64,000 nucleotides of DNA from assembly GCA_025617745.1 (NCBI GenBank), contig CM046863.1, positions 1,798,001-1,862,000 on the forward strand. The letters run 5' to 3'. Of this stretch, positions 1 through 64,000 are shown piece after piece. A program made the position numbers and the translations under genes. The notes beneath the pieces are model-generated. The model was not told the DNA's origin and ran no database searches. It was given only the letters and a program-made list of their open reading frames with translations. The DNA comes from Heliocidaris erythrogramma (lineage: Eukaryota; Echinodermata; Echinoidea; Camarodonta; Echinometridae). Position 1 is the stretch's first letter. Every line of letters starts with the position of its first letter.

Positions 1-340
1 TCATTTACTAATCATATTCGTAATTAAAATATGATTAAACATAGAGAAGTAATGTATTTTCAAGTCCAACAGTGATGATTATTAGTACACCAAATTTTCT
101 ACGCATGCTCACGCCTTCTTCAGGGTTTACACGGATTACAGTGCATTACTTATCTATTGATTGATCTTTTCTGCATCGCTGCCTACACGCGGACTTCAAA
201 TATCATTATACGTATATATTCTGCTTTTTTTGGACATAACATGTTGTTGTCCACATTTTGTTTTTTGACTTCTCTATTAGTTGTCTTCACGATAAGATAA
301 GGAGAAGATATGATTAATATTTCAATATTTGGAATATCAA
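1..340. other. Unannotated AT-rich flank
   Basis: I see no coding signature, terminal repeat or RNA gene here. The open frames are short and cross the repeat that begins near 340. Confidence 0.4.
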
Positions 341-1059
341 AGGGGTTAAACTCAGTGGCGTATGTAGGTATTCTGGAGCCCGTGGCAAACTTTCTATTCT
401 GCCTCCCCCCTTTCATTTCAAACCCTATAAAACACCATTTCTTACGCAATTTGTCCTTGACTGGGGCGCAAATAACCATCAAAGACCATAACATTTCTTG
501 TATTTCTCCTCCTTTTCTTTCTTTCTTCTGCGTTTTTTGCGCCCCCTTCAAATGCCGCCCGGGGTGTGTGTCCCCTCTGCCCCCCCCCCCCCCCCCCCTC
601 GTAGATACGCCACTGGGTTAAACATTAGTAACATGGGTACTTTACGAGAAAATAAGCCACTTTATGGCCCTTTTTACGTCAGTTTTCATATTGTTAACGG
701 TTTTATAATAAGACCAAAATTATCTTTACAATGATATCTCTATATACCATATCCTAAGTAAGTATACCCGTTTTAGAAATTAAAAAACAACAATCCTTAA
801 TGGACTCTTTCTCTTTTAGAATTATAAAACCTATTTTACCTGCGGTAATACGATATCCCCAAAATAGGAAATATTAATACCCTGTCGCAGTTATAATCCT
901 TTGGAGAAACTAACCTTTTAGATAATTAATCTTTGGAAATTATAAACCTTCTAAGTAAGGACAAGCATGTTAGGATATACGCCCCATATTTAGTTTTCAG
1001 AGTATTACGGACCTCCTTGCATCATGTGCATTGGACAACTGAGGGTTCCAGAATAAAAA
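340..1059. repeat. Duplicated segment copy 1, left part
   Basis: This stretch is nearly identical to 4068-4775, including the MITE inside it. Homology breaks off near 1059 and resumes near 2733, so this copy is split by an insert of about 1.67 kb. Nothing in it looks coding. Confidence 0.8.
344..623. mobile_element. hAT-like MITE, copy 1
   Basis: The element proper is 353-615. Its ends are inverted: CAGTGGCGTAT on the left and ATACGCCACTG on the right, a common hAT-type terminus. It is flanked by GGTTAAAC (344-351 and 616-623), an 8-bp duplication as expected for hAT, with one extra T at the left junction. There is no transposase. The interior is C-rich and ends in a poly-C run, so it is a non-autonomous miniature element. 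The same element with the same duplication recurs at 4081-4332. Confidence 0.75.
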
Positions 1060-2732
1060 TAAGAATAGATAAAACTAGAATTGCAATCGTATCAGAACGA
1101 TGTGCATGGATTGACGTCTGTATTTTGCATGTCATTGAACAGTAAAATAAAAAGCATCTCTTAAACTATCTATAGCAATTTGTTTGAAGTCTGTAGCATC
1201 TAGAATAGTGGAGATAGGCAAAATCGAACAAAAGGTACGAAACACGGACAAAATGGCGCCTGGACGGTCATGCATGAGTGATTCCGGAAAATGAAGAGTT
1301 CAGTGCATTACATGGCATGCCAAGGAACATGCATACGAAATTTGAATCGAAATGGACAAGGGGAAAGGACCTAGACAGTGATCACAACCACTGCATGCAA
1401 AACAAATTGGCCACAATGGAAATCTGGCCCGGATGGCATGCCATAGTTCCGTAGGTAGTGGCATCTATGCAGGATATAAAATTGCGATTAAAACGAAGCG
1501 CTTGATAGATATTAAAAATCTGGCTTCGAGAGTCTCTTCATTTTGCCTCGAAGCATGCACCTGCAAAATTTCAAGAAAAATAAAAATCGTTCAGGGGGCC
1601 AAACGCGGGAAACCGATTTGCCCCATAGACAATACGTGTAATACATGTGCAGGATCCGTATAATGACCTGACTTCAATCGCGATTTACTCAAAATATTCT
1701 GTGAGACTATATATCTTTTTTTGCATCCCTGACGAGGGAATTGCGCTGCGGTCATTGTGAGCCAACTGCAACTAGCACGCCATTTAAAATAAGCATATTA
1801 TGCAATATTATGTAATGCATAGTAAATTAAGGTTTTTGCGTAATATCTTCGCGATGACGTCATCGATTTCAACCAAATTTGGTTAACAGTTGTCAAATAC
1901 ACAAATACACATACCCACCAAATTTCAAAGACGTACGTTGACGGTTCACAAAATTAGAGCAAGTTGTCTTTATTTCGGCATTTATGCAAATATTGTGATT
2001 TTCAAGTGCAATTTTCTCAAAGTCGGTCAGTGATGAGGTATATATTTTTTTATTTGGCTGAAAAGGGTATATCTTGAAGTATCTAAATCCAAAAAAGGGT
2101 ACGGGTTTACCCAAGCATGACGGAGATACGGCCACACGAAGAGAGCCGTTTTGAAAACTTTAGAGGGCGCTGTTTATATAATGCGTAATCAGAAATGCAT
2201 GAAATCTGGCAGAAATGTGTGCAACGCCAAGACCAAGACATGGTAAACGTTTGAGACAAAAATCAATTTATATGACAAATTTAAGGTTTTTCAATATGGC
2301 CGATTTCGGACTTAAATTTACAGTGTGAAGATGGCATTTTTCGTATTAATTTTTTTATTAAAATGTACAGAGCAACTCTTGGACTATCTACAGGAATTTG
2401 TTAGAAGTCTGTAGGATGTAGGATAGCTGAGATAGGCAAGGAGAACAAAAGGCATGAAAATGGCCCCAAAACGGACAAAATGGCGCCTGGACGGTCATGC
2501 ATGAGTGAGTTCGAAAAACGAAGAGTTCAGTGACCTAGAAGGGATGCCAAGGAACATGCATACGAAATTTGAAATGAAATGGACAAGGGGAAAGGACCTA
2601 TACAGAGCTCACAAACACCCTGTGCAAAACGAATGGGTCTGAGGCTAACGAATAAGAAGAAGAAGAAGAACACAGAAGAAGAATAAGAATGCAGAACATG
2701 AACAAGAATAGAAGATTGACTTACGTCAATCT
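1060..2732. mobile_element. 1.67 kb insert with internal direct repeats
   Basis: This sequence is absent from the second copy of the surrounding segment, so it is an insertion or a deletion in the other copy. Two stretches of about 270 bp (near 1148-1410 and 2368-2640) are direct repeats of each other, sharing for example GGACAAAATGGCGCCTGGAC. The right part ends in a run rich in GAAGAA and a short hairpin AGATTGAC/GTCAATCT near the junction. There is no long reading frame and I do not recognise the family. It could be a non-autonomous element or a tandemly repeated unit. Confidence 0.55.
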
Positions 2733-2930
2733 AATTACCAACCTTCAGAATGACGAACATCCCCCATACGAAGGACATCTGCAGTATCACTTCCTGCACG
2801 CCTGACAACTCCAACGTTGCTTCCTGTGGCATCAACATGTTTGCGAGGTCTGCTAGGGTCTTTTTCTTTTCCCGACCCGTGTCCACCTTTATTAATGAAA
2901 TACAATCAAAAGTTTTGAATGCCATGAGTT
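2733..2930. repeat. Duplicated segment copy 1, right part
   Basis: This matches 4785-4975 and continues copy 1 beyond its insert. Similarity ends just after the shared TTGAAT near 2920. Confidence 0.75.
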
Positions 2931-3289
2931 ACAATAAGTGAGTGCGAGCGAGTGTAGCGTGCAAGCCTTAATTGCAGCAATATTATTAAACTTTTGGGCA
3001 CTCGCTAAGTTCCTGCTCAAAGGTGTCACATTGTTGTCATATCAACATCTAAATATTCTGCCATTAAGCTTCTCTGATTCTTTTGAGCTATGCAAACTGC
3101 TATTTTCAGGGGCGGCGCCACAGGGGGGGGGGGGAGGGGCGGTTGCCCTATGATTTTTCAAGTGACCAAAAAGAGAGAGAGGGGGACAGAGGAAAAAACG
3201 AAAAAAGAAGGAGAAGAAGAAAGAAAAAAAAGTATGCAACTATTATTATGATGATTATTATTATTATTATGATTATTATTATTATAACT
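2931..3289. repeat. Low-complexity G-, purine- and ATT-rich tract
   Basis: The stretch has a poly-G run near 3122-3135, then an AG-rich strand, then ATT/ATG triplet repeats at about 3240-3288. It has no gene. Confidence 0.6.
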
Positions 3290-3430
3290 CTAACTGCGAC
3301 TTAGGGCAAAATCTTTCATCTCATTCTTTTGTTACGTTTCGCCCTAACCCACACTCGTTTCGCCCGAACGTCGAATTTCTATTGTGACAGAATAAACATA
3401 TTGTTAGGTTTCGCCTTAACTCGCAGTTAG
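3290..3430. mobile_element. Small MITE in an ATT microsatellite
   Basis: The ends CTAACTGCGA and TCGCAGTTAG are exact inverted repeats. The ATT triplet repeat lies on both sides, so the element appears inserted into it. It is about 141 bp, non-coding, with an internal motif TTTCGCC repeated several times. I could not define a target duplication. Confidence 0.5.
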
Positions 3431-3603
3431 GTAAATTATCATTATTATTATTATTTGTTCATCTAAAACGTAAATTAACTCGCTCACCTTTCCAAGCACC
3501 CCAAAAAATGTCTCCTGCTACCCACAAAAATGCCGCCCTTGGCAAACAGTGAATTTGCGCCCCCTCCCCGAGTCTTCCTGCATCCTTCCTTTTAAACAAC
3601 TGG

Positions 3604-4041
3604 CAGTCAGACCCAACTCCTTAATACCGAGCACAGGTTTATACTCCGAAAACGGCGTATAGAACAAGATGAATATAGAGCCCTCATCGTAGAGTGCGAG
3701 GCAGTGTGTACAAAAGGCATGGGGAAAATCGTGCATCGTCGACCTGCTGTTGATAATATATTTTTGAAAAATAATGCTGCTGATATATTTATTTCAAATG
3801 TTTGTCATTTGAGATTCAATTCATATGACGAATCATTCAAGGATTTTGAAGATAATTGACACGCAGCATTATTTTTAAGAATATGTATATCGTTGGCAGG
3901 TTGACTTTGCAAGATTATCCACATGCCTTTTGTACACACTGTCTCATACTGAACGATGAGGGCTCTATATTCATCTTGTTCTATACGCCGTTTTCGGAGT
4001 ATATACGTGTGCTCGGTATTACGGAGTTGGGTCTGACTGAC
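3604..4041. repeat. Inverted repeat, arms about 178 bp
   Basis: Arms 3604-3781 and 3863-4041 are imperfect reverse complements around an ~80 bp loop. The outer ends read CAGTCAGACCCAACTCC and its complement. Similar open frames appear on opposite strands only because the arms mirror each other. No transposase is present, so it may be a foldback element or a local inverted duplication. Confidence 0.7.
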
Positions 4042-4067
4042 TGGGAGAGTTAAATGCCGGGAAATAA

Positions 4068-4980
4068 AAGAGGTTAAACTCAGTGGCGTATCTAGGTATT
4101 CTGGCGCCCGTGGCAAACTTTCTAATCTGCCCCCCCCCCTTTCATTTCAAACCCTATAAAACACCATTTCTTACGCAATTTGTCCTTGACTGGGGCGCAA
4201 ATAACCATCAAAGACCATAACATTTCTTGTATTTCTCCTCTTTTTCTTTCTTTCTTCCGCCCCCTTCAAGTGCCGCTCGGGGTGTGTGTCCCCTCTGCCC
4301 CCCTCCCCCCCCCCCTCGTAGATACGCCACTGGGTTAAACATTAGTAACATGGGTACTTTACGAGAAAATAAGCCACTTTATGGCCCTTTTTACGTCAGT
4401 TTTCATATTGTTAACGGTTTTATAATAAGACCAAAATTATCTTTACAATGATATCTCTATATACCATATCCTAAGTAAGTATACCCGTTTTAGAAATAAA
4501 AAAAAAAAACAATCCTTAATGGACTCTTTCTCTTTTAGAATTATAAAACCTATTTTACCTGCGGTAATACGATATCCCCAAAATAGGAAATATTAATACC
4601 CTGTCGCAGTTATAATCCTTTGGAGAAACTAACCTTTTAGATAATTAATCTTTGGAATTATAAACCTTCTAAGTAAGGACAAGCATGTTAGGATATACGC
4701 CTCATATTTAGTTTTCAGAGTATTACGGACCTCCTTGCATCATGTGCATTGGACAACTGAGGGTTCCAGAATAAAAACATTCGGAATTACCAACCTTCAA
4801 AATGACGAACATCCCCCATACGAAGGACATCTGCAGTATCACTTCCTGCACGCCTGACAACTCCAACGTTGCTTCCTGTGGCATCAACATGTTTGCAAGG
4901 TCTGCTAGGGTCTTTTCCTTTTCCCGACCCGTGTCCACCTTTATTAATGAAATACGATCAAAAGTGTTGAATACCAACAT
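4068..4980. repeat. Duplicated segment copy 2, uninterrupted
   Basis: This is the uninterrupted version of 340-1059 plus 2733-2930. It shows what copy 1 looked like before its insert. The MITE and its 8-bp flanks are at the same relative place, so the segment duplicated after the MITE inserted. Confidence 0.8.
4081..4332. mobile_element. hAT-like MITE, copy 2
   Basis: It has the same inverted ends CAGTGGCGTAT/ATACGCCACTG and right-hand GGTTAAAC (4333-4340) as the copy at 353-615. The left flank is GGTTAAAC plus an extra T. It is non-coding. Confidence 0.75.
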
Positions 4981-5339
4981 AATTTATGCATAGATATCAT
5001 TTCCAAAATACGACTTCCAATGAAATGAAAAATAAACAAGACGTCCCACTGGTCCAACGGCAACTTTGTGTGTGCCTCTCAGTGAATTGAGTTGGTTGGA
5101 CTACACAGTGAATCCGCAACGCGTGATAATTCGCTTCTGTTTATTCAGCGGTATGCATGAACGGTTGGTGCTTGCTTGAGCGAGGCATAGGATTGTTCAA
5201 TTCTTTTGGTTGTTGTTGTTGTTGAGTAGAATATCTCATTTGCATGATTTTGAGCCGGACCTTGGTTAGGCTTCTCTCAAGACACATTAATTTTCTAAGA
5301 AAGGGTCAAATTTAGTTGTGCTTGCAGACTAAATGGGAG
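4981..5339. other. Unannotated intergenic DNA
   Basis: I see no coding or repeat structure beyond a short TTG triplet run near 5208-5226. Confidence 0.35.
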
Positions 5340-5950
5340 CAAGAGACAGAGAGAGAGAGAGAAAGGGGGGGGGGGGGTGGAGACGGAAGTAGGATTATTT
5401 GCCCGAAATCCTTAGGGTGAAGTGCATTAGTTTAGTGGGGTGAGGGGGTGGGGGGGGGGGGGGGGTTAAACGCGAAAGACGGGACGGACGAGAAAATGTT
5501 AAGTATGTTAAGTAAGGGGCGATAAGGAGATGAAATAAAAAAACGGAGGGTGGAGGAAAAAGGTCCATAGAGGTCGGTGTTAGGGGAGATAGAGGTATGG
5601 GAGGGCCATGGAGGAGGAGATGAGGAGTGTATGAGGAGAGAAGAGAGGGGTGAAAATTTTGGATTAATTAGGGAGCTGCGTTAAAGAGATTGACGTGGAG
5701 GAAAGAGAGAAGCGAAAGTGGAAGTAGGGGCTGTGGAAAGTGAATGAAACTCGTGGCATCCTGATGATTGGGGTGAAAAAAATCGGGGGGGGGGGCGTGA
5801 TGGGTAAGGGTGTGTACAAAATTGAGGGAGAAGAGAGGGAAGAGAAAGGAGAGGAGCTATAGAAGGGAAGGATTACATAAAACTCGCAGGGAGGGGAGAG
5901 GGAGATGAAAATCTCTTTACAAAACAAATATTTAAGAGAAGGGAACTTTG
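5340..5950 (+). repeat. Long purine-rich strand
   Basis: The plus strand is dominated by A and G for about 600 bases, with GA-dinucleotide runs and several poly-G tracts (near 5367, 5451 and 5785). The open frame on the opposite strand here is a by-product of this bias. No gene is called. Confidence 0.6.
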
Positions 5951-6261
5951 AGAAGAGAAATGGAGAAAGATGTGATAATATTTAATTGGTTAAAACAAAG
6001 AAGAAACAATTTTGTTAGACCATGTCATTCGAAAAGTTCGTACTCTGTTTTGAGTTATTTCAGTTTGGGAGGCCCAGAGGGGAACCAATGTGGCACGCGT
6101 ACCATAAATCAAACTAGCCTAGCCACCTACACAGACAGGAGTTTCTGTTTATTCAAAATAATAGGTAGCAAGATTTATTTCAATTAATTTCCATATGAAA
6201 CTACAACTATTTTTTGTTAATACATGCCCAAATAGTATGCAAGATGACGCATGAAGAATAT
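5951..6261. other. Unannotated gap
   Basis: I see no gene or clear repeat. The short open frame across it has no recognisable domain. Confidence 0.3.
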
Positions 6262-8235
6262 GTAATCATGTCCTCACCAGATGACCTCTTTGAAGTTGGC
6301 GTCGACAGTATTAATTACAAGGACCTCAAACTGCATTTCATAGAATAATGTATCACTCCACCCCCCCCCCCCCCCCCCCCCCCCGTCTGGAGGCTCTTTA
6401 AAGCGTCCTTAAAATGAGTAATACATATTTATAAATGACCCCAAATTCATTCGATACTGTTCTTAAATTTGATTAGACGAATTCCTTAAAGTTATCTCAC
6501 ATTAATGTTCGATCTTTGTATAAAAATTTTGAAGCTTTTAAAATATTGTTTGAGGATTGTATTCATACTAAATTTGATGCTATTGGTATGTCTGAGGTAT
6601 GGAATGTGACCAACAAGTCAATATTCCAGCAAAAATAATTAAAGATAGTGCTTGAGAGGTGATCCAGGTAACTATAGACCCATATCGGTTCTACCTGTCT
6701 TAGGTAAAATATTTGAAAATTAATAAAATATCAGATTAATACAATTTTTTAGAAACAAATGATGCTTTCTATTACCATCAGTACGGTTTTCGGAAGAAAT
6801 ATAGGACCAAATTGTCACTAATCAATTTGAAGTCTATAAATGAGGGAAAGTTCCCTTAGTGTTTTCATTGATTTTAAGAAAGCTTTCGACACCAGTAATC
6901 ATGATATACTTTTAGGTAAACTCTCCAATTACGGCATTCGAGGGTTACCACTTAAATTGTTAGAAAAACTATCTTAGGAACAGATTTCAGTTTGTTCAAT
7001 GTGGACAAACATTATCCAAAAAGAAAAAGATAAAATGTGGTGTTCCACAAGAATCAGTACTAGGGCCAACTTTATTTTTGATCTACATAAATGATTTGCC
7101 TTCAGTAATGAGTATTTCAATTTTCGGTTGTTTGCCGATGATTCGAACCTTTTTCATACTTTTCCAGCTGACCAGGTCGAAATTGATGGAGCTGAAGTGA
7201 ATGACAAAATACAGAAGATACGAAACTGGTGCATAGCCAATAAACTTGCAAAAAACACAATGAAAACTAATTTCATGCTAATAAGTAGCGGGAGGAAAAT
7301 AAATAGGTATGAATGGTAAATTGAAAATGGCTGGTCAGGAAATCAAAGAAGTTGATGTTGCCACTTTTATTGGAATCAACATTGATAAACATCTGTCTTG
7401 GAATAATCACATTCGTTTTGTAAATCAGTGCATAAGAAAGAAAGTTGGAGTGATATATCCAGGGAGCGACATTTTGTACCCAGGCGCACTTGAATACTGC
7501 TATATAAAGCGTTTATACAACCACACATTACCTACGGATTAGAAGTGTGGGGAAGCACTTATAAGACTAGCCTAAGAAGCATATTGTATTCATATAAAAT
7601 GACGGTCCGTGCTATAACATTCAGTGAATGAACTCATACGACTCCTTTGTTCCAAAGTTTGCGAATCCTTAATGTATATGATTTGCATGATTTATCAATT
7701 TCTACTTTCATGTTTGATTTGTATAATAACAACTTGCCTCATATTTTAGTAAATTAGTGTGACACTATACAGCATAGGTACTCCACAAGGCAAAGGAAAG
7801 TGGACTATTGCATCTACCACAATTCAAGGTCAATTTTCATTGTCTTTCATTGGTAGTAAATTTTGGAATAGATTACCTTTTAAAATAAGATTAACCAGGT
7901 CTAGAAGTACGTTTCGGAATTCTGTTACGACACAATTGCTGAGTAAACCATAAATGAAAACGTTCATGTAAATAGTCTGTATATGTACAAGAAATGTACT
8001 TAACATCATTACTTTCACTTTGTGTACTTCATTGTTATCTATTAGTATTTTTAATTTGGGTAATCATTGAACTTTAACAAAATACTTGTTTGTTTTGGGT
8101 GTTTTTTTTTGGGGGGGGGGGGGTCAGGCTCGAATAGCACATGTGCTATTATCTGGCCCCTTTTACCAACCAAAAATGTATTGTAATTAAATGTTGTTGG
8201 TGGTACTAAATAAATCAATCTTATCAATCATAAAT
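6262..8235 (+). pseudogene. Decayed LINE, same family as 43353-47374
   Basis: The left end matches the last codons of ORF1 of the LINE at 43.4 kb. A stretch like the start of its ORF2 endonuclease follows, then the sequence jumps near 6620-6660 to the reverse-transcriptase region, so about 1.4 kb of endonuclease/linker is missing. RT pieces include a DFKKAFD-like motif near 6870, a VPQ box near 7045 and FADDSNLFHTFPA at 7130-7165. Many stops and shifts are present. The 3' end keeps the AATAGCACATGTGCTATT palindrome (8133-8150) and a short ATCA-rich tail. This is an old, dead copy. Confidence 0.8.
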
Positions 8236-9715
8236 TGCTGAAAATTACAGGAAGGCTAATAATGATATTTAGCATAATGTTTAACTGGGCTGTAATGGAC
8301 CAAGATAAATTATGGTCACAAACAATACAAGCCGTTTGCATCATATAATTATATGAATCACACATCATAGGCCGATTCCACGGAAAAAAAAAGTGGTTGG
8401 CTTCCATTCAAAAACATACTTTACCTACACATACAAGAATATGCATACGCACACTTTTCTTCTTTTTCGTTAAATGGAAACAAATTCGTGTCTCCTTTTA
8501 AAGACTAGCGCGCTCTGCTAATCAAGATCCTTGTTTCGACGTTAACAACGAGGTCAATTAATAAAAAGATCAATGAATTCGATGGAACATGTACAAAATC
8601 CAAATCTCAATTTGTTATTAGACGAACTGATCCCTCTTATTCTAATCCAAAATGATTTTCATATCACAAGCATGAATTAGGCCACTGTTTCTTCTCTTTA
8701 TAAATTCTGTATAATTACTTCCTCGCGTAACCTCTAGTCTGTAAGCACAAACCCTTGTCAGTCGGGTTAATAGCCATTTCGAATCGTCATATGGTCTTAC
8801 ATTATTCCGTCTAATATCAGTTGGTCCAATATACACATGGTCTAATCAACATATCGTCCAATCAACGTTTCGTCCAATAACCAATAGGGTTTGGTCGAAT
8901 AACTGTTTGGTCTTATTATCATTGTGCTAAAAGCTATAAAGTATTGTACAAGAATATGGGGAAAAAATAAAATGACACTTTTGAATAATAATTAGTATAT
9001 AAATTTTGAACAAAAGTTTGAATGAAACATTTCAAAAACAGTTCCAAAAAAATGTTCACATCTTTCGCCTTTACAAAGTGCAAACTTCAGTTGCATGTAA
9101 GTTTTAGCTTATTAGTCGTCATTAAAAAGTGCCATACATTTTGTTTTTGTTACAACTAGAAATTGAAGTACATGTAGCTGCGTACATGAAGAAGATGAGT
9201 GCTACTTTTGCAGGTCTTTTTAAATTCAAAATTGAGCTGTTGGTTTAGCAATGCAAAATTGTGTATTTTAATTGACACAAATGGCCAAATATGGAATTCT
9301 AAAGATTGTTAGGGCTAGATGTTTTAAGTATCATAACACATCTTTACATATGGTACTTCATTGGTTTAAACATTGGTTTAAACATTGCTTTAAAATGCTT
9401 TAAACATAGCCCTCTCGTATCTTCAATTATATCATGGAACCAGTTGGACAAATTACTAAAAATGGCAAGCTTTGTGAACACATCTAAATATATGTTCAAA
9501 AGATCTGTTCGCAATAAGAATGGCAAGAGGAATTTTATTCAGTTCCTTAGCTGAAGTTTTACTCTCATTCCTTATAGCATTTCTACGCATTCTCTTGTGA
9601 AAACAAACGATTGGTTTGATTCGTTTACATAACAGCATGGTAAATGAGTCATATTGATTCTTATTGCTAGAAAATTTCACTTGATGCTATTGTAGGGTTG
9701 TGAAATTATGTTTTT
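8236..9715. other. Non-coding DNA with short degenerate repeats
   Basis: There is no gene. Around 8770-8930 a motif of the type TGGTC(T/C)AAT/TCGTCCAATCAAC recurs about eight times at 15-20 bp spacing. Around 9362-9410 the motif ATTGGTTTAAAC repeats in tandem with variants. Confidence 0.45.
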
Positions 9716-9719
9716 ATTG

Positions 9720-10036
9720 TAAATTTGTAAAATCAGCACTGATTTTCTTATTTACTATATAAATCTATATACTTACCTGTTATGCCAGTAGTCTTGACTA
9801 CGGGATCCCTTCGAGAATTTAACGCAAATGAGTCGCAATATTGTGCGCACCCCCCGTAATCCTATTGTCCCCTTCGCCACTCACGCGCGTCAACACGCCA
9901 CGGCCATCTTCTTCTTTTGCGAGCAACCCCAAGTAGAAACATGTTGCTTGCAAGGAGAGGGGAAGGAGGGAGGGTCATAGGTAGGTATATAGATTTATAT
10001 AGTAAATAAGAAAATCAGTGCTGATTTTACAAATTT
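9720..10036. mobile_element. Small foldback element sharing DIRS-end sequence
   Basis: The outer ~55 bp (AAAATCAGCACTGATTTTC then TTATTTACTATATAAATC) recur inverted at 9978-10036. The interior 9785-9925 is nearly the reverse complement of the right end of the neighbouring DIRS-like element (15738-15895). It therefore looks like a miniature relative of the DIRS end placed immediately outside it, or a rearranged left terminus. It is non-coding. Confidence 0.6.
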
Positions 10037-10137
10037 ACTGCAATAAATCATATATACCTACCTATTATGCCAGACCAGCGCCAACTCAAAGACCGGAGGC
10101 ATGTTTCAAGCAGAAGGGAATAGGATTACACCGAAGA

Positions 10138-10872
10138 TTACAAAGAAGACACAGCGGCCTTCAAGGTGGCTGACGCAAACATAGCCTCACCTGCGGGAAC
10201 ATCCCTAAGGTAGCAAGAAATGAAGGAATTGGGCGAACGCCAATAAGCAGCCTTCAAAATATCATCAAGCGCCACACCTTGAAACAGAGCCCAAGAAGTG
10301 CTGACACTACGAGTGTCATGAGCATGAGGCTTACTGTCAGATAAAAGAGCCTCTGTGCCAGCAGCCCTAAAAGCCTCGACAATCCATCTAGAAATGGAAT
10401 CAAGAGAAGCAGGAGAAAAAGGCTCTCTAGTGATCAGGAACAACTGATCATCCTTACGATAAGACTTAGCCTTATCAATATACCATTTGAGAGCCCTAAC
10501 AGGACACCAAACTTTGTCCTCGCGCACTGACGAAAACCCAGAAAGCGGACAAAGAAAAATCTCAACAGGGCCAGAGGAAGCCGTTTGATTCTTGGCAATG
10601 AAAGAAGCCTTAGGAATCAATCTAACACCTTTTCTCTCCCAGCGAACATGACCGGGAGTAAGACAGAGGGCATGAAGAGTACTGCGCCTCTGCCCAGAGG
10701 CAATGGCTACCAAAAAGAGCGTCTTAACCGTAAGATGGTGAAGCGAAGCTTCACCTAACGGCTCAAAAGGAGGCTTCGCCAGGGCTTCTAAGACCTTAGG
10801 CAGGCTCCAAGACGGTACTAACTTAGAACGCGGAGGACGTTTCAGAAAGAACGACCGAATCAAACCACTCAA
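10138..10872 (-). CDS. Tyrosine recombinase, catalytic domain (DIRS)
   Basis: This is the C-terminal catalytic part of a DIRS tyrosine recombinase, the enzyme that joins the element DNA to the host. Counting from a TTG at 10872 (there is no ATG at this end), the catalytic set is visible: Arg62 in ASGQRR, His185 and Arg188 in HAHDTR, Trp211 in AYWRS, and the nucleophile Tyr221 in SCYLRD. The N-terminal SAM-like half is encoded at the end of the upstream frame, which stops four bases inside this one at a TTGA overlap. The protein may therefore be made by frameshift or re-initiation, or the overlap may be a mutation. The domain itself looks intact. Confidence 0.85.
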   Translation of the reverse strand: MSGLIRSFFLKRPPRSKLVPSWSLPKVLEALAKPPFEPLGEASLHHLTVKTLFLVAIASGQRRSTLHALCLTPGHVRWERKGVRLIPKASFIAKNQTASSGPVEIFLCPLSGFSSVREDKVWCPVRALKWYIDKAKSYRKDDQLFLITREPFSPASLDSISRWIVEAFRAAGTEALLSDSKPHAHDTRSVSTSWALFQGVALDDILKAAYWRSPNSFISCYLRDVPAGEAMFASATLKAAVSSL

Positions 10873-13241
10873 CAGAGGGAATTAGAAATCCCCGAACCAT
10901 CTGAGAAACCCGAGTGAATGGCCCCGATCGCCGATCGGTAGCCTCGGATAGTAGAGATGGATCTCCCTTTGTCAAATAGCGAGATTAGAAAATCCGCAAT
11001 TGAACCAATAGGAGCCTTAGACGGGGTTTGATTTCGCTCTTTACACCAAAGGAAAAAGACCGAAAGACGGGAATTATAAATTTCCCTAGTAGAAACTCTA
11101 CGACTGGACATTAAAAATTCCGCGGCTCTATCACAGAGACCCGACTGTCTTGCAGATTCCCCGACAGGGGCCAAGCAGTCAAATGAAGGGACTCTGGATT
11201 GTGGTGAAGAATCCCCGAGAGGGGCTGCAACACCAGATCCGCTCTTAACGGAAGAAGGAACGGTTGAGCCGCCAGAAGGCTCATTAACTCCGGAAACCAA
11301 CTCCTCCTGGGCCAAAAGGGAGCTATCACAAGCACCCGAGCCCGATCTTCCCTGATCTTCCGCAAGACTCGCGGAATCAGCTGGAAGGGAGGAAAGGCAA
11401 ATCCTCGAAGATTCTCCCAACTGAGAGAGAAAGCATCGAGAGCAAGCTCCCCGCTCGCGCGCACAGGAGTAATATATCGGAAGTTGGTGGATTAGAACCG
11501 ACGCAAAAAGATCCACTTCCAGTGGACCCAGGCAACTGCGAATGCGGCGAAAGACCTCTGGATGGAGCATCCATTCCGATGGAAGACACCTGCCCCGAGA
11601 CAGAAAATCCGCAATGAGGTTTTCCTGACCGGGGATGAAAGAGGCCACGGGTGTGATCGCCATGCGACGACACCACCTCCACAGCTGTGCTGCTAGGGCA
11701 TTCAGGATAGCAGAACGAGTGCCTCCCTGCCGATTGATATAAGCCGCCACAATGACATTGTCCGTGAGGATCAGAATTGAACGACTGAAAAGTCGACTTC
11801 TGAAATGAAGCAGGGTTAAAAGAACTGCCATAAACTCCAGGACATTGATATGGGGAAGAGTCCCAAGATGAGACCAATCCCCCGCGACCGTGCTGCCATT
11901 GCAATGTCCTCCCCACCCCAACTGAGAGGCGTCCGTCGAAACCGAGATCGACGGAAGGGGGGTACGGAAGGACTTGCCTCGCGCAAGAAACTCCTCGTTC
12001 GTCCAACGAGAGAGAAGAGACTTGATTCCTATTGGTACTGGAACCCAGACCAACAGAATCCTTGCCCGGCTTGTAAAACTTGAGGAGATGTCTCTGAAAC
12101 GGTCTCATAAAGAGCCGGCAATCCTCCAGAACATCGACTAGACTGGCTAGATACCCCAAGAACTGAAGCCACTGTCTGGCCTTGACCTTTCTGGCCAGCA
12201 TGAGCTTGCGAGCTGCCGAGACAATGGTGAGAATCCTGTCTCGACTGGGCCGAGCCAACTGATTCTGAATGTCCAACACAGCCCCCAGAAAAACTGGGCT
12301 GCGAGTAGGAACTAACTCTGACTTTTCCCAATTTATTAGGAAACCCAAGTCTTGAGTAAGATTGACGAGCAAACGAGTCTCGTCCAACAAACGATCGCGC
12401 GACTCCGCTAGGAGAAGCCAATCGTCCAGGTAGCAAAATAGCCGAAGGCCGCGTCGCCTCAGTGAGGCTGCCAGCACGGCTACGACCTGAGTAAAAACCC
12501 GAGGGGCTGGGCGCAGCCCGAAGGGAAGAGCGCGAAAGCGAAAAGTCTCTGAGAGGAAGGAAAACCCTAGAAGATCGCGCGAAGCGCGATGAATGGGAAT
12601 ATGGACATACGCATCTTTGAGATCTATCGAGATTGCGTAGTCCTTCCTCTTGATCAACGGGAGAATGGAGACGAGAGTCTCCATCCGAAAATGTACCGAA
12701 GGAATGAATTATTTATTATTTATTCTTTTCAAATTCAGTATCAAACGAATTTTTCCAGAGCGCTTGGGAATGACAAAGATTGGAGAAAGGGAAAGAGACG
12801 GCCGGTCTCTTACCCTTTTTATAGCCCTCTTTTGCAACAAAGACTCGATCTCTTTTGAAGCATGAGATCGAGCCAGGGCAGACATGGGAGGTGACCGAGT
12901 TCTTAAACCCCTCCGGGGAGCGAAGCGGATAGATCTATGAAGAATCCGTCTCGCACGACGGAGAGCACAAATGCGTCCCCGGAAATAGCCTCCCAAACGG
13001 GGAGAAAGAAACGAAGTCGGCCACCTACCATGTCGGAAAGAAGAAGGGCTCGGGGAAGACCATCAAAGCCTAGGCTTGGCCTTATGCGAAGCCGTCGCCT
13101 TGCGACGAGAAACTCTCGAAGAGCCTCTGCCACGTCCACCTCTCCAGCGAGAAGGAGCTGGCTGAGACTCAGTAGGCGGGACCCCCAAAACAATGGCTTC
13201 CACCCCGCACAGGGCGAGCGATTGAGGCTCCGCCTGCCCAA
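10869..13241 (-). pseudogene. DIRS reverse transcriptase-RNase H, frame-disrupted
   Basis: The coding runs from about 13241 down to 10869 in three or more frames. The N-terminal linker (GGRLRFFLPVW) lies in one frame and is followed by SPIFVIPKRSGKIRLILNLK at about 12996-12720 in another. A TAA at 12709-12711 interrupts this frame beside an AATAAT expansion. Then comes the RT core with motif A SIDLKDAYVHIP and the YLDD box at about residues 85-88 of the 12684-11377 frame. Near 12055 the frame shifts again to RNase H, with Asp41, Glu73, Asp98 and Asp149 of the 12053-10869 frame (STDASQLGWGGH, LTDN, LIADFLSR). The last ~90 residues are the SAM-like N-terminus of the recombinase. As read, no single full protein can be made. 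Confidence 0.85.
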
Positions 13242-13246
13242 GCGAT

Positions 13247-14017
13247 TCAGAAACCGAAGCTCGAGAGGCCGCCTCTAACTCTGGGTCCACCCGAGTGGAA
13301 TGCAACAAAGGACGCAGCAGGAGCCCCCAGGGCCGCGGGAATAGAAGGCGCATGCGAACCCGACTCAGACAAAGAAGACTCAATCACAAAAGGTTGATTA
13401 GTCTCAAAGTCAGACCCCGGAATAGGGGCAGAAGCAAGGGTTGAAGTACCCGGTACAAGGGACCAACCCTGATTCTGAGCGAAAGCCCGCATCATGCTGA
13501 ACATTTCAGCTTGAGAGGAACTAGCCGGGTTAGCCAGGCCAGACGGGCAAGAGGCCGGCAAAACCTTGCCCCTTTTTGCCTTTTTCTTGGCCTTCTTCTT
13601 GGCTGGCTCGACAAGAGTCGTAGCCGAAACCCTTTTCTTAGAGCGCTTATTCGGATTCGTTCGGATCCCCGAAGCCGCTTCGGAAACACGAACCGAACCC
13701 TCCGTGGAGGGACGCTCACCTCCCTCAAAGGGAGTAGTGCGCTGAGGGTATGAACCCAAAGTCTCGCACAAATTACCCATATTGGCTGAGCAAAGAGATG
13801 CGATAGCCATGGGCTGGGTGCTTAAATCACCCAGTGCGGGGGCGGACCGAGATGACTCGGTATGTGCCCGTTGACTACTAAAGGCGTGTGAACCCGCTAT
13901 TGAACCGCTAGGGAGCGGCAATAGGAGAGCACTAGTAGTCACGCACTCAGGTGAAAACACCTGTTGCTCCGAAGAGCGTCCATAATTGTTAGCTCGAGCA
14001 TTCCCATCAGCTGGCAA
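13247..14017 (-). CDS. DIRS ORF1 (Gag-like)
   Basis: The frame is 256 codons directly upstream of the RT region. It is rich in Ser, Ala and Pro with a strongly basic stretch (KKKAKKKAKRGK, about residues 149-160), which would suit nucleic-acid binding. I see no zinc knuckle. Position and composition match ORF1 of DIRS-like elements, which is poorly conserved, so the call rests on context. The 5' limit is a TTG and the first Met is near residue 69, so the true start is uncertain or lost. Confidence 0.6.
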   Translation of the reverse strand: MPADGNARANNYGRSSEQQVFSPECVTTSALLLPLPSGSIAGSHAFSSQRAHTESSRSAPALGDLSTQPMAIASLCSANMGNLCETLGSYPQRTTPFEGGERPSTEGSVRVSEAASGIRTNPNKRSKKRVSATTLVEPAKKKAKKKAKRGKVLPASCPSGLANPASSSQAEMFSMMRAFAQNQGWSLVPGTSTLASAPIPGSDFETNQPFVIESSLSESGSHAPSIPAALGAPAASFVAFHSGGPRVRGGLSSFGF

Positions 14018-14107
14018 TGTAGACAGCCCGGGAAGTACTCGTTCCCCCCATATGGCATCGGCCGGGGGCTAGGGTTTGAGAACCCAGACCAACATGGACT
14101 AAGCCCG

Positions 14108-14297
14108 TGGGCTGCCCTGCAGTAGTGGGACGCGTCTCCCCTAACGGATTTAAGCGAGTGAACGCTACCGTGCGGGAAACAGCCGCCCCCCCCCCCCCCC
14201 TCCTTCTGGTCTTGACGACCGGGGGATTGGATTCGAGATATCCAAACCACCTGAACCTGACGGCAGTAGTGGGACGAGTCTCCCCTAACGGATTTAA
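14108..14297. repeat. Duplicated block in the DIRS leader
   Basis: GCAGTAGTGGGACGCGTCTC at about 14117 recurs as GCAGTAGTGGGACGAGTCTC at about 14263, both followed by CCCTAACGGATTTAA. The intervening sequence has a poly-C run. Confidence 0.7.
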
Positions 14298-15235
14298 AGA
14301 TCACATTGCAAGAAAATTCCATCAAAATAAATATTGGCTTAATACTTATTATTGCATAGATGGCATAAATTATACAAGGTTATCCAAATTCAACGCTTGG
14401 AAACATTTGAATTAATGATTATTATCAATTTTAAAACGGTAAAATACAGCCCCCGATATAGCAGCTGAAGAGCTCCTTGAACGCTGCTGAGATGTGTGAC
14501 GACACACGAAGGACCAGTCCTGTCTAAGCAGACGATGTCCCATAACATCTTACACATTTTTCAGTGCCTGTTTTGTCATCTCCTCTTCACTTATTTCTCT
14601 TACTTGACTAGCGTCAGTCTTAATGTTAGTCTGTTGCCTCACTCTTAACTTCGTGTATGGTATTATTTTGATGAAAAATGCAGCGTTAAAAAAATTAAGG
14701 AATCAGTCACTTGTAAACAAAATAAGACGCCATTGTATTTTCAGCTGCACCGGGGCATGTTCGGCGTTTCAAGAGGGAACGAATACAATCTGTGATATTA
14801 TTCGGAGGGCTTTTCAATTTGAAAATGGGGTTTATTTCATTGATCATTGACCCTTCTGTGTATTTACAATCAAACGGTTTTAGTTATCAGAATCAGTTTC
14901 ACTTTCCCTTTTAGAATGGTGTGAAATAAGGTCATGTTAAATATACCAAACTCTTTATAATTTGATAAATAATTGCATTGCAATTACGTTCATTCATTAT
15001 AGGACGTCGTCTGCTTAAAGCAGGACCGATCCCTAGTGTGACGACATCAAAACATCGCTATATTTCTGGCGAATCCTCGGATATTCCAGATGCTTAGAAG
15101 AGCTTTTATTTATGTTGTTTTTATAATCATCAGATACGCAGTTGACATAAAACTTATACGATTGCCATCTGTAAGCTTCCCAGTTTCTAGTGATACATTA
15201 ATTGCCATATTTGTGATTTTCTTGCAATGTGATCT
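14298..15235. mobile_element. TTAA-flanked miniature transposon
   Basis: The ends are inverted: AGATCACATTGCAAGAAAAT on the left and its complement ending at 15235. TTAA stands on both sides (14294-14297 and 15236-15239), and the flanks rejoin to the uninterrupted DIRS sequence seen at 14147-14160. TTAA targets are typical of piggyBac, Kolobok and Sola3 types, and I cannot choose between them. It is 938 bp. A second inverted pair lies inside (near 14493-14545 and 15000-15052, sharing AAGCAGACGA). It is non-coding. Confidence 0.8.
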
Positions 15236-15925
15236 TTAAGCGAGTGAACGCTACCGTGCGGGAAACGGCCGCCACACCCCCTTGCTAGACGACTCTTCGG
15301 AAGAGCAGGTCTCCGCGACCTAGCTGCTTCTTCTTCCGAATTCATAACACTGCAATAAAACAGACAATAAAGTAAACCAAAATATGAAATACTTTAACTG
15401 AGTGCAGATAATAATATCAACAATTTGGGAGATACGCACAACAAATTTTCACAGCAAAAAACCGTAAGAACAAACACCGAACCCAAACGCTCGATGCGAA
15501 ACGGAAACACCCTCAAGCACACAGATATAACTACGTGGGGCTAACCGTAAAAATGAAAACTAATTGCCAAGAAAAGGAATCAAAATCCCTGGCAATCGGC
15601 ACAAGTGACTAACAAAACACAAGAGTACTATAATCTTAGACAAATATAAGTACCGAAAAGTGCTTTAACGATGCGAAAAAGCGCGCTGAAAAGATACAAA
15701 AAGACCCGATTTCAGGAGCGCCGTAACTCGACATCCTAACTCATCGGGGGCGAACAAGAAAGAGGAAGATGGCCGTGGCGTGTTGACGCGCGTGAATGGC
15801 GAAGGGGACAATATGATTACGGGGGTGCGCACAATATTGTGACTCAGTTGTGTTAAATTCTCGAAGGGGTCCCGTAGTCAAGACTACTGGCACAATAGGT
15901 AGGTATATATGATTTATTGCAGTAA

Positions 15926-16859
15926 ATCAACATTCTCAAACGTATAACAGCAACTCGGGCATCAAACATAACGGGAACTCAGGAGACAACGAAAAATAAA
16001 GAGATGTAAACTTGGTGAAGTCTGGTAGTGCTCTCTCTGATCTATCTGTCTGACTGACTGATTTTCTCTTTTTAATCATGCTCTTATATTACAGGGCTGC
16101 CTGGCCCACATCAACTTGGTAACTAAGACAACATAACATTATAAATATTCAAACATACTTTAACCAATGAACATAAAGAAAATGGAACTATTTAACTAAA
16201 CATATTCAATACAAGAACCAATCGGAAATAACTAGAATGAAGATGGGTCAATGTCTGGGGTGATTATGTAATTAGGAATGTTCAACAAAAGAACCAGATG
16301 TGAGGATGGAGGGAATGGGCACATCTGAATAGGAAAGGAATGAAGGTGACAAGAGAAGTAGGACAGTCTCTGATGAGATTCATGACAACAAAACACCTAT
16401 TGAAAGCTAACCTGAACTGAACTAAATTCCAGAACAGAAGAGTAAACAAAGTCAAATACAAATGACAAAATAGGCATCCTACACTATTTTATATTTGTCT
16501 TCATCAGAAATATGTCATTTTTAATGTCCTGATTTGCAAAATATGTTTGATAGTTTGATTCTTTGCCCAAAAATGTACGATGACATAATGCTTTTCAAAA
16601 TGTATGAATGATTTCATATCATTTAAAATCAATAATAGATAATTTGTATTTTATTGTTTCATAAGAGACACTGTACATTTGATTGCTATACTATATTACA
16701 TGCAATCATTGTGTAATTTGTGAATAAGTGTACTACCCTATAATATGTTTTGTAAATATGCCATAACAATTTTGTTTCTATACTCAGCTAAAGTAGTCTT
16801 TATACTTCTTGTATGTACTTTAAAAACTATTCAATGCCATTTCAAAATAACTCATATAT
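15926..16859. other. Unannotated non-coding DNA
   Basis: The stretch is AT-rich with no gene, terminal repeat or tandem array that I can see. Confidence 0.35.
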
Positions 16860-16863
16860 AAAT

Positions 16864-18691
16864 GTGACCCGGCAGCCCGGCACCACAAAACCACCAAAAA
16901 GTCGCAAAAAAGAACTTTATCATATTTGGATAGAACAAAGTCTCAGCTTTAAAATGATATATGACTCATTATAATTGAAACTTTCTAACCCCTTTAATTC
17001 AGCGAATAAAAGGAGCTTGTAAGAGATGTTTACTGTTATTAAAGGACAATTAACCCCACGTGATATTCTAGATGCACCTATTGTCTGCTACGTCTTTCCA
17101 TGGAGGCTGCCATTTTGTGCATGACACGGATCATTAGGTACCATATGCATTGATAATAGCCTACCTTTACAGCAGATACGTCGCTTTGTTCTGATTGTAT
17201 TACGATTGTTATTGGCCATGGGCCTAGATAATTGACGACCCATGAGTTCTAATAGCCATCCTGTAAAGCAGATTCCTCGCTTTGTTTTGGTATTGCTACG
17301 ATTGTCTCCGTCCTTGACGTCAATTCTCCGTCCTTGACGTATATTTTTTATGAAGTATATTTTTTATGAACAAATTAAGACCTTTTAAAAAATATATAAA
17401 ACTAAACTTACATTTCAGAATATGTGACTTTATCTAATATATATTTGTCCTCTAAAAATCAATTACAAGTTAACGATGAAGGAAATTTTACTTGGGATGA
17501 AAAATATGTTCGTGTACACATAAAGTAATGGCAGCCCCCTTATTATTGCTAGCAGACGATAACTTGGCTGGAAAATAGTGATTTATATCTATATCCTGTG
17601 TTTTTACATGAAATTGCATGTATCAAATAAGAGGCATATACTACACCATTCAAAATAAGCTAATTCATACGCTGAGGTTAATTTCCCTTTAAATAGGGAG
17701 GAATAAAGAGGAAATGAGCTCTAAAGTTGGGGCCTATTCAAGCGTGCGGAGTAAGAAAACGAGAGAAAGTCGATAGTGAGAGAATCAAAAGGCCATAGCA
17801 CCCACGATGAATGAATTGTCGGATTAGGTTGATATATGGTAGGAGTGTTAAACACAGTTTATTCATTCTATTGCCAAAACTTCAAATTGTGAACTTGAGT
17901 CATTCGAAAGTTATTATTATGATGCAAATGAGAGTGTTCTAATGGGAGATTAAGCGCACCTCCGTGGTCTGACACGTGCACAAGACAATGCCTATTCACT
18001 CCATTTGGGTGTCTTTCTTTGTTCCCTGTTACGTAATACTGATTTGTTACCTGTGTAGTCCTTCAGTTATCAAGCACTGGACTTGTAATTTAGCCTTTAA
18101 TTAACTTAAATAGAACCTACTCTTTTTGTTGTTCACATTGATTAACCTATATGCAATTTGTTTTACATAGAACTTAGATACTCTTTCCTTGCTCACATGA
18201 ATAAACTTGATCGTTCGTTAGCAACGAAATCCTTTTTCAGACTCTGTTTCGTCATCGAAATGGAACTTAAAACTGCTCTGTAATTTGCTTTCGCGGCTAT
18301 TGATGAACTGTTATATCAGTATGATGAGATTGCTGAGAATTTATTCTTTCTATCAGTATGAAAATCATTAGGAAAAAGGTAATTTAAGGCCCATGAGATT
18401 GCAGTGATTTTACGAGGGTGAGCGGTACCGATTTTAAAAAATCATACGGGAAGGCGAAGAATTAGGAAGAAACCGAAGCTGTGCGCAAAAAACTGGTCTA
18501 GAAAAACTGTTGAAAACTCATCTTCTACTGTGTTTTAAGCTTCCAGATTTTGATATAAGGTACAGAAAAGAACGATCTTTCAGAAAAACCAAAAGTCCAA
18601 AAATAAAATTTTCCAACCCAAATTTCTATTTCAGCTGTTTACACAAAATCACGGGTTGCGGCTCTTTGGTGGTTTTGTGGTGCCGGGTCAC
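16864..18691. mobile_element. Non-coding TIR element (GTGACCCGGCA ends)
   Basis: The left end GTGACCCGGCA continues, after an 8-bp repeat, into CCACAAAACCACCAAA. The right end is the complement of GTGACCCGGCACCACAAAAC. AAAT flanks both sides (16860-16863 and 18692-18695), a possible 4-bp duplication. The interior of 1.8 kb has no transposase. It holds a partial direct repeat (near 17165-17220 and 17250-17320) and a tandem CTCCGTCCTTGACGT. The superfamily is unknown. Confidence 0.7.
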
Positions 18692-18695
18692 AAAT

Positions 18696-18993
18696 GATTA
18701 TTTTCAAACAGATTTTAGAAAATATTACCGTCTATACATTATGAATTAAGATGATAGGAATGTGCAACAATTTCAACATTTTCGTAAAAAACCAATGTTG
18801 ATTACGAGGATACCATATTCTTTGTATATACATGTATGTATATTTTACTAAAGGGTACATTAGGTCGACACCTAACAATGCGGTTTATTCCGTCATAATA
18901 GCGACCCCTACATTAGGTAGACAGTTGGTACATTAGGTCGACAGTTGAACAAAGAAAAAGAACAAAAACTGTCCTCCTAATGTACCCATTAGG

Positions 18994-19029
<36 letters not shown>

Positions 19030-19649
19030 AAAGTAAGATAAAGTTCACTCCGAGAATAAAGACATAGTAGATATCCGTAGGTTTGCTTCCACAAGCGCTT
19101 TCGTTTAATTCTTCAGGTGGAATGATTAACCTGTTAGTTACATGCGTTTATATATCGTACAAGTAGAAGTTACAAACATTTTACAAGTCTTTCAAATCTC
19201 CGTTGTTAAAGTTAGGAGATCTATTCAATGGACGGATAGTTGCTGGTAGATGAAAGATAGAAGAATGAGTTGTGATAGCATGGAGGATGTTGAATAATTG
19301 GCCTGGTGAGCAGGGGAAGAAGGATTATGGCATTTGGAGTCCATGGAACAGTGGATTATTGTTTGGCACAGTACACAATAGAGTAGAGTGATTACAATAG
19401 CTTAAAGCGGGTATAGACTTGTTTGGTTATTCTGAGATAAAAGAGTATGTAGACTTCGAAATTAAATAGTCTGACGCATTTCTTAAGTTAATATGATACA
19501 TAAATATCCTTGGTGTAAAATGCAGTCAATGAACATGGTAAGGATTCTACAACGATTGACTGTTGAATGTATATACACATAATAGTACATGCAACATTAT
19601 ATAATATAATATACACTGTATACTATGTGGTAGTTAGAGTAAGGAACAG
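18696..19649. other. Non-coding DNA with short repeats and a TA microsatellite
   Basis: Three copies of GTACATTAGGTCGACA-like sequence lie at 18855-18945, followed by a TA run at about 18998-19024. There is no gene. The segment just left of 19654 is likely the 3' flank of the Penelope-like element. Confidence 0.4.
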
Positions 19650-19653
19650 CAAT

Positions 19654-20828
19654 TCATATAGCGTTCAGTGAAGGTTTTAATTTATTAATGAAATGTTCTT
19701 CTTTTAGGCAACGTTTAGTTTTGTCATCATAATTCATTTTATAAAGAGGTGTAATTAAGAAATTGGGTTCTATGGAATGAGCACACCTTTCTATATGTTC
19801 ACTTAATTTTAGTTGTCTATATTCTTTCTGTCTTATTTGTTGACGATGAACCCTTACTCTGTTACGAAGAACATCTCCTGTTTCACCAATATATTGTTCT
19901 TTACATCCTTGGCACGTTATACAATAAATCAAGTTTTTTGATGGACATGTAAATGGAAATTTAATTAAAAACTCTGTGTTGTTTATTCCAATGTTGATTC
20001 TATTTGTCACATCCAAATGGGGGCAGGTTTTGCATCTTTTGTCGCCGCATCTTTTCACCCAACCTTTTGTATTGTTGTTTCGGGAAAATCTGGCTCTGGT
20101 TAATATTTGTTTCAGATTAGGGCTTTGTCGTTTGCTTGATATAACTTTTACATTTTCAAATACTGCTTTCAGAGTTTCATCGGTCTTGATGAGAGGCAAC
20201 GAATCATGAATAATTTGAAACATGTTTGGGTTATTTGGGTTGAATGTGTGGACAAATGGAACTATCTCCTGTTCATTTCTTTCTTTTTTTAGACATCAAC
20301 TCTTGCTAACTGAGTGCATTTGCCTTAGAAATACCGGTTGTAATAATTTCCTGAGGGTAATGTCTAATCAAAAGCATATGCTTTAGTTCTTCCAACCGTT
20401 TCTTTTTAGTTTCTTCATCGGATACAATTGTACATATTCTCCTAGCTAAATTATACGGGACATTATTTTTACACTGCTTAGGGTGACAAGATTTAAAATA
20501 TTTGTGGGTGTCTGTGACTTTAGAGAATATGTCCGTCTTTAACAAATTATCTTCCTTTATTATTTTAATATCTAAGAAATTTATTGAGCTACAATTAACA
20601 TTCCATTTAAAACCAATTGCTGGGTGTAATTCACTTAGTATCTTATGTAAATCATTAATATCTCCAAATTCAGTTTTCCAAACAATAAAACAATCATCTA
20701 AGTATCTAAACCAAATTTTGTTGAATACCTTTTAACTTCAACATTATAATGTGTTTGGACGCGCTCATAGAGTTTCTTCTCTAGGTATCCCATGAAGAGA
20801 GTAGCATAAGTCGGGGCCATTTTTGTAC
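19654..20828 (-). pseudogene. Penelope-like element, 3' part (RT end plus GIY-YIG)
   Basis: The minus-strand frame 20223-19654 has a Cys pair linker (CGDKRCKTCPHL) followed by a GIY-YIG nuclease domain: LIYCITCQGC, then EQYIGETGDVLRNRVRVH. Upstream, 20545-20306 is the RT thumb-like region with SCHPKQCKNNVPYNLARRIC. At about 20825-20660 the RT palm is readable with GTKMAPTYATLFMGYLE and the catalytic YLDDCFIVW. At least one shift near 20285 and stops near 20306 and 20735 break it. The 5' end stops at a TA microsatellite. Penelope-like elements pair RT with a GIY-YIG nuclease that nicks the target. Confidence 0.88.
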
Positions 20829-20880
<52 letters not shown>

Positions 20881-20890
20881 TTATATATAA
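20829..20890. repeat. TA microsatellite
   Basis: A run of (TA)n marks the truncated 5' edge of the Penelope-like fragment. Confidence 0.9.
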
Positions 20891-21959
20891 TTATATATTT
20901 ATATATGTATGTTCTCATTTATTGTTGTTATGAGTTTATTTTCATGATTATGTTGGCTATTATTGTTATTTATTATTGCTATCAGGGCCTCATGGAAGAC
21001 CACCAATATTAGTGATAATGAGTCACCCTGTATAAATATCATAAATAAATAAATAAATAAATAAATTGGTTAAAGCAAGAGAGAATCTGCTCAAACAACA
21101 TTGAAGAATTACATTTTAAAATTTGTTATGACAATTTAATATTTTATATAGAGATATAAAATATTTCAGAATAAAATCCCTACTTACCAGATGAGTTGGT
21201 GGAGTGTGCATCTAGATAAAGTTTACCAATCTCCAAGCTTTTTTTTTAAATTATTATTATAGTAACTTGTTAAATTAAGATTACTTATTTACCTCATATG
21301 ACAACCTAGAGTGTACTGGATGATTTTTGTCACCACTACTTTTTGGATGCAAATAAAAACATTAAGCCATCCTGATAACACTTGAAATTATATAAGTACA
21401 GGACAGGTGCATGTGTATACTTTCAAAATAACTATCTTGCACTATGGTGATAACTTTTGATACATAATTAGAATTCTGTATATTATTGAGAATTATAATT
21501 ATTATACATACTAAGAATCTTGCTGTTAGATTGATCAAAAGGTAATCGTGAGAAAGCGTAGTTATCCCCATCAATCGATCCGAGAAGAAAAGTTCGTGAC
21601 CTTGACGGAATAGTACTTATGTGTTTCGCTGATGATCTCTTCAGTCTATTATAGAATCACAATGCGTTATCAATATTTAGGGTACGCGCGAAATGAAAGT
21701 GCGTGACCTTTACGAATAGCTCCATAAGCGTACTAAAATAAGCTTAAAGGGTACCTGAGGCCTGAAGAAATAATTTGTGTATAGTTAGCTTACACAAAAT
21801 CAACCCAAGATAATTTAACACGACATTCAACGGAGACAGCATACAGGAGATATTGTTTTTTGAAATAAAATACCCCCCAAATTAATATAAATAAGACTTG
21901 AACAAAGACTAGTCGATCGATCACGATTGCTCACGATAGATTAGGAGACGTGGCATCGT
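20891..21959. other. Non-coding DNA with an AATA-tailed repeat
   Basis: Near 20980-21066 a sequence resembling a retroposon 3' end runs into tandem AAATA units (21039-21065). The rest is AT-rich and I see no gene. Confidence 0.4.
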
Positions 21960-22960
21960 CACAAAAACAAGCAATAATTACATTAATAGCTAAAGATGGG
22001 AAAGATCCATTTTCATGAAAAAATTATATACCTATATCCCTTCTTAATGTGGATTATAAGATTCTAATAAAAATTTTGGCAAAAAGGATTAAAGAACTAT
22101 TGAATGAAATTATTATGTGAGATCAAGTAGGTTATATGAAGGGGAGAAATATTTGAGAAGCCATACGTATTATAGATGATATTATTTTTCATACATCCCA
22201 TTATAATTTGCCTGGTTTTCTGTTAGCCATAGATTTCGAAAAAGCTTTCGACTCGGTTTCACATCAATTTCTTCAAAACGTTTTATCTTTCGGATTCGGT
22301 CCATGTTTTCAAAAGTGGGTCAACATTTTGTACACAAATACTTTAAGTTGTGTTTTGAACGAAGGAGGTTCCACTGGTTATTTTGAAGTGGAGAGGGGCG
22401 TTAGGCAAGGTGATCCTCTGTCGTCTTATTTATTTATTTTATGCATTGAAATAATGGCACATAAACTAAGAACAGACAAATCGGTGGAAGGAATTAATTT
22501 TGGAGATAAGGAAATGAAATTAGTTCTTTATGCGGATGATATGACTATTTTTGTACGAAATGTAAAATCAATAAATAGGCTGAATGTGTTATTTGCGGAC
22601 TTTGAAAAACTTTCGGGACTAAAAATAAATAGGGATAAGACTAAAATATTAAGATTAGGTCTGTGTCAATGTTTGGAATTTAATTTTGCTTTTGGTGAAA
22701 TAGTTGACTTTGTAAAGATTCTAGGGGTGTTTTTCTCCCAAGATGAACATATGAAAGAAAAAACGAATTACAAGGAAATATTGAGTAAAATAAATCACTT
22801 TTAAGTTTTTGGAAGCAAAGAGATTTAACGTTAATGGAAAAGATTGAACTACTTAAAGTGCACATATATTCTAAAGTTATATACCGAGCGTCACGCACTC
22901 CATTTCCAAGAAGGGTTTATGATTCGTTAGATAAATTAGTTTTAGATTTTGATTTAATCT
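21960..22960 (+). pseudogene. L1/Tx1-like LINE RT fragment
   Basis: The readable part is the middle of a reverse transcriptase: LLNVDYKILIKILAKRIKEL, then IDFEKAFDSVSH (motif A) at 22230-22265, RQGDPLSSYLFILCIE and YADDMTIF (the catalytic box) near 22530. The frame from 22208 is open for 198 codons. Upstream, several in-frame stops occur and the frame ends at 22804 before the endogenous end. Neither an endonuclease nor a 3' end is present. It is related to the split LINE at 25.2-56.8 kb. Confidence 0.85.
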
Positions 22961-22964
22961 GGAT

Positions 22965-24400
22965 ATACTGCAGAAGAAAAAAGTTTTAAAAAGGGAGTAC
23001 ATGCACTCGTTTTTGTGCTAGCAGCGCCCTCAAGTGGCGGAAAAGGTCAAATACTCGCAGAAATAACTCTACTCTACATTCAAAAATCCATGTTAGATTC
23101 GTACATTATCCAGAACTGTACAAAATTATATACTTCAGAAGAAAAAGGGTTGTAAAAAGAGAGTCCATGTACTCGTCTTTGTGCTAGCAGCACCCTCAAG
23201 CGGCGGAAAAGGTCAAAAACTCGGAGAAAGGAGAAAGTTTAAGAATGTTGGTCCATGCACTCATTTTTGCAAAACTCGCAAAAACTGCACGTGGCTGGCT
23301 GGGAAACTGTCTGAGAAAGGGATGGGTTCAAAATAACTCAACTGTACATTCAAAATCCATGTCACATTTGTAGAGAATTATATACTGCAGAAGGAGAAAA
23401 TTTATAAAAGGGGGGGGGGGGGGTCCATACACACGTTTTTGTGTTAGCAAAACTGCACATCGCTGGCTGAAACCTGTCTTGGAATGGGAAGGGTTCTTAA
23501 AACTCCACTGTACATTCAAAATCCGTAAATTTTTCCAGATTTTTAGAGAACAATCTACTGCAGAAGGAGAAAATTTAAGAAAGGTTGGTCCATGCACTCA
23601 TTTTGGCAAAACTCGCAAAAACTATGCATGGCTGGCTGCGAACCTGTCTAGGAACGGGATGGGTTCGAAATAACGTAACTGTACATTCAAAATCCATGTC
23701 ACATTATTTTGTAGAGAATTATATACTGCAGAAGGAGAGAGTTTAGAAAGGGGGGGGGGGGGTCCATGCACTCGATTCTGTGCTAGCAGCGTTCCCAGGT
23801 AGCGGAAAAGGTCAAAAACTCGCAAGAACTCGCAAAAACTGCACATGGATGGCTGGGAACCTGTCTGGGAATGGGATGGGTTCGAAATAACTCTACTCTA
23901 TATTCAAAATCCATGTCAGATTCGTAATTTTTTTCCAGATTTGTAGAGAAATATATACTGCAGACGAAGAAAGTGTAAGAAAGTTGGTCCATGCACTCAT
24001 TTTTGCAAAACTCGCAAAAACTATGCATGGCTGGCTGCGAACCTGTCTCGGAATGGGAAGGGTTCGAAATAACTCTACTGTACATTCAAAATCCATGTCA
24101 CATTTGTAGAGAATTATATACTGCAGAAGGAGAAAGTTTAAAAGGGGGGTCCATGCTCTCGATTTTGTGCTAGCAGCGTTCCCAGGTGGCGGAAAGGGTA
24201 AAAAACTCGCAAAACTCGTAAAAAATGCACATGGCTGGCTGGAAACCTGTGTAGGACTGGGATGGGTTCGAAATATCTCTACTATACATTCAAAATCCAT
24301 GTAAAATTTGAAACATTTTCCAGATTTGTAGAAAATAATATACTGCAGACGGAAAAAAGTTTAAGAAAGGTTGGTCCATGCACTCATTTTTCAGTGCCGT
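22965..24400. repeat. Satellite-like tandem array, two alternating units
   Basis: The landmark ACTGCAGA(A/C)G recurs at about 22967, 23125 (as ACTTCAGAAG), 23385, 23559, 23723, 23954, 24116 and 24339. The spacings alternate between about 160-175 and 223-260 bp, so the higher-order unit is about 395 bp. Each unit has the AACTCGCAAAAACTGCACATG type block, an ATTCAAAATCC block and often a poly-G run. A stray partial unit occurs at 59590-59660. Confidence 0.85.
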
Positions 24401-24408
24401 ATATAGAG

Positions 24409-24532
24409 AGAGTCTGGCCAACTCGGTTTCAGTTGGGTATCAACATGGCGTATATTCCTCTGTTATGTAAGCTTGCAACAAAGGAATATGCGCCATGTTG
24501 TTACCCAACTGGATCCGAGTTGGCCAGACTCT
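24409..24532. mobile_element. Near-palindromic MITE
   Basis: The whole 124 bp folds on itself: AGAGTCTGGCCAACTCGG at the left and its complement at the right, then AGTTGGGTA/TACCCAACT and CAACATGGCG/CGCCATGTTG. The loop is about 20 bp. It is non-coding and flanks the satellite array. Confidence 0.8.
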
Positions 24533-25248
24533 ATCTATTTTTTGTTTTGAATAATATTTTATTGCTTCCTCTCAAGAACAATATTACTTTTCAATCATGA
24601 TAAGTCACATATAAAATAATTTGCATAATTATTATACAAAGAAACTTAATGAAATACATTAATACCAGTAAAAATTATAAAATTCTCTGAAATTATCAAT
24701 AATTATTTTTCGATGAAAAGAAAATACAATGCATCAATCTTTGGACATAGATATATAACTATTTTCTTTCATATAATACTTTATAGTAATAATAAAGAGC
24801 TTTTTCTTTCAAGTAATATATTATTTCTTCGTTTTGAAAGATATATTAATATCACATTAAATTATAATACAGTGTATATAATATTCAGACAAAAAGGAAC
24901 TAAAGAACAGAGTTTACATAGACCAATTATACTTTTAAACAATATAAGGTCTTCTTAAAATCGGAATAACAGAACAAAGGCTCCTTTTTTTTAGAAAGAA
25001 AACAAATACAATATATCGATCATTGAACATGCATTTAGAAAAAAAAATATCAATTATACATGATTTCTTGAAACGATTCTTTATTTAAAAAAGATTTTTA
25101 AAAATCTTAGAGGAAGATATACATGGCCCACCCGAACTCACCCTTACACACTCATCTCATCCACCCAACCCTTCCCCCTCACCATTCTCCTACCAATCAA
25201 AACAAAACATAACAAAAAACAACAACACAAAAACAAACGAAAACAAAA
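24533..25248. other. AT-rich stretch, probably LINE 3' flank
   Basis: No gene is seen. The part next to 25249 (A- and C-rich, with AACAAAACA-type runs at 25195-25250) is likely the 3' untranslated end of the minus-strand LINE. I could not place its end. Confidence 0.35.
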
Positions 25249-26165
25249 TCAAAGAAACGCATCAATCTGTTCCCATTTCCTTAAGTGCACCCCCAATTTC
25301 CCCTTTTTGTTGGCTATCTTATATTCTTCGTCTCTGTGATCTTTTATCCAAGTAACTGTTTTCTGTACAGATGGCAGCTCGCCTTGTTTTCTTGAAGAAA
25401 AAATTATGTATTTGACAAGAAAAATTACACAATTTATTAAATATATTCGTACCGTTTTACCCGATAGTCCCATAAAAATGGATTTCCAATCATTTATATT
25501 AATTTCTCTTAGATGTAGCTTTTTACTAATGTCCTGCCATAATTGTTTAAATTTAGGACATTCTAAAAACAAATGTTGGTATGTTTCAACTTGATTTTTA
25601 CAAAAGGAACATAGATTATCCAACTCGAAACCAAATTGAAAGAGTCTTTGTTTCGTATATATAGCCCCATGCAATAATTTGTATTGAAACTCCCTTTGTT
25701 TATTAATAACAAATGCATTTTTAGTCTTGTAAATATTTCTTTTAACATCCCAGTTCCAAAATCATGTTGAACATTTCCATCCGTAACCTTTAATGTATAC
25801 TCTCTTTGAAATTGTTCAATAAAGTGATTATATAACCGTACAGACTTTAAATCGCTAAATTTTTGTATATGACCAAAGATCTTCAGATCTATTTGAAAAT
25901 GTTCAGTATCCACATGTATAAAATCACTCTGTATCCATTCCTGTTCAATGACTGAAAATATTTTTTGAATCCTGATCAGGCTGTCGGTGGTAAAACCTAA
26001 GTTATAAAAATAAGAAATTGGTTTAAAATTACCTTCAACGGTTATATCTGATTTAAATATTCCTTTATAAAAAAGATCAGCATCAAAGATCATTTTATTT
26101 CGAAAACAAATACTTCTATTGTTAAAAATTATCGAATTGACCTTGTTCTTTTCGAAGTGTCTACA
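25249..26165 (-). pseudogene. Split L1/Tx1-like LINE, 3' piece
   Basis: This is the C-terminal part of a LINE RT polyprotein. It begins with CRHFEKNKV next to the insertion and continues through NNRSICFRNKMIFDADLFYK. It ends in a zinc-binding tail with CSFCKNQVETYQHLFLECPK (about 25630-25570). A shift near 25740 separates two open frames. The upstream piece lies at 54952-56790 on the same strand, 28.8 kb away. TGTAGA (encoding CR) is present at both edges, so the frame is continuous when the insert is ignored. Confidence 0.88.
26160..26165. other. Left target-site duplication TCTACA
   Basis: This 6-bp sequence is repeated at 54952-54957, immediately outside the matching inverted termini. The duplicated codons fall in the LINE frame. 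Confidence 0.85.
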
Positions 26166-26219
26166 TATGGGGCGCCAAGTGTAAAGCCACTTATTCTGTC
26201 CAAGTTTACACAATTTCGT

Positions 26220-26436
26220 ACGAAATTTTATTCCGTCCCGAACGAAATAAATTTCGTGTACACAAAAGTTATTTCGTCGCAACGAAATGTATTCCTTACC
26301 GAACGAAATAAATTTCGTGTACACAAAGGTTATTTCGTCGCAACGAAATGTATTCCGTACCGAACGAAATAACTTTTGTGTACACGAAATTTATTTCGTT
26401 CGGTACGGAATACATTTCGTTGCGACGAAATAACTT
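26220..26436. repeat. 61-bp sub-terminal repeats, left
   Basis: Units of about 61 bp built from ATTTCGTCGCAACGAAAT and TTCCGTACCGAACGAA run in one direction up to about 26366, then in the other. Each unit is itself made of small palindromes. Open frames here arise only from the repeats. Confidence 0.85.
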
Positions 26437-29400
26437 TTGTGTACTTTAGTCCTTCTTATAATGTTCTTGATGTAATTTTTGAGTCTGTAAAAAGATGCTT
26501 ACATGGTACCAGCTGCCTGATATCAATTGTCAGTATGTCAAGTCCCTCAGACTATTTCTTTTGGCTCATGTTGGCATCTGCAATCATCAGCATCCATTAC
26601 AGCCGACCGATGCGTAAGCCTTTCAGAGCACAGCAGGATTTTATCGCTCAAGACCTGTCACAACTGCAGCACCCTCAAAATCCTTCAACATCTACACACA
26701 GCTCATGGATTGAAGAAAGTCTCCACTGGTCAGCCTGTACATCTAGCCGAAGAACCAGAGGATGTACCGTTTCTTCACCACAGTATGGAAAGAAGCACGC
26801 CCTGCTGTATTTGACTTTTCTTCTACTCTCCGTCGCTTCTGATATCGAGTCAAACCCAGGACCAAGAACTCCGAAATATCCATGTCAGATATGTTCTCGA
26901 GCAGTGACCTGGAAGCAACGTGGTGTAGCTTGCGATGATTGCGATGGGTGGTACCATGATGAGTGCATGGGTATGTCGACGCAGGTGTATGACGCCCTTC
27001 ATGAACCCAATGTCTCGTGGCAATGTGTGAAATGCGGTATGCCACAGTTCTCTAGCAGTCTTTTTGATCAGACTCAACTCGAAACATCAAACACCTTTGA
27101 AACATTGGACTCACTTAGTGACAACATCACACCTAGCAACACCAGCCTTGACACCAGCAACAGCTCTTCATTTGGCTCACCGCAGCACACATCCTCCCCT
27201 CTAAGTCACAGGAAAAGGAGAGCAGAGAAGGAACGACAAAAGTTGCGGAGTTTGAAGGTACTCAATGTTAACTTCCAGAGTGTAAGAAACAAGAAAGAAG
27301 AGTTGGCGGTGCTCATTGACTCAACAGATCCTAGCATCATCATAGGGACAGAAACCTGGCTAAGCAGTTCAATTTCCACCTCTGAGATTTTCCCACCAAG
27401 CTTCAGCGTTGTGCGAAAAGATCGAGAAGATGGCTATGGAGGAGTACTACTCGCTGTACGTTGTGACCTGGTGTATGACATCATTCAGGTGCAAACCTTA
27501 GGAGAGCATGTCTTCATCAGGCTCCAATTTGGTAAAGGCTTGAGCCTCATCGTTGGAGCCCTTTATCGCCCTCCCAACACTGATGCACAGTACATGGACA
27601 ATATCTGCTCAACGGTCGAGGAGATATCCGCCCAGAATAGGAAGTCCGTCTTGTGGAAAGGTGGTGACCTCAACCTACCAGACATCAACTGGGAAGACTT
27701 GAGCGTGAATGGACATAACAACCCAGCTCCTGTTAACAACCGGTTCCTAGATATGGTCCAGAACTGCAACCTACAGCAGATGGTTTCCTTCCCTACACGA
27801 GGAGACAACTTACTTGATCTCTTCTTAACCAACAGGCCAACACTGATCAACAAATGCACCCTTCTCCCAGGCCTCGGGGATCATGACATCGTAGGGGTTG
27901 AGTCAGATGTTACTGCAAAGCGTTGCAAGCCAGTGAAGAGGAAAGTGTATCTGTGGAAGAAGGGTAGCCTTAAGGAGATGAAACAAGATTGTCGCCTGTT
28001 TCAACAACGGTTCCTGAACACATACAGTGAACAGAGCTCAGTGCATGCGATGTGGAACTGTTTCAAGACCAGTCTACTGAACATCATGAACACCCATGTT
28101 CCAGCGAAAACTACATCTTGTCGCTTCAGCCAACCGTGGGTCACAAGGTCTGTGAAACGGCTCTCGAGAAGGAAAAAGCGGGCCTTCAATCGCGCTCGAG
28201 CATCTGGCAGACCTCAGGATTTCAGCAAATACCATCAGCTTAAGAGGTCATCACAGGCAACCTGCAAGCAGGCGTACAACGAGTACATCAGCAATATCAT
28301 CAGCCCTGACTCCACTACAAACCCAAAACGATTCTGGAGCTTTATCAACAGTAAGAGGAATGATAACACTGGAGTATCTCCACTGAAAGACATCAATGGG
28401 AAGACACACTCAGACAGCAAAGAGAAGGCCGATATCCTGAATCAGCAGTTTACATCAGTATTCAACAGGGATGAAGACATGTCAACATTGAAGGATAAGC
28501 GACCCAGTCCATTTCCTGGTATGGATGACATCGTGATCTCCCCAGCTGGGGTACACAAGCTACTGTCTGCTCTTGAGATCCACAAGGCTACCGGACCAGA
28601 CAGACTTCCTGCACAACTTCTCAAGGCGCTGTCATTGGAGATAACACCAGTGTTGACTATGCTCTTCCAGGCCTCACTACATCAGGGCGTGGTACCCATG
28701 GACTGGAAGAATGCAGATGTTGTCCCTATCTTCAAGAAGGGTGAGAGATGCAAGGCGGTCAACTACAGGCCTGTGTCGCTGACATCAATCGTCTGCAAGA
28801 CTCTGGAGCATATTGTCTGCACAAGCATCCATGAGCATCTTGATGATCACCCCATTCTGTCAGATGCTCAGCATGGTTTCCGCAAGAGAAGATCCTGCAC
28901 ATCTCAACTCCTTTTCACCATCCAAGATCTCACTAGCAGTGTCGACTCAAAGGACCAGATTGACGTTATTCTGTTAGACCCGTATCAAAGACTCTTGCAT
29001 AAAATCCACTACTATGGAGTCCGTGGTAAAGCCCATAACTGGATTAAGGATTTCCTCACTGGTCGCTCTCAAAGGGTTCTACTCAATGGTTGCACTTCTC
29101 ACACCTCTCCTGTCCTCTCGGGCGTTCCGCAAGGCAGCGTCGTCGGACCTCTTCTCTTCCTTCTCTTCATCAACGATCTTCCTGACTGCATATCACCCAA
29201 GTGGACGGTGAAGAGTGAGGAAGATGCCCAGAGCCTTCAAAAAGACCTCGACAACCTCCAGGAATGGGAAAAAGACTGGCTGATGCACTCCCACCAGCAG
29301 AAATGCCACATCATGCATGTCTCTAACAAAAGGAAAATGTCTCAGACATCCTTTCCTTACTTCATCCACGGAGAGCAGCTACAAGTAACAGATTCTGTAA

Positions 29401-30125
29401 AATACTTGGGTGTCAACATACAGAGTAACCTGAAATGGAATCACCATGTACATGTGACAACCAAGAAAGCCAACTCAGTTCGAGGCTTCCTGCAGAGAAA
29501 CGTGAGAGCCTGCCCTCCGAAGACAAAGGCATTACTCTACAAGACCTTGGTACGCCCTGTGATGGAGTATTCTGCAACCTTACGGTATGGGACCCATCTA
29601 CCCAAGAGAACATTAGAAAGGTGGAAATGGTTCAACGTCGATATGCCCGCTTTGTCCTGGGTGACTATCGGCGCACAAGCAGCGTAGCCACCATGCTGAA
29701 ACATCTTCACTGGATAAGTCTACAAGAGAGGAGGGCGCAACAGAAAGTGTACATGGTCTACAGCATTCTTCATGGTTTGGTTGATCTCCCTGTCACCAAC
29801 TTCATCCCAGTTGCTGGCCCACAAACCCGCGGGAACCCACATAAGTTCAGGGTTCCCTTTGCTAGAACTCACCTGTACCAAACAACGTTCTACCCAGACG
29901 CTATCAGACTGTGGAATTCCCTGCCACCTGCTGTCGTCAACTGCACCTCCTTGGAGCTCTTCAAGCAGAAGGTGCAACATGTGAAGCTCCGTTGAGCTTC
30001 AGGACTGTTTTTTAGCTGCACATAGTTTGATTGTAGAGCAATTTTTACTTGCACTGTACGCTCGGCACTCGACAAGCACATGGTACGATAATACGCCAGC
30101 GGCGGTCTGTACCAGACTGGAAGAA
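26437..30125 (+). mobile_element. CR1-type LINE with 2A peptide
   Basis: It lies inside the sub-terminal repeats of the larger element, with repeat units resuming at about 30131. It encodes a single polyprotein frame followed by a short 3' region ending in GGAAGAAGAAGAA. The domain order PHD finger, endonuclease, RT and the 2A motif match CR1-like LINEs described from sea urchins and other invertebrates. Confidence 0.85.
26535..29995 (+). pseudogene. CR1 polyprotein: 2A, PHD, endonuclease, RT (broken)
   Basis: From the ATG at 26535, a hydrophobic segment (LLYLTFLLLSVAS) leads into DIESNPGP (residues 103-110, 26841-26864), a 2A ribosome-skipping motif. A PHD-type finger follows (CQIC, CDDCDGWYHDEC, CVKC), then an APE-type endonuclease (LNVNFQSVRNKKEEL, GTETWL, GGDLNLPDINWED, GDHDIV). 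The RT has NYRPVSLTS, HGFRKRRSC and SGVPQGSVVGPLLFLLFIND. Two in-frame gaps remove most of motif A after ILLD (near 28980) and the FADD box (near 29200). A 5-bp insertion near 29583 shifts the frame, and coding resumes from about 29585 to 29995. RT activity is therefore very unlikely. Confidence 0.88.
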
Positions 30126-30250
30126 GAAGAATACATTTCGTTGCGACGAAATAACTTTTGTGTACACGAAATTTATTTCGTTCGGTACGGAATACATTTC
30201 GTTGCGACGAAATAACTTTTGTGTACACGAAATTTTTTTCGTGGTACACA
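30126..30250. repeat. 61-bp repeats right of the CR1 LINE
   Basis: About two units of the same ATTTCGTTGCGACGAAAT repeat resume here after the LINE. This shows the LINE landed within the array. Confidence 0.8.
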
Positions 30251-30254
30251 AAAT

Positions 30255-30405
30255 TCATTTTGTAATCGTTTCTCTTGCTTTTGTAATCGTTACTCTTGAT
30301 TTTGTAATCGTTACCCTTGATTTTGTAATCGTTTCTCTTGCTTTTGTAATCGTTACTCTTGATTTTGTAATCGTTACCCTTGATTTTGTTATCGTTTATT
30401 TTGAT
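30255..30405. repeat. 24-bp tandem repeat in groups of three
   Basis: TTTTGTAATCGTT(A/T)C(T/C)CTTG recurs about six times. The variants follow a three-unit order that repeats twice, giving a 72-bp higher-order period. Because 24 is a multiple of 3, a repetitive reading frame results. I do not call a protein. Confidence 0.85.
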
Positions 30406-31172
30406 TCTTTCTTCGTTTTTCTGTGTATGTTCTCTTCTCAGTTTATGTTATATACATGTATGTATTACTTTGTTTATTTCCTTTTTCCTTGTGTATTTCA
30501 TTGTTTCCACCTTCTTCAAGTTTAATTTTCTTTCTATTCTTATTCATTATATGTGTTTTTTTCTATCATCTCGTTTTTTTTTCTATTTAGTTATGTAGTT
30601 CTTTTTTTTAAATCTTTCAACCTCTCTTTTTTCATATACCCCTATACATTTGTTTCCTTCCACATTATTATTATTATTATTATTTTATATGTTTATTTTA
30701 TATATAAATAAATATATATATATTGGGCGTGATTTCTCTCTCTGCATGTGCATTTATTTATTCTTCTCTTTCTTCTCTTTTTGCTTATGCATTTCTTTGT
30801 TTGCCTTCTTTCATCTTGTATTTCTATCCCTTTCTCTTTCCATATCCTTTCATTTATATCTTTGTTTTTCACTCTCCATTTTTCTGTCTTTCCTTATTTT
30901 TCATTCTATCATTTTCTATTTCTCATTTACTTATGTCTTTTTGTATATTTTTCTTCTCTTATTTTCTACATGTAGTTCTTTGTGTTTCCCCTTCATCAAT
31001 CTTCTCATTTTACTCCTCCTGTATTTCTCCCCCCCCCCCCCCCCCCCATCGTCTGCAAAAAAAAAAATCCCTGTGTATTTCTTTGCTTTTCTTTCTCTCC
31101 TTTTCTTTTCTTGATAAAGCCAACCCCTGAATTGTGTCATACCGCGGTGTAAGGGGGGGGGGGGGGGGGGGA
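30406..31172. repeat. Pyrimidine-rich low-complexity DNA
   Basis: The plus strand is very T- and C-rich (CTTTCTTTTT type runs), with poly-C near 31031-31047 and poly-G near 31153-31170. The overlapping open frames are composition artefacts. Confidence 0.7.
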
Positions 31173-31176
31173 TTAA

Positions 31177-32705
31177 GGGCCTGATTTGTGCGCTAGTTTA
31201 CGACCCATCCCTAATAAAAGGGGGCTGGCCTCTGACACCTTTTTTAGGTGTTGCCGGGATCTTATCTGAAAGAGATGTGAAATAAAAAATGAATTGAATT
31301 GAATTATAGACCAGCTGGGTCTTTGGGATATGCCACAAGAAGATGGAAACGCAGCCATACCCATTGCTCCCTGACCTCTCCGATATTGTTGGTTATAAAT
31401 CATTACGTTGGTTAAAAAATGAACCTACCAACTGTTTGTTTAAAAAAGAATTGTATGTAAAACAAGGGGATTTTTTTAAACATCTGGTAGGTTCATATTT
31501 TAACCAACCTAATAATTTTTTTCTGAGAGTGTGCATCCCGAGGAAGAGGAATTTGGCAATGTGGTCACCCCCTCGAGCATGTTTTTTTTCTCAAAGCTAT
31601 TTATAAAATATCCCTTTGAGGTTGGCCATGGAATGGGTATAATCTATGACTGCAGTAAATACATATTGTTGAGATCTCTATAGGCAGTAAACTATTGACA
31701 CAGAAAAAAAGAAATATCTAAAGATATCTGCAAATATCGTACTTTCATCCTAATTTGTGTTCGGGGGGGGGGGGGACGCCTCTTACTGGAAAATTCTAAG
31801 GGGGCTACCCCCCCCCCTCCGAAGTAAGAAATCATTTTTAAACATCTCTTAATTTAATGCTACCTAATCCCAGTAATACAGAGAGAGAATTTCAAAACAA
31901 TTACGTGTATAGATCAAGCAATGATGTGTTTGTGTGATAAAAAGTGCTCGAAAATGCAAAGTTCCAAACTACAAATACAAAATTTGCAAAGCTCTATCAT
32001 TTGAGAAAACATTTGAAAAGGGTAACAGATCAGCATTTATGTACCAGTCAGCAAATGATTATTATCACAAGTAAAAAAATGACTAAAAATAAGGATACTG
32101 ATTTTCATGGGGTTTCGCCAGCCTCCATTATTTTTGAGAAACCATAGGCCTACGGCCTACCTTGAATACAGCTGATATGACCCTCGTCTTTTTTATTTGT
32201 AAGAAGATAAAAATTATGTTTACCACTTCATAAAAACATCCAAAGTCTGAAAGAATAGCCTATGGTAACAAAGAGTTAAATGAAATAAGACAATGACATG
32301 CAAAACACACCAAAGGAAATTTCATGAAAAGGTTACGGCGAGATGAAAGCTAAGGCCCACTCCCCCCCCCCCCCCCCCCAAAAAAAAAGAATAATATAAT
32401 GACAATTACAAATATACACAATAAAGGATCGTTATTATATTCAAAGTTTCTGCATCAGGAGAGGTTCTAAGTCGTGCTTGAAATTTTCAATAGTACACAA
32501 ATTCAAATTCAAATTTATTGATATAGAATTCTCACATAATAGAATTATCATCAAAACAAAGCAAAACAAAGCAAAACTCGGCAGAGGCATGAATGCTGAA
32601 TATATAAATACATAATTGTACATAATTATTATCAGATTATACTTGATTGAAAAGGAATGTAGCTACCCTTATAAACAAAACAAAACATGATAGCAGCATA
32701 CTGAA
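31177..32705. repeat. Foldback left arm, outer part
   Basis: This matches the complement of 53062-54555 and 47726-47802. It includes an older hairpin at about 31405-31512 (GTTGGTTAAAA/TTTTAACCAAC), mirrored at about 54223-54330, so that hairpin predates arm duplication. It is non-coding. Confidence 0.85.
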
Positions 32706-33044
32706 TGTAAATAAAACCTTGACATGTCGGAAACTTATATCAGAACCAATTCGCTGTGGAATTATACTCTACATAAAGTAATCATAGTAACAAAAAAAAA
32801 CACACACACACAACGGAATGATGAATAGAAGCAAAACCTGTTACGTACTCAACTGATAGAAATGTTGCTATCATTTCAAACAAACAGATGAAGACAAAAA
32901 CCTGAATAACACCAAAAAAAAAGAACAGCGTTTATTTTTTTATCCTTTTGGGGGTGGAGGGTAGATTATGACAAAGAGTGGGTCATATCACTACTATAGA
33001 TGCATATAGAATATATTATTTTAAGAATTACCACAAGTGAGGAG
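32706..33044. other. Left-arm segment absent from right arm
   Basis: Together with 38028-38741 this forms about 1.05 kb that the right arm lacks. No gene is seen. Confidence 0.65.
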
Positions 33045-33235
33045 TGTAATGATATAACTCAGCTGAGTCTGTGTTAGGAAAGTTAATAGCGCCACCTAGT
33101 GGTGATGCGATATATGAGAGATACGACTTCATACGATGTTCATGTATCCAGAGGCAGCGTCATGTTGTCATGCCTGTTAAATGTGAGTCAAACATAGTTA
33201 TAAAGCTTACAACACGATATGTCAAGCTTATTACA
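33045..33235 (+). repeat. 5' LTR of the Gypsy element
   Basis: It is 191 bp, identical by eye to the 3' LTR. It contains GCGCCACCTAGTGG (33089-33102), whose complement CCACTAGGTGGCGC fits the CTCF core consensus. Confidence 0.93.
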
Positions 33236-33400
33236 TGGTGTCAGGAGTGAAAGTGACTGTTGAATGCTTGAACTGAGATATCTAATATGAATTATTAGTA
33301 ATATTTGAAAGGGGAACAGCTCCACGATTTTTGCCTGACCGGATATACCCGCCGTGAAATTCTCCATTGAGTACAGTACAGTGCTGTGACCGGAAATAGC

Positions 33401-36400
33401 ATGGAGCAATTGAAACCTCCAGCAAACTTGGATTTGGAGGCCCGGAATCTTCCTCAAGTATGGAAGCTTTGGAGAGAGGAATTTGAACTGTATACAGAGC
33501 TATCGGTTACAGGTGATGAACAGAAAAAGGTAAAACTTTTTCTTTACTTAGTAGGGTCTAAAGGAAGGGAGCTATACAAGACCCTAAAATTGGAGCCCAC
33601 CCCTAGTGCTGTAGCGTCTCCAGCGGCACCTGAAGTGACCTTGAAGGCAGTATTGGATGCTTTTGAGAAGCACTGCAATCCACCAAAGAATGAAACTGTG
33701 GACAGGTACAGATTTTTCACGCGCCAACAGGCTGGTGGTGAAACACTGGAGCAGTACATGACAAATCTGAAGTTGCTAGCAGCCAATTGCAACTTCAATG
33801 AACTCCATGATTCACTGATACGAGACCGAATAATTTGCGGCATCCAGGATGATGGACTGAGAGCAAGGTTATTGCGTGAATCTGAGCTAACGCTAGATAA
33901 ATGTCTCCAGATTTGCAGAGCAGCAGAATTGTCGAAGGAGAGAATGACCGTTTTCGACAAAGCTCAGTCCCAAGACGTGCATTCAGTTCAGAGGTCTAAA
34001 CCAAAGCAGGGTTCAAAGAAAACTGTCCGGCAGTGCAAGTTCTGTGGGAAGTCTCATGTTCTAGACAAGAATAAGTGTCCTGCTTATGGAAAGAAATGCA
34101 ACAAATGCCAGAAGGAGAATCATTTTGCAAGTGTTTGCAAAGCGTCAAAGGACAAACCAGAAAATAATGTTGGCAAACGTGACAAAAATGCAGTGCATAC
34201 TGTCAAAGAAGAAGAAGATGACGATGTTCAGGATTTCTTTGTGGATGTAATCAAGTCATCTGAGGGATCAGGAGACTGGTTCATAGACCTGAAAGTTGCC
34301 TCAAACAAAGTCAGATTCAAGCTAGACTCAGGCTCCCAGTGCAACGTGATACCAGCAGTGGTACAACAGAAGCTAAAATCTCCATTGGAGAAGTCACATT
34401 CAAGATTGGTGGTGTATTCAGAGCACAAAATGCACCCAGTGGGCAAGACCAATCTCATGTGCGAACATAAAAATAGGTTTTATAACCTAGAGTGTCAGGT
34501 TGTAGATCGACATGTGCAACCAATATTGGGACTTCCATCCTGTAAACAACTGGGATTGATCAAGAGGGTCTATGCAGTAGGCGTACAGGAGACTTGTGAT
34601 GTCAAAGAGAAATATGCAGACCTATTTCAGGGACTAGGTTGCATGCCAGGGACACATAAGATTAATGTCAGAGATGCAGTGCCGAAAGTTCATGCTCCTC
34701 GACGGCTACCAGTTGCACTGAGGGAGAAGGTGAGAAATGAGCTGAAGAGGATGGAAGACCTCAATGTCATAGAAAGAGTGACAAAACCAACAGCTTGGGT
34801 GAACAGCATGGTCACTGTAGCGAAAAAGAACAGTGACAGAGTCAGAATCTGCCTCGACCCCAAGGAACTGAATCAAGCCATTGAGAGGGAACACTATCCC
34901 ATGAGAACCATCGAGGAGGTTGTATCGGGTATCCCCAATGCCAAGGTGTTCAGTACTCTTGATGCAAACTGTGGGTACTGGCAGTTAAGTCTGGACAAAG
35001 CGAGCTCTGATCTGTGTACCTTCAACACGCCATTTGGAAGGTATAAGTATACCAGAATGCCTTTTGGTATCAACTCGGCTCCAGAAATCTTTCAAAGAAC
35101 AATGTCACAAATGTTGGAAGATCTTGATGTTGTGATGGACGACATACTGATTTGGGGAACGACAAGGCAAGAACATGATGAACGCCTAGAAGCTGTGTTC
35201 AAGAGGCTGCAGGAGAACAATGTCAGACTGAATGAAAGCAAGTGCAAAATTGCAGTAGACGAAGTGAAGTATATTGGTCACTTGCTGACTGCTGATGGTC
35301 TGAAACCTGACATGATGAAAGTGGAAGCAGTGAAAAACATGAAACAGCCTACCAACAAGAAAGAACTTCAGAGGTATCTAGGAATGATCAACTATCTAGG
35401 AAAGTTTCTTCCTAACTTGTCAGAAGTGACTGCACCTCTGAGAAAGCTCTTGGTAAAGGAGAATGACTGGCAGTGGCATCAAGAGCAAACAGCAGCTTTT
35501 GAGAAATTGCAGAAAATGGCAACAGAAGCTCCCATACTGCAATACTATGATGTGAATCTGCCAGTAGTAGTGAGTGTAGATGCATCGCAGAACGGCATAG
35601 GGGCAGTACTCCTTCAGAACGAGAAGCCAGTCGCCTATGCATCCAAGGCTTTCACCGAATGTGAGAAACGCTATGCTCAAATTGAGAAAGAACTAGCAGC
35701 AGTGGTGTATGGAGTACAGAAATTCCACCAGTATGTGTTCATGAGAAAATTTGTGATCGAGTCTGATCACAAACCACTGGAGTCAATCATGCAGAAGCCT
35801 CTTGCAGATACCCCACCACGTCTACAACGAATGCTGCTGAAACTGCAGAAATATGATTGTACATTGCAGTACAAGAGAGGCACAGAGATGTACATCGCTG
35901 ATGCTCTTAGCAGAGATTTCATTCCTGAGAGTGAAGATGATGAGGAGAGCCAAGACATAGCAGTATGCATGGTAGACTATCTTCCATTGTCTCCAGCTAG
36001 ACTAGATGAGTTGCAGAAAGAAACTCTAGCAGACCCTATGCTTTGTAAGCTGATGGAAAGAGTCAAAGAAGGCTGGCCTGAGAGACGTCAGGATGTAGAC
36101 GCAGACATCAGACAGTACTGGCAGTACAAAGATGAGATTACTACTGAATGTGACCTGCTCTTCAAAATGCAGAAAGTGATCATTCCTAGTAAAATGAGGA
36201 AACTGATGCTAATAAAACTCCATCAGAGCCACCAAGGAGTAGAAAAGACCAAGAGACTGGCAAGAGATGTGCTGTTCTGGCCAGGGATGAATGCTGCAAT
36301 TGCAGAGACAGTTGAAAGATGTGATATCTGCAGCACACACAGAGCCAGTAACCAGAAAGAGCCTATGCATGGTCATGATTTACCTGACAGACCATGGCAA

Positions 36401-37282
36401 AAAGTTGGAAGTGATCTGTTTGAGTTTGCCGGGTCTACTTACCTTATCTTGGTAGACTATTATTCCAACTACTTTGAAATCAACAAGCTGGCAAGTACTT
36501 CAAGCAGAGCTGTGATCGCAATATGCAAGCAGCAGTTTGCACGACATGGCATTCCTGAAGAGATGATATCAGACAATGGCCCTCAGTATGCCAGTGCAGA
36601 ATTCCACCAGTTCTGTGTCGAATATGGATTGACACACACAACATCTTCTCCAAGATACCCGCAGTCCAACGGGAAAGCAGAAAAGGCTGTGCAGATAGCT
36701 AAGAACCTCTTGAGGAAGTCAGCAGAAGAGGGTGAAGATGTTCATCTAGCTCTTCTGGCCTACAGAAATACGCCAGGAGACAGGCTGCCATCGCCTGCAC
36801 AGATGCTGATGGGCAGAAGGACCAACACCACGCTTCCCACTTCGAGCAGACTACTTGGACCACGACCTGTGCGTCAAGAGCTCCTGCTGGAGAGAAAGAA
36901 AGAATTGCAACAACGACAAAAGCAGTTCTACGACAAAGGTTCCAAAGATCTGTCAACCTTGCAACCTGGCGAGAGTGTCTCGTACCAAGACGGTAAGGTG
37001 TGGAAACCAGCAGTCGTCATCGAGAAAGACAAGTCCCCTCGTTCGTACATCATTGAAGGGGAAGGAGGAAATCGCTATCGACGAAATAGACGTCATCTTC
37101 AGAAGCGACCAGAGCGTAAACAAGGTCTATACGTCGATGACTACGAGGACAGCGGGATTTCGACAAATGCAACCAACAACGCGCCATCGCAAGGAAATCC
37201 TAGCGTGAGCAAACCATCGCATGAGCGTGAACGCCGCTATCCTCTGAGAGCACGAAGATGCCCTGTTAGGTTAGAGTTGTAA
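33401..37282 (+). CDS. Gypsy Gag-Pol polyprotein
   Basis: This 1293-residue frame starts at the first ATG (33401). The order is Gag; a Cys/His zinc-binding cluster (212-245, CKFCGKSH, CNKCQKENHFASVC); protease with DSG at 309-311 (LDSGSQCNV); reverse transcriptase with VMDD at 578-581 in place of the usual YxDD; RNase H beginning near Asp727 (SVDASQNGIGAVLLQ); and integrase with His941, His944, Cys974, Cys977 and a D1005-D1058-E1094 triad of D,D35E type. The C-terminal tail carries a chromatin- or DNA-binding region. This order is Ty3/Gypsy, close to the mag-like group. All key residues are present, so it may be active. VMDD is seen in some relatives and need not be a defect. Confidence 0.95.
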   Translation: MEQLKPPANLDLEARNLPQVWKLWREEFELYTELSVTGDEQKKVKLFLYLVGSKGRELYKTLKLEPTPSAVASPAAPEVTLKAVLDAFEKHCNPPKNETVDRYRFFTRQQAGGETLEQYMTNLKLLAANCNFNELHDSLIRDRIICGIQDDGLRARLLRESELTLDKCLQICRAAELSKERMTVFDKAQSQDVHSVQRSKPKQGSKKTVRQCKFCGKSHVLDKNKCPAYGKKCNKCQKENHFASVCKASKDKPENNVGKRDKNAVHTVKEEEDDDVQDFFVDVIKSSEGSGDWFIDLKVASNKVRFKLDSGSQCNVIPAVVQQKLKSPLEKSHSRLVVYSEHKMHPVGKTNLMCEHKNRFYNLECQVVDRHVQPILGLPSCKQLGLIKRVYAVGVQETCDVKEKYADLFQGLGCMPGTHKINVRDAVPKVHAPRRLPVALREKVRNELKRMEDLNVIERVTKPTAWVNSMVTVAKKNSDRVRICLDPKELNQAIEREHYPMRTIEEVVSGIPNAKVFSTLDANCGYWQLSLDKASSDLCTFNTPFGRYKYTRMPFGINSAPEIFQRTMSQMLEDLDVVMDDILIWGTTRQEHDERLEAVFKRLQENNVRLNESKCKIAVDEVKYIGHLLTADGLKPDMMKVEAVKNMKQPTNKKELQRYLGMINYLGKFLPNLSEVTAPLRKLLVKENDWQWHQEQTAAFEKLQKMATEAPILQYYDVNLPVVVSVDASQNGIGAVLLQNEKPVAYASKAFTECEKRYAQIEKELAAVVYGVQKFHQYVFMRKFVIESDHKPLESIMQKPLADTPPRLQRMLLKLQKYDCTLQYKRGTEMYIADALSRDFIPESEDDEESQDIAVCMVDYLPLSPARLDELQKETLADPMLCKLMERVKEGWPERRQDVDADIRQYWQYKDEITTECDLLFKMQKVIIPSKMRKLMLIKLHQSHQGVEKTKRLARDVLFWPGMNAAIAETVERCDICSTHRASNQKEPMHGHDLPDRPWQKVGSDLFEFAGSTYLILVDYYSNYFEINKLASTSSRAVIAICKQQFARHGIPEEMISDNGPQYASAEFHQFCVEYGLTHTTSSPRYPQSNGKAEKAVQIAKNLLRKSAEEGEDVHLALLAYRNTPGDRLPSPAQMLMGRRTNTTLPTSSRLLGPRPVRQELLLERKKELQQRQKQFYDKGSKDLSTLQPGESVSYQDGKVWKPAVVIEKDKSPRSYIIEGEGGNRYRRNRRHLQKRPERKQGLYVDDYEDSGISTNATNNAPSQGNPSVSKPSHERERRYPLRARRCPVRLEL

Positions 37283-37836
37283 ATAGTAACTGTACAAATA
37301 TACAGGGGCAGAATAAACCCCTTTTGTACAGTTTAGAGTGTTGGGTAGTCCACCCCTTCACTCATGTTAGTTATAGTTTAGACAAGTATTGCATGTTGTG
37401 TTATAAATAATTGGTTTAGTTTTGTATGAGAGTAAACGTTGGAAAACTGTGCTATCTCAGAGGCAGAATAATCCTCTAGTGCAGTTAGAGTAACTGATAG
37501 TCCACTCAGTTACTCATTTACATACATATGCTAAGTGTTGTGTATTAAGTGTTATATTAAGTTGATTTAGAAATAATTATTACTCAAGCGATGTTGACCA
37601 AGCATTGAATTGAAAAGCGATCAAGAAAGTTCACTACAGCAGCAAGCAAGTTTGAACACTGAAGAACCTGGACTGAAAGGAAACACTATAACCACACCAC
37701 AAATTTTGGACTGAACTGGAACTTTAATTTTAGGTTCATTATCATATAAATCTGGAAATATGTTGTTCTGGATTTGATACCTAAACATGATATATGTACC
37801 GGGTACTATAATTGCATTTCTTCATGAAAAGGGGGA
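37283..37836 (+). other. Gypsy 3' untranslated region and polypurine tract
   Basis: Non-coding, ending in AAAAGGGGGA (37827-37836) just before the LTR. Two similar stretches (near 37299-37340 and 37458-37510, sharing GGCAGAATAA and AGTCCAC) form an imperfect direct repeat. Confidence 0.75.
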
Positions 37837-38027
37837 TGTAATGATATAACTCAGCTGAGTCTGTGTTAGGAAAGTTAATAGCGCCACCTAGTGGTGATGC
37901 GATATATGAGAGATACGACTTCATACGATGTTCATGTATCCAGAGGCAGCGTCATGTTGTCATGCCTGTTAAATGTGAGTCAAACATAGTTATAAAGCTT
38001 ACAACACGATATGTCAAGCTTATTACA
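37837..38027 (+). repeat. 3' LTR of the Gypsy element
   Basis: Identical by eye to 33045-33235, including the CTCF-like core at 37881-37894. Confidence 0.93.
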
Positions 38028-38741
38028 ACGAGCGTCTGTTGAAGTTATGGCAAATTATATAGGGCTCTCTCTGTCGCTCTCAGGTTATTACCAAATATTT
38101 TGTTATTACACGTATTATTAATATGATAAGAGGTTATTTATGACGCATTCATGAATTAACTATTGTTATTTTTGTTGTATGTATATGATCACACATTATA
38201 AATCTGGTAAACTTGATGTTATTTTCTGAACAAAAACAATGTCATATTATCTTTTCCGTGTTTATTAAATGCATTCATTCAGTCTCCCATGTTTTATGAA
38301 GGCTTCAATAGGCCTATATTCGTAGTGAAATGGAAAAACAAAGATAATACAAACACTATCATTTTCATGTTTGTTTGTAACTTAATATAATATATAAGTT
38401 AAGATAAGTCAAATCACTCTCAGCGCCAGGATGTTTTTCAGGGAGTTGACACTATAAACATAAAAAAATATTATACAATTACAAATTTGTGATAAATTTT
38501 ATATATGAATGAATAAGTATCATTATATCAACATGAATTAAGCCATTTGTTGTTTTTATCATGGACATTAGCATCATCTTTATCATCTTTATCATCTTCT
38601 ATTTAAATTTCTTTAACAAGAAAAGAAAAATCAAACAAACAAAAAAGTGATGGTGAACTTCAACTATCGAAGCTAATGAAAACCACCATCTATGAAATAT
38701 CAAAGAAAGAAAATATATGAAGAAATAAATAGTTTAAAGAG
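38028..38741. other. Left-arm segment absent from right arm, continued
   Basis: AT-rich and non-coding. It is the second half of the stretch missing from the right arm. Confidence 0.6.
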
Positions 38742-40488
38742 TGAAAGGCTAGAGGAAAACACCGAAACTGTTTTATCTTCAAAAGGAAAGAAAAAAAAAG
38801 AAATTCATCTACATGTACCTGGATATATATCTTGACATTCATCATTATCCCCTTGTATTTATTCATGTATTTATTGTCTAGTTATTCAAGAAATTTTAGT
38901 TTTCATTATAAGAGGACCATGGGGGGGGGGGGGGGATGGAATAACTTGTTGGCGGATGCATGCAGGGCCTAGGAGGTACGTGCCCCCCGCACCCCTGCAA
39001 ACCTTTTCCCCTTCCTTCAATTTATTTCACTTAATTTCTTTTTCTTTTACTACTTATCAACATAAAAAGCTTTGAAAATATTGTTGACCTATTTTATTAT
39101 TTATTCATTTTCATATCCCTTCTTTCTATCTTTATTTTTCATTGTGTGGGGGAATAAAAGAAAGAAAGGGAAAAGGAAAAAAAATAGGGGAGGAAACTTT
39201 AAAATATAAAACATATGAATGAATATTATTTAATTTTTTTTTTTCAAAAATTAAGTCTCATTATGCTTGCCACTACTTCATTTTGTATACCCTTATGGTT
39301 ATTGGTTAAAAAATAATATTAGATACACCCTGCTTGTGGCCGAATGGAATATGGAACCAGAACGTAGATATTTCCCGTATTCCGTGAGAACAAGCAGGGT
39401 GCAACGATTTTATCCCTTAAAGTGTACACATATAATTTATTGGTCAAGAATACTTAATTATCTCTCAGACAAATTGACCAATCAGATTACATATAATAAT
39501 AATAATCGTATTAAAATATATATGAATCGATCAGTTTCCGATTGTCTTGGCCCCTATCGATAATCACAACTTGTTCTTTGATGATTTCGTGATTTTTAGG
39601 TCCTGAAATAATATTTTCTGGTCAATTTCTGATTGAAAATTACTGAAATAAGCCCTAGCAATCTTGAAAGTGCCTCTTTATTATCTCTTGGCTGCTCTGG
39701 GATTTGTTTTCGCCTGTTGGCTACTGTTGGCTGTTGTTGGCGGTTGTTGGCTGTTGTTGGCTGTATTGCTATACGCTTTTCTGTGTATATTGAGTCGAGC
39801 GCGCTAGTGTTTTGTGTTGCATGCTGAGATATTCGAGACGAAAAAAACAAATGTAAGTATCTTTCATAAATGATGAGTTAGAATTTGTACGGTTGTGTTG
39901 ATTTAATTTTTACATAGTTTTAACTGTACAATTATCGAAATTATTATAGTGTTAGATATAATGGACTCCAGAGGCAGAGCACTCGAACAAAGTATAGGTA
40001 TGCCCGTGCGTGGAAATTGGTCAGGTTAGTCCCATATGTTGTGATTTGTGTAGTCTGTATGAATCACAATATGTGGGACAGGCAAATCCAATGCCAATGG
40101 CCTGGGCCTAACACTAACAGTAACAAAGAGACCACTCGAGACTTCATGTGCACAAATGAGTGACCGTTTTCATGCAGTGGTGGCTCTCTAGTCTGCTTTG
40201 AAATTCAGCCTTTTATAAAAAAATTCTGAAATATTGATTTCATGTGGATAGTAAGTTAAGACTAAATCAATGATTTAAACTAAAGTTAGGGTGTCTGAAC
40301 ACACAGAGAAAGTGTCAGCACGAAATCTTGCCAAATTCATGGAAAAAAATGGTCAACTTTTTCTGAAAGTTCATCGCGTAATCACAATATGATCTGAATT
40401 AATTTTTTACATCATATTTGTTATGTGTGAAAAGAGAAATTTCTGGGCATCTTAAAATGATTTAAGCACGCTAAGATATTTTCACCAA
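38742..40488. repeat. Foldback left arm, inner part
   Basis: The complement of 42014-43352 and 47375-47725. Mirrored landmarks include a GTTGGCTGTTGTTGG repeat (39715-39765 and 42615-42665) and the poly-G at 38925. It is non-coding, and short frames occur in mirrored pairs. Confidence 0.88.
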
Positions 40489-42013
40489 AAATTCATGATA
40501 TTGCCTCCATCCACCCTTGGCTTGGGCATGTTGGGGCCCTTGCGGCCTAGGGCCAGGCCTAGCTGTAGCACACACGGAATGCTATATATGGGGCTCTATT
40601 TAACGAACTTTGCAATCACGAAACAAAAATGGCTATTTCTTTTCTTTTTATCCCATTTATGATTTTTTAGACGTATCATTTTGTTCATATCATTGTAAAA
40701 TTTTGTTACCTTGGATTTTCGCTCTAAATACTGCCGTCTTCATGAAAAACCTCTCTTCTCGATGCAAGTCACTGTCTGGGGACGGTTCGTGAAATCGACA
40801 AAATGCCTAGCAGCGTGCACATCGCTTTGCAGGTGCGTTTTCACGATCCGTCCTGCCTTAGACGGGACAGATCGTGAAAACGGACTTCCTCAATTGTCAG
40901 GAACCTTACACGTTTCGTGATGTCACGTATGACGTAACTAGACAATCTCAGACTCTGAAATTTTGAGAAAATGTAGGCATTGTGATACCTAGTTAAAATA
41001 TCGATAAAAATCATTTTATGAATTTGCATCGATTTTTGCCTCTTGGGACACTTCGTAAAAACGGTGACGATAATGGTTGCATATATTTGGCCAATTTAAA
41101 ATGGCAAATCTGCTATTTATGTGGTCATAGCAGGCCCGCAAACTTGCCGCTCAGACTAAATTAGCGCTCAACGTATACATTTTAAGTCCGTCCTTGGATT
41201 ATAATATGCAATATATATAGGAGAGGACTGGTCAGTTTAGCATGACTGGTAACTTCATTTTCCCCTCATTGCAAAAGCATTGCTCGACGGCAAATCAACA
41301 AATATTGTTAAGTAAACATCTGCATTTATGACAATGATGAATGTTAACCCTAAATAGTGCATATATAATGCTCGTAAATAGCGATCCGCCATTCTCTGTC
41401 ACTATTCTCCAGGTTTGCCCCAAATTGTATTATAACGCCGGACACAGTCACTCATATCAAGAAAACTGGCTTCTGAGTTTGGAATCCTTATTGGAATTTA
41501 TCTTAAAATTATATGTATAACTTTAGTAGGGTGTCTGGAGAAAAAAATTATTTTGCTTCTCGATCAATAATATCAAAATTTCTTTCTGAAAATGGAAACT
41601 ATTCACCTTCAAACTATCCTTTAAATAAGATTTTTTTTTTAAATTGAAAAAATTACCGTGAAATATAAGAAAGTATGCGGACGATTTTTCAGATTTTCTG
41701 TGTCATAGGCTATATAGTTAAGAAATAGTACACACAGAAGTTCATATTTTCGTATTCGATGAGATGATACGACTTTATATTTCATGAAACTTATAACGTG
41801 CTTGAAGTGACAGATACATGTAGGAAATTTAATGCTCTTTCCAATGATGGGTATTTTTCCTAGATTTGAAAATCAGATCATGTAGTAAAATTGTGACAAA
41901 GTGACAAAATTATGAGAAAACGGGTATATTCGGTTTCCCATAGGAAATGCATGGGGAAATGGCAATGTAAATGCACACAATATTGAAGGGTTTGCCAGAT
42001 TTTTCGTAACTTT
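40489..42013. other. Foldback spacer
   Basis: Unique sequence between the arms, with no gene recognised. It contains a strong hairpin, CGTTTTCACGATC (40836-40848) with GATCGTGAAAACG (40870-40882). Confidence 0.6.
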
Positions 42014-43352
42014 ATTTTTGGTGAAAATATCTTAGCGTGCTTAAATCATTTTAAGATGCCCAGAAATTTCTCTTTTCACACATAACAAATATGATGTAAA
42101 AATTAATTCAGATCATATTGTGATTACGCGATGAACTTGCAGAAAAAGTTGACCATTTTTTCCATGAATTTGGCAAGATTTCGTGCTGACACTTTCTCTG
42201 TGTGTTCAGACACCCTGACTTTAAATCATTGATTTAGTCTTAACTTACTATCCACATGAAATCAATATTTCAGAATTTTTTTATAAAAGGCTGAATTTCA
42301 AAGCAGATTGGAGAGCCACCACTGCATGAAAACGGTCACCCATTTGTGCACATGAAGTCTCGAGTGGTCTCTTTGTTACTGTTAGTGTTAGGCCATTGGC
42401 ATTGGATTTGCCTGTCCCACATATTGTGATTCATACAGACTACACAAATCACAACATATGGGACTAACCTGACCAATTTCCACGCACGGGCATACCTATA
42501 CTTTGTTCGAGTGCTCTGCCTCTGGAGTCAATTATATCTAACACTATAATAATTTCGATAATTGTACAGTTAAAACTATGTAAAAATTAAATCAACACAA
42601 CCCTACAAATTGCCAATACAGCCAACAACAGCCAACAACCGCCAACAACAGCCAACAGTAGCCAACAGCCGAAAACAAATCCCAGAGCAGCCAAGAGATA
42701 ATAAAGAGGCACTTTCAAGATTGCTAGGGCTTATTTCAGTAATTTTCAATCAGAAATTGACCAGAAAATATTATTTCAGGACCTAAAAATCACGAAATCA
42801 TCAAAGAACAAGTTTTGATTATCGATAGGGGCCAAGACAATCGGAAACTGATCGATTCATATATATTTTAATACGATTATTATTATTATATGTAATCTGA
42901 TTGGTCAATTTGTCTGAGAGATAATTAAGTATTCTTGACCAATAAATTATATGTGTACACTTTAAGGGATAAAATCGTTGCACCCTGCTTGTTCTCACGG
43001 AATACGGGAAATATCTACGTTCTGGTTCCATATTCCATTCGGCCACAAGCAGGGTGTATCTAATATTATTTTTTTAACCAATAACCATAAGGGTATACAA
43101 AATGAAGTAGTGGCAAGCATAATGAGACTTAATTTTTGAAAAAAAAAATAATAGTATTCATTCATATGTTTTATATTTTAAAGTTTCCTCCCCTTTTTTT
43201 TTCCTTTTCCTTTTCTTTTTTTTATTCCCCCCCCCTTTTTTTTTTGGGGGGGGGGGGAGGGGTGAGGGCGGTGAAGGGGTCCGTACTGTAAAAGCCCCTC
43301 ACCCTAACACACAATGGAAAATAAAGATAGAAAGATAAAATAGGTCAACAAT
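42014..43352. repeat. Foldback right arm, inner part
   Basis: Inverted copy of the left arm, with a local expansion of about 75 bp (43230-43305, poly-C/T/G). It is cut at 43352 by a LINE and resumes at about 47375. Confidence 0.85.
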
Positions 43353-43989
43353 GGGAGACATTATCGTGAAAGCAGTGGAGGCAGCTGTACGGGCTGCCAT
43401 TCCAGCCATGGTGAAGGCAGTCAAGGACGTTTGCCTTAGTGGTATGAAGGAGGAGATTAATCCCCACCTTCTCCGCATGCAGTACCGCACAGATGAAATT
43501 GAACAACATACCAGGCGGGAAAACCTCCGGATTAGTGGCCTGCAAGAGTCTGATGGAGAGGAAACAGAGGAGCAGCTAATTGTTAAAATATGCTGTGTGG
43601 CTGAGAAGGCTGGTGTGGAGATGGAGTCTAGAGATCTATCAGCATGTCATCGGCTTGGGAAGAAAGCTGATGGCAAGGTACGGCAGACCATTGTGAGATT
43701 TGCAGTGAGGAGAAAGAGAGATCAACTGTACAGCTCTCGTTTTAATCTGAAAGGAAAAGAAGGGTGTAGGCATGTCTATGTCAATGAAGACCTCACCACC
43801 ATGAGATACTCTGTCCTCATGAGAGCTAAAGAATCTCCCTTGGTGAAAAGTGTTTCTACAAGAAATGGAAACATTGTGTGCAAAATGACAAACGACGAAA
43901 TAAAGTCAATCTCATCACCAGATGGCCTGTTTGATGTCGGTGTTGACAACATTGAGTACGACAAGTTTAAGCTTCATCTCTTGAAATAA
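43351..43989 (+). CDS. LINE ORF1 (RNA-binding, 5' truncated)
   Basis: The frame is 212 codons. The motif TRRENLRISGLQE is typical of the RRM-like core of LINE ORF1 proteins, followed by HRLGKK and TIVRFAVRRKRDQLY. This domain acts as a nucleic-acid chaperone in such elements. The region before it is short for the family, where a coiled coil is usual. The A and T of the ATG belong to the arm sequence and only the G to the LINE, so the start codon was created by the insertion junction. It ends 49 bases before ORF2. Confidence 0.8.
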   Translation: MGDIIVKAVEAAVRAAIPAMVKAVKDVCLSGMKEEINPHLLRMQYRTDEIEQHTRRENLRISGLQESDGEETEEQLIVKICCVAEKAGVEMESRDLSACHRLGKKADGKVRQTIVRFAVRRKRDQLYSSRFNLKGKEGCRHVYVNEDLTTMRYSVLMRAKESPLVKSVSTRNGNIVCKMTNDEIKSISSPDGLFDVGVDNIEYDKFKLHLLK

Positions 43990-46900
43990 GTTGTCTAATT
44001 ATTATGCAGTTCCTCAACCTCTTTCACAAACCCTTTAAATGACTGATGCTTTGTTACATTCTTATAAATTGTCTCCTAACAACTTTAATTCTGTTCTTGG
44101 TTTCAATACCGAAGGTTCCTTGAACGTTTCGCATATAAATATTCGATCTTTGAATAAGAATATCGAAGGCTTAAAATTGTTGTATGAGGATTGCCTTAAA
44201 GTGAAGTTTGATATTATTGGCCTATCGGAAGTTTGGAGTGTTTATAATAAATCTGTCTTAAATTTACAGGGATATACCTTGGAAGTTAAATGTAGAGAAC
44301 ACAACTTAAGAGGAGGGGGAGTCGGAGTTTATATTCGTGCATCTTATGAATATATATTGTTAGATTATGATGTATCTCATGCTGAATCAATTTGGTTGGA
44401 AGTTAATGTTTCCAAACATCAGAAAATAGTTATTGGTGTCATTTATAGAAAGCCCAATACAGATATTTCAGATTTCCAAGAAAGTGTTTTGCGTGTACTT
44501 GAAAAAGTTAAAGTAGATAAGCATAAATGTATTTTGCTCGGGGATTTTAATATTAATGCATTATGTACAGGTGGGGCAGCAGAGAGTTTTGTAACAGCAA
44601 TGCAATGTTTAGGTTTGACTCAAATGATAGAGTCACCAACCAGAGTGGCAAGTGGTACTGCATCATTGTTAGATCATGTATATACAAATTTAAACATGTT
44701 TGTAACTCATTCAGGAATAATAGAATGTGATTTATCTGATCATTTTCCAGTGTTTATATGTTTTCAGAATTATTTCAAACCAAATCAAACTCGTGACAAA
44801 AAAGTTTTGTTTAGATGTTATAAAAATTATGACATTTAAAAATTTAATGAAGATATTGCTAATCTTGAATGTTCAAGAATTTATGATTGTGAAGATGTGA
44901 ATGTGGCCTACTCTACATTCTGTGCTTCTATTATCGAAGTTTTTAATAAACATGCACCGCTTGTAGAAAAGCATAAGTCGGAGAATACTACGAAGTGTAA
45001 AAGGCCCTGGATCACTCGTGCTATTATGAAGTCTATACGTAGGAAACATAAATTGTATTCAAAAGTCCTAAAGTCAAATTATAAAGAGGAGAATTTTATA
45101 AAGTATAAGAGATATAGAAATGTTTTAACTACTGTTTTGAAAAATGCTAAAAGGAATTATTATAGTACTTTGTTAGATGAAAATAGGAACAACACTAGCC
45201 AAACATGGAGGGTTATTAATGAATTACTAGGGAGTAAGAGTGGTTCAGCAAAACAAATAAACAAACTTATTACACAGGCAAATGGACAGAATGAAGAAAT
45301 AACCAGTACATCTTCTATTGTAAATGAATTTAATAATTTCTTTGTTAATATTGGACCCAGCTTATCTAATGCACTACCAAAGAAAGATAATGAATTTGTA
45401 AATTATCTAGGGACACCCGTTGAGCAATCTTTTTTTTGGAAACCGGTTACGTATACTGAAGTCTTAAACCTCCTTCAGTCATTAAACACAAAGAAAGCGA
45501 GTGGCCATGATAATATCCCGGCACGGTTATTAAGAGATTGTGCATACCATATTTCAGCAATTTTAGTGTATGTTTTTAATCTTTCACTGGAAACTGGTAC
45601 ATTTCCTGATGAAATGAAAATTGCGAAAATTACCCCTTTATATAAGAAAGGATCTAATTTTGATTGTGGAAATTAAAGACCAATATCAGTTTTGCCTGTG
45701 TTATGTAAGATATTTGAAAAGATTGTTAATGTCAGAGTGCTTAATTTTTTGGAAACAAATAGTATATTATATCAGCATCAGTATGGTTTTCGAAAAAAAT
45801 ATAGTACTAAGCTGTCAATAATTAATTTGATTAATGCAACATTGAAATCTATAGATGAAGGGAAATGCACACTTGGAATTTTTATTGATTTCCAAAAAGC
45901 ATTTGATACTATTGATCATAGTATATTGTTACGAAAACTATCCCATTATGGTATACGAGGATTGCCCTTACAGTGGTTTCAAAATTATTTTCAGAATAGA
46001 TTCCAGTTTGTAAATAACGGGAACACATCATCAGATATGCTGCAAATCAAATGCGGTGTCCCACAGGGTTCTGTGTTAGGCCCAACTCTATTTTTAATGT
46101 ACATTAACGATTTGCCACTAGTCACTGACTTTTTTAACTTTAGACTATTTGCAGACGATTCTAACTTATTCCACACATTTCCAGCTCGCCAATGTGTTAT
46201 TGATGTACACGAGGTTAATACACATTTGCAACTGGTGCAAGAATGGTGTTTTGCGAACAGGCTAACAATTAATTCAACAAAAACTAATTTCATACTTTTA
46301 AGCAGTCGGAGGATGAAGCCTGTTTTAGGAGGAAAATTTGAAATATTTGGGAAAGAAATAAAAGAGGTTAATGTGGCTACTTTTGTTGGTATACATATTG
46401 ATAAACATTTGACTTGGAGACCCCACATTGAAGTGGTAAATCAAGGCATAAGAAAAAAGGTTGGTGTTTTGTTTAGGCTGCGCCATTTTGTACCAAAACA
46501 TACACTGATATTGTTATATAAAACTCTTATACAACCGCATATCACATATGGTATTGAGGTGTGGGGGAGCACTTACAAAACATACCTCAATAGTATACTT
46601 TATACACAAAAAATGGCAATGCGAGCTATTACCTTTAGTGGTTTTAGATCTCACACACGGCCAATATTCCAATCTATGGAAATTTTGAATGTTTTTGAGG
46701 TACATCATATATCTGTAGCCACTTTTATGTTTGATTTAGTACATAAGAATCTACCTCACTCTCTTATAGATTATTGTACAATCATACAGCATAGTTATTC
46801 AACGAGACAAAGAGAAGGGGGACAGTTGCATCTCCCACTTTTTAAAACGACTCAGGGTAGATTTTCATTGTCCTTTGTGGGTAGTGATTGTTGGAATAGA

Positions 46901-47374
46901 CTACCTAGTGATATCAGATTGGAAAGAACACGATCTAGATTTCGGCATTCTATAAAGCTTTTTTTATTAAAAGATAAATAAGTTGTTTTTGTTTTTTTAG
47001 TTTTTGTTTATATTTGTATTGAGTTATACTAATATGTCTATTTAATTCCTTATGTTTGTTAAATTATTTGATTACACAACTCATTATACCTAGTGTTAAT
47101 CTTAGACTTTAGGATTTTTACGTTTATATAGTTATTCTCATTGTACAGTTTACTTAGTTAACATATTAATTCAGTACATTATACCTTTGACCTGGGGCCA
47201 GGCTCGACTAGCACATGTGCTATTTTCTGGTTCCATTTTACCAGTAATTTTTGCTTTTGAAGTACTTTTGATTTGTCATGTTTATCATGTGTAAAATGTT
47301 ATACCGTTATATTGTAATACATGTATGTTCTTCTTGTTGGTAAATAAATAAATCAATCAATCAATCAATCAATC
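43353..47374 (+). mobile_element. L2/CR1-group LINE, nearly intact
   Basis: Two frames (ORF1, ORF2) are followed by a 3' region with a palindrome and an (AATC)n tail (47350-47377). The insertion site is clear from the mirrored left arm: the arm sequence stops after GGTCAACAAT and resumes with ACTTTCAAAG. Target duplication is unclear because the tail merges with CAAT. ORF1 appears 5' truncated. Confidence 0.88.
44039..46981 (+). pseudogene. LINE ORF2: endonuclease-RT with two nonsense codons
   Basis: One frame spans the region and is broken only by TAA at 44837-44839 and TAA at 45674-45676. The endonuclease part shows NVSHINIRSLNKN, IGLSEVW, LLGDFNINAL and SDHFPVFI. The RT part shows SGHDNIPARLLRD, IDFQKAFDTIDHS, GVPQGSVLGPTLFLMYINDL and FADD (codons 704-707, near 46148). 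The second stop replaces the Tyr of the NYRPIS motif; the older copy at 6.7 kb still has TAT there. The C-terminal part runs on to 46981. With two stops it cannot make a full protein, but decay is slight. Confidence 0.9.
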
Positions 47375-47378
47375 AATA
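47190..47378 (+). repeat. LINE 3' end: palindrome and AATC tail
   Basis: TAGCACATGTGCTA (47209-47222) is a perfect palindrome inside GGCTCGACTAGCACATG. It is also kept in the decayed copy at 8133-8150. LINEs of this group often need a 3' RNA structure for RT recognition. The element ends in a tandem AATC tail. Confidence 0.75.
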
Positions 47379-47802
47379 CTTTCAAAGCTTTTTATGTTGA
47401 TAAGTAGTAAAAGAAAAAGAAATTACGTGAAATAAATTGAAGGAAGGGGAAAAGGTTTGCAGGGGTGCGGGGGGCACGTACCTCCTAGGGTCTGCATGCA
47501 TCCGTCAACAAGTTATTCCATCCCCCCCCCCCCCCCCATGGTCCTCTTATAATGAAAACTAAAATTTCTTGAATAACTAGACAATAAATACATGAATATA
47601 TACAAGGGGATAATGATGAATGTCAAGATATATATCCAGGTACATGTAGATGAATTTCTTTTTTTTTTTCTTTCCGTTTGAAGATAAAACAGTTTCGGTG
47701 TTTTCCTCTAGCCTTTCACTCAGTATGCTGCTATCATGTTTTGTTTTGTTTATAAGGGTAGCTACATTCCTTTTCAATCAAGTATAATCTGATAATAATT
47801 AT
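47375..47802. repeat. Foldback right arm, middle part
   Basis: Continues the right arm after the LINE. At about 47721 it jumps over the 1.05 kb present in the left arm (32706-33044 and 38028-38741). It is cut at 47802 by an LTR element. Confidence 0.82.
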
Positions 47803-47978
47803 TGTGATGAGGGCGAGTTCAATAGGTCGAGATCGATTGTGACGATCGAGACCAAGAGGAGATTCAACATGGAGTTTTATTAACTTACAACCGGTTTTCC
47901 AGAGTTATCTGTTGTTGTGCTGTCTACTTAAATATAAGGCAGGGAACCTGGGATACGGGCAGGGAGCGGCCCGTAACA
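47803..47978 (+). repeat. 5' LTR of the SCAN-like element
   Basis: 176 bp with TG...CA ends. It differs from the 3' LTR at a single base by eye, which implies a recent insertion. Confidence 0.92.
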
Positions 47979-48833
47979 AAATGGGGGCTTGTGTCGGCAG
48001 TCTACTGGTTGTTTTCCTGTAGACAATTGTGTGTTTTGGGCCGGTTTTTTGTAAGTATGTTGTTGAGATTTCCCGTCGTGGTCGATCTTCGTCGCCTTGC
48101 ATTCGCTGCGGTAGCGTAATGTGTGTTGCATGTATACACGCTGCGTGTATGTGTGTTTGTTGGTGGTCGCTGACCATGCCGTGTGGTTTGCACGGTGTTG
48201 CACTACTCACTAGCTCGCGCTTGTGTGCTTGGAACAGAGCTTTTTGCTTGTGTTTCGGTATTTTACAGTTTGTAAGACAGTTTGTTGGACTTTTCAGTCT
48301 GTTATTTGCCTCTGAGTCTTGGTTCATGATTACTGAATGGTGATAAACGTTGAGACGGTATATGAGCTCAACGTGGGTTATTTTTGCCGTTGGTACTTTT
48401 GGCTTGATGCGGCGTGTGTGTATAGCACGTTGTGCATGGTGGTGCGGCTTATCTCCCGGTGTGGTTGAATTCTCGCACGGGCCGTGAATGAGGTTGTGAC
48501 GTCCAGGATATTTTTTCACTTGGTTTAGTGGAATTTTGTGGCTGGGGTTTATGACAGCCATGGATGGTAGCTTTCTCGGGAATTGAAAAATCTAGGTTGT
48601 TTCTGGTTGGTTGTGTGTATAACAGCCAAGGGCCAGGTTCTATGCTAGTTTCACGGTATATTGTGTAGACTAGGTTTTTCAGTTTGACTGAGGTCTGGCT
48701 GTGTGTATAGCAGTCAGGTTAGTTTCTTTCATATTTTAGAAACTAGGTTCCTTCGGTTTGGAAGGGTTTTGGTTGTGTGTATAGCGGCCAAGTGTCTAGT
48801 TTTTCTTGGTTTTGTTGAATAACTAGATTGTGC
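47979..48833 (+). other. Leader of the SCAN-like element
   Basis: It begins with the putative primer site (47982-47999). The last ~300 bases contain three or four imperfect ~90-bp repeats marked by GTGTGTATA(A/G)CAG(C/T)C (near 48613, 48698 and 48774). It is non-coding. Confidence 0.65.
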
Positions 48834-51491
48834 ATGATGGCTGATGAATTTTCGGTAGGAGAATTTGTAAGAGATCCATCTGCAGAGCAATTGCGCTCAT
48901 TGAGGAAGAGTGATTTGTTGGCTTTAGCAGCTCACTATGAAGTTCCTGGTGTAAAACAGTATATGCTGAAATCCAGCATATTGAATTCAGTTCTTGAATT
49001 TCTGATAGAGGAAGAGGTGTTGCCTTTTGAGGAGGCGGAACAGACTTCTCCACGTTCTCAGTTCCCGGTAGATTCTCAGTCTACTGATAGGTCGGTTTCA
49101 GACCAAGTACGCATACGAGAACTTGAGCTTGAGATAGCAAGAGTTCAGTTGCAGCGAGAACAAGTGGTGTTGCAAAGGGAGCGAGCAAGTGCTGATGAGA
49201 GAGAGCAGGTTAGGCAGGGTCAGCCTCGTTTTGACGTTTCAAAGCATGTTCGGATGGTTCCAGTGTTTGAGGAAACAGATGTGGAGAGGTATTTTCTCCA
49301 TTTTGAGAAAGTTGCTCAGAGTTTGGATTGGCCGCGTGAGAAATGGTCACACTTGTTGCAGTCGCAACTGAAAGGTAAAGCTCGTGATGCATATTCGGCT
49401 TTGTCTAATGAAGAAGTGTGTCATTATGACACGGTGAAAAATGCTATTTTGCATGCCTACGCGCTCGTTCCGGAAGCGTATCGTCAAAAGTTTAGAGATT
49501 CACTAAAAGTTGAATCACAGTCGCATAGGGAATTTGCGAAAACAAAAGAAATTCAGTTTGACCGATGGTGTCAGTCGCTTGAAGTTACGGAATTCAAGGA
49601 GCTGCGTGAGTTGATACTCCTGGAGGAATTTAAGAGGTCATTGCCTCAGGAGGAACTAAGGGTGTCAGATTTGGGTAAAGCGGCAAGTCTCGCCGATGAG
49701 TATGTTCTTACTCATAGCCATAGAAATTATAGGTCTGGTGCACAGAATACTCGCGTTAGTTTCCGTAAAAGCCATGGTCATGGTCAGAAAAACGGTAGGA
49801 AACAAGATCTGACAGAGAGTGAGGATGACAAGAGTGGGTCTGATGGAGAGACTGCGAACAGTGACAAGAGTTGCTATTACTGCAAGAAAGTAGGGCATTT
49901 CAAGTCTAGTTGTCCTGTTCTAAAAGCGAAAAAGGACAAAGAAAATGCACAACCGATGGGATTGGTGAATCATGTCATGCAATCTAGGAAAAGTGGTGTG
50001 TGTGGTGCTCGGCACAATAGAATAAAGTCAGTTGACTTTGCGAAGGTTCAAGCGCAGTATGAACCGTACATATCAGTTGGATATGTGTCTTTGGTGGGAT
50101 GTGAATATGCCAGAAAGGTCAAGATTCTTAGAGATACTGGTGCAGCTCAGTCTTTGATCCTAGATATTGTACTGCCTTTTGGTGAATCTTCTTCTACCGA
50201 CTCTAGTGTGTTGTTAGAGGGAGTGGGTGGATTTGTTCAAGTACCCCTTCATGTTGTTGATTTGTGTTCTGATCTGGTCTCGGGAGAAGTAATCTTTGGA
50301 GTGCAGAAGTCACTTCCGGTACAGGGTCTGGGTGTCTCGATTATTTTGGGAAATGATCTTGCAGGAGACAAAGTTTCAATGTCGGGTCCTGTGGTGAGTG
50401 AAAGCCCTGTTGTAAGAGCGGCTGATGTAGTCGTTTCCATGGTTGATGATCAAGAGAACAATGAGACGTGCCGAGAGAGAAGTGTGACAGATCACATAGA
50501 GCCTGAGACTAAGACTAAGAGTGATGACTGTGAGTTGGATGTTGATTTGAATGTTGATGTTCAGGATCCAGGGTTCAATTTGAAGTCAAATTCTGTTAAT
50601 CTTGCCCAGTTTGAGGAAAAATCAAAACCATTATCGTTGAGTATGAAAGAGGATCCAACGATGTTATCGAGGATGGTGAATGAGTTGGTTACCGGTTTGA
50701 AAGGATGTGTAGCCTATCTTGACAATTTTGTGACTAATCCTAACACATGTGAGAAGCATGTTGAGAGGAAGGTGATGTTGTTTCAACAGTTGTCTGCTGC
50801 ACAGTTAGCAGTCAATAATATGACAGAGGATTTCACAGGTAGTGAGAGGCAATTTCCTGGTCATATAGGCATTGTTGAATGTGGCGGAGTCAAGACATTC
50901 TCTGCTGAGGCAGCGGCAGGACCCCTACAGAGGTGGAAGGAGGATCCGGCAGGAGAGGCCCAGGTGTTCTTAGACAAGATGGGACCTTCACCTCACCCCC
51001 TGTGTGAAGACGCCGGCTCCAACCAACAACCAATCCCCTTTGGCCGTCCGTTGCTAAGAGCACCGGACTCCATGATGCTAGTCAACCCTGTACTGATGGC
51101 TCCGGATTTCAACCAGCCATTCGGCCTCGTGGTGGATGCGAGTGATGTGGATGCTGGTGCCGTGTTGACTCAACAAGATGCAGATGGAGTCGACCGTCCC
51201 ATATCATTCTTCTCAAAGAAATTTTGTGCAAGTCAGAAGAACTATTCTACTGTTGAGAAGGAAACACTAGCCTTGATACTTGCACTTGAACATTTTGACG
51301 TGTACGTCAGTGGATCTCAACATCCAGTCAGGGTACTAACTGATCATAACCCCCTGACATTTGTCAACAAAATGAAAAACAAAAACCAAAGACTAAGACG
51401 ATGGAGTTTGCTGATACAGGAGTACAGCTTGGACATTCAACATGTGCCAGGAAAGGACAATGTTATTGCAGACGCTTTATCTCGCGTGTAA
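48834..51491 (+). CDS. Gag-protease-RNase H polyprotein, pol core deleted
   Basis: 885 residues counted from the first ATG (48834). The N-terminus has a SAP-like helix pair (LRKSDLLALAAHYEVPG). Residues about 205-296 (PEAYRQKFRDSL, RELILLEEFKRSLPQEEL) resemble the SCAN domain, a capsid-derived dimerisation fold known from Gmr1-like elements. A zinc knuckle CYYCKKVGHFKSSC lies at 347-360, and protease DTGA at 434-437. After a divergent stretch and a GC-rich segment, RNase H begins near Asp768 (VVDASDVDAGAVLTQQ) and the frame ends at IADALSRV. No RT palm or integrase motif exists anywhere in the element. The frame is open throughout, so a shortened protein could be made. Confidence 0.9.
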   Translation: MMADEFSVGEFVRDPSAEQLRSLRKSDLLALAAHYEVPGVKQYMLKSSILNSVLEFLIEEEVLPFEEAEQTSPRSQFPVDSQSTDRSVSDQVRIRELELEIARVQLQREQVVLQRERASADEREQVRQGQPRFDVSKHVRMVPVFEETDVERYFLHFEKVAQSLDWPREKWSHLLQSQLKGKARDAYSALSNEEVCHYDTVKNAILHAYALVPEAYRQKFRDSLKVESQSHREFAKTKEIQFDRWCQSLEVTEFKELRELILLEEFKRSLPQEELRVSDLGKAASLADEYVLTHSHRNYRSGAQNTRVSFRKSHGHGQKNGRKQDLTESEDDKSGSDGETANSDKSCYYCKKVGHFKSSCPVLKAKKDKENAQPMGLVNHVMQSRKSGVCGARHNRIKSVDFAKVQAQYEPYISVGYVSLVGCEYARKVKILRDTGAAQSLILDIVLPFGESSSTDSSVLLEGVGGFVQVPLHVVDLCSDLVSGEVIFGVQKSLPVQGLGVSIILGNDLAGDKVSMSGPVVSESPVVRAADVVVSMVDDQENNETCRERSVTDHIEPETKTKSDDCELDVDLNVDVQDPGFNLKSNSVNLAQFEEKSKPLSLSMKEDPTMLSRMVNELVTGLKGCVAYLDNFVTNPNTCEKHVERKVMLFQQLSAAQLAVNNMTEDFTGSERQFPGHIGIVECGGVKTFSAEAAAGPLQRWKEDPAGEAQVFLDKMGPSPHPLCEDAGSNQQPIPFGRPLLRAPDSMMLVNPVLMAPDFNQPFGLVVDASDVDAGAVLTQQDADGVDRPISFFSKKFCASQKNYSTVEKETLALILALEHFDVYVSGSQHPVRVLTDHNPLTFVNKMKNKNQRLRRWSLLIQEYSLDIQHVPGKDNVIADALSRV

Positions 51492-52885
51492 TCTTTGGAC
51501 AGAATTGTACTAAACATTTCAACAATCCTATGGGAGAGTGAACTACCCTAGTGTGAAATAATCTACATGGGCTTGGACAGTTGAACATTTTTTGTGAATA
51601 AACTGGAATTGCACGTGAAGAAGAAAACCAGAACTTTGAACTTGGAGTGATTGTTTGATAATCACAAACTATTGCAAACAGAGACTTATTGGACTCAGTG
51701 TAAAGTTTTATGTTTTTCTCATGTTTGCCTTCCAGATATATTTTGTACAATGTATTTTTGTACATGAAATGATAACTGTTTTTTGTTTTGAAAAAGGAAC
51801 ATGCATGACAGTATTTTGGTGTTAAACTCCTTTGGCACAATTATGGAGGGATAGGAAGAGAGAAACAAATGATTTCTCCTTTTGTTTGTGCATGTTTGTC
51901 AAAGTTAAACAGGAAATACATTATATAAATTCAATTTATATCTTATGCAAACTATGTTGCATGTTGTTATTAACTACAGGAAATGTGGAATGAAATGGAT
52001 TTTTGTCTGTTTTGAGAATCACAAAAAAGATATGAATTTTCTCATATTTTTGGGTCTGTGGAATTCATGTGTTAAACAGAGTGGACAATTTATGTGCCTA
52101 ACCAACTAAAATATCTTTGTTATCAATGTGTACAAGTTTGCATTAATGGTGGAAACTTTTATAGATGATATATATTGTGATGATCATTGTTGTCATATTT
52201 TTCAGCCAGGTCTAATATTGCTGAAGGTTGTTTATTGATTGTTGCATTGTATGAAAAGATATTTTGCTTAAAATTGCAAGGAAGCATCAGTAATGGTATA
52301 TGCCTGTACATAATGATACATGTACTGAAAACCCATTTGATGTCTTAACTTCTATGCGATTTTATTTTGTTGTACATGTATTTACTTTTGTAATAATTCT
52401 TACATTACTTGCATCAAGGGAGGATTCTGAGCAATACTGCAGTTATATATCAAGTTGATTGCTTTTATATGTCTCCTAGCAAATTTACATGCTAATTCAT
52501 TAAGTTTAAAGACATGGAATTGTGTTCACACTCTATGTTATTACATGTTTAACTCTAGAACACAATTTCTGCATTTATAATGAGGCTTGTGCTATTTTTA
52601 GGATCAGCTAGCAAGCGAATACTGTGTTTAGATGCTCTACAGTCGTTTCTATGCCTTTTGCATTATATTTAGTTCACATTATTGCTGAAAACGACTGTAT
52701 TTGAATCGATTCATTCTTAAGGGATCGATAGAATTTTACTAACCGGGACGAAAAATGTATATTTTCGTATAAGGTTCTATACTGTGTAATAAACATGTTC
52801 GTTCATATAAAGTTTCTGTGTTGTACGAGATTTTATGTACATACTTTTTTCGTTACACTCCGAAGTATGTTTTTATGGAAGGGAG
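51492..52885 (+). other. 3' non-coding region of the SCAN-like element
   Basis: About 1.4 kb without an integrase or envelope frame, AT-rich, ending in GGAAGGGAG (52877-52885) just before the LTR. The lack of integrase after RNase H suits the Gmr1 type, in which integrase precedes RT. Confidence 0.7.
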
Positions 52886-53061
52886 TGTGATGAGGGCGAG
52901 TTCAATAGGTCGAGATCGATTGTGACGATCGAGACCAAGAAGAGATTCAACATGGAGTTTTATTAACTTACAACCGGTTTTCCAGAGTTATCTGTTGTTG
53001 TGCTGTCTACTTAAATATAAGGCAGGGAACCTGGGATACGGGCAGGGAGCGGCCCGTAACA
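52886..53061 (+). repeat. 3' LTR of the SCAN-like element
   Basis: 176 bp, one difference from the 5' LTR. It is followed by TTAT, the presumed 4-bp duplication. Confidence 0.92.
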
Positions 53062-54555
53062 TTATGTACAACTTTGATTTAATATAACGTGCCTTTAATT
53101 TTTTTGTATTCTGTATCTATATATTCAGCATTCATGCCTCTGCCGAGTTTTGCTTTGTTTTGCTTTGTTTTGATGATAATTCTATTATGTGAGAATTCTA
53201 TATCAATAAATTTGAATTTGAATTTGTGTACTATTGAAAATTTCAAGCACGACTTAGAACCTCTCCTGGTGCAGAAACTTTGAATATAATAACGATCCTT
53301 TATTGTGTATATTTGTAATTGTCATTATATTATTCTTTTTTTTGGGGGGGGGGGGGGTGGAGTGGGCCTTAGCTTTCATCTCGCCGTAACCTTTTCATGA
53401 AATTTCCTTTGGTGTGTTTTTGCATGTCATTGTCTTTTTTATTTCATTTAACTGTTTGTTACCATAGGCTATTCTTTCAGACTTTGGATGTTTTTATGAA
53501 GTGGTAAAAATAATTTTTATCTTCTTACAAACAAAAAAGACGAGGGTCATGTCAGCTGTATTCAAGGTAGGCCGTAGGCCTATGGTTTCTCAAAAATAAT
53601 GGAGGCTGGCGAAACCCCATGGAAATCAGTATCCTTATTTTTAGTCATTTTTTTACTTGTGATAATAATCATTTGCTGACTGGTACATAAATGCTGATCT
53701 GTTACCCTTTTCAAATGTTTTCTCAAATGATAGAGCTTTGCAAATTTTTGTATTTGTAGTTTGGAACTTTGCATTTTCTAGCACTTTTTATCACACAAAC
53801 ACATCATTGCTTGATCTATACACGTAATTGTTTTGAAATTCTCTCTCTGTATTACTGGGATTAGGTAGCATGAAATTAAGAGATGTTTAAAAATGATTTC
53901 TTACTTCGGAGGGGCGGGGGTAGCCCCCTCAGAATTTTCCAGTAAGAGGCGTCCCCCCCCCCCCAACACAAATTAGGATGAAAGTACGATATTTGCAGAT
54001 ATCTTTAGATATTTCTTTTTTTCTGTGTCAATAGTTCACTGCCTATATATAGATCTCAACAATATGTATTTACTGCAGTCATAGATTATACCCATTCCAT
54101 GGCCAACCTCAAAGGGATATTTTATAAATAGCTTTGAGAAAAAAAAAACATGCTCGAGGGGGTGACCACATTGCCAAATTCCTCTTCCTCGGAATGCACA
54201 CTCTCAGAAAAAAATTATTAGGTTGGTTAAAATATGAACCTACCAGATGTTTAAAAAAAAATCCCCTTGTTTTACATACAATTCTTTTTTAAACAAACAG
54301 TTGGTAGGTTCATTTTTTAACCAACGTAATGATTTATAACCAACAATATCTGAGAGGTCAGGGAGCAATTGGTATGGCTGCGTTTCCATCTTCTTGTGGC
54401 ATATCCCAAAGACCCAGCTGGTCTATAATTCAATTCAATTCATTTTTTATTTCACATCTCTTTCAGATAAGATCCCGGCAACACCTAAAAAAGGTGTCAG
54501 AGGCCAGCCCCCTTTTATTAGGGATGGGTCGTAAACTAGCGCACAAATCAGGCCC
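53062..54555. repeat. Foldback right arm, outer part
   Basis: Complement of 31177-32640 with scattered substitutions and different poly-G/poly-C lengths. It is non-coding. Confidence 0.88.
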
Positions 54556-54559
54556 TTAA

Positions 54560-54900
54560 CGTGATTTCGTCGCAACGAAATGTATTCCGTACCGAACGAA
54601 ATAAATTTCGTGTACACAAAAGTTATTTCGTCGCAACGAAATGTATTCCGTACCGAACGAAATAAATTTCGTGTACACAAAAGTTATTTCGTCGCAACGA
54701 AATGTATTCCGTACCGAACGAAATAAATTTCGTGTACACAAAAGTTATTTCGTTCGGTACGGAATACATTTCGTTGCGACGAAATAACCTTTGTGTACAC
54801 GAAATTTATTTCGTTGGGTACGGAATACATTTCGTTGCGACGAAATAACTTTTGTGTACACGAAATTTACTTCGTTCGGGACGGAATAACATTTCGTACG
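54560..54900. repeat. 61-bp sub-terminal repeats, right
   Basis: Three direct units up to about 54742, then units in the opposite direction to about 54900. Same motif as 26220-26436. The unit orientation flips at TTATTTCGTTCGGTACGG. Confidence 0.87.
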
Positions 54901-54951
54901 AAATTGTGTAAACTTGGACAGAATACGTGGCTTTACACTTGGCGCCCCATA

Positions 54952-56790
54952 TCTACATTCATCTATATCTTGCCATGCTTTTAACATATCTAAATAAAAC
55001 ATGGGAATACCATTTAAATTCATTTTCTTCATATCATAATTACAAAGAAATATATTTCGACCTCCAATCGATCTAAAAAAGTAATCAAATGTTAGTTTCC
55101 ACCCTAAATATTTTTCACCGTACAACAGCCGTTTGATCCACATTATTCTTTGAGTCTTAATAAAAGTTTTGTAGTCAGTTACCCGAAACCCCCCTGCGGA
55201 ATAATCTTGATATAATATTTCCTTTTTATTCTATCTTTCCCACCCCAAATGAAATTAAAGGAAATTTTTTCAATTTCTTCAAGGATACTATGTGGAACAG
55301 ATATAAGAGAAGAAACGTAATTTAATTTTGAATATACATACATTTTCAATAATTTGATTTTGCCGTACGTCGTAAGATCTCGTTGGCTCCACCAACCTAT
55401 TAATCTTTTTATTTTACTTAATATCTCTTTGTAGTTTAAATCATCTTTTATTTTCGAATTACGTGAAAAATAAACTCCTAGGATTTTTATGTCTTGTACT
55501 CTATGTCCCAAAAAAGGTAAACCGGGCATATCAATCGCTTCCCCCAACCAGATAAAATTTTATCTTATCCATATTTATTTTTAATCCACTTAATTTCTCA
55601 AAGTCTTCGAAGACTTTCTTCACTCTATCAATTGACTTCATATCTTTAAGAAACAATGTTATATCATCGGCGTAAAGTACCTGCTTTATTTTTCCAGTAT
55701 CAAACCGAATTCCTTCAATACAAGGGTCCTTTCGGATATAATGAGCAAGCAGCTCAATAGCTATTATAAATAAATAGGGGGACAAAGGGTCCCCTTTTAA
55801 CTTTAAAGTATCCAGTTGAGTGTCCCCCGTTCATCACGCAGCTACTAACATCATTATAAAGAATTTTAACCCAAGAGCACAATACATTACCGAGCCCAAA
55901 AGATTCCAATGCTTTGAACAGTAGTCTATGTGAAATACAGTCAAATGCTTTTTCAAAATCTACAGCGATAAGAAAACCTACAGGTTGATACAATGACTGA
56001 AAAAACACATCATCTATTAAACGCACTGCCTCTCCAATATTTCTCTCTTTAACATAGCCCACCTGATCGTAATGAATGATATCTCCTAAAACCTCTTTTA
56101 CCCTTTTAGCCAACACTTTTGACAGAATTTTATAGTCAAGATTTAGAAGAGTTATTGGCCTATAGTTTTTCATATACAAAGGAACTTTTCCCTCTTTCTC
56201 AATAAGTGTAATGACTCCCTGTCTCTGTGAATTGGATAACACCTCAGTTTCGAAACTCTCATTAAATGCTTCCACTATATACTTCCCTAAGATTGGCCAA
56301 AATGTATAATAGAATTCAGCTGTAAAGCCATCATTGCCTGGTCACTTGTTCCATTTCATTTCCTTAACAGCTTTAAAGCATTCTTCGAATGTTATATGCC
56401 CTTCACAAAAGGCTTTATTTTCTTCGCTTAGTTTGGGCAGTTCGCTTAAAAACATATTATCAATATCTTCTGTTATGTCCTTATCTTGACATTCATATAA
56501 ATTCTTATAAAACTCCCCAATGATCTTTAAAATCTCTTTCCTATCACGTATCACCTCATTATTGCTATTATACATGTATATTCCCTTGATCACACTTTTT
56601 CTTTTATTCGACTTTAATAATTGTTCAAAAAATTGAGAATTTCTTTCTCCTTCTTCAGACCATTCTGCCCTCGATCGTACCTTTAAGCCTTGACGAGAGT
56701 AGTCAAAAAGCTTTTCCAGTTCATTTCTTTTCAAGTCTAGTTCTTCCTGAATATTATTTTGGAAATTAAACGAATTGTGTAGTATTGCGA
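54952..56790 (-). pseudogene. Split L1/Tx1-like LINE, 5' piece (RT)
   Basis: On the minus strand: SRAEWSEEGERNSQFFEQLL and FEECFKAVKEMKWNK (56734-56342), a TGA where the family has Ser before PGNDG, then YRPITLLNLDYKILSKVLAK, DQVGYVKERNIGEAVRLID and IAVDFEKAFDCISHRLLF (motif A). A deletion of about a dozen bases near 55795 removes the RQGDP residues and shifts the frame. YADDITLF follows at about 55670. The last residues are DIDECR at the insertion edge. The endonuclease is missing, so the copy is 5' truncated near 56790. Confidence 0.88.
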
Positions 56791-57919
56791 CAATATCTCA
56801 GTAAATGGGAAGAATGATGCATTTTTAAATACAGAAAAAAACAATTGTCAATTGAAGTTGGAAATAAGACAAATACAGACTGATTCCGGAACTAGAAAAC
56901 ATGCTACACGTCACAAATTCTCTCCCTTTAGAAAACCAGATTATGAAAACCAAAAGCAGTCTCTTGCTACAAGAGAAAGAAAGAAAATTGAACTGCATAA
57001 TCCGGACGAGGACCCACTTTCCCCGTATAGTATACATTTCATTAACTACATAATGATTTTTTTTTTAAATGTGAGAAGAGCAAAGAAAAAAAAATCCAAC
57101 TCTCTGTCTTTCTTAGAAAATAAACAAAAGTACAGAAGCTTTCCAAAGAAAATAATTTTTACACTATTCACTGTCCAAGCGATGTCTCTGAATTGATGAA
57201 AAAAAAAAAAACTGTTTTCCAGTCTAAGGAGCTTCAAAAGGCCTTTAGAGACAAAACGATTCATCCAACTACCACTGCACTTCATTATTCTGCATGGATG
57301 CCTGGCTATATCCGTAAATCATCAATGAACATGCAATGGTGAAATGAGTAAGCAAAAAGTATCTCATCGCTTTTAAGTGAGCTGGAACATTCCTTATGAA
57401 AAAAGGCCTCATCTGATGCAGTGAGGTAATTGGAAAGCCGCTTTGTTTACACATCATAATTGTGAAGGCAAATCCTCCTTATCAATCTAAGAAATTCCCG
57501 AATCTTCAATCAATACTACATTTAACCCTCTGCATTGTCTCAAATTCTATGCCTTCCATTTGTAGAGCTCGACAAAAAAAAAATACCAATGGTTAAACGT
57601 ATCTCATTTATATTGTAGGAAAGAATTCGTATTGTATATGGTCTTTATCATTTTTAAACATACAATCACTCTCGGCCAATGTGAATTGATACATTTCCCG
57701 CCAAATTTCTCCACAATTGAAACTGGTCTAAATTATTTGACCATGATTAACTTGAATAACAATGATATAGTGAATAACATGATGATTATTTATATGACCC
57801 TCGACGAGTGAACGCCTATGTTATTGTGATCAAGCACAAGTATTCAGCTGAATGCAAATTCTAACAAGCAAAATGCCACTGATTTCTTTGTAAAACAGTT
57901 TTAAGTGTATAAAAAACGT
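56791..57919. other. Unannotated AT-rich DNA
   Basis: No gene or repeat is recognised. A plus-strand frame of 114 codons (56852-57196) has no domain and is rich in Lys and Asn as expected from composition. Confidence 0.35.
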
Positions 57920-58940
57920 CGTGCATAATCATGAGTGAAGAACACTGCATTTGAACCAGACAGCCATAAAAAGAAACCGTTTAGGCATACAATGAAGAAA
58001 ATGTTCCAACTATATATCATCGTTAATGATAGACTATGGTCAAATCTGAAGAATGTCAAAACCTTCAACACAAAGGGACCTAAATCTATCCCTGCAGACT
58101 GTCTGGTTCCACGCAAAGCTCTGACATTCAGTTAAAAGCAGTCTGTCTCTCTGTAAATCATTGTTGTACAATAAATATATATCAATAATAGAAGATTAGG
58201 AATATTTGCATGAGAAACAGATAGCCCCCGAAATTCCACAGTCCTTCACAAGAACAAAGTCACAGCAAACGGGTCATACATACATTGCAACTATTCCAAC
58301 AATGATCCTCAATTAAAGGCAGACTATTTCACTACTATGAATCTGAGGTATTTCAAATCCATAATTAAAAGCCTTTCCCGCCTATTTCTTGACATTTAAA
58401 AGTGTCCTGGATCAACATAAGGATATTAGTTGTCCATGAATAATTTGAGTAATAATGATGCAGTAAATAACATGCTGTGAATACATCAAAGTAGAAAATC
58501 ATGAATGAAGAACATTTGCTAAAGAAGCAGACAGCCGTAAAATTCCAAAATCTCTTTCAGAAATCGTTTGTGCATACATTGAAGGAATGTTCCAAACTAT
58601 ACGTTCCTCCATTAATTACAGACTGTAATTTATGAAACGCACATCCGACCTTCAATTAGCAGGATAAAAAAAAAATCTTTCTCTGTATCAGTTTGGTTTA
58701 TACAACAATAAGGAACATTTGCATAAGATCCAAATAGCCCATCAAAATAGTCCATAATTTAAAAAACAAAAACAAACTTTCAACAGATATATTGCAAGGA
58801 TGTCCCAACAATGATCGTCAATTAATGACAGACTATTTCATTATTTGATTATGAATCTGATGAATTTAAATCCTTCAAAACAAGCGGTCTAAATGAACCT
58901 ATCATAGCGAATTGTTTAATTCTATGCGCGGCCCTTTCAA
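57920..58940. repeat. Diverged tandem repeat, about four units
   Basis: Blocks starting near 57935, 58205, 58500 and 58730 share the order: (A)GCCAT/CAAA with GACAG(C/T)C, then CATACA(T/A)TG(A/C)A(A/G), then TTCCAAC, then ATTAATGACAGACTAT and a CTTCAA(A/C)A block. Period is about 230-290 bp. It is non-coding as far as I can tell. Confidence 0.65.
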
Positions 58941-58975
58941 AACTTCAAAACTTGCAACAACAAAAACAAAAATAA

Positions 58976-59023
<48 letters not shown>
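58976..59023. repeat. TA microsatellite
   Basis: A perfect (TA)n run of about 45 bases. Confidence 0.9.
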
Positions 59024-59026
<3 letters not shown>

Positions 59027-59331
59027 TCTGTATAATAGTGAAAAAATTATAACCAGAGCAGAAAATATTAATATATTCATTGTTTTTCCTTTCCTTCTAA
59101 GAGCCATGAAAGTAGATAAGTCTTGAAACCAGTATACCACGCATGTCTGACCCGACTCGGTCATTACCAATAATTGTAATTCTTAGAATGTATAATGAAC
59201 CTCGGTGAACCCGTTGACTACTGAATTCTCTAATTCCCATAGGCTTAATATACAGGAACCACCCGGTTCCAGTAGGCAATGGGTTATTACACGAAGGAAA
59301 ATATTGCAAATATTTTGTAAGCGTATATATG
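59024..59331. other. Unannotated stretch
   Basis: No gene or repeat is recognised apart from the right-hand TATATG that flanks the next element. Confidence 0.3.
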
Positions 59332-59486
59332 CAGGGATGCCACTTAGAATTGATAAAAAAGTAGGAAAAACCATCCAGAATGGGCCCCACAAAAAGTGGT
59401 CCTCTATGACAAAAAGTGGTGCTCTATGGCTAAAATATGCCGAAAAAGCAGGAACCCCTACCCTTGTCTGAAAAGTGGCATCCCTG
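59332..59486. mobile_element. hAT-like MITE (CAGGGATGCCACTT ends)
   Basis: Inverted ends CAGGGATGCCACTT and AAGTGGCATCCCTG lie within TATATG duplications (59326-59331 and 59487-59492). The termini look hAT-like, but the duplication is 6 rather than 8 bp. It is 155 bp and non-coding. Confidence 0.7.
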
Positions 59487-59589
59487 TATATGAAAATTTA
59501 AACAGGCAATATCCATTCCTAGTTACAGTACAACATGTCTTATCTCGATACAAGCTTCAGATGAGTCTGAATCTATATATGTCATTTTT

Positions 59590-59662
59590 GTGTTAGCAGC
59601 GCCCTCAGGTGGCGGAAAAGGTCAAAAACTAGCAAAACTCGCAAAAACTGCACATGGCTGCA
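59590..59662. repeat. Stray unit of the 23-24 kb satellite
   Basis: GTGTTAGCAGCGCCCTCAGG, then TGGCGGAAAAGGTCAAAAAC and CTCGCAAAAACTGCACATGG, match the array at 22965-24400. Confidence 0.8.
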
Positions 59663-59667
59663 AATGT

Positions 59668-59735
59668 GACCGTGGCGAGCCTCGAACCAGGTTCCGCTGA
59701 TTGAGAGGTGCTGACGTTACCGATAGACTAACGAA
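59668..59735 (-). repeat. tRNA-like sequence, minus strand (SINE or tRNA pseudogene)
   Basis: On the minus strand an A-box-like TAGTCTATCGG is followed 42 bases later by a B-box-like GGTTCGAGGCT, which is normal tRNA spacing. It aligns with the plus-strand copy at 59843-59905. The stems do not form a clean cloverleaf, so I do not call a functional tRNA. Confidence 0.5.
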
Positions 59736-59842
59736 TGCTTCTTGCAATCCTGCTTAGTCATGGAGTCAAGTAGATAACATGAACTATGTGGAGTCGTAAA
59801 TTCACTATGTAACAATATGATCTGCTCTAAATCGTATGATGT

Positions 59843-59905
59843 GAGTTAGTCTAGAGCTAATGCCAGCAATTCTCGATCAGCGGACCCTGGTTCGAGGATC
59901 GCCAA
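59843..59905 (+). repeat. tRNA-like sequence, plus strand
   Basis: A-box-like TAGTCTAGAGC and B-box-like GGTTCGAGGAT start 42 bases apart. It shares CGATCAGCGGACCCTGG-type sequence with the inverted copy 110 bases to the left. Confidence 0.5.
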
Positions 59906-59979
59906 AATCACGATTTTTTTAAATGAATGTTTAGCAGTTTAAGGAGCCGATGCAGCTGCCGTGAAAATGCTGAAATAGC

Positions 59980-62900
59980 ATGCTGTGTGCATTACAATAG
60001 CACTCTGAGTGCAGTCCCTATGCATGCCCTCAAACTGCTATATACAGCACTTCAGTTTTTACAGTGTAGGATCGAAAGCTCAGGCAACTTTTGACTCCAT
60101 TTTACTCCATTGGCTCGCTATTATTGGACAAGCAGTTTTCAGCAGTTTGTTTTCCATGTTTTCTATGAGATGAAAAAGTTAGTTTCATCATTTTCTAAAA
60201 GAATACCCCACATTGTGAGAGCACTACCAATTTAATCAAGGTCAGATAGATGAATCAGTCAGTTATGTGATCTGTGACAATATCAAAAAAATAGATTCAC
60301 ATTGTAAAAAATTTGTTGAAATTATATAATTATTGAAAAGAAAACTATTGCAAGAATTGTCATAATTCATTAAGCATATCAAAAAGTTTGGATTCAATTC
60401 AGTTAAATACTTACCACCTGAACAACGTAGATCAAGAGAAGAAGTAAAGAGATCGAAAACACTATTAGCATTAAATATGTCGATTTCTCTTCTTTCTCCA
60501 GTTTTACCCTTTAAGATTTGACAAATTTATACGTAGTTTTCTTTTATTTTAATTATTTTATTACTAGTTGCTGTGTGCATTACAATAGCACTCTGAGTGC
60601 AGTCCCTATGCATGCCCTCAAAGTGCTATATACAGCACTTCAGTTTTTACAGTGTAGGATCGAAAGCTCAGGCAACTTTTGACTCCATTTTACTCCATTG
60701 GCTCGCTTTTATTGGACAAGCAGTTTTCAGCAGTTTGTTTTCCATGTTTTCTATGAGATAAAAAAGTTAGTTCATCATTTTCTCAAAGAATACCCCATAT
60801 TGTGAAAACACTACCAATTTAATCAAGGTGAGATAGATGAATCAATCAGTTATGTAATCTGTGACAATATCAAAGATAAAGATTCAAATTGTAAAAAAGC
60901 TGTTTGAAATTATATAATCATTGAAAAGAAACCATTGTAAGAATGTTCATATATCATTAAGCATTTCAAATAGCCAGGATTCCATTCCTTTGAATACATA
61001 CGTTCTGTACAACGTAGATCAAGAGAAAGAGTAAAGAGATCAAGACCCAATATTAACATTCAGTATTTCGATTTCTCTTCTTTCTCCAGTTTTACCCTTT
61101 AAGATTTGTCAACTTCATACGTAGTTTTCTTTTTTTTTAATGATATTATTACTAGTTGAAATGTTATATGTTTTCTATGAGATCAAAAAATGTTAGTTTC
61201 ATCATTTTTGCAAAGAATACCCCATATTGTGAGAGCACTACCAATTTCAAGGTCAGATAGATGAATCAATCAGTTATGTAATCTGTGACAATATGGAAAA
61301 AATAGATTCACATTGTAAAAAATTTGTTGAAATTATATAATTATTGAAAAGAAAACTATTGCAAGAATTGTCATAATTCATTAAGCATATCAAAAAGTTT
61401 GGATTCAATTCAGTTAAATACTTACCACCTGAACAACGTAGATCAAGAGAAGAAGTAAAGAGATCGAAAACACTATTAGCATTAAATATGTCGATTTCTC
61501 TTCTTTCTCCAGTTTTACCCTTTAAGATTTGACAAATTTATACGTAGTTTTCTTTTATTTTAATTATTTTATTACTAGTTGTTGTGTGCATTACAATAGC
61601 ACTCTGAGTGCAGTCCCTATGCATGCCCTCAAAGTGCTATATACAGCACTTCAGTTTTTACAGTGTAGGATCGAAAGCTCAGGCAACTTTTGACTCCATT
61701 TTACTCCATTGGCTCGCTTTTATTGGACAAGCAGTTTTCAGCAGTTTGTTTTCCATGTTTTCTATGAGATAAAAAAGTTAGTTCATCATTTTCTCAAAGA
61801 ATACCCCATATTGTGAAAACACTACCAATTTAATCAAGGTGAGATAGATGAATCAATCAGTTATGTAATCTGTGACAATATCAAAGATAAAGATTCAAAT
61901 TGTAAAAAAGCTGTTTGAAATTATATAATCATTGAAAAGAAACCATTGTAAGAATGTTCATATATCATTAAGCATTTCAAATAGCCAGGATTCCATTCCT
62001 TTGAATACATACGTTCTGTACAACGTAGATCAAGAGAAAGAGTAAAGAGATCAAGACCCAATATTAACATTCAGTATTTCGATTTCTCTTCTTTCTCCAG
62101 TTTTACCCTTTAAGATTTGTCAACTTCATACGTAGTTTTCTTTTTTTTTAATGATATTATTACTAGTTGAAATGTTATATGTTTTCTATGAGATCAAAAA
62201 ATGTTAGTTTCATCATTTTTGCAAAGAATACCCCATATTGTGAGAGCACTACCAATTTCAAGGTCAGATAGATGAATCAATCAGTTATGTAATCTGTGAC
62301 AATATGGAAAAAATAGATTCACATTGTAAAAAAATTGTTTGAAATTATATAATTATTGAAAAGAAAACCATTGCAAGAATTGTCATATTTTATTAAGCAT
62401 ATCAAAAAGCTTGGATAATTCAGTTAAATACATACCACCTGAACAACGTAGATCAAGATAAGGAGTAAAGAGATCGAAAGCACTATCAGCATTAAATATG
62501 TCGATTTCTCTCCTTTCTCCAGTTTTACCGTTTAAGATTTGTCAACTTCATACGTAGTTTTCTTTTATTTTAAGGATTTTATTACTAGTTGAAATGTTAT
62601 ATGTTTTTTTTATGAGATAAAAAATGTTAGTTTCATCATTTTTGTAAAGAATACCCCATATTGTGAGATCACTACCAATTTAATCATGGTCAGAGATGAA
62701 TCAATCAGTTATGTAACCTGTGACAATATCAACGATATAGATTCAAATTGTAATTCCACGAATACTTCATTTTGAGAGTACTACCATTTTAATCAAGGTC
62801 AGATAGATGAATCAATAAGTTATGTAATCTGTGACAATATAAAAAAAATAGATTCACATTGTAAAAAAATTATATAATTATTGAAAAGAAAACCATTGCA

Positions 62901-63345
62901 AGAATTGTCATATTTTATTAAGCATATAAAAAGCTTGGATAATTCAGTTAAATACTTACCGCCTGAACAACGTGGATCAAGATAAGGAGTAAAGAGATCG
63001 AAAGCACTATCAGCATGAAATATGTCGATTTCTCTCCTTTCTCCAGTTTTACCCTTTAAGATTTGTCAACTTAATACGTAGTTTTCTTTTTTTTAAATGA
63101 TATTATTACTAGTTGAAATGTTATATGTTTTCTATGAGATAAAAAAAGTTAGTTTCATCATTTTTCACTACCAATTTAATCAAGGTCAGAGATGAATCAA
63201 TCAGTTATGTAACCTGTGACAATACAAAAGATACATATTAAAATTGTAAAGCTACGAATACTTCATTTTGAGAGTACTACCATTTTAATCAATGTCAGAT
63301 AGATGAATCAATCAGTTATGTAATTCATTTAACAGCAGTGCAAAG
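59980..63345. repeat. Higher-order tandem array with long and short units
   Basis: Long units (~588 bp) begin TGTGTGCATTACAATAGCAC at 59985, 60572 and 61583. Short units (~420 bp) lack the first ~170 bp and begin GAAATGTTATATG at 61158, 62169, 62592 and 63115. A long-plus-short pair of about 1011 bp (60572-61582) is followed by a nearly identical pair (61583-62592). Every full unit contains the block ending in a splice-donor-like GTA(A/T)GTATT on the minus strand. Confidence 0.88.
60415..60510 (-). other. Candidate repeated exon, first copy
   Basis: Read on the minus strand, the block is open in the frame giving LEKEEKSTYLMLIVF then SISLLLLLIYVVQ, a hydrophobic, membrane-segment-like stretch, and it ends at G|GTAAGTATT. 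Corresponding blocks end near 61003, 61424, 62014, 62435 and 62960. Copies near 61003 and 62014 carry a stop and a shift. No convincing acceptor or flanking exons are seen, so it may be chance or a dead exon. Confidence 0.3.
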
Positions 63346-64000
63346 CTGTTGTTAAAAATGTATTACAGGCGGCATCATGAAAGGTTTGGCAAGTGTCATG
63401 TAACACGCGCAGCTGCGGGTCGGCGTCTAGTAGATTTCAAAGAACGAGGCCGATCTTATGTTGCCGGTTCCCACGGTCACGCTGCTGAGATTTCTCAGAG
63501 AATGAAAAGGCAGCATTACGATTTCTGATTTCGACGAGTTGAGAGTGCAGATAGATTTTGTCTTCTTTTCAACGGAATTTAAAGGGCGAGTCAATTAGAA
63601 TCAACATTGGGGCTAAAAATGTAGTACATAGGTCCAATGACACAATTCTGACATTTTTACAGAAAAAAAATTGCCCAGTAACAAGAAATTGGTCAAAAAA
63701 CTCACTAATTTGGGAACGCCCCAAAAAATTGACAGCTGATTGGCTAGAGCGATTTGACGTAGCATCGGGAAGTACCCCGCGAAGCCACTTAGGTTGACTA
63801 ATATGTTGGCAATGTAAATGAATGATAATTTATCCATTTTCATATCACTATTTATACAATTTTGACAATCTTTAAGTCCCCCAAAAGGATTTGAATAGGT
63901 TGTTTAGACATTTAAGTAGAGGTCAAATGACAAGTCTGGCATTTTTTCAAACACTTTACCCATGATAATTCCTCTTTTGGATTAGGTTTATGTTTTGGAA
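63346..64000. other. Unannotated right flank
   Basis: A less AT-rich patch at 63360-63540 has no recognisable coding or RNA feature. The following frame (63558-63797) has no known domain. Confidence 0.3.

What the first reader, a model, noticed from the sequence alone, without database searches (positions are those of the whole stretch)
47803..53061. Young LTR element whose open frame fuses SCAN-like Gag and protease to RNase H
The LTRs differ at one base in 176, yet the element has no RT palm and no integrase. The frame is nevertheless open for 885 codons. This looks like a successful internal-deletion derivative moved in trans. The frame ends right after RNase H, as expected if integrase lies upstream of RT (Gmr1 type), and the capsid region resembles SCAN, a domain known to derive from such elements.
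Basis: partly seen in the sequence, partly recalled or inferred. Interest (0 to 1): 0.78.

Follow-up and report, generated by a model that had tools for sequence, protein, structure and literature searches.

The report
Jumping element borrowing another's copying machinery
In a large animal genome, probably a sea urchin's, a family of mobile elements has lost its own copying and inserting enzymes but still encodes a capsid protein, and apparently spreads by using the enzymes of a relative that carries nearly the same end signals.

Summary
In detail: 176-bp LTRs with one mismatch, an 885-codon open frame, SCAN-type capsid, protease, RNase H, no integrase. Three corrections follow.

(1) RT is not simply absent. 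A decayed remnant of about 92 codons remains; the second Asp of its YxDD motif is Asn in 19 of 19 copies compared.

(2) It is probably not a one-parent deletion. Gag-PR groups with a Diadema lineage, RNase H with an S. purpuratus-type lineage.

(3) It is not a one-off. Of 34 genome matches to the junction, 24 cross it nearly whole, on 10 contigs; 12 LTR pairs differ at 0-5 sites. No IN or intact RT was seen inside any of 29 further LTR-bearing places, as far as fetched.

A likely autonomous partner exists: a Gmr1-type family with seven frames of 1515-1521 codons. One copy shares LTR ends, primer site and polypurine tract. Shared variants look constrained in CA, PR and RNase H (N/S 0.33), not in the spacer (1.36).

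Best reading: a semi-autonomous mosaic family moved in trans, supplying Gag-PR. Against a needed RNase H: three copies carry Glu for a catalytic Asp. Parallels: RLG_Quinta, IAP I-delta-1.

The parts
47803..47978 (+). 5' LTR, 176 bp, TG...CA
   Evidence: one mismatch to the 3' LTR
47982..47992 (+). likely primer binding site, three bases after the 5' LTR
   Evidence: shared with the C6 partner copy: 28 aligned columns from LTR end across this site at 96%; assignment to tRNA-Pro is recalled, not tested
47979..48833 (+). 5' untranslated leader, 855 bp
   Evidence: 71% to the partner's leader over 234 alignment columns
48834..49961 (+). Gag: two-lobed capsid with SCAN-type C-lobe (aa about 208-297) and CCHC knuckle (aa 347-360)
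   Evidence: Pfam; model; Foldseek/VIA
50016..50393 (+). aspartic protease region with DTGA (aa 434-437)
   Evidence: alignment to relatives; D434 and G436 present in 17 of 19 copies, the other 2 having no sequence there; no Pfam hit
50394..50633 (+). post-protease linker; the deletion (P0003 residues about 610-1211: integrase and RT front) maps at its end
   Evidence: tblastn; alignment
50634..50909 (+). RT remnant with YLDN in place of YIDD, aa 601-692
   Evidence: blastp; 22 of 35 conserved columns changed; end branch 10 against median 0.21
50910..51086 (+). spacer of unknown origin, about 59 codons, GC 0.54-0.57 in overlapping profile windows, present in the 19 copies compared
51087..51491 (+). 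RNase H with stop; the four expected acidic residues are present in this copy
   Evidence: Pfam; model; key residues; catalytic assignment recalled
51492..52885 (+). 3' untranslated region, 1394 bp, ending in the polypurine tract
   Evidence: pieces at 70-76% to the partner and 91.5% over 71 columns across PPT and LTR start
52886..53061 (+). 3' LTR, 176 bp
47799..47802 (+). TTAT target-site duplication, left copy (right copy 53062-53065)
31173..32710 (-). inverted duplicate of the flank holding the uninterrupted site near 32620

Best explanation
This is one young copy of a multi-copy, semi-autonomous LTR retrotransposon family derived from Gmr1-type Ty3/gypsy elements. Its chassis (LTR ends, primer site, polypurine tract, RNase H, 3' UTR) is akin to autonomous elements whose frames are still open in this genome. 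Its Gag-protease half belongs to a different Gmr1-type lineage that lost integrase and the front of RT, after which the RT remainder decayed. The joined frame encodes Gag-PR-spacer-RNase H. Inferred: Gag and protease build particles that package its RNA; the partner supplies RT and integrase in trans, which recognise the shared primer site, polypurine tract and LTR ends; copies then integrate with 4-5 bp duplications. Shown: the anatomy, conflicting phylogenies of the two halves, copy number and LTR ages, the partner's open frames, shared signals in one partner copy, and the variant pattern. Not shown: expression, packaging, use of the partner's enzymes, RNase H activity.
For: Junction shared: 24 of 34 matches to the relic-spacer-RNase H query, the window copy among them, run from base 13 or lower to base 250 or higher, on 10 contigs. 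LTR pairs: 0-5 mismatches in 12 pairs with at least 175 compared bases. No IN or intact RT seen inside any of 29 further LTR-bearing places, within the stretches fetched. Mosaic: Gag-PR joins P0006/P0008 (100/98) and RNase H joins P0003 (99/87); AU p 1.3e-9 against win+P0003 in Gag-PR, 0.0038 against win within P0003/4/7/9 in Gag-PR, 0.0013 against win+P0006/P0008 in RNase H. Partner: 7 places with open frames of 1515-1521 codons at 77-78% over residues 3-1506 of P0003; one copy shares LTR ends, PBS and PPT and has YIDD. Selection: variants present in 2 or more of 19 copies give 19 N: 20 S in CA+PR+RNase H (ratio 0.33) and 25 N: 6 S in post-PR, remnant and spacer (1.36), Fisher p 0.007; singletons 0.93 and 0.63.
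Against: No expression or packaging data. Shared signals were checked in one partner copy only. D837 of RNase H is Glu in 3 of the 17 copies with data (L011, L014, L015; L011 has identical LTRs but also a 4-base insert near the frame start), Asn in L020 and Gly in L026. A Gly that the five closest relatives share beside the first catalytic Asp is Asp in 15 of 19 copies and Asn in one. So RNase H activity may be dispensable. Gag as a whole showed no lower N/S for shared variants than for singletons, and NC is at 1.06. Protease alone does not reject the other grouping (AU p 0.32). With the C6 copy added, the win-P0003 pair loses its strong support. GC skew breaks near 50900 but also falls to about 0 at 52300-52800, so it is weak evidence. 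The source of the spacer is unknown.
Confidence: 0.82

Rival explanations
1. Plain internal deletion of one full-length parent; the differing relatives reflect only unequal rates.
For: One deletion spanning P0003 residues about 610-1211 explains the loss of IN and the RT front. Protease alone does not reject grouping with the P0003 lineage (p 0.32). The win-P0003 pair in RNase H is weaker once the C6 copy is added.
Against: AU tests reject it for Gag-PR (p 0.0038; capsid alone 0.029) and for RNase H with P0006/P0008 (0.0013). RNase H is 90% identical to P0003 while capsid is 58% and protease 63%. No frame of 1500 codons or more with a Gag above 61% was seen among 150 scored of 811 candidates in this genome.
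Confidence: 0.1
2. RNase H is a passenger: it came with the 3' chassis by template switching and the frame is open mainly because the family is young. Only Gag-PR matters.
For: D837 changed in 5 of 17 copies with data, and a Gly beside the first catalytic Asp changed in 16 of 19. LTRs are young. In the drift simulation 6-14% of runs keep the 92-codon remnant open by chance.
Against: Shared variants in RNase H are 9 N: 9 S, ratio 0.34, against 1.36 in the spacer. 0 of 50 conserved columns are changed in the window copy. The simulation keeps all 231 spacer codons open in 0.2% of runs at 45% identity, 0.1% at 40% and 0 of 2000 at 35%, under a crude model without indels.
Confidence: 0.4
3. One-off deletion after insertion, a dead copy.
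For: None found.
Against: 24 genome places share the junction, several with near-identical LTRs and their own target duplications.
Confidence: 0.01
4. A host gene made from Gag-PR (domestication) rather than a mobile element.
For: Long intact frame with partial constraint.
Against: LTRs, 4-5 bp duplications, an uninterrupted site in the duplicate flank, many dispersed copies and lone LTRs.
Confidence: 0.01

Closest known systems
RLG_Quinta with RLG_Cereba (wheat; PMC11302176, abstract and passages seen)
   Same: Non-autonomous LTR element with an intact Gag frame, no RT or IN, an autonomous partner sharing PBS and LTR ends, and Gag variants attributed to recombination.
   Different: Plant centromeric element; carries Gag plus a domain of unknown function, not PR plus RNase H; it evolved from its partner family, whereas here the Gag-PR half comes from another lineage.
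Mouse IAP I-delta-1 (PMC7411935, abstract and passages seen)
   Same: A deletion in gag-pol makes one fusion protein; [quoted passage not shown]
   Different: A mouse endogenous retrovirus family; no cross-lineage Gag or decayed RT remnant is mentioned in the passages seen.
Gmr1-like Ty3/gypsy elements (PMC8220671 passages; original papers not seen)
   Same: Full-length relatives have SCAN-Gag, PR, IN upstream of RT, RNase H last.
   Different: This family lacks IN and a working RT and looks like a mosaic of two such lineages.
SCAN domain of vertebrate zinc-finger proteins, derived from a Gmr1-like Gag (PMC3424704 passages)
   Same: Pfam SCAN above its cut-off; C-lobe model aligns with SCAN structures.
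   Different: Here it is part of a Gag with an N-lobe and a CCHC knuckle.

Membership tests
Gmr1-like Ty3/gypsy lineage (filed as derivative only) | Integrase encoded upstream of RT | tested here: inconclusive
   Met in relatives P0001, P0003, P0004; the element itself has no IN and only an RT remnant, so its own order cannot be read
Gmr1-like Ty3/gypsy lineage (filed as derivative only) | Capsid related to SCAN | tested here: met
   PF02023 33.2 bits, cut-off 27
Gmr1-like Ty3/gypsy lineage (filed as derivative only) | Groups with IN-before-RT elements in Gag-PR and RNase H trees | tested here: met
   order was read directly for P0001, P0003, P0004 only, and no named Gmr1 reference was in the trees
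Semi-autonomous partner pair (criteria as in PMC11302176) | Same primer binding site as the autonomous element | tested here: met
   One C6 copy, LTR end plus PBS 28 columns, 96%
Semi-autonomous partner pair (criteria as in PMC11302176) | Same LTR termini and polypurine tract | tested here: met
   91.5% over 71 columns across PPT and LTR start; last 9 bases of both LTRs identical; one C6 copy only
Semi-autonomous partner pair (criteria as in PMC11302176) | Autonomous partner with intact Gag-Pol frame present | tested here: met
   7 places with 1515-1521 codon frames; YIDD in the C6 copy
Semi-autonomous partner pair (criteria as in PMC11302176) | Proteins actually supplied in trans | not testable with these tools
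   needs RNA, protein or particle data
Active RNase H | Four acidic catalytic residues | tested here: inconclusive
   All present in the window copy; D837 is Glu in L011, L014, L015, Asn in L020, Gly in L026, no data in L022 and L041; assignment of residues recalled
Functional RT | YxDD and motif-B region | tested here: not met
   Second Asp is Asn in 19 of 19 copies; Tyr present in 18, a stop in L034; 22 of 35 conserved columns changed in the window copy
SCAN domain | Score above Pfam gathering threshold | tested here: met
   only model positions 1-60 of 90 matched, the window copy being 18 bases shorter at codon 274 than 15 of 16 other copies covering it

The most novel reading that the evidence does not exclude
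The capsid-protease of a lineage with no full-length member found in this genome survives only by riding on a different lineage's Pol. Its fused RNase H is kept not for catalysis but as a piece that helps the foreign capsid take up the partner's enzymes or RNA, so the family is a capsid donor to another lineage rather than a mere parasite.
Probability: 0.15. Interest if true: 0.75.

Novelty: new variant of a known kind. Interest (0 to 1): 0.52.

Why it matters
Elements that keep Gag or a gag-pol fusion but depend on a partner are described in wheat and mouse. Here an animal family keeps Gag, protease and RNase H but not RT or IN, appears to be built from two Gmr1-type lineages, and sits in one assembly with a candidate partner sharing its cis signals. 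That makes it testable which Pol functions must act in cis and whether a capsid of one lineage can serve the Pol of another.

Tried and rejected
One-off deletion, host gene and hidden IN/RT were set aside. The viral-contig scan gave no relative among 130 pattern stretches. The genome-contig scan gave 2 loci in MAG contigs (L001, L002), not used. The spacer protein found no homologue: 140 candidates, none at E up to 10; a frame-shift-aware comparison with the RT-connection region of P0003 and P0007 on both strands stayed within shuffles. The RT-remnant tree could not tell which lineage it came from (p 0.41 with P0008, 0.41 with P0003). P0006 and P0008 from Diadema lack an RT or an IN match respectively, but may be gene-model artefacts and are not counted as deletion derivatives. 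The model of the RT remnant and spacer is mostly under pLDDT 50; its Foldseek hits were not interpreted beyond the RNase H part. An RNase H DNA search of the own genome and a PBS pattern search did not complete, so the closest RNase H donor and the spread of the PBS are unknown.

Full report
Observation. The two LTRs (47803-47978, 52886-53061) are 176 bp with one mismatch, and the frame 48834-51491 is open for 885 codons. Pfam finds SCAN (33.2 bits, cut-off 27) and a CCHC knuckle in the Gag part, nothing in 49962-50936, and RT_RNaseH at 119 bits at the end. Elsewhere in the window lies an inverted duplicate of the flanking DNA (31173-32616 at 97.7%, 32622-32710 at 97.8%, 38739-39110 at 94.7%). 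It has the uninterrupted site with one TTAT where the element has two, so this is a real insertion, most simply younger than the flank duplication.

Relatives and the deletion. Full-length relatives P0001, P0003 and P0004 have SCAN, IN, RT, RNase H in that order, the Gmr1 order. Against P0003 the element matches residues 1-609 and 1212-1506, so about 600 residues, all of IN and the front of RT, are missing.

RT remnant. Residues about 600-692 match the RT region with YIDD at 35-42% identity (65-71 bits), where relatives match each other at 67-91%. At columns at least 90% conserved in relatives the window copy deviates at 22 of 35 here, against 1 of 52 in Gag, 1 of 25 in PR and 0 of 50 in RNase H. 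In the RT tree its end branch is 10 against a median of 0.21. The second Asp of YxDD is Asn in 19 of 19 copies, and Tyr is a stop in L034. As the LTRs differ at 1 of 176, RT was lost long before this insertion: the element moved without its own RT. The next 59 or so codons matched nothing searched.

Mosaic. In Gag-PR the element joins P0006/P0008 (100/98); in RNase H it joins P0003 (99/87). AU tests reject win+P0003 in Gag-PR (1.3e-9), win within P0003/4/7/9 in Gag-PR (0.0038; capsid alone 0.029; protease alone 0.32, not rejected) and win+P0006/P0008 in RNase H (0.0013). Clades were chosen after seeing identities, so the p-values are indicative. With the C6 partner copy added, win, P0003 and a C6/P0009 pair form one group (80/82) and the win-P0003 pair is no longer resolved. 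GC skew drops near 50900 and returns after 51500, but drops again at 52300-52800, so I give it little weight.

Copies. The own genome (G000, 1.064 Gb, 26 contigs) answered after several busy replies. An LTR query scored 40 of 155 candidates. I fetched 29 distinct further places (five were fetched twice, larger the second time). Eighteen hold the remnant and spacer, eight show only an LTR, and three hold an LTR with other parts only. No IN or intact RT was seen between LTRs in the stretches fetched, though some elements were not seen whole (such as L028/L044 and L023/L040); L022 has weak IN/RT pieces outside its LTRs. A junction query gave 34 matches of 34 candidates, 24 of them, the window included, spanning bases 13 or lower to 250 or higher. 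Twelve LTR pairs with at least 175 compared bases differ at 0-5 sites. Exact duplications of 4 or 5 bp flank ten copies (window, L012, L014-L016, L018-L022; the L022 3' LTR matches only to base 151); L011, L013, L017 and L026 are imperfect. Four other copies (L012-L015) show no frame shift or stop in the comparison. The window copy is 18 bases shorter at codon 274 than 15 of the 16 others covering it.

Selection. Variants in two or more of 19 copies, which mostly arose before insertion, give 19 N: 20 S in CA+PR+RNase H (ratio 0.33) and 25 N: 6 S in post-PR, remnant and spacer (1.36), Fisher p 0.007; PR+RNase H against spacer p 0.011. Singletons give 0.93 and 0.63. Whole Gag showed no such drop in the first 16 copies (shared 16 N: 7 S, 0.75; singletons 0.76). 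Numbers are small and copies are not independent. Against a need for catalysis, D837 is Glu in L011, L014 and L015, Asn in L020 and Gly in L026, of 17 copies with data.

Partner. A P0003 query finds seven places open for 1515-1521 codons at 77-78%, among 31 scored of 7951 candidates, and other relatives mostly at 51-56%. One copy on C6 shares the LTR ends, PBS and PPT and parts of both untranslated regions; its RNase H matches at 110 of 134 residues and its RT has YIDD. Its Gag is 60% identical to the element's. No frame of 1500 codons or more with a Gag above 61% was seen among 150 scored of 811.

Mechanism. Most likely the family supplies Gag and protease and is reverse transcribed and integrated by the partner's enzymes through the shared signals. 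This last step is inferred. It works like RLG_Quinta with RLG_Cereba and like IAP I-delta-1. In my paper searches (listings) I saw no title or abstract describing a Gag-PR-RNase H family without RT in animals; most subscription journals are not in that library.

Changes on checking. Confidence in the best explanation went from 0.83 to 0.82 because the GC-skew break proved not to be unique.

Noticed in passing
window 33045-38027: A second young LTR element with identical 191-bp LTRs and a 1303-codon stop-to-stop frame with RT before integrase (read by eye), inserted beside the duplicate of the same flank.
   Followed up: no
window 39148-40492 and 42014-43231: Large inverted repeat, arms 97-98% alike with one 461-base stretch at 100%.
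   Followed up: no
window 10138-14068 (minus strand): Adjacent frames resembling RT/RNase H and a recombinase-like part, possibly a DIRS-type element; recalled resemblance only.
   Followed up: no
window 26162-26444, 30129-30443, 54517-54955: Arrays of 61-bp and 21-bp repeats, partly shared in inverted orientation between distant places.
   Followed up: no
window 59981-63324: Long tandem repeats with about 424 and 587 base spacing.
   Followed up: no
P0005 (709 aa, source ena): A relative with Gag-PR followed by a tail with no precomputed IN or RT domain, possibly another semi-autonomous family or an incomplete frame.
   Followed up: no
G000:C11:52350284: Gag at 62% in an 880-codon open frame, possibly a similar-sized derivative of the partner family.
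   Followed up: no
L001 and L002: Two MAG contigs labelled Heimdallarchaeota and Breoghania encode relatives of this Gag or Pol, probably eukaryotic contamination.
   Followed up: no
spacer codons 693-750 across copies: Shared variants there are 10 N: 1 S, the highest ratio of any segment; chance, relaxed or positive change.
   Followed up: no
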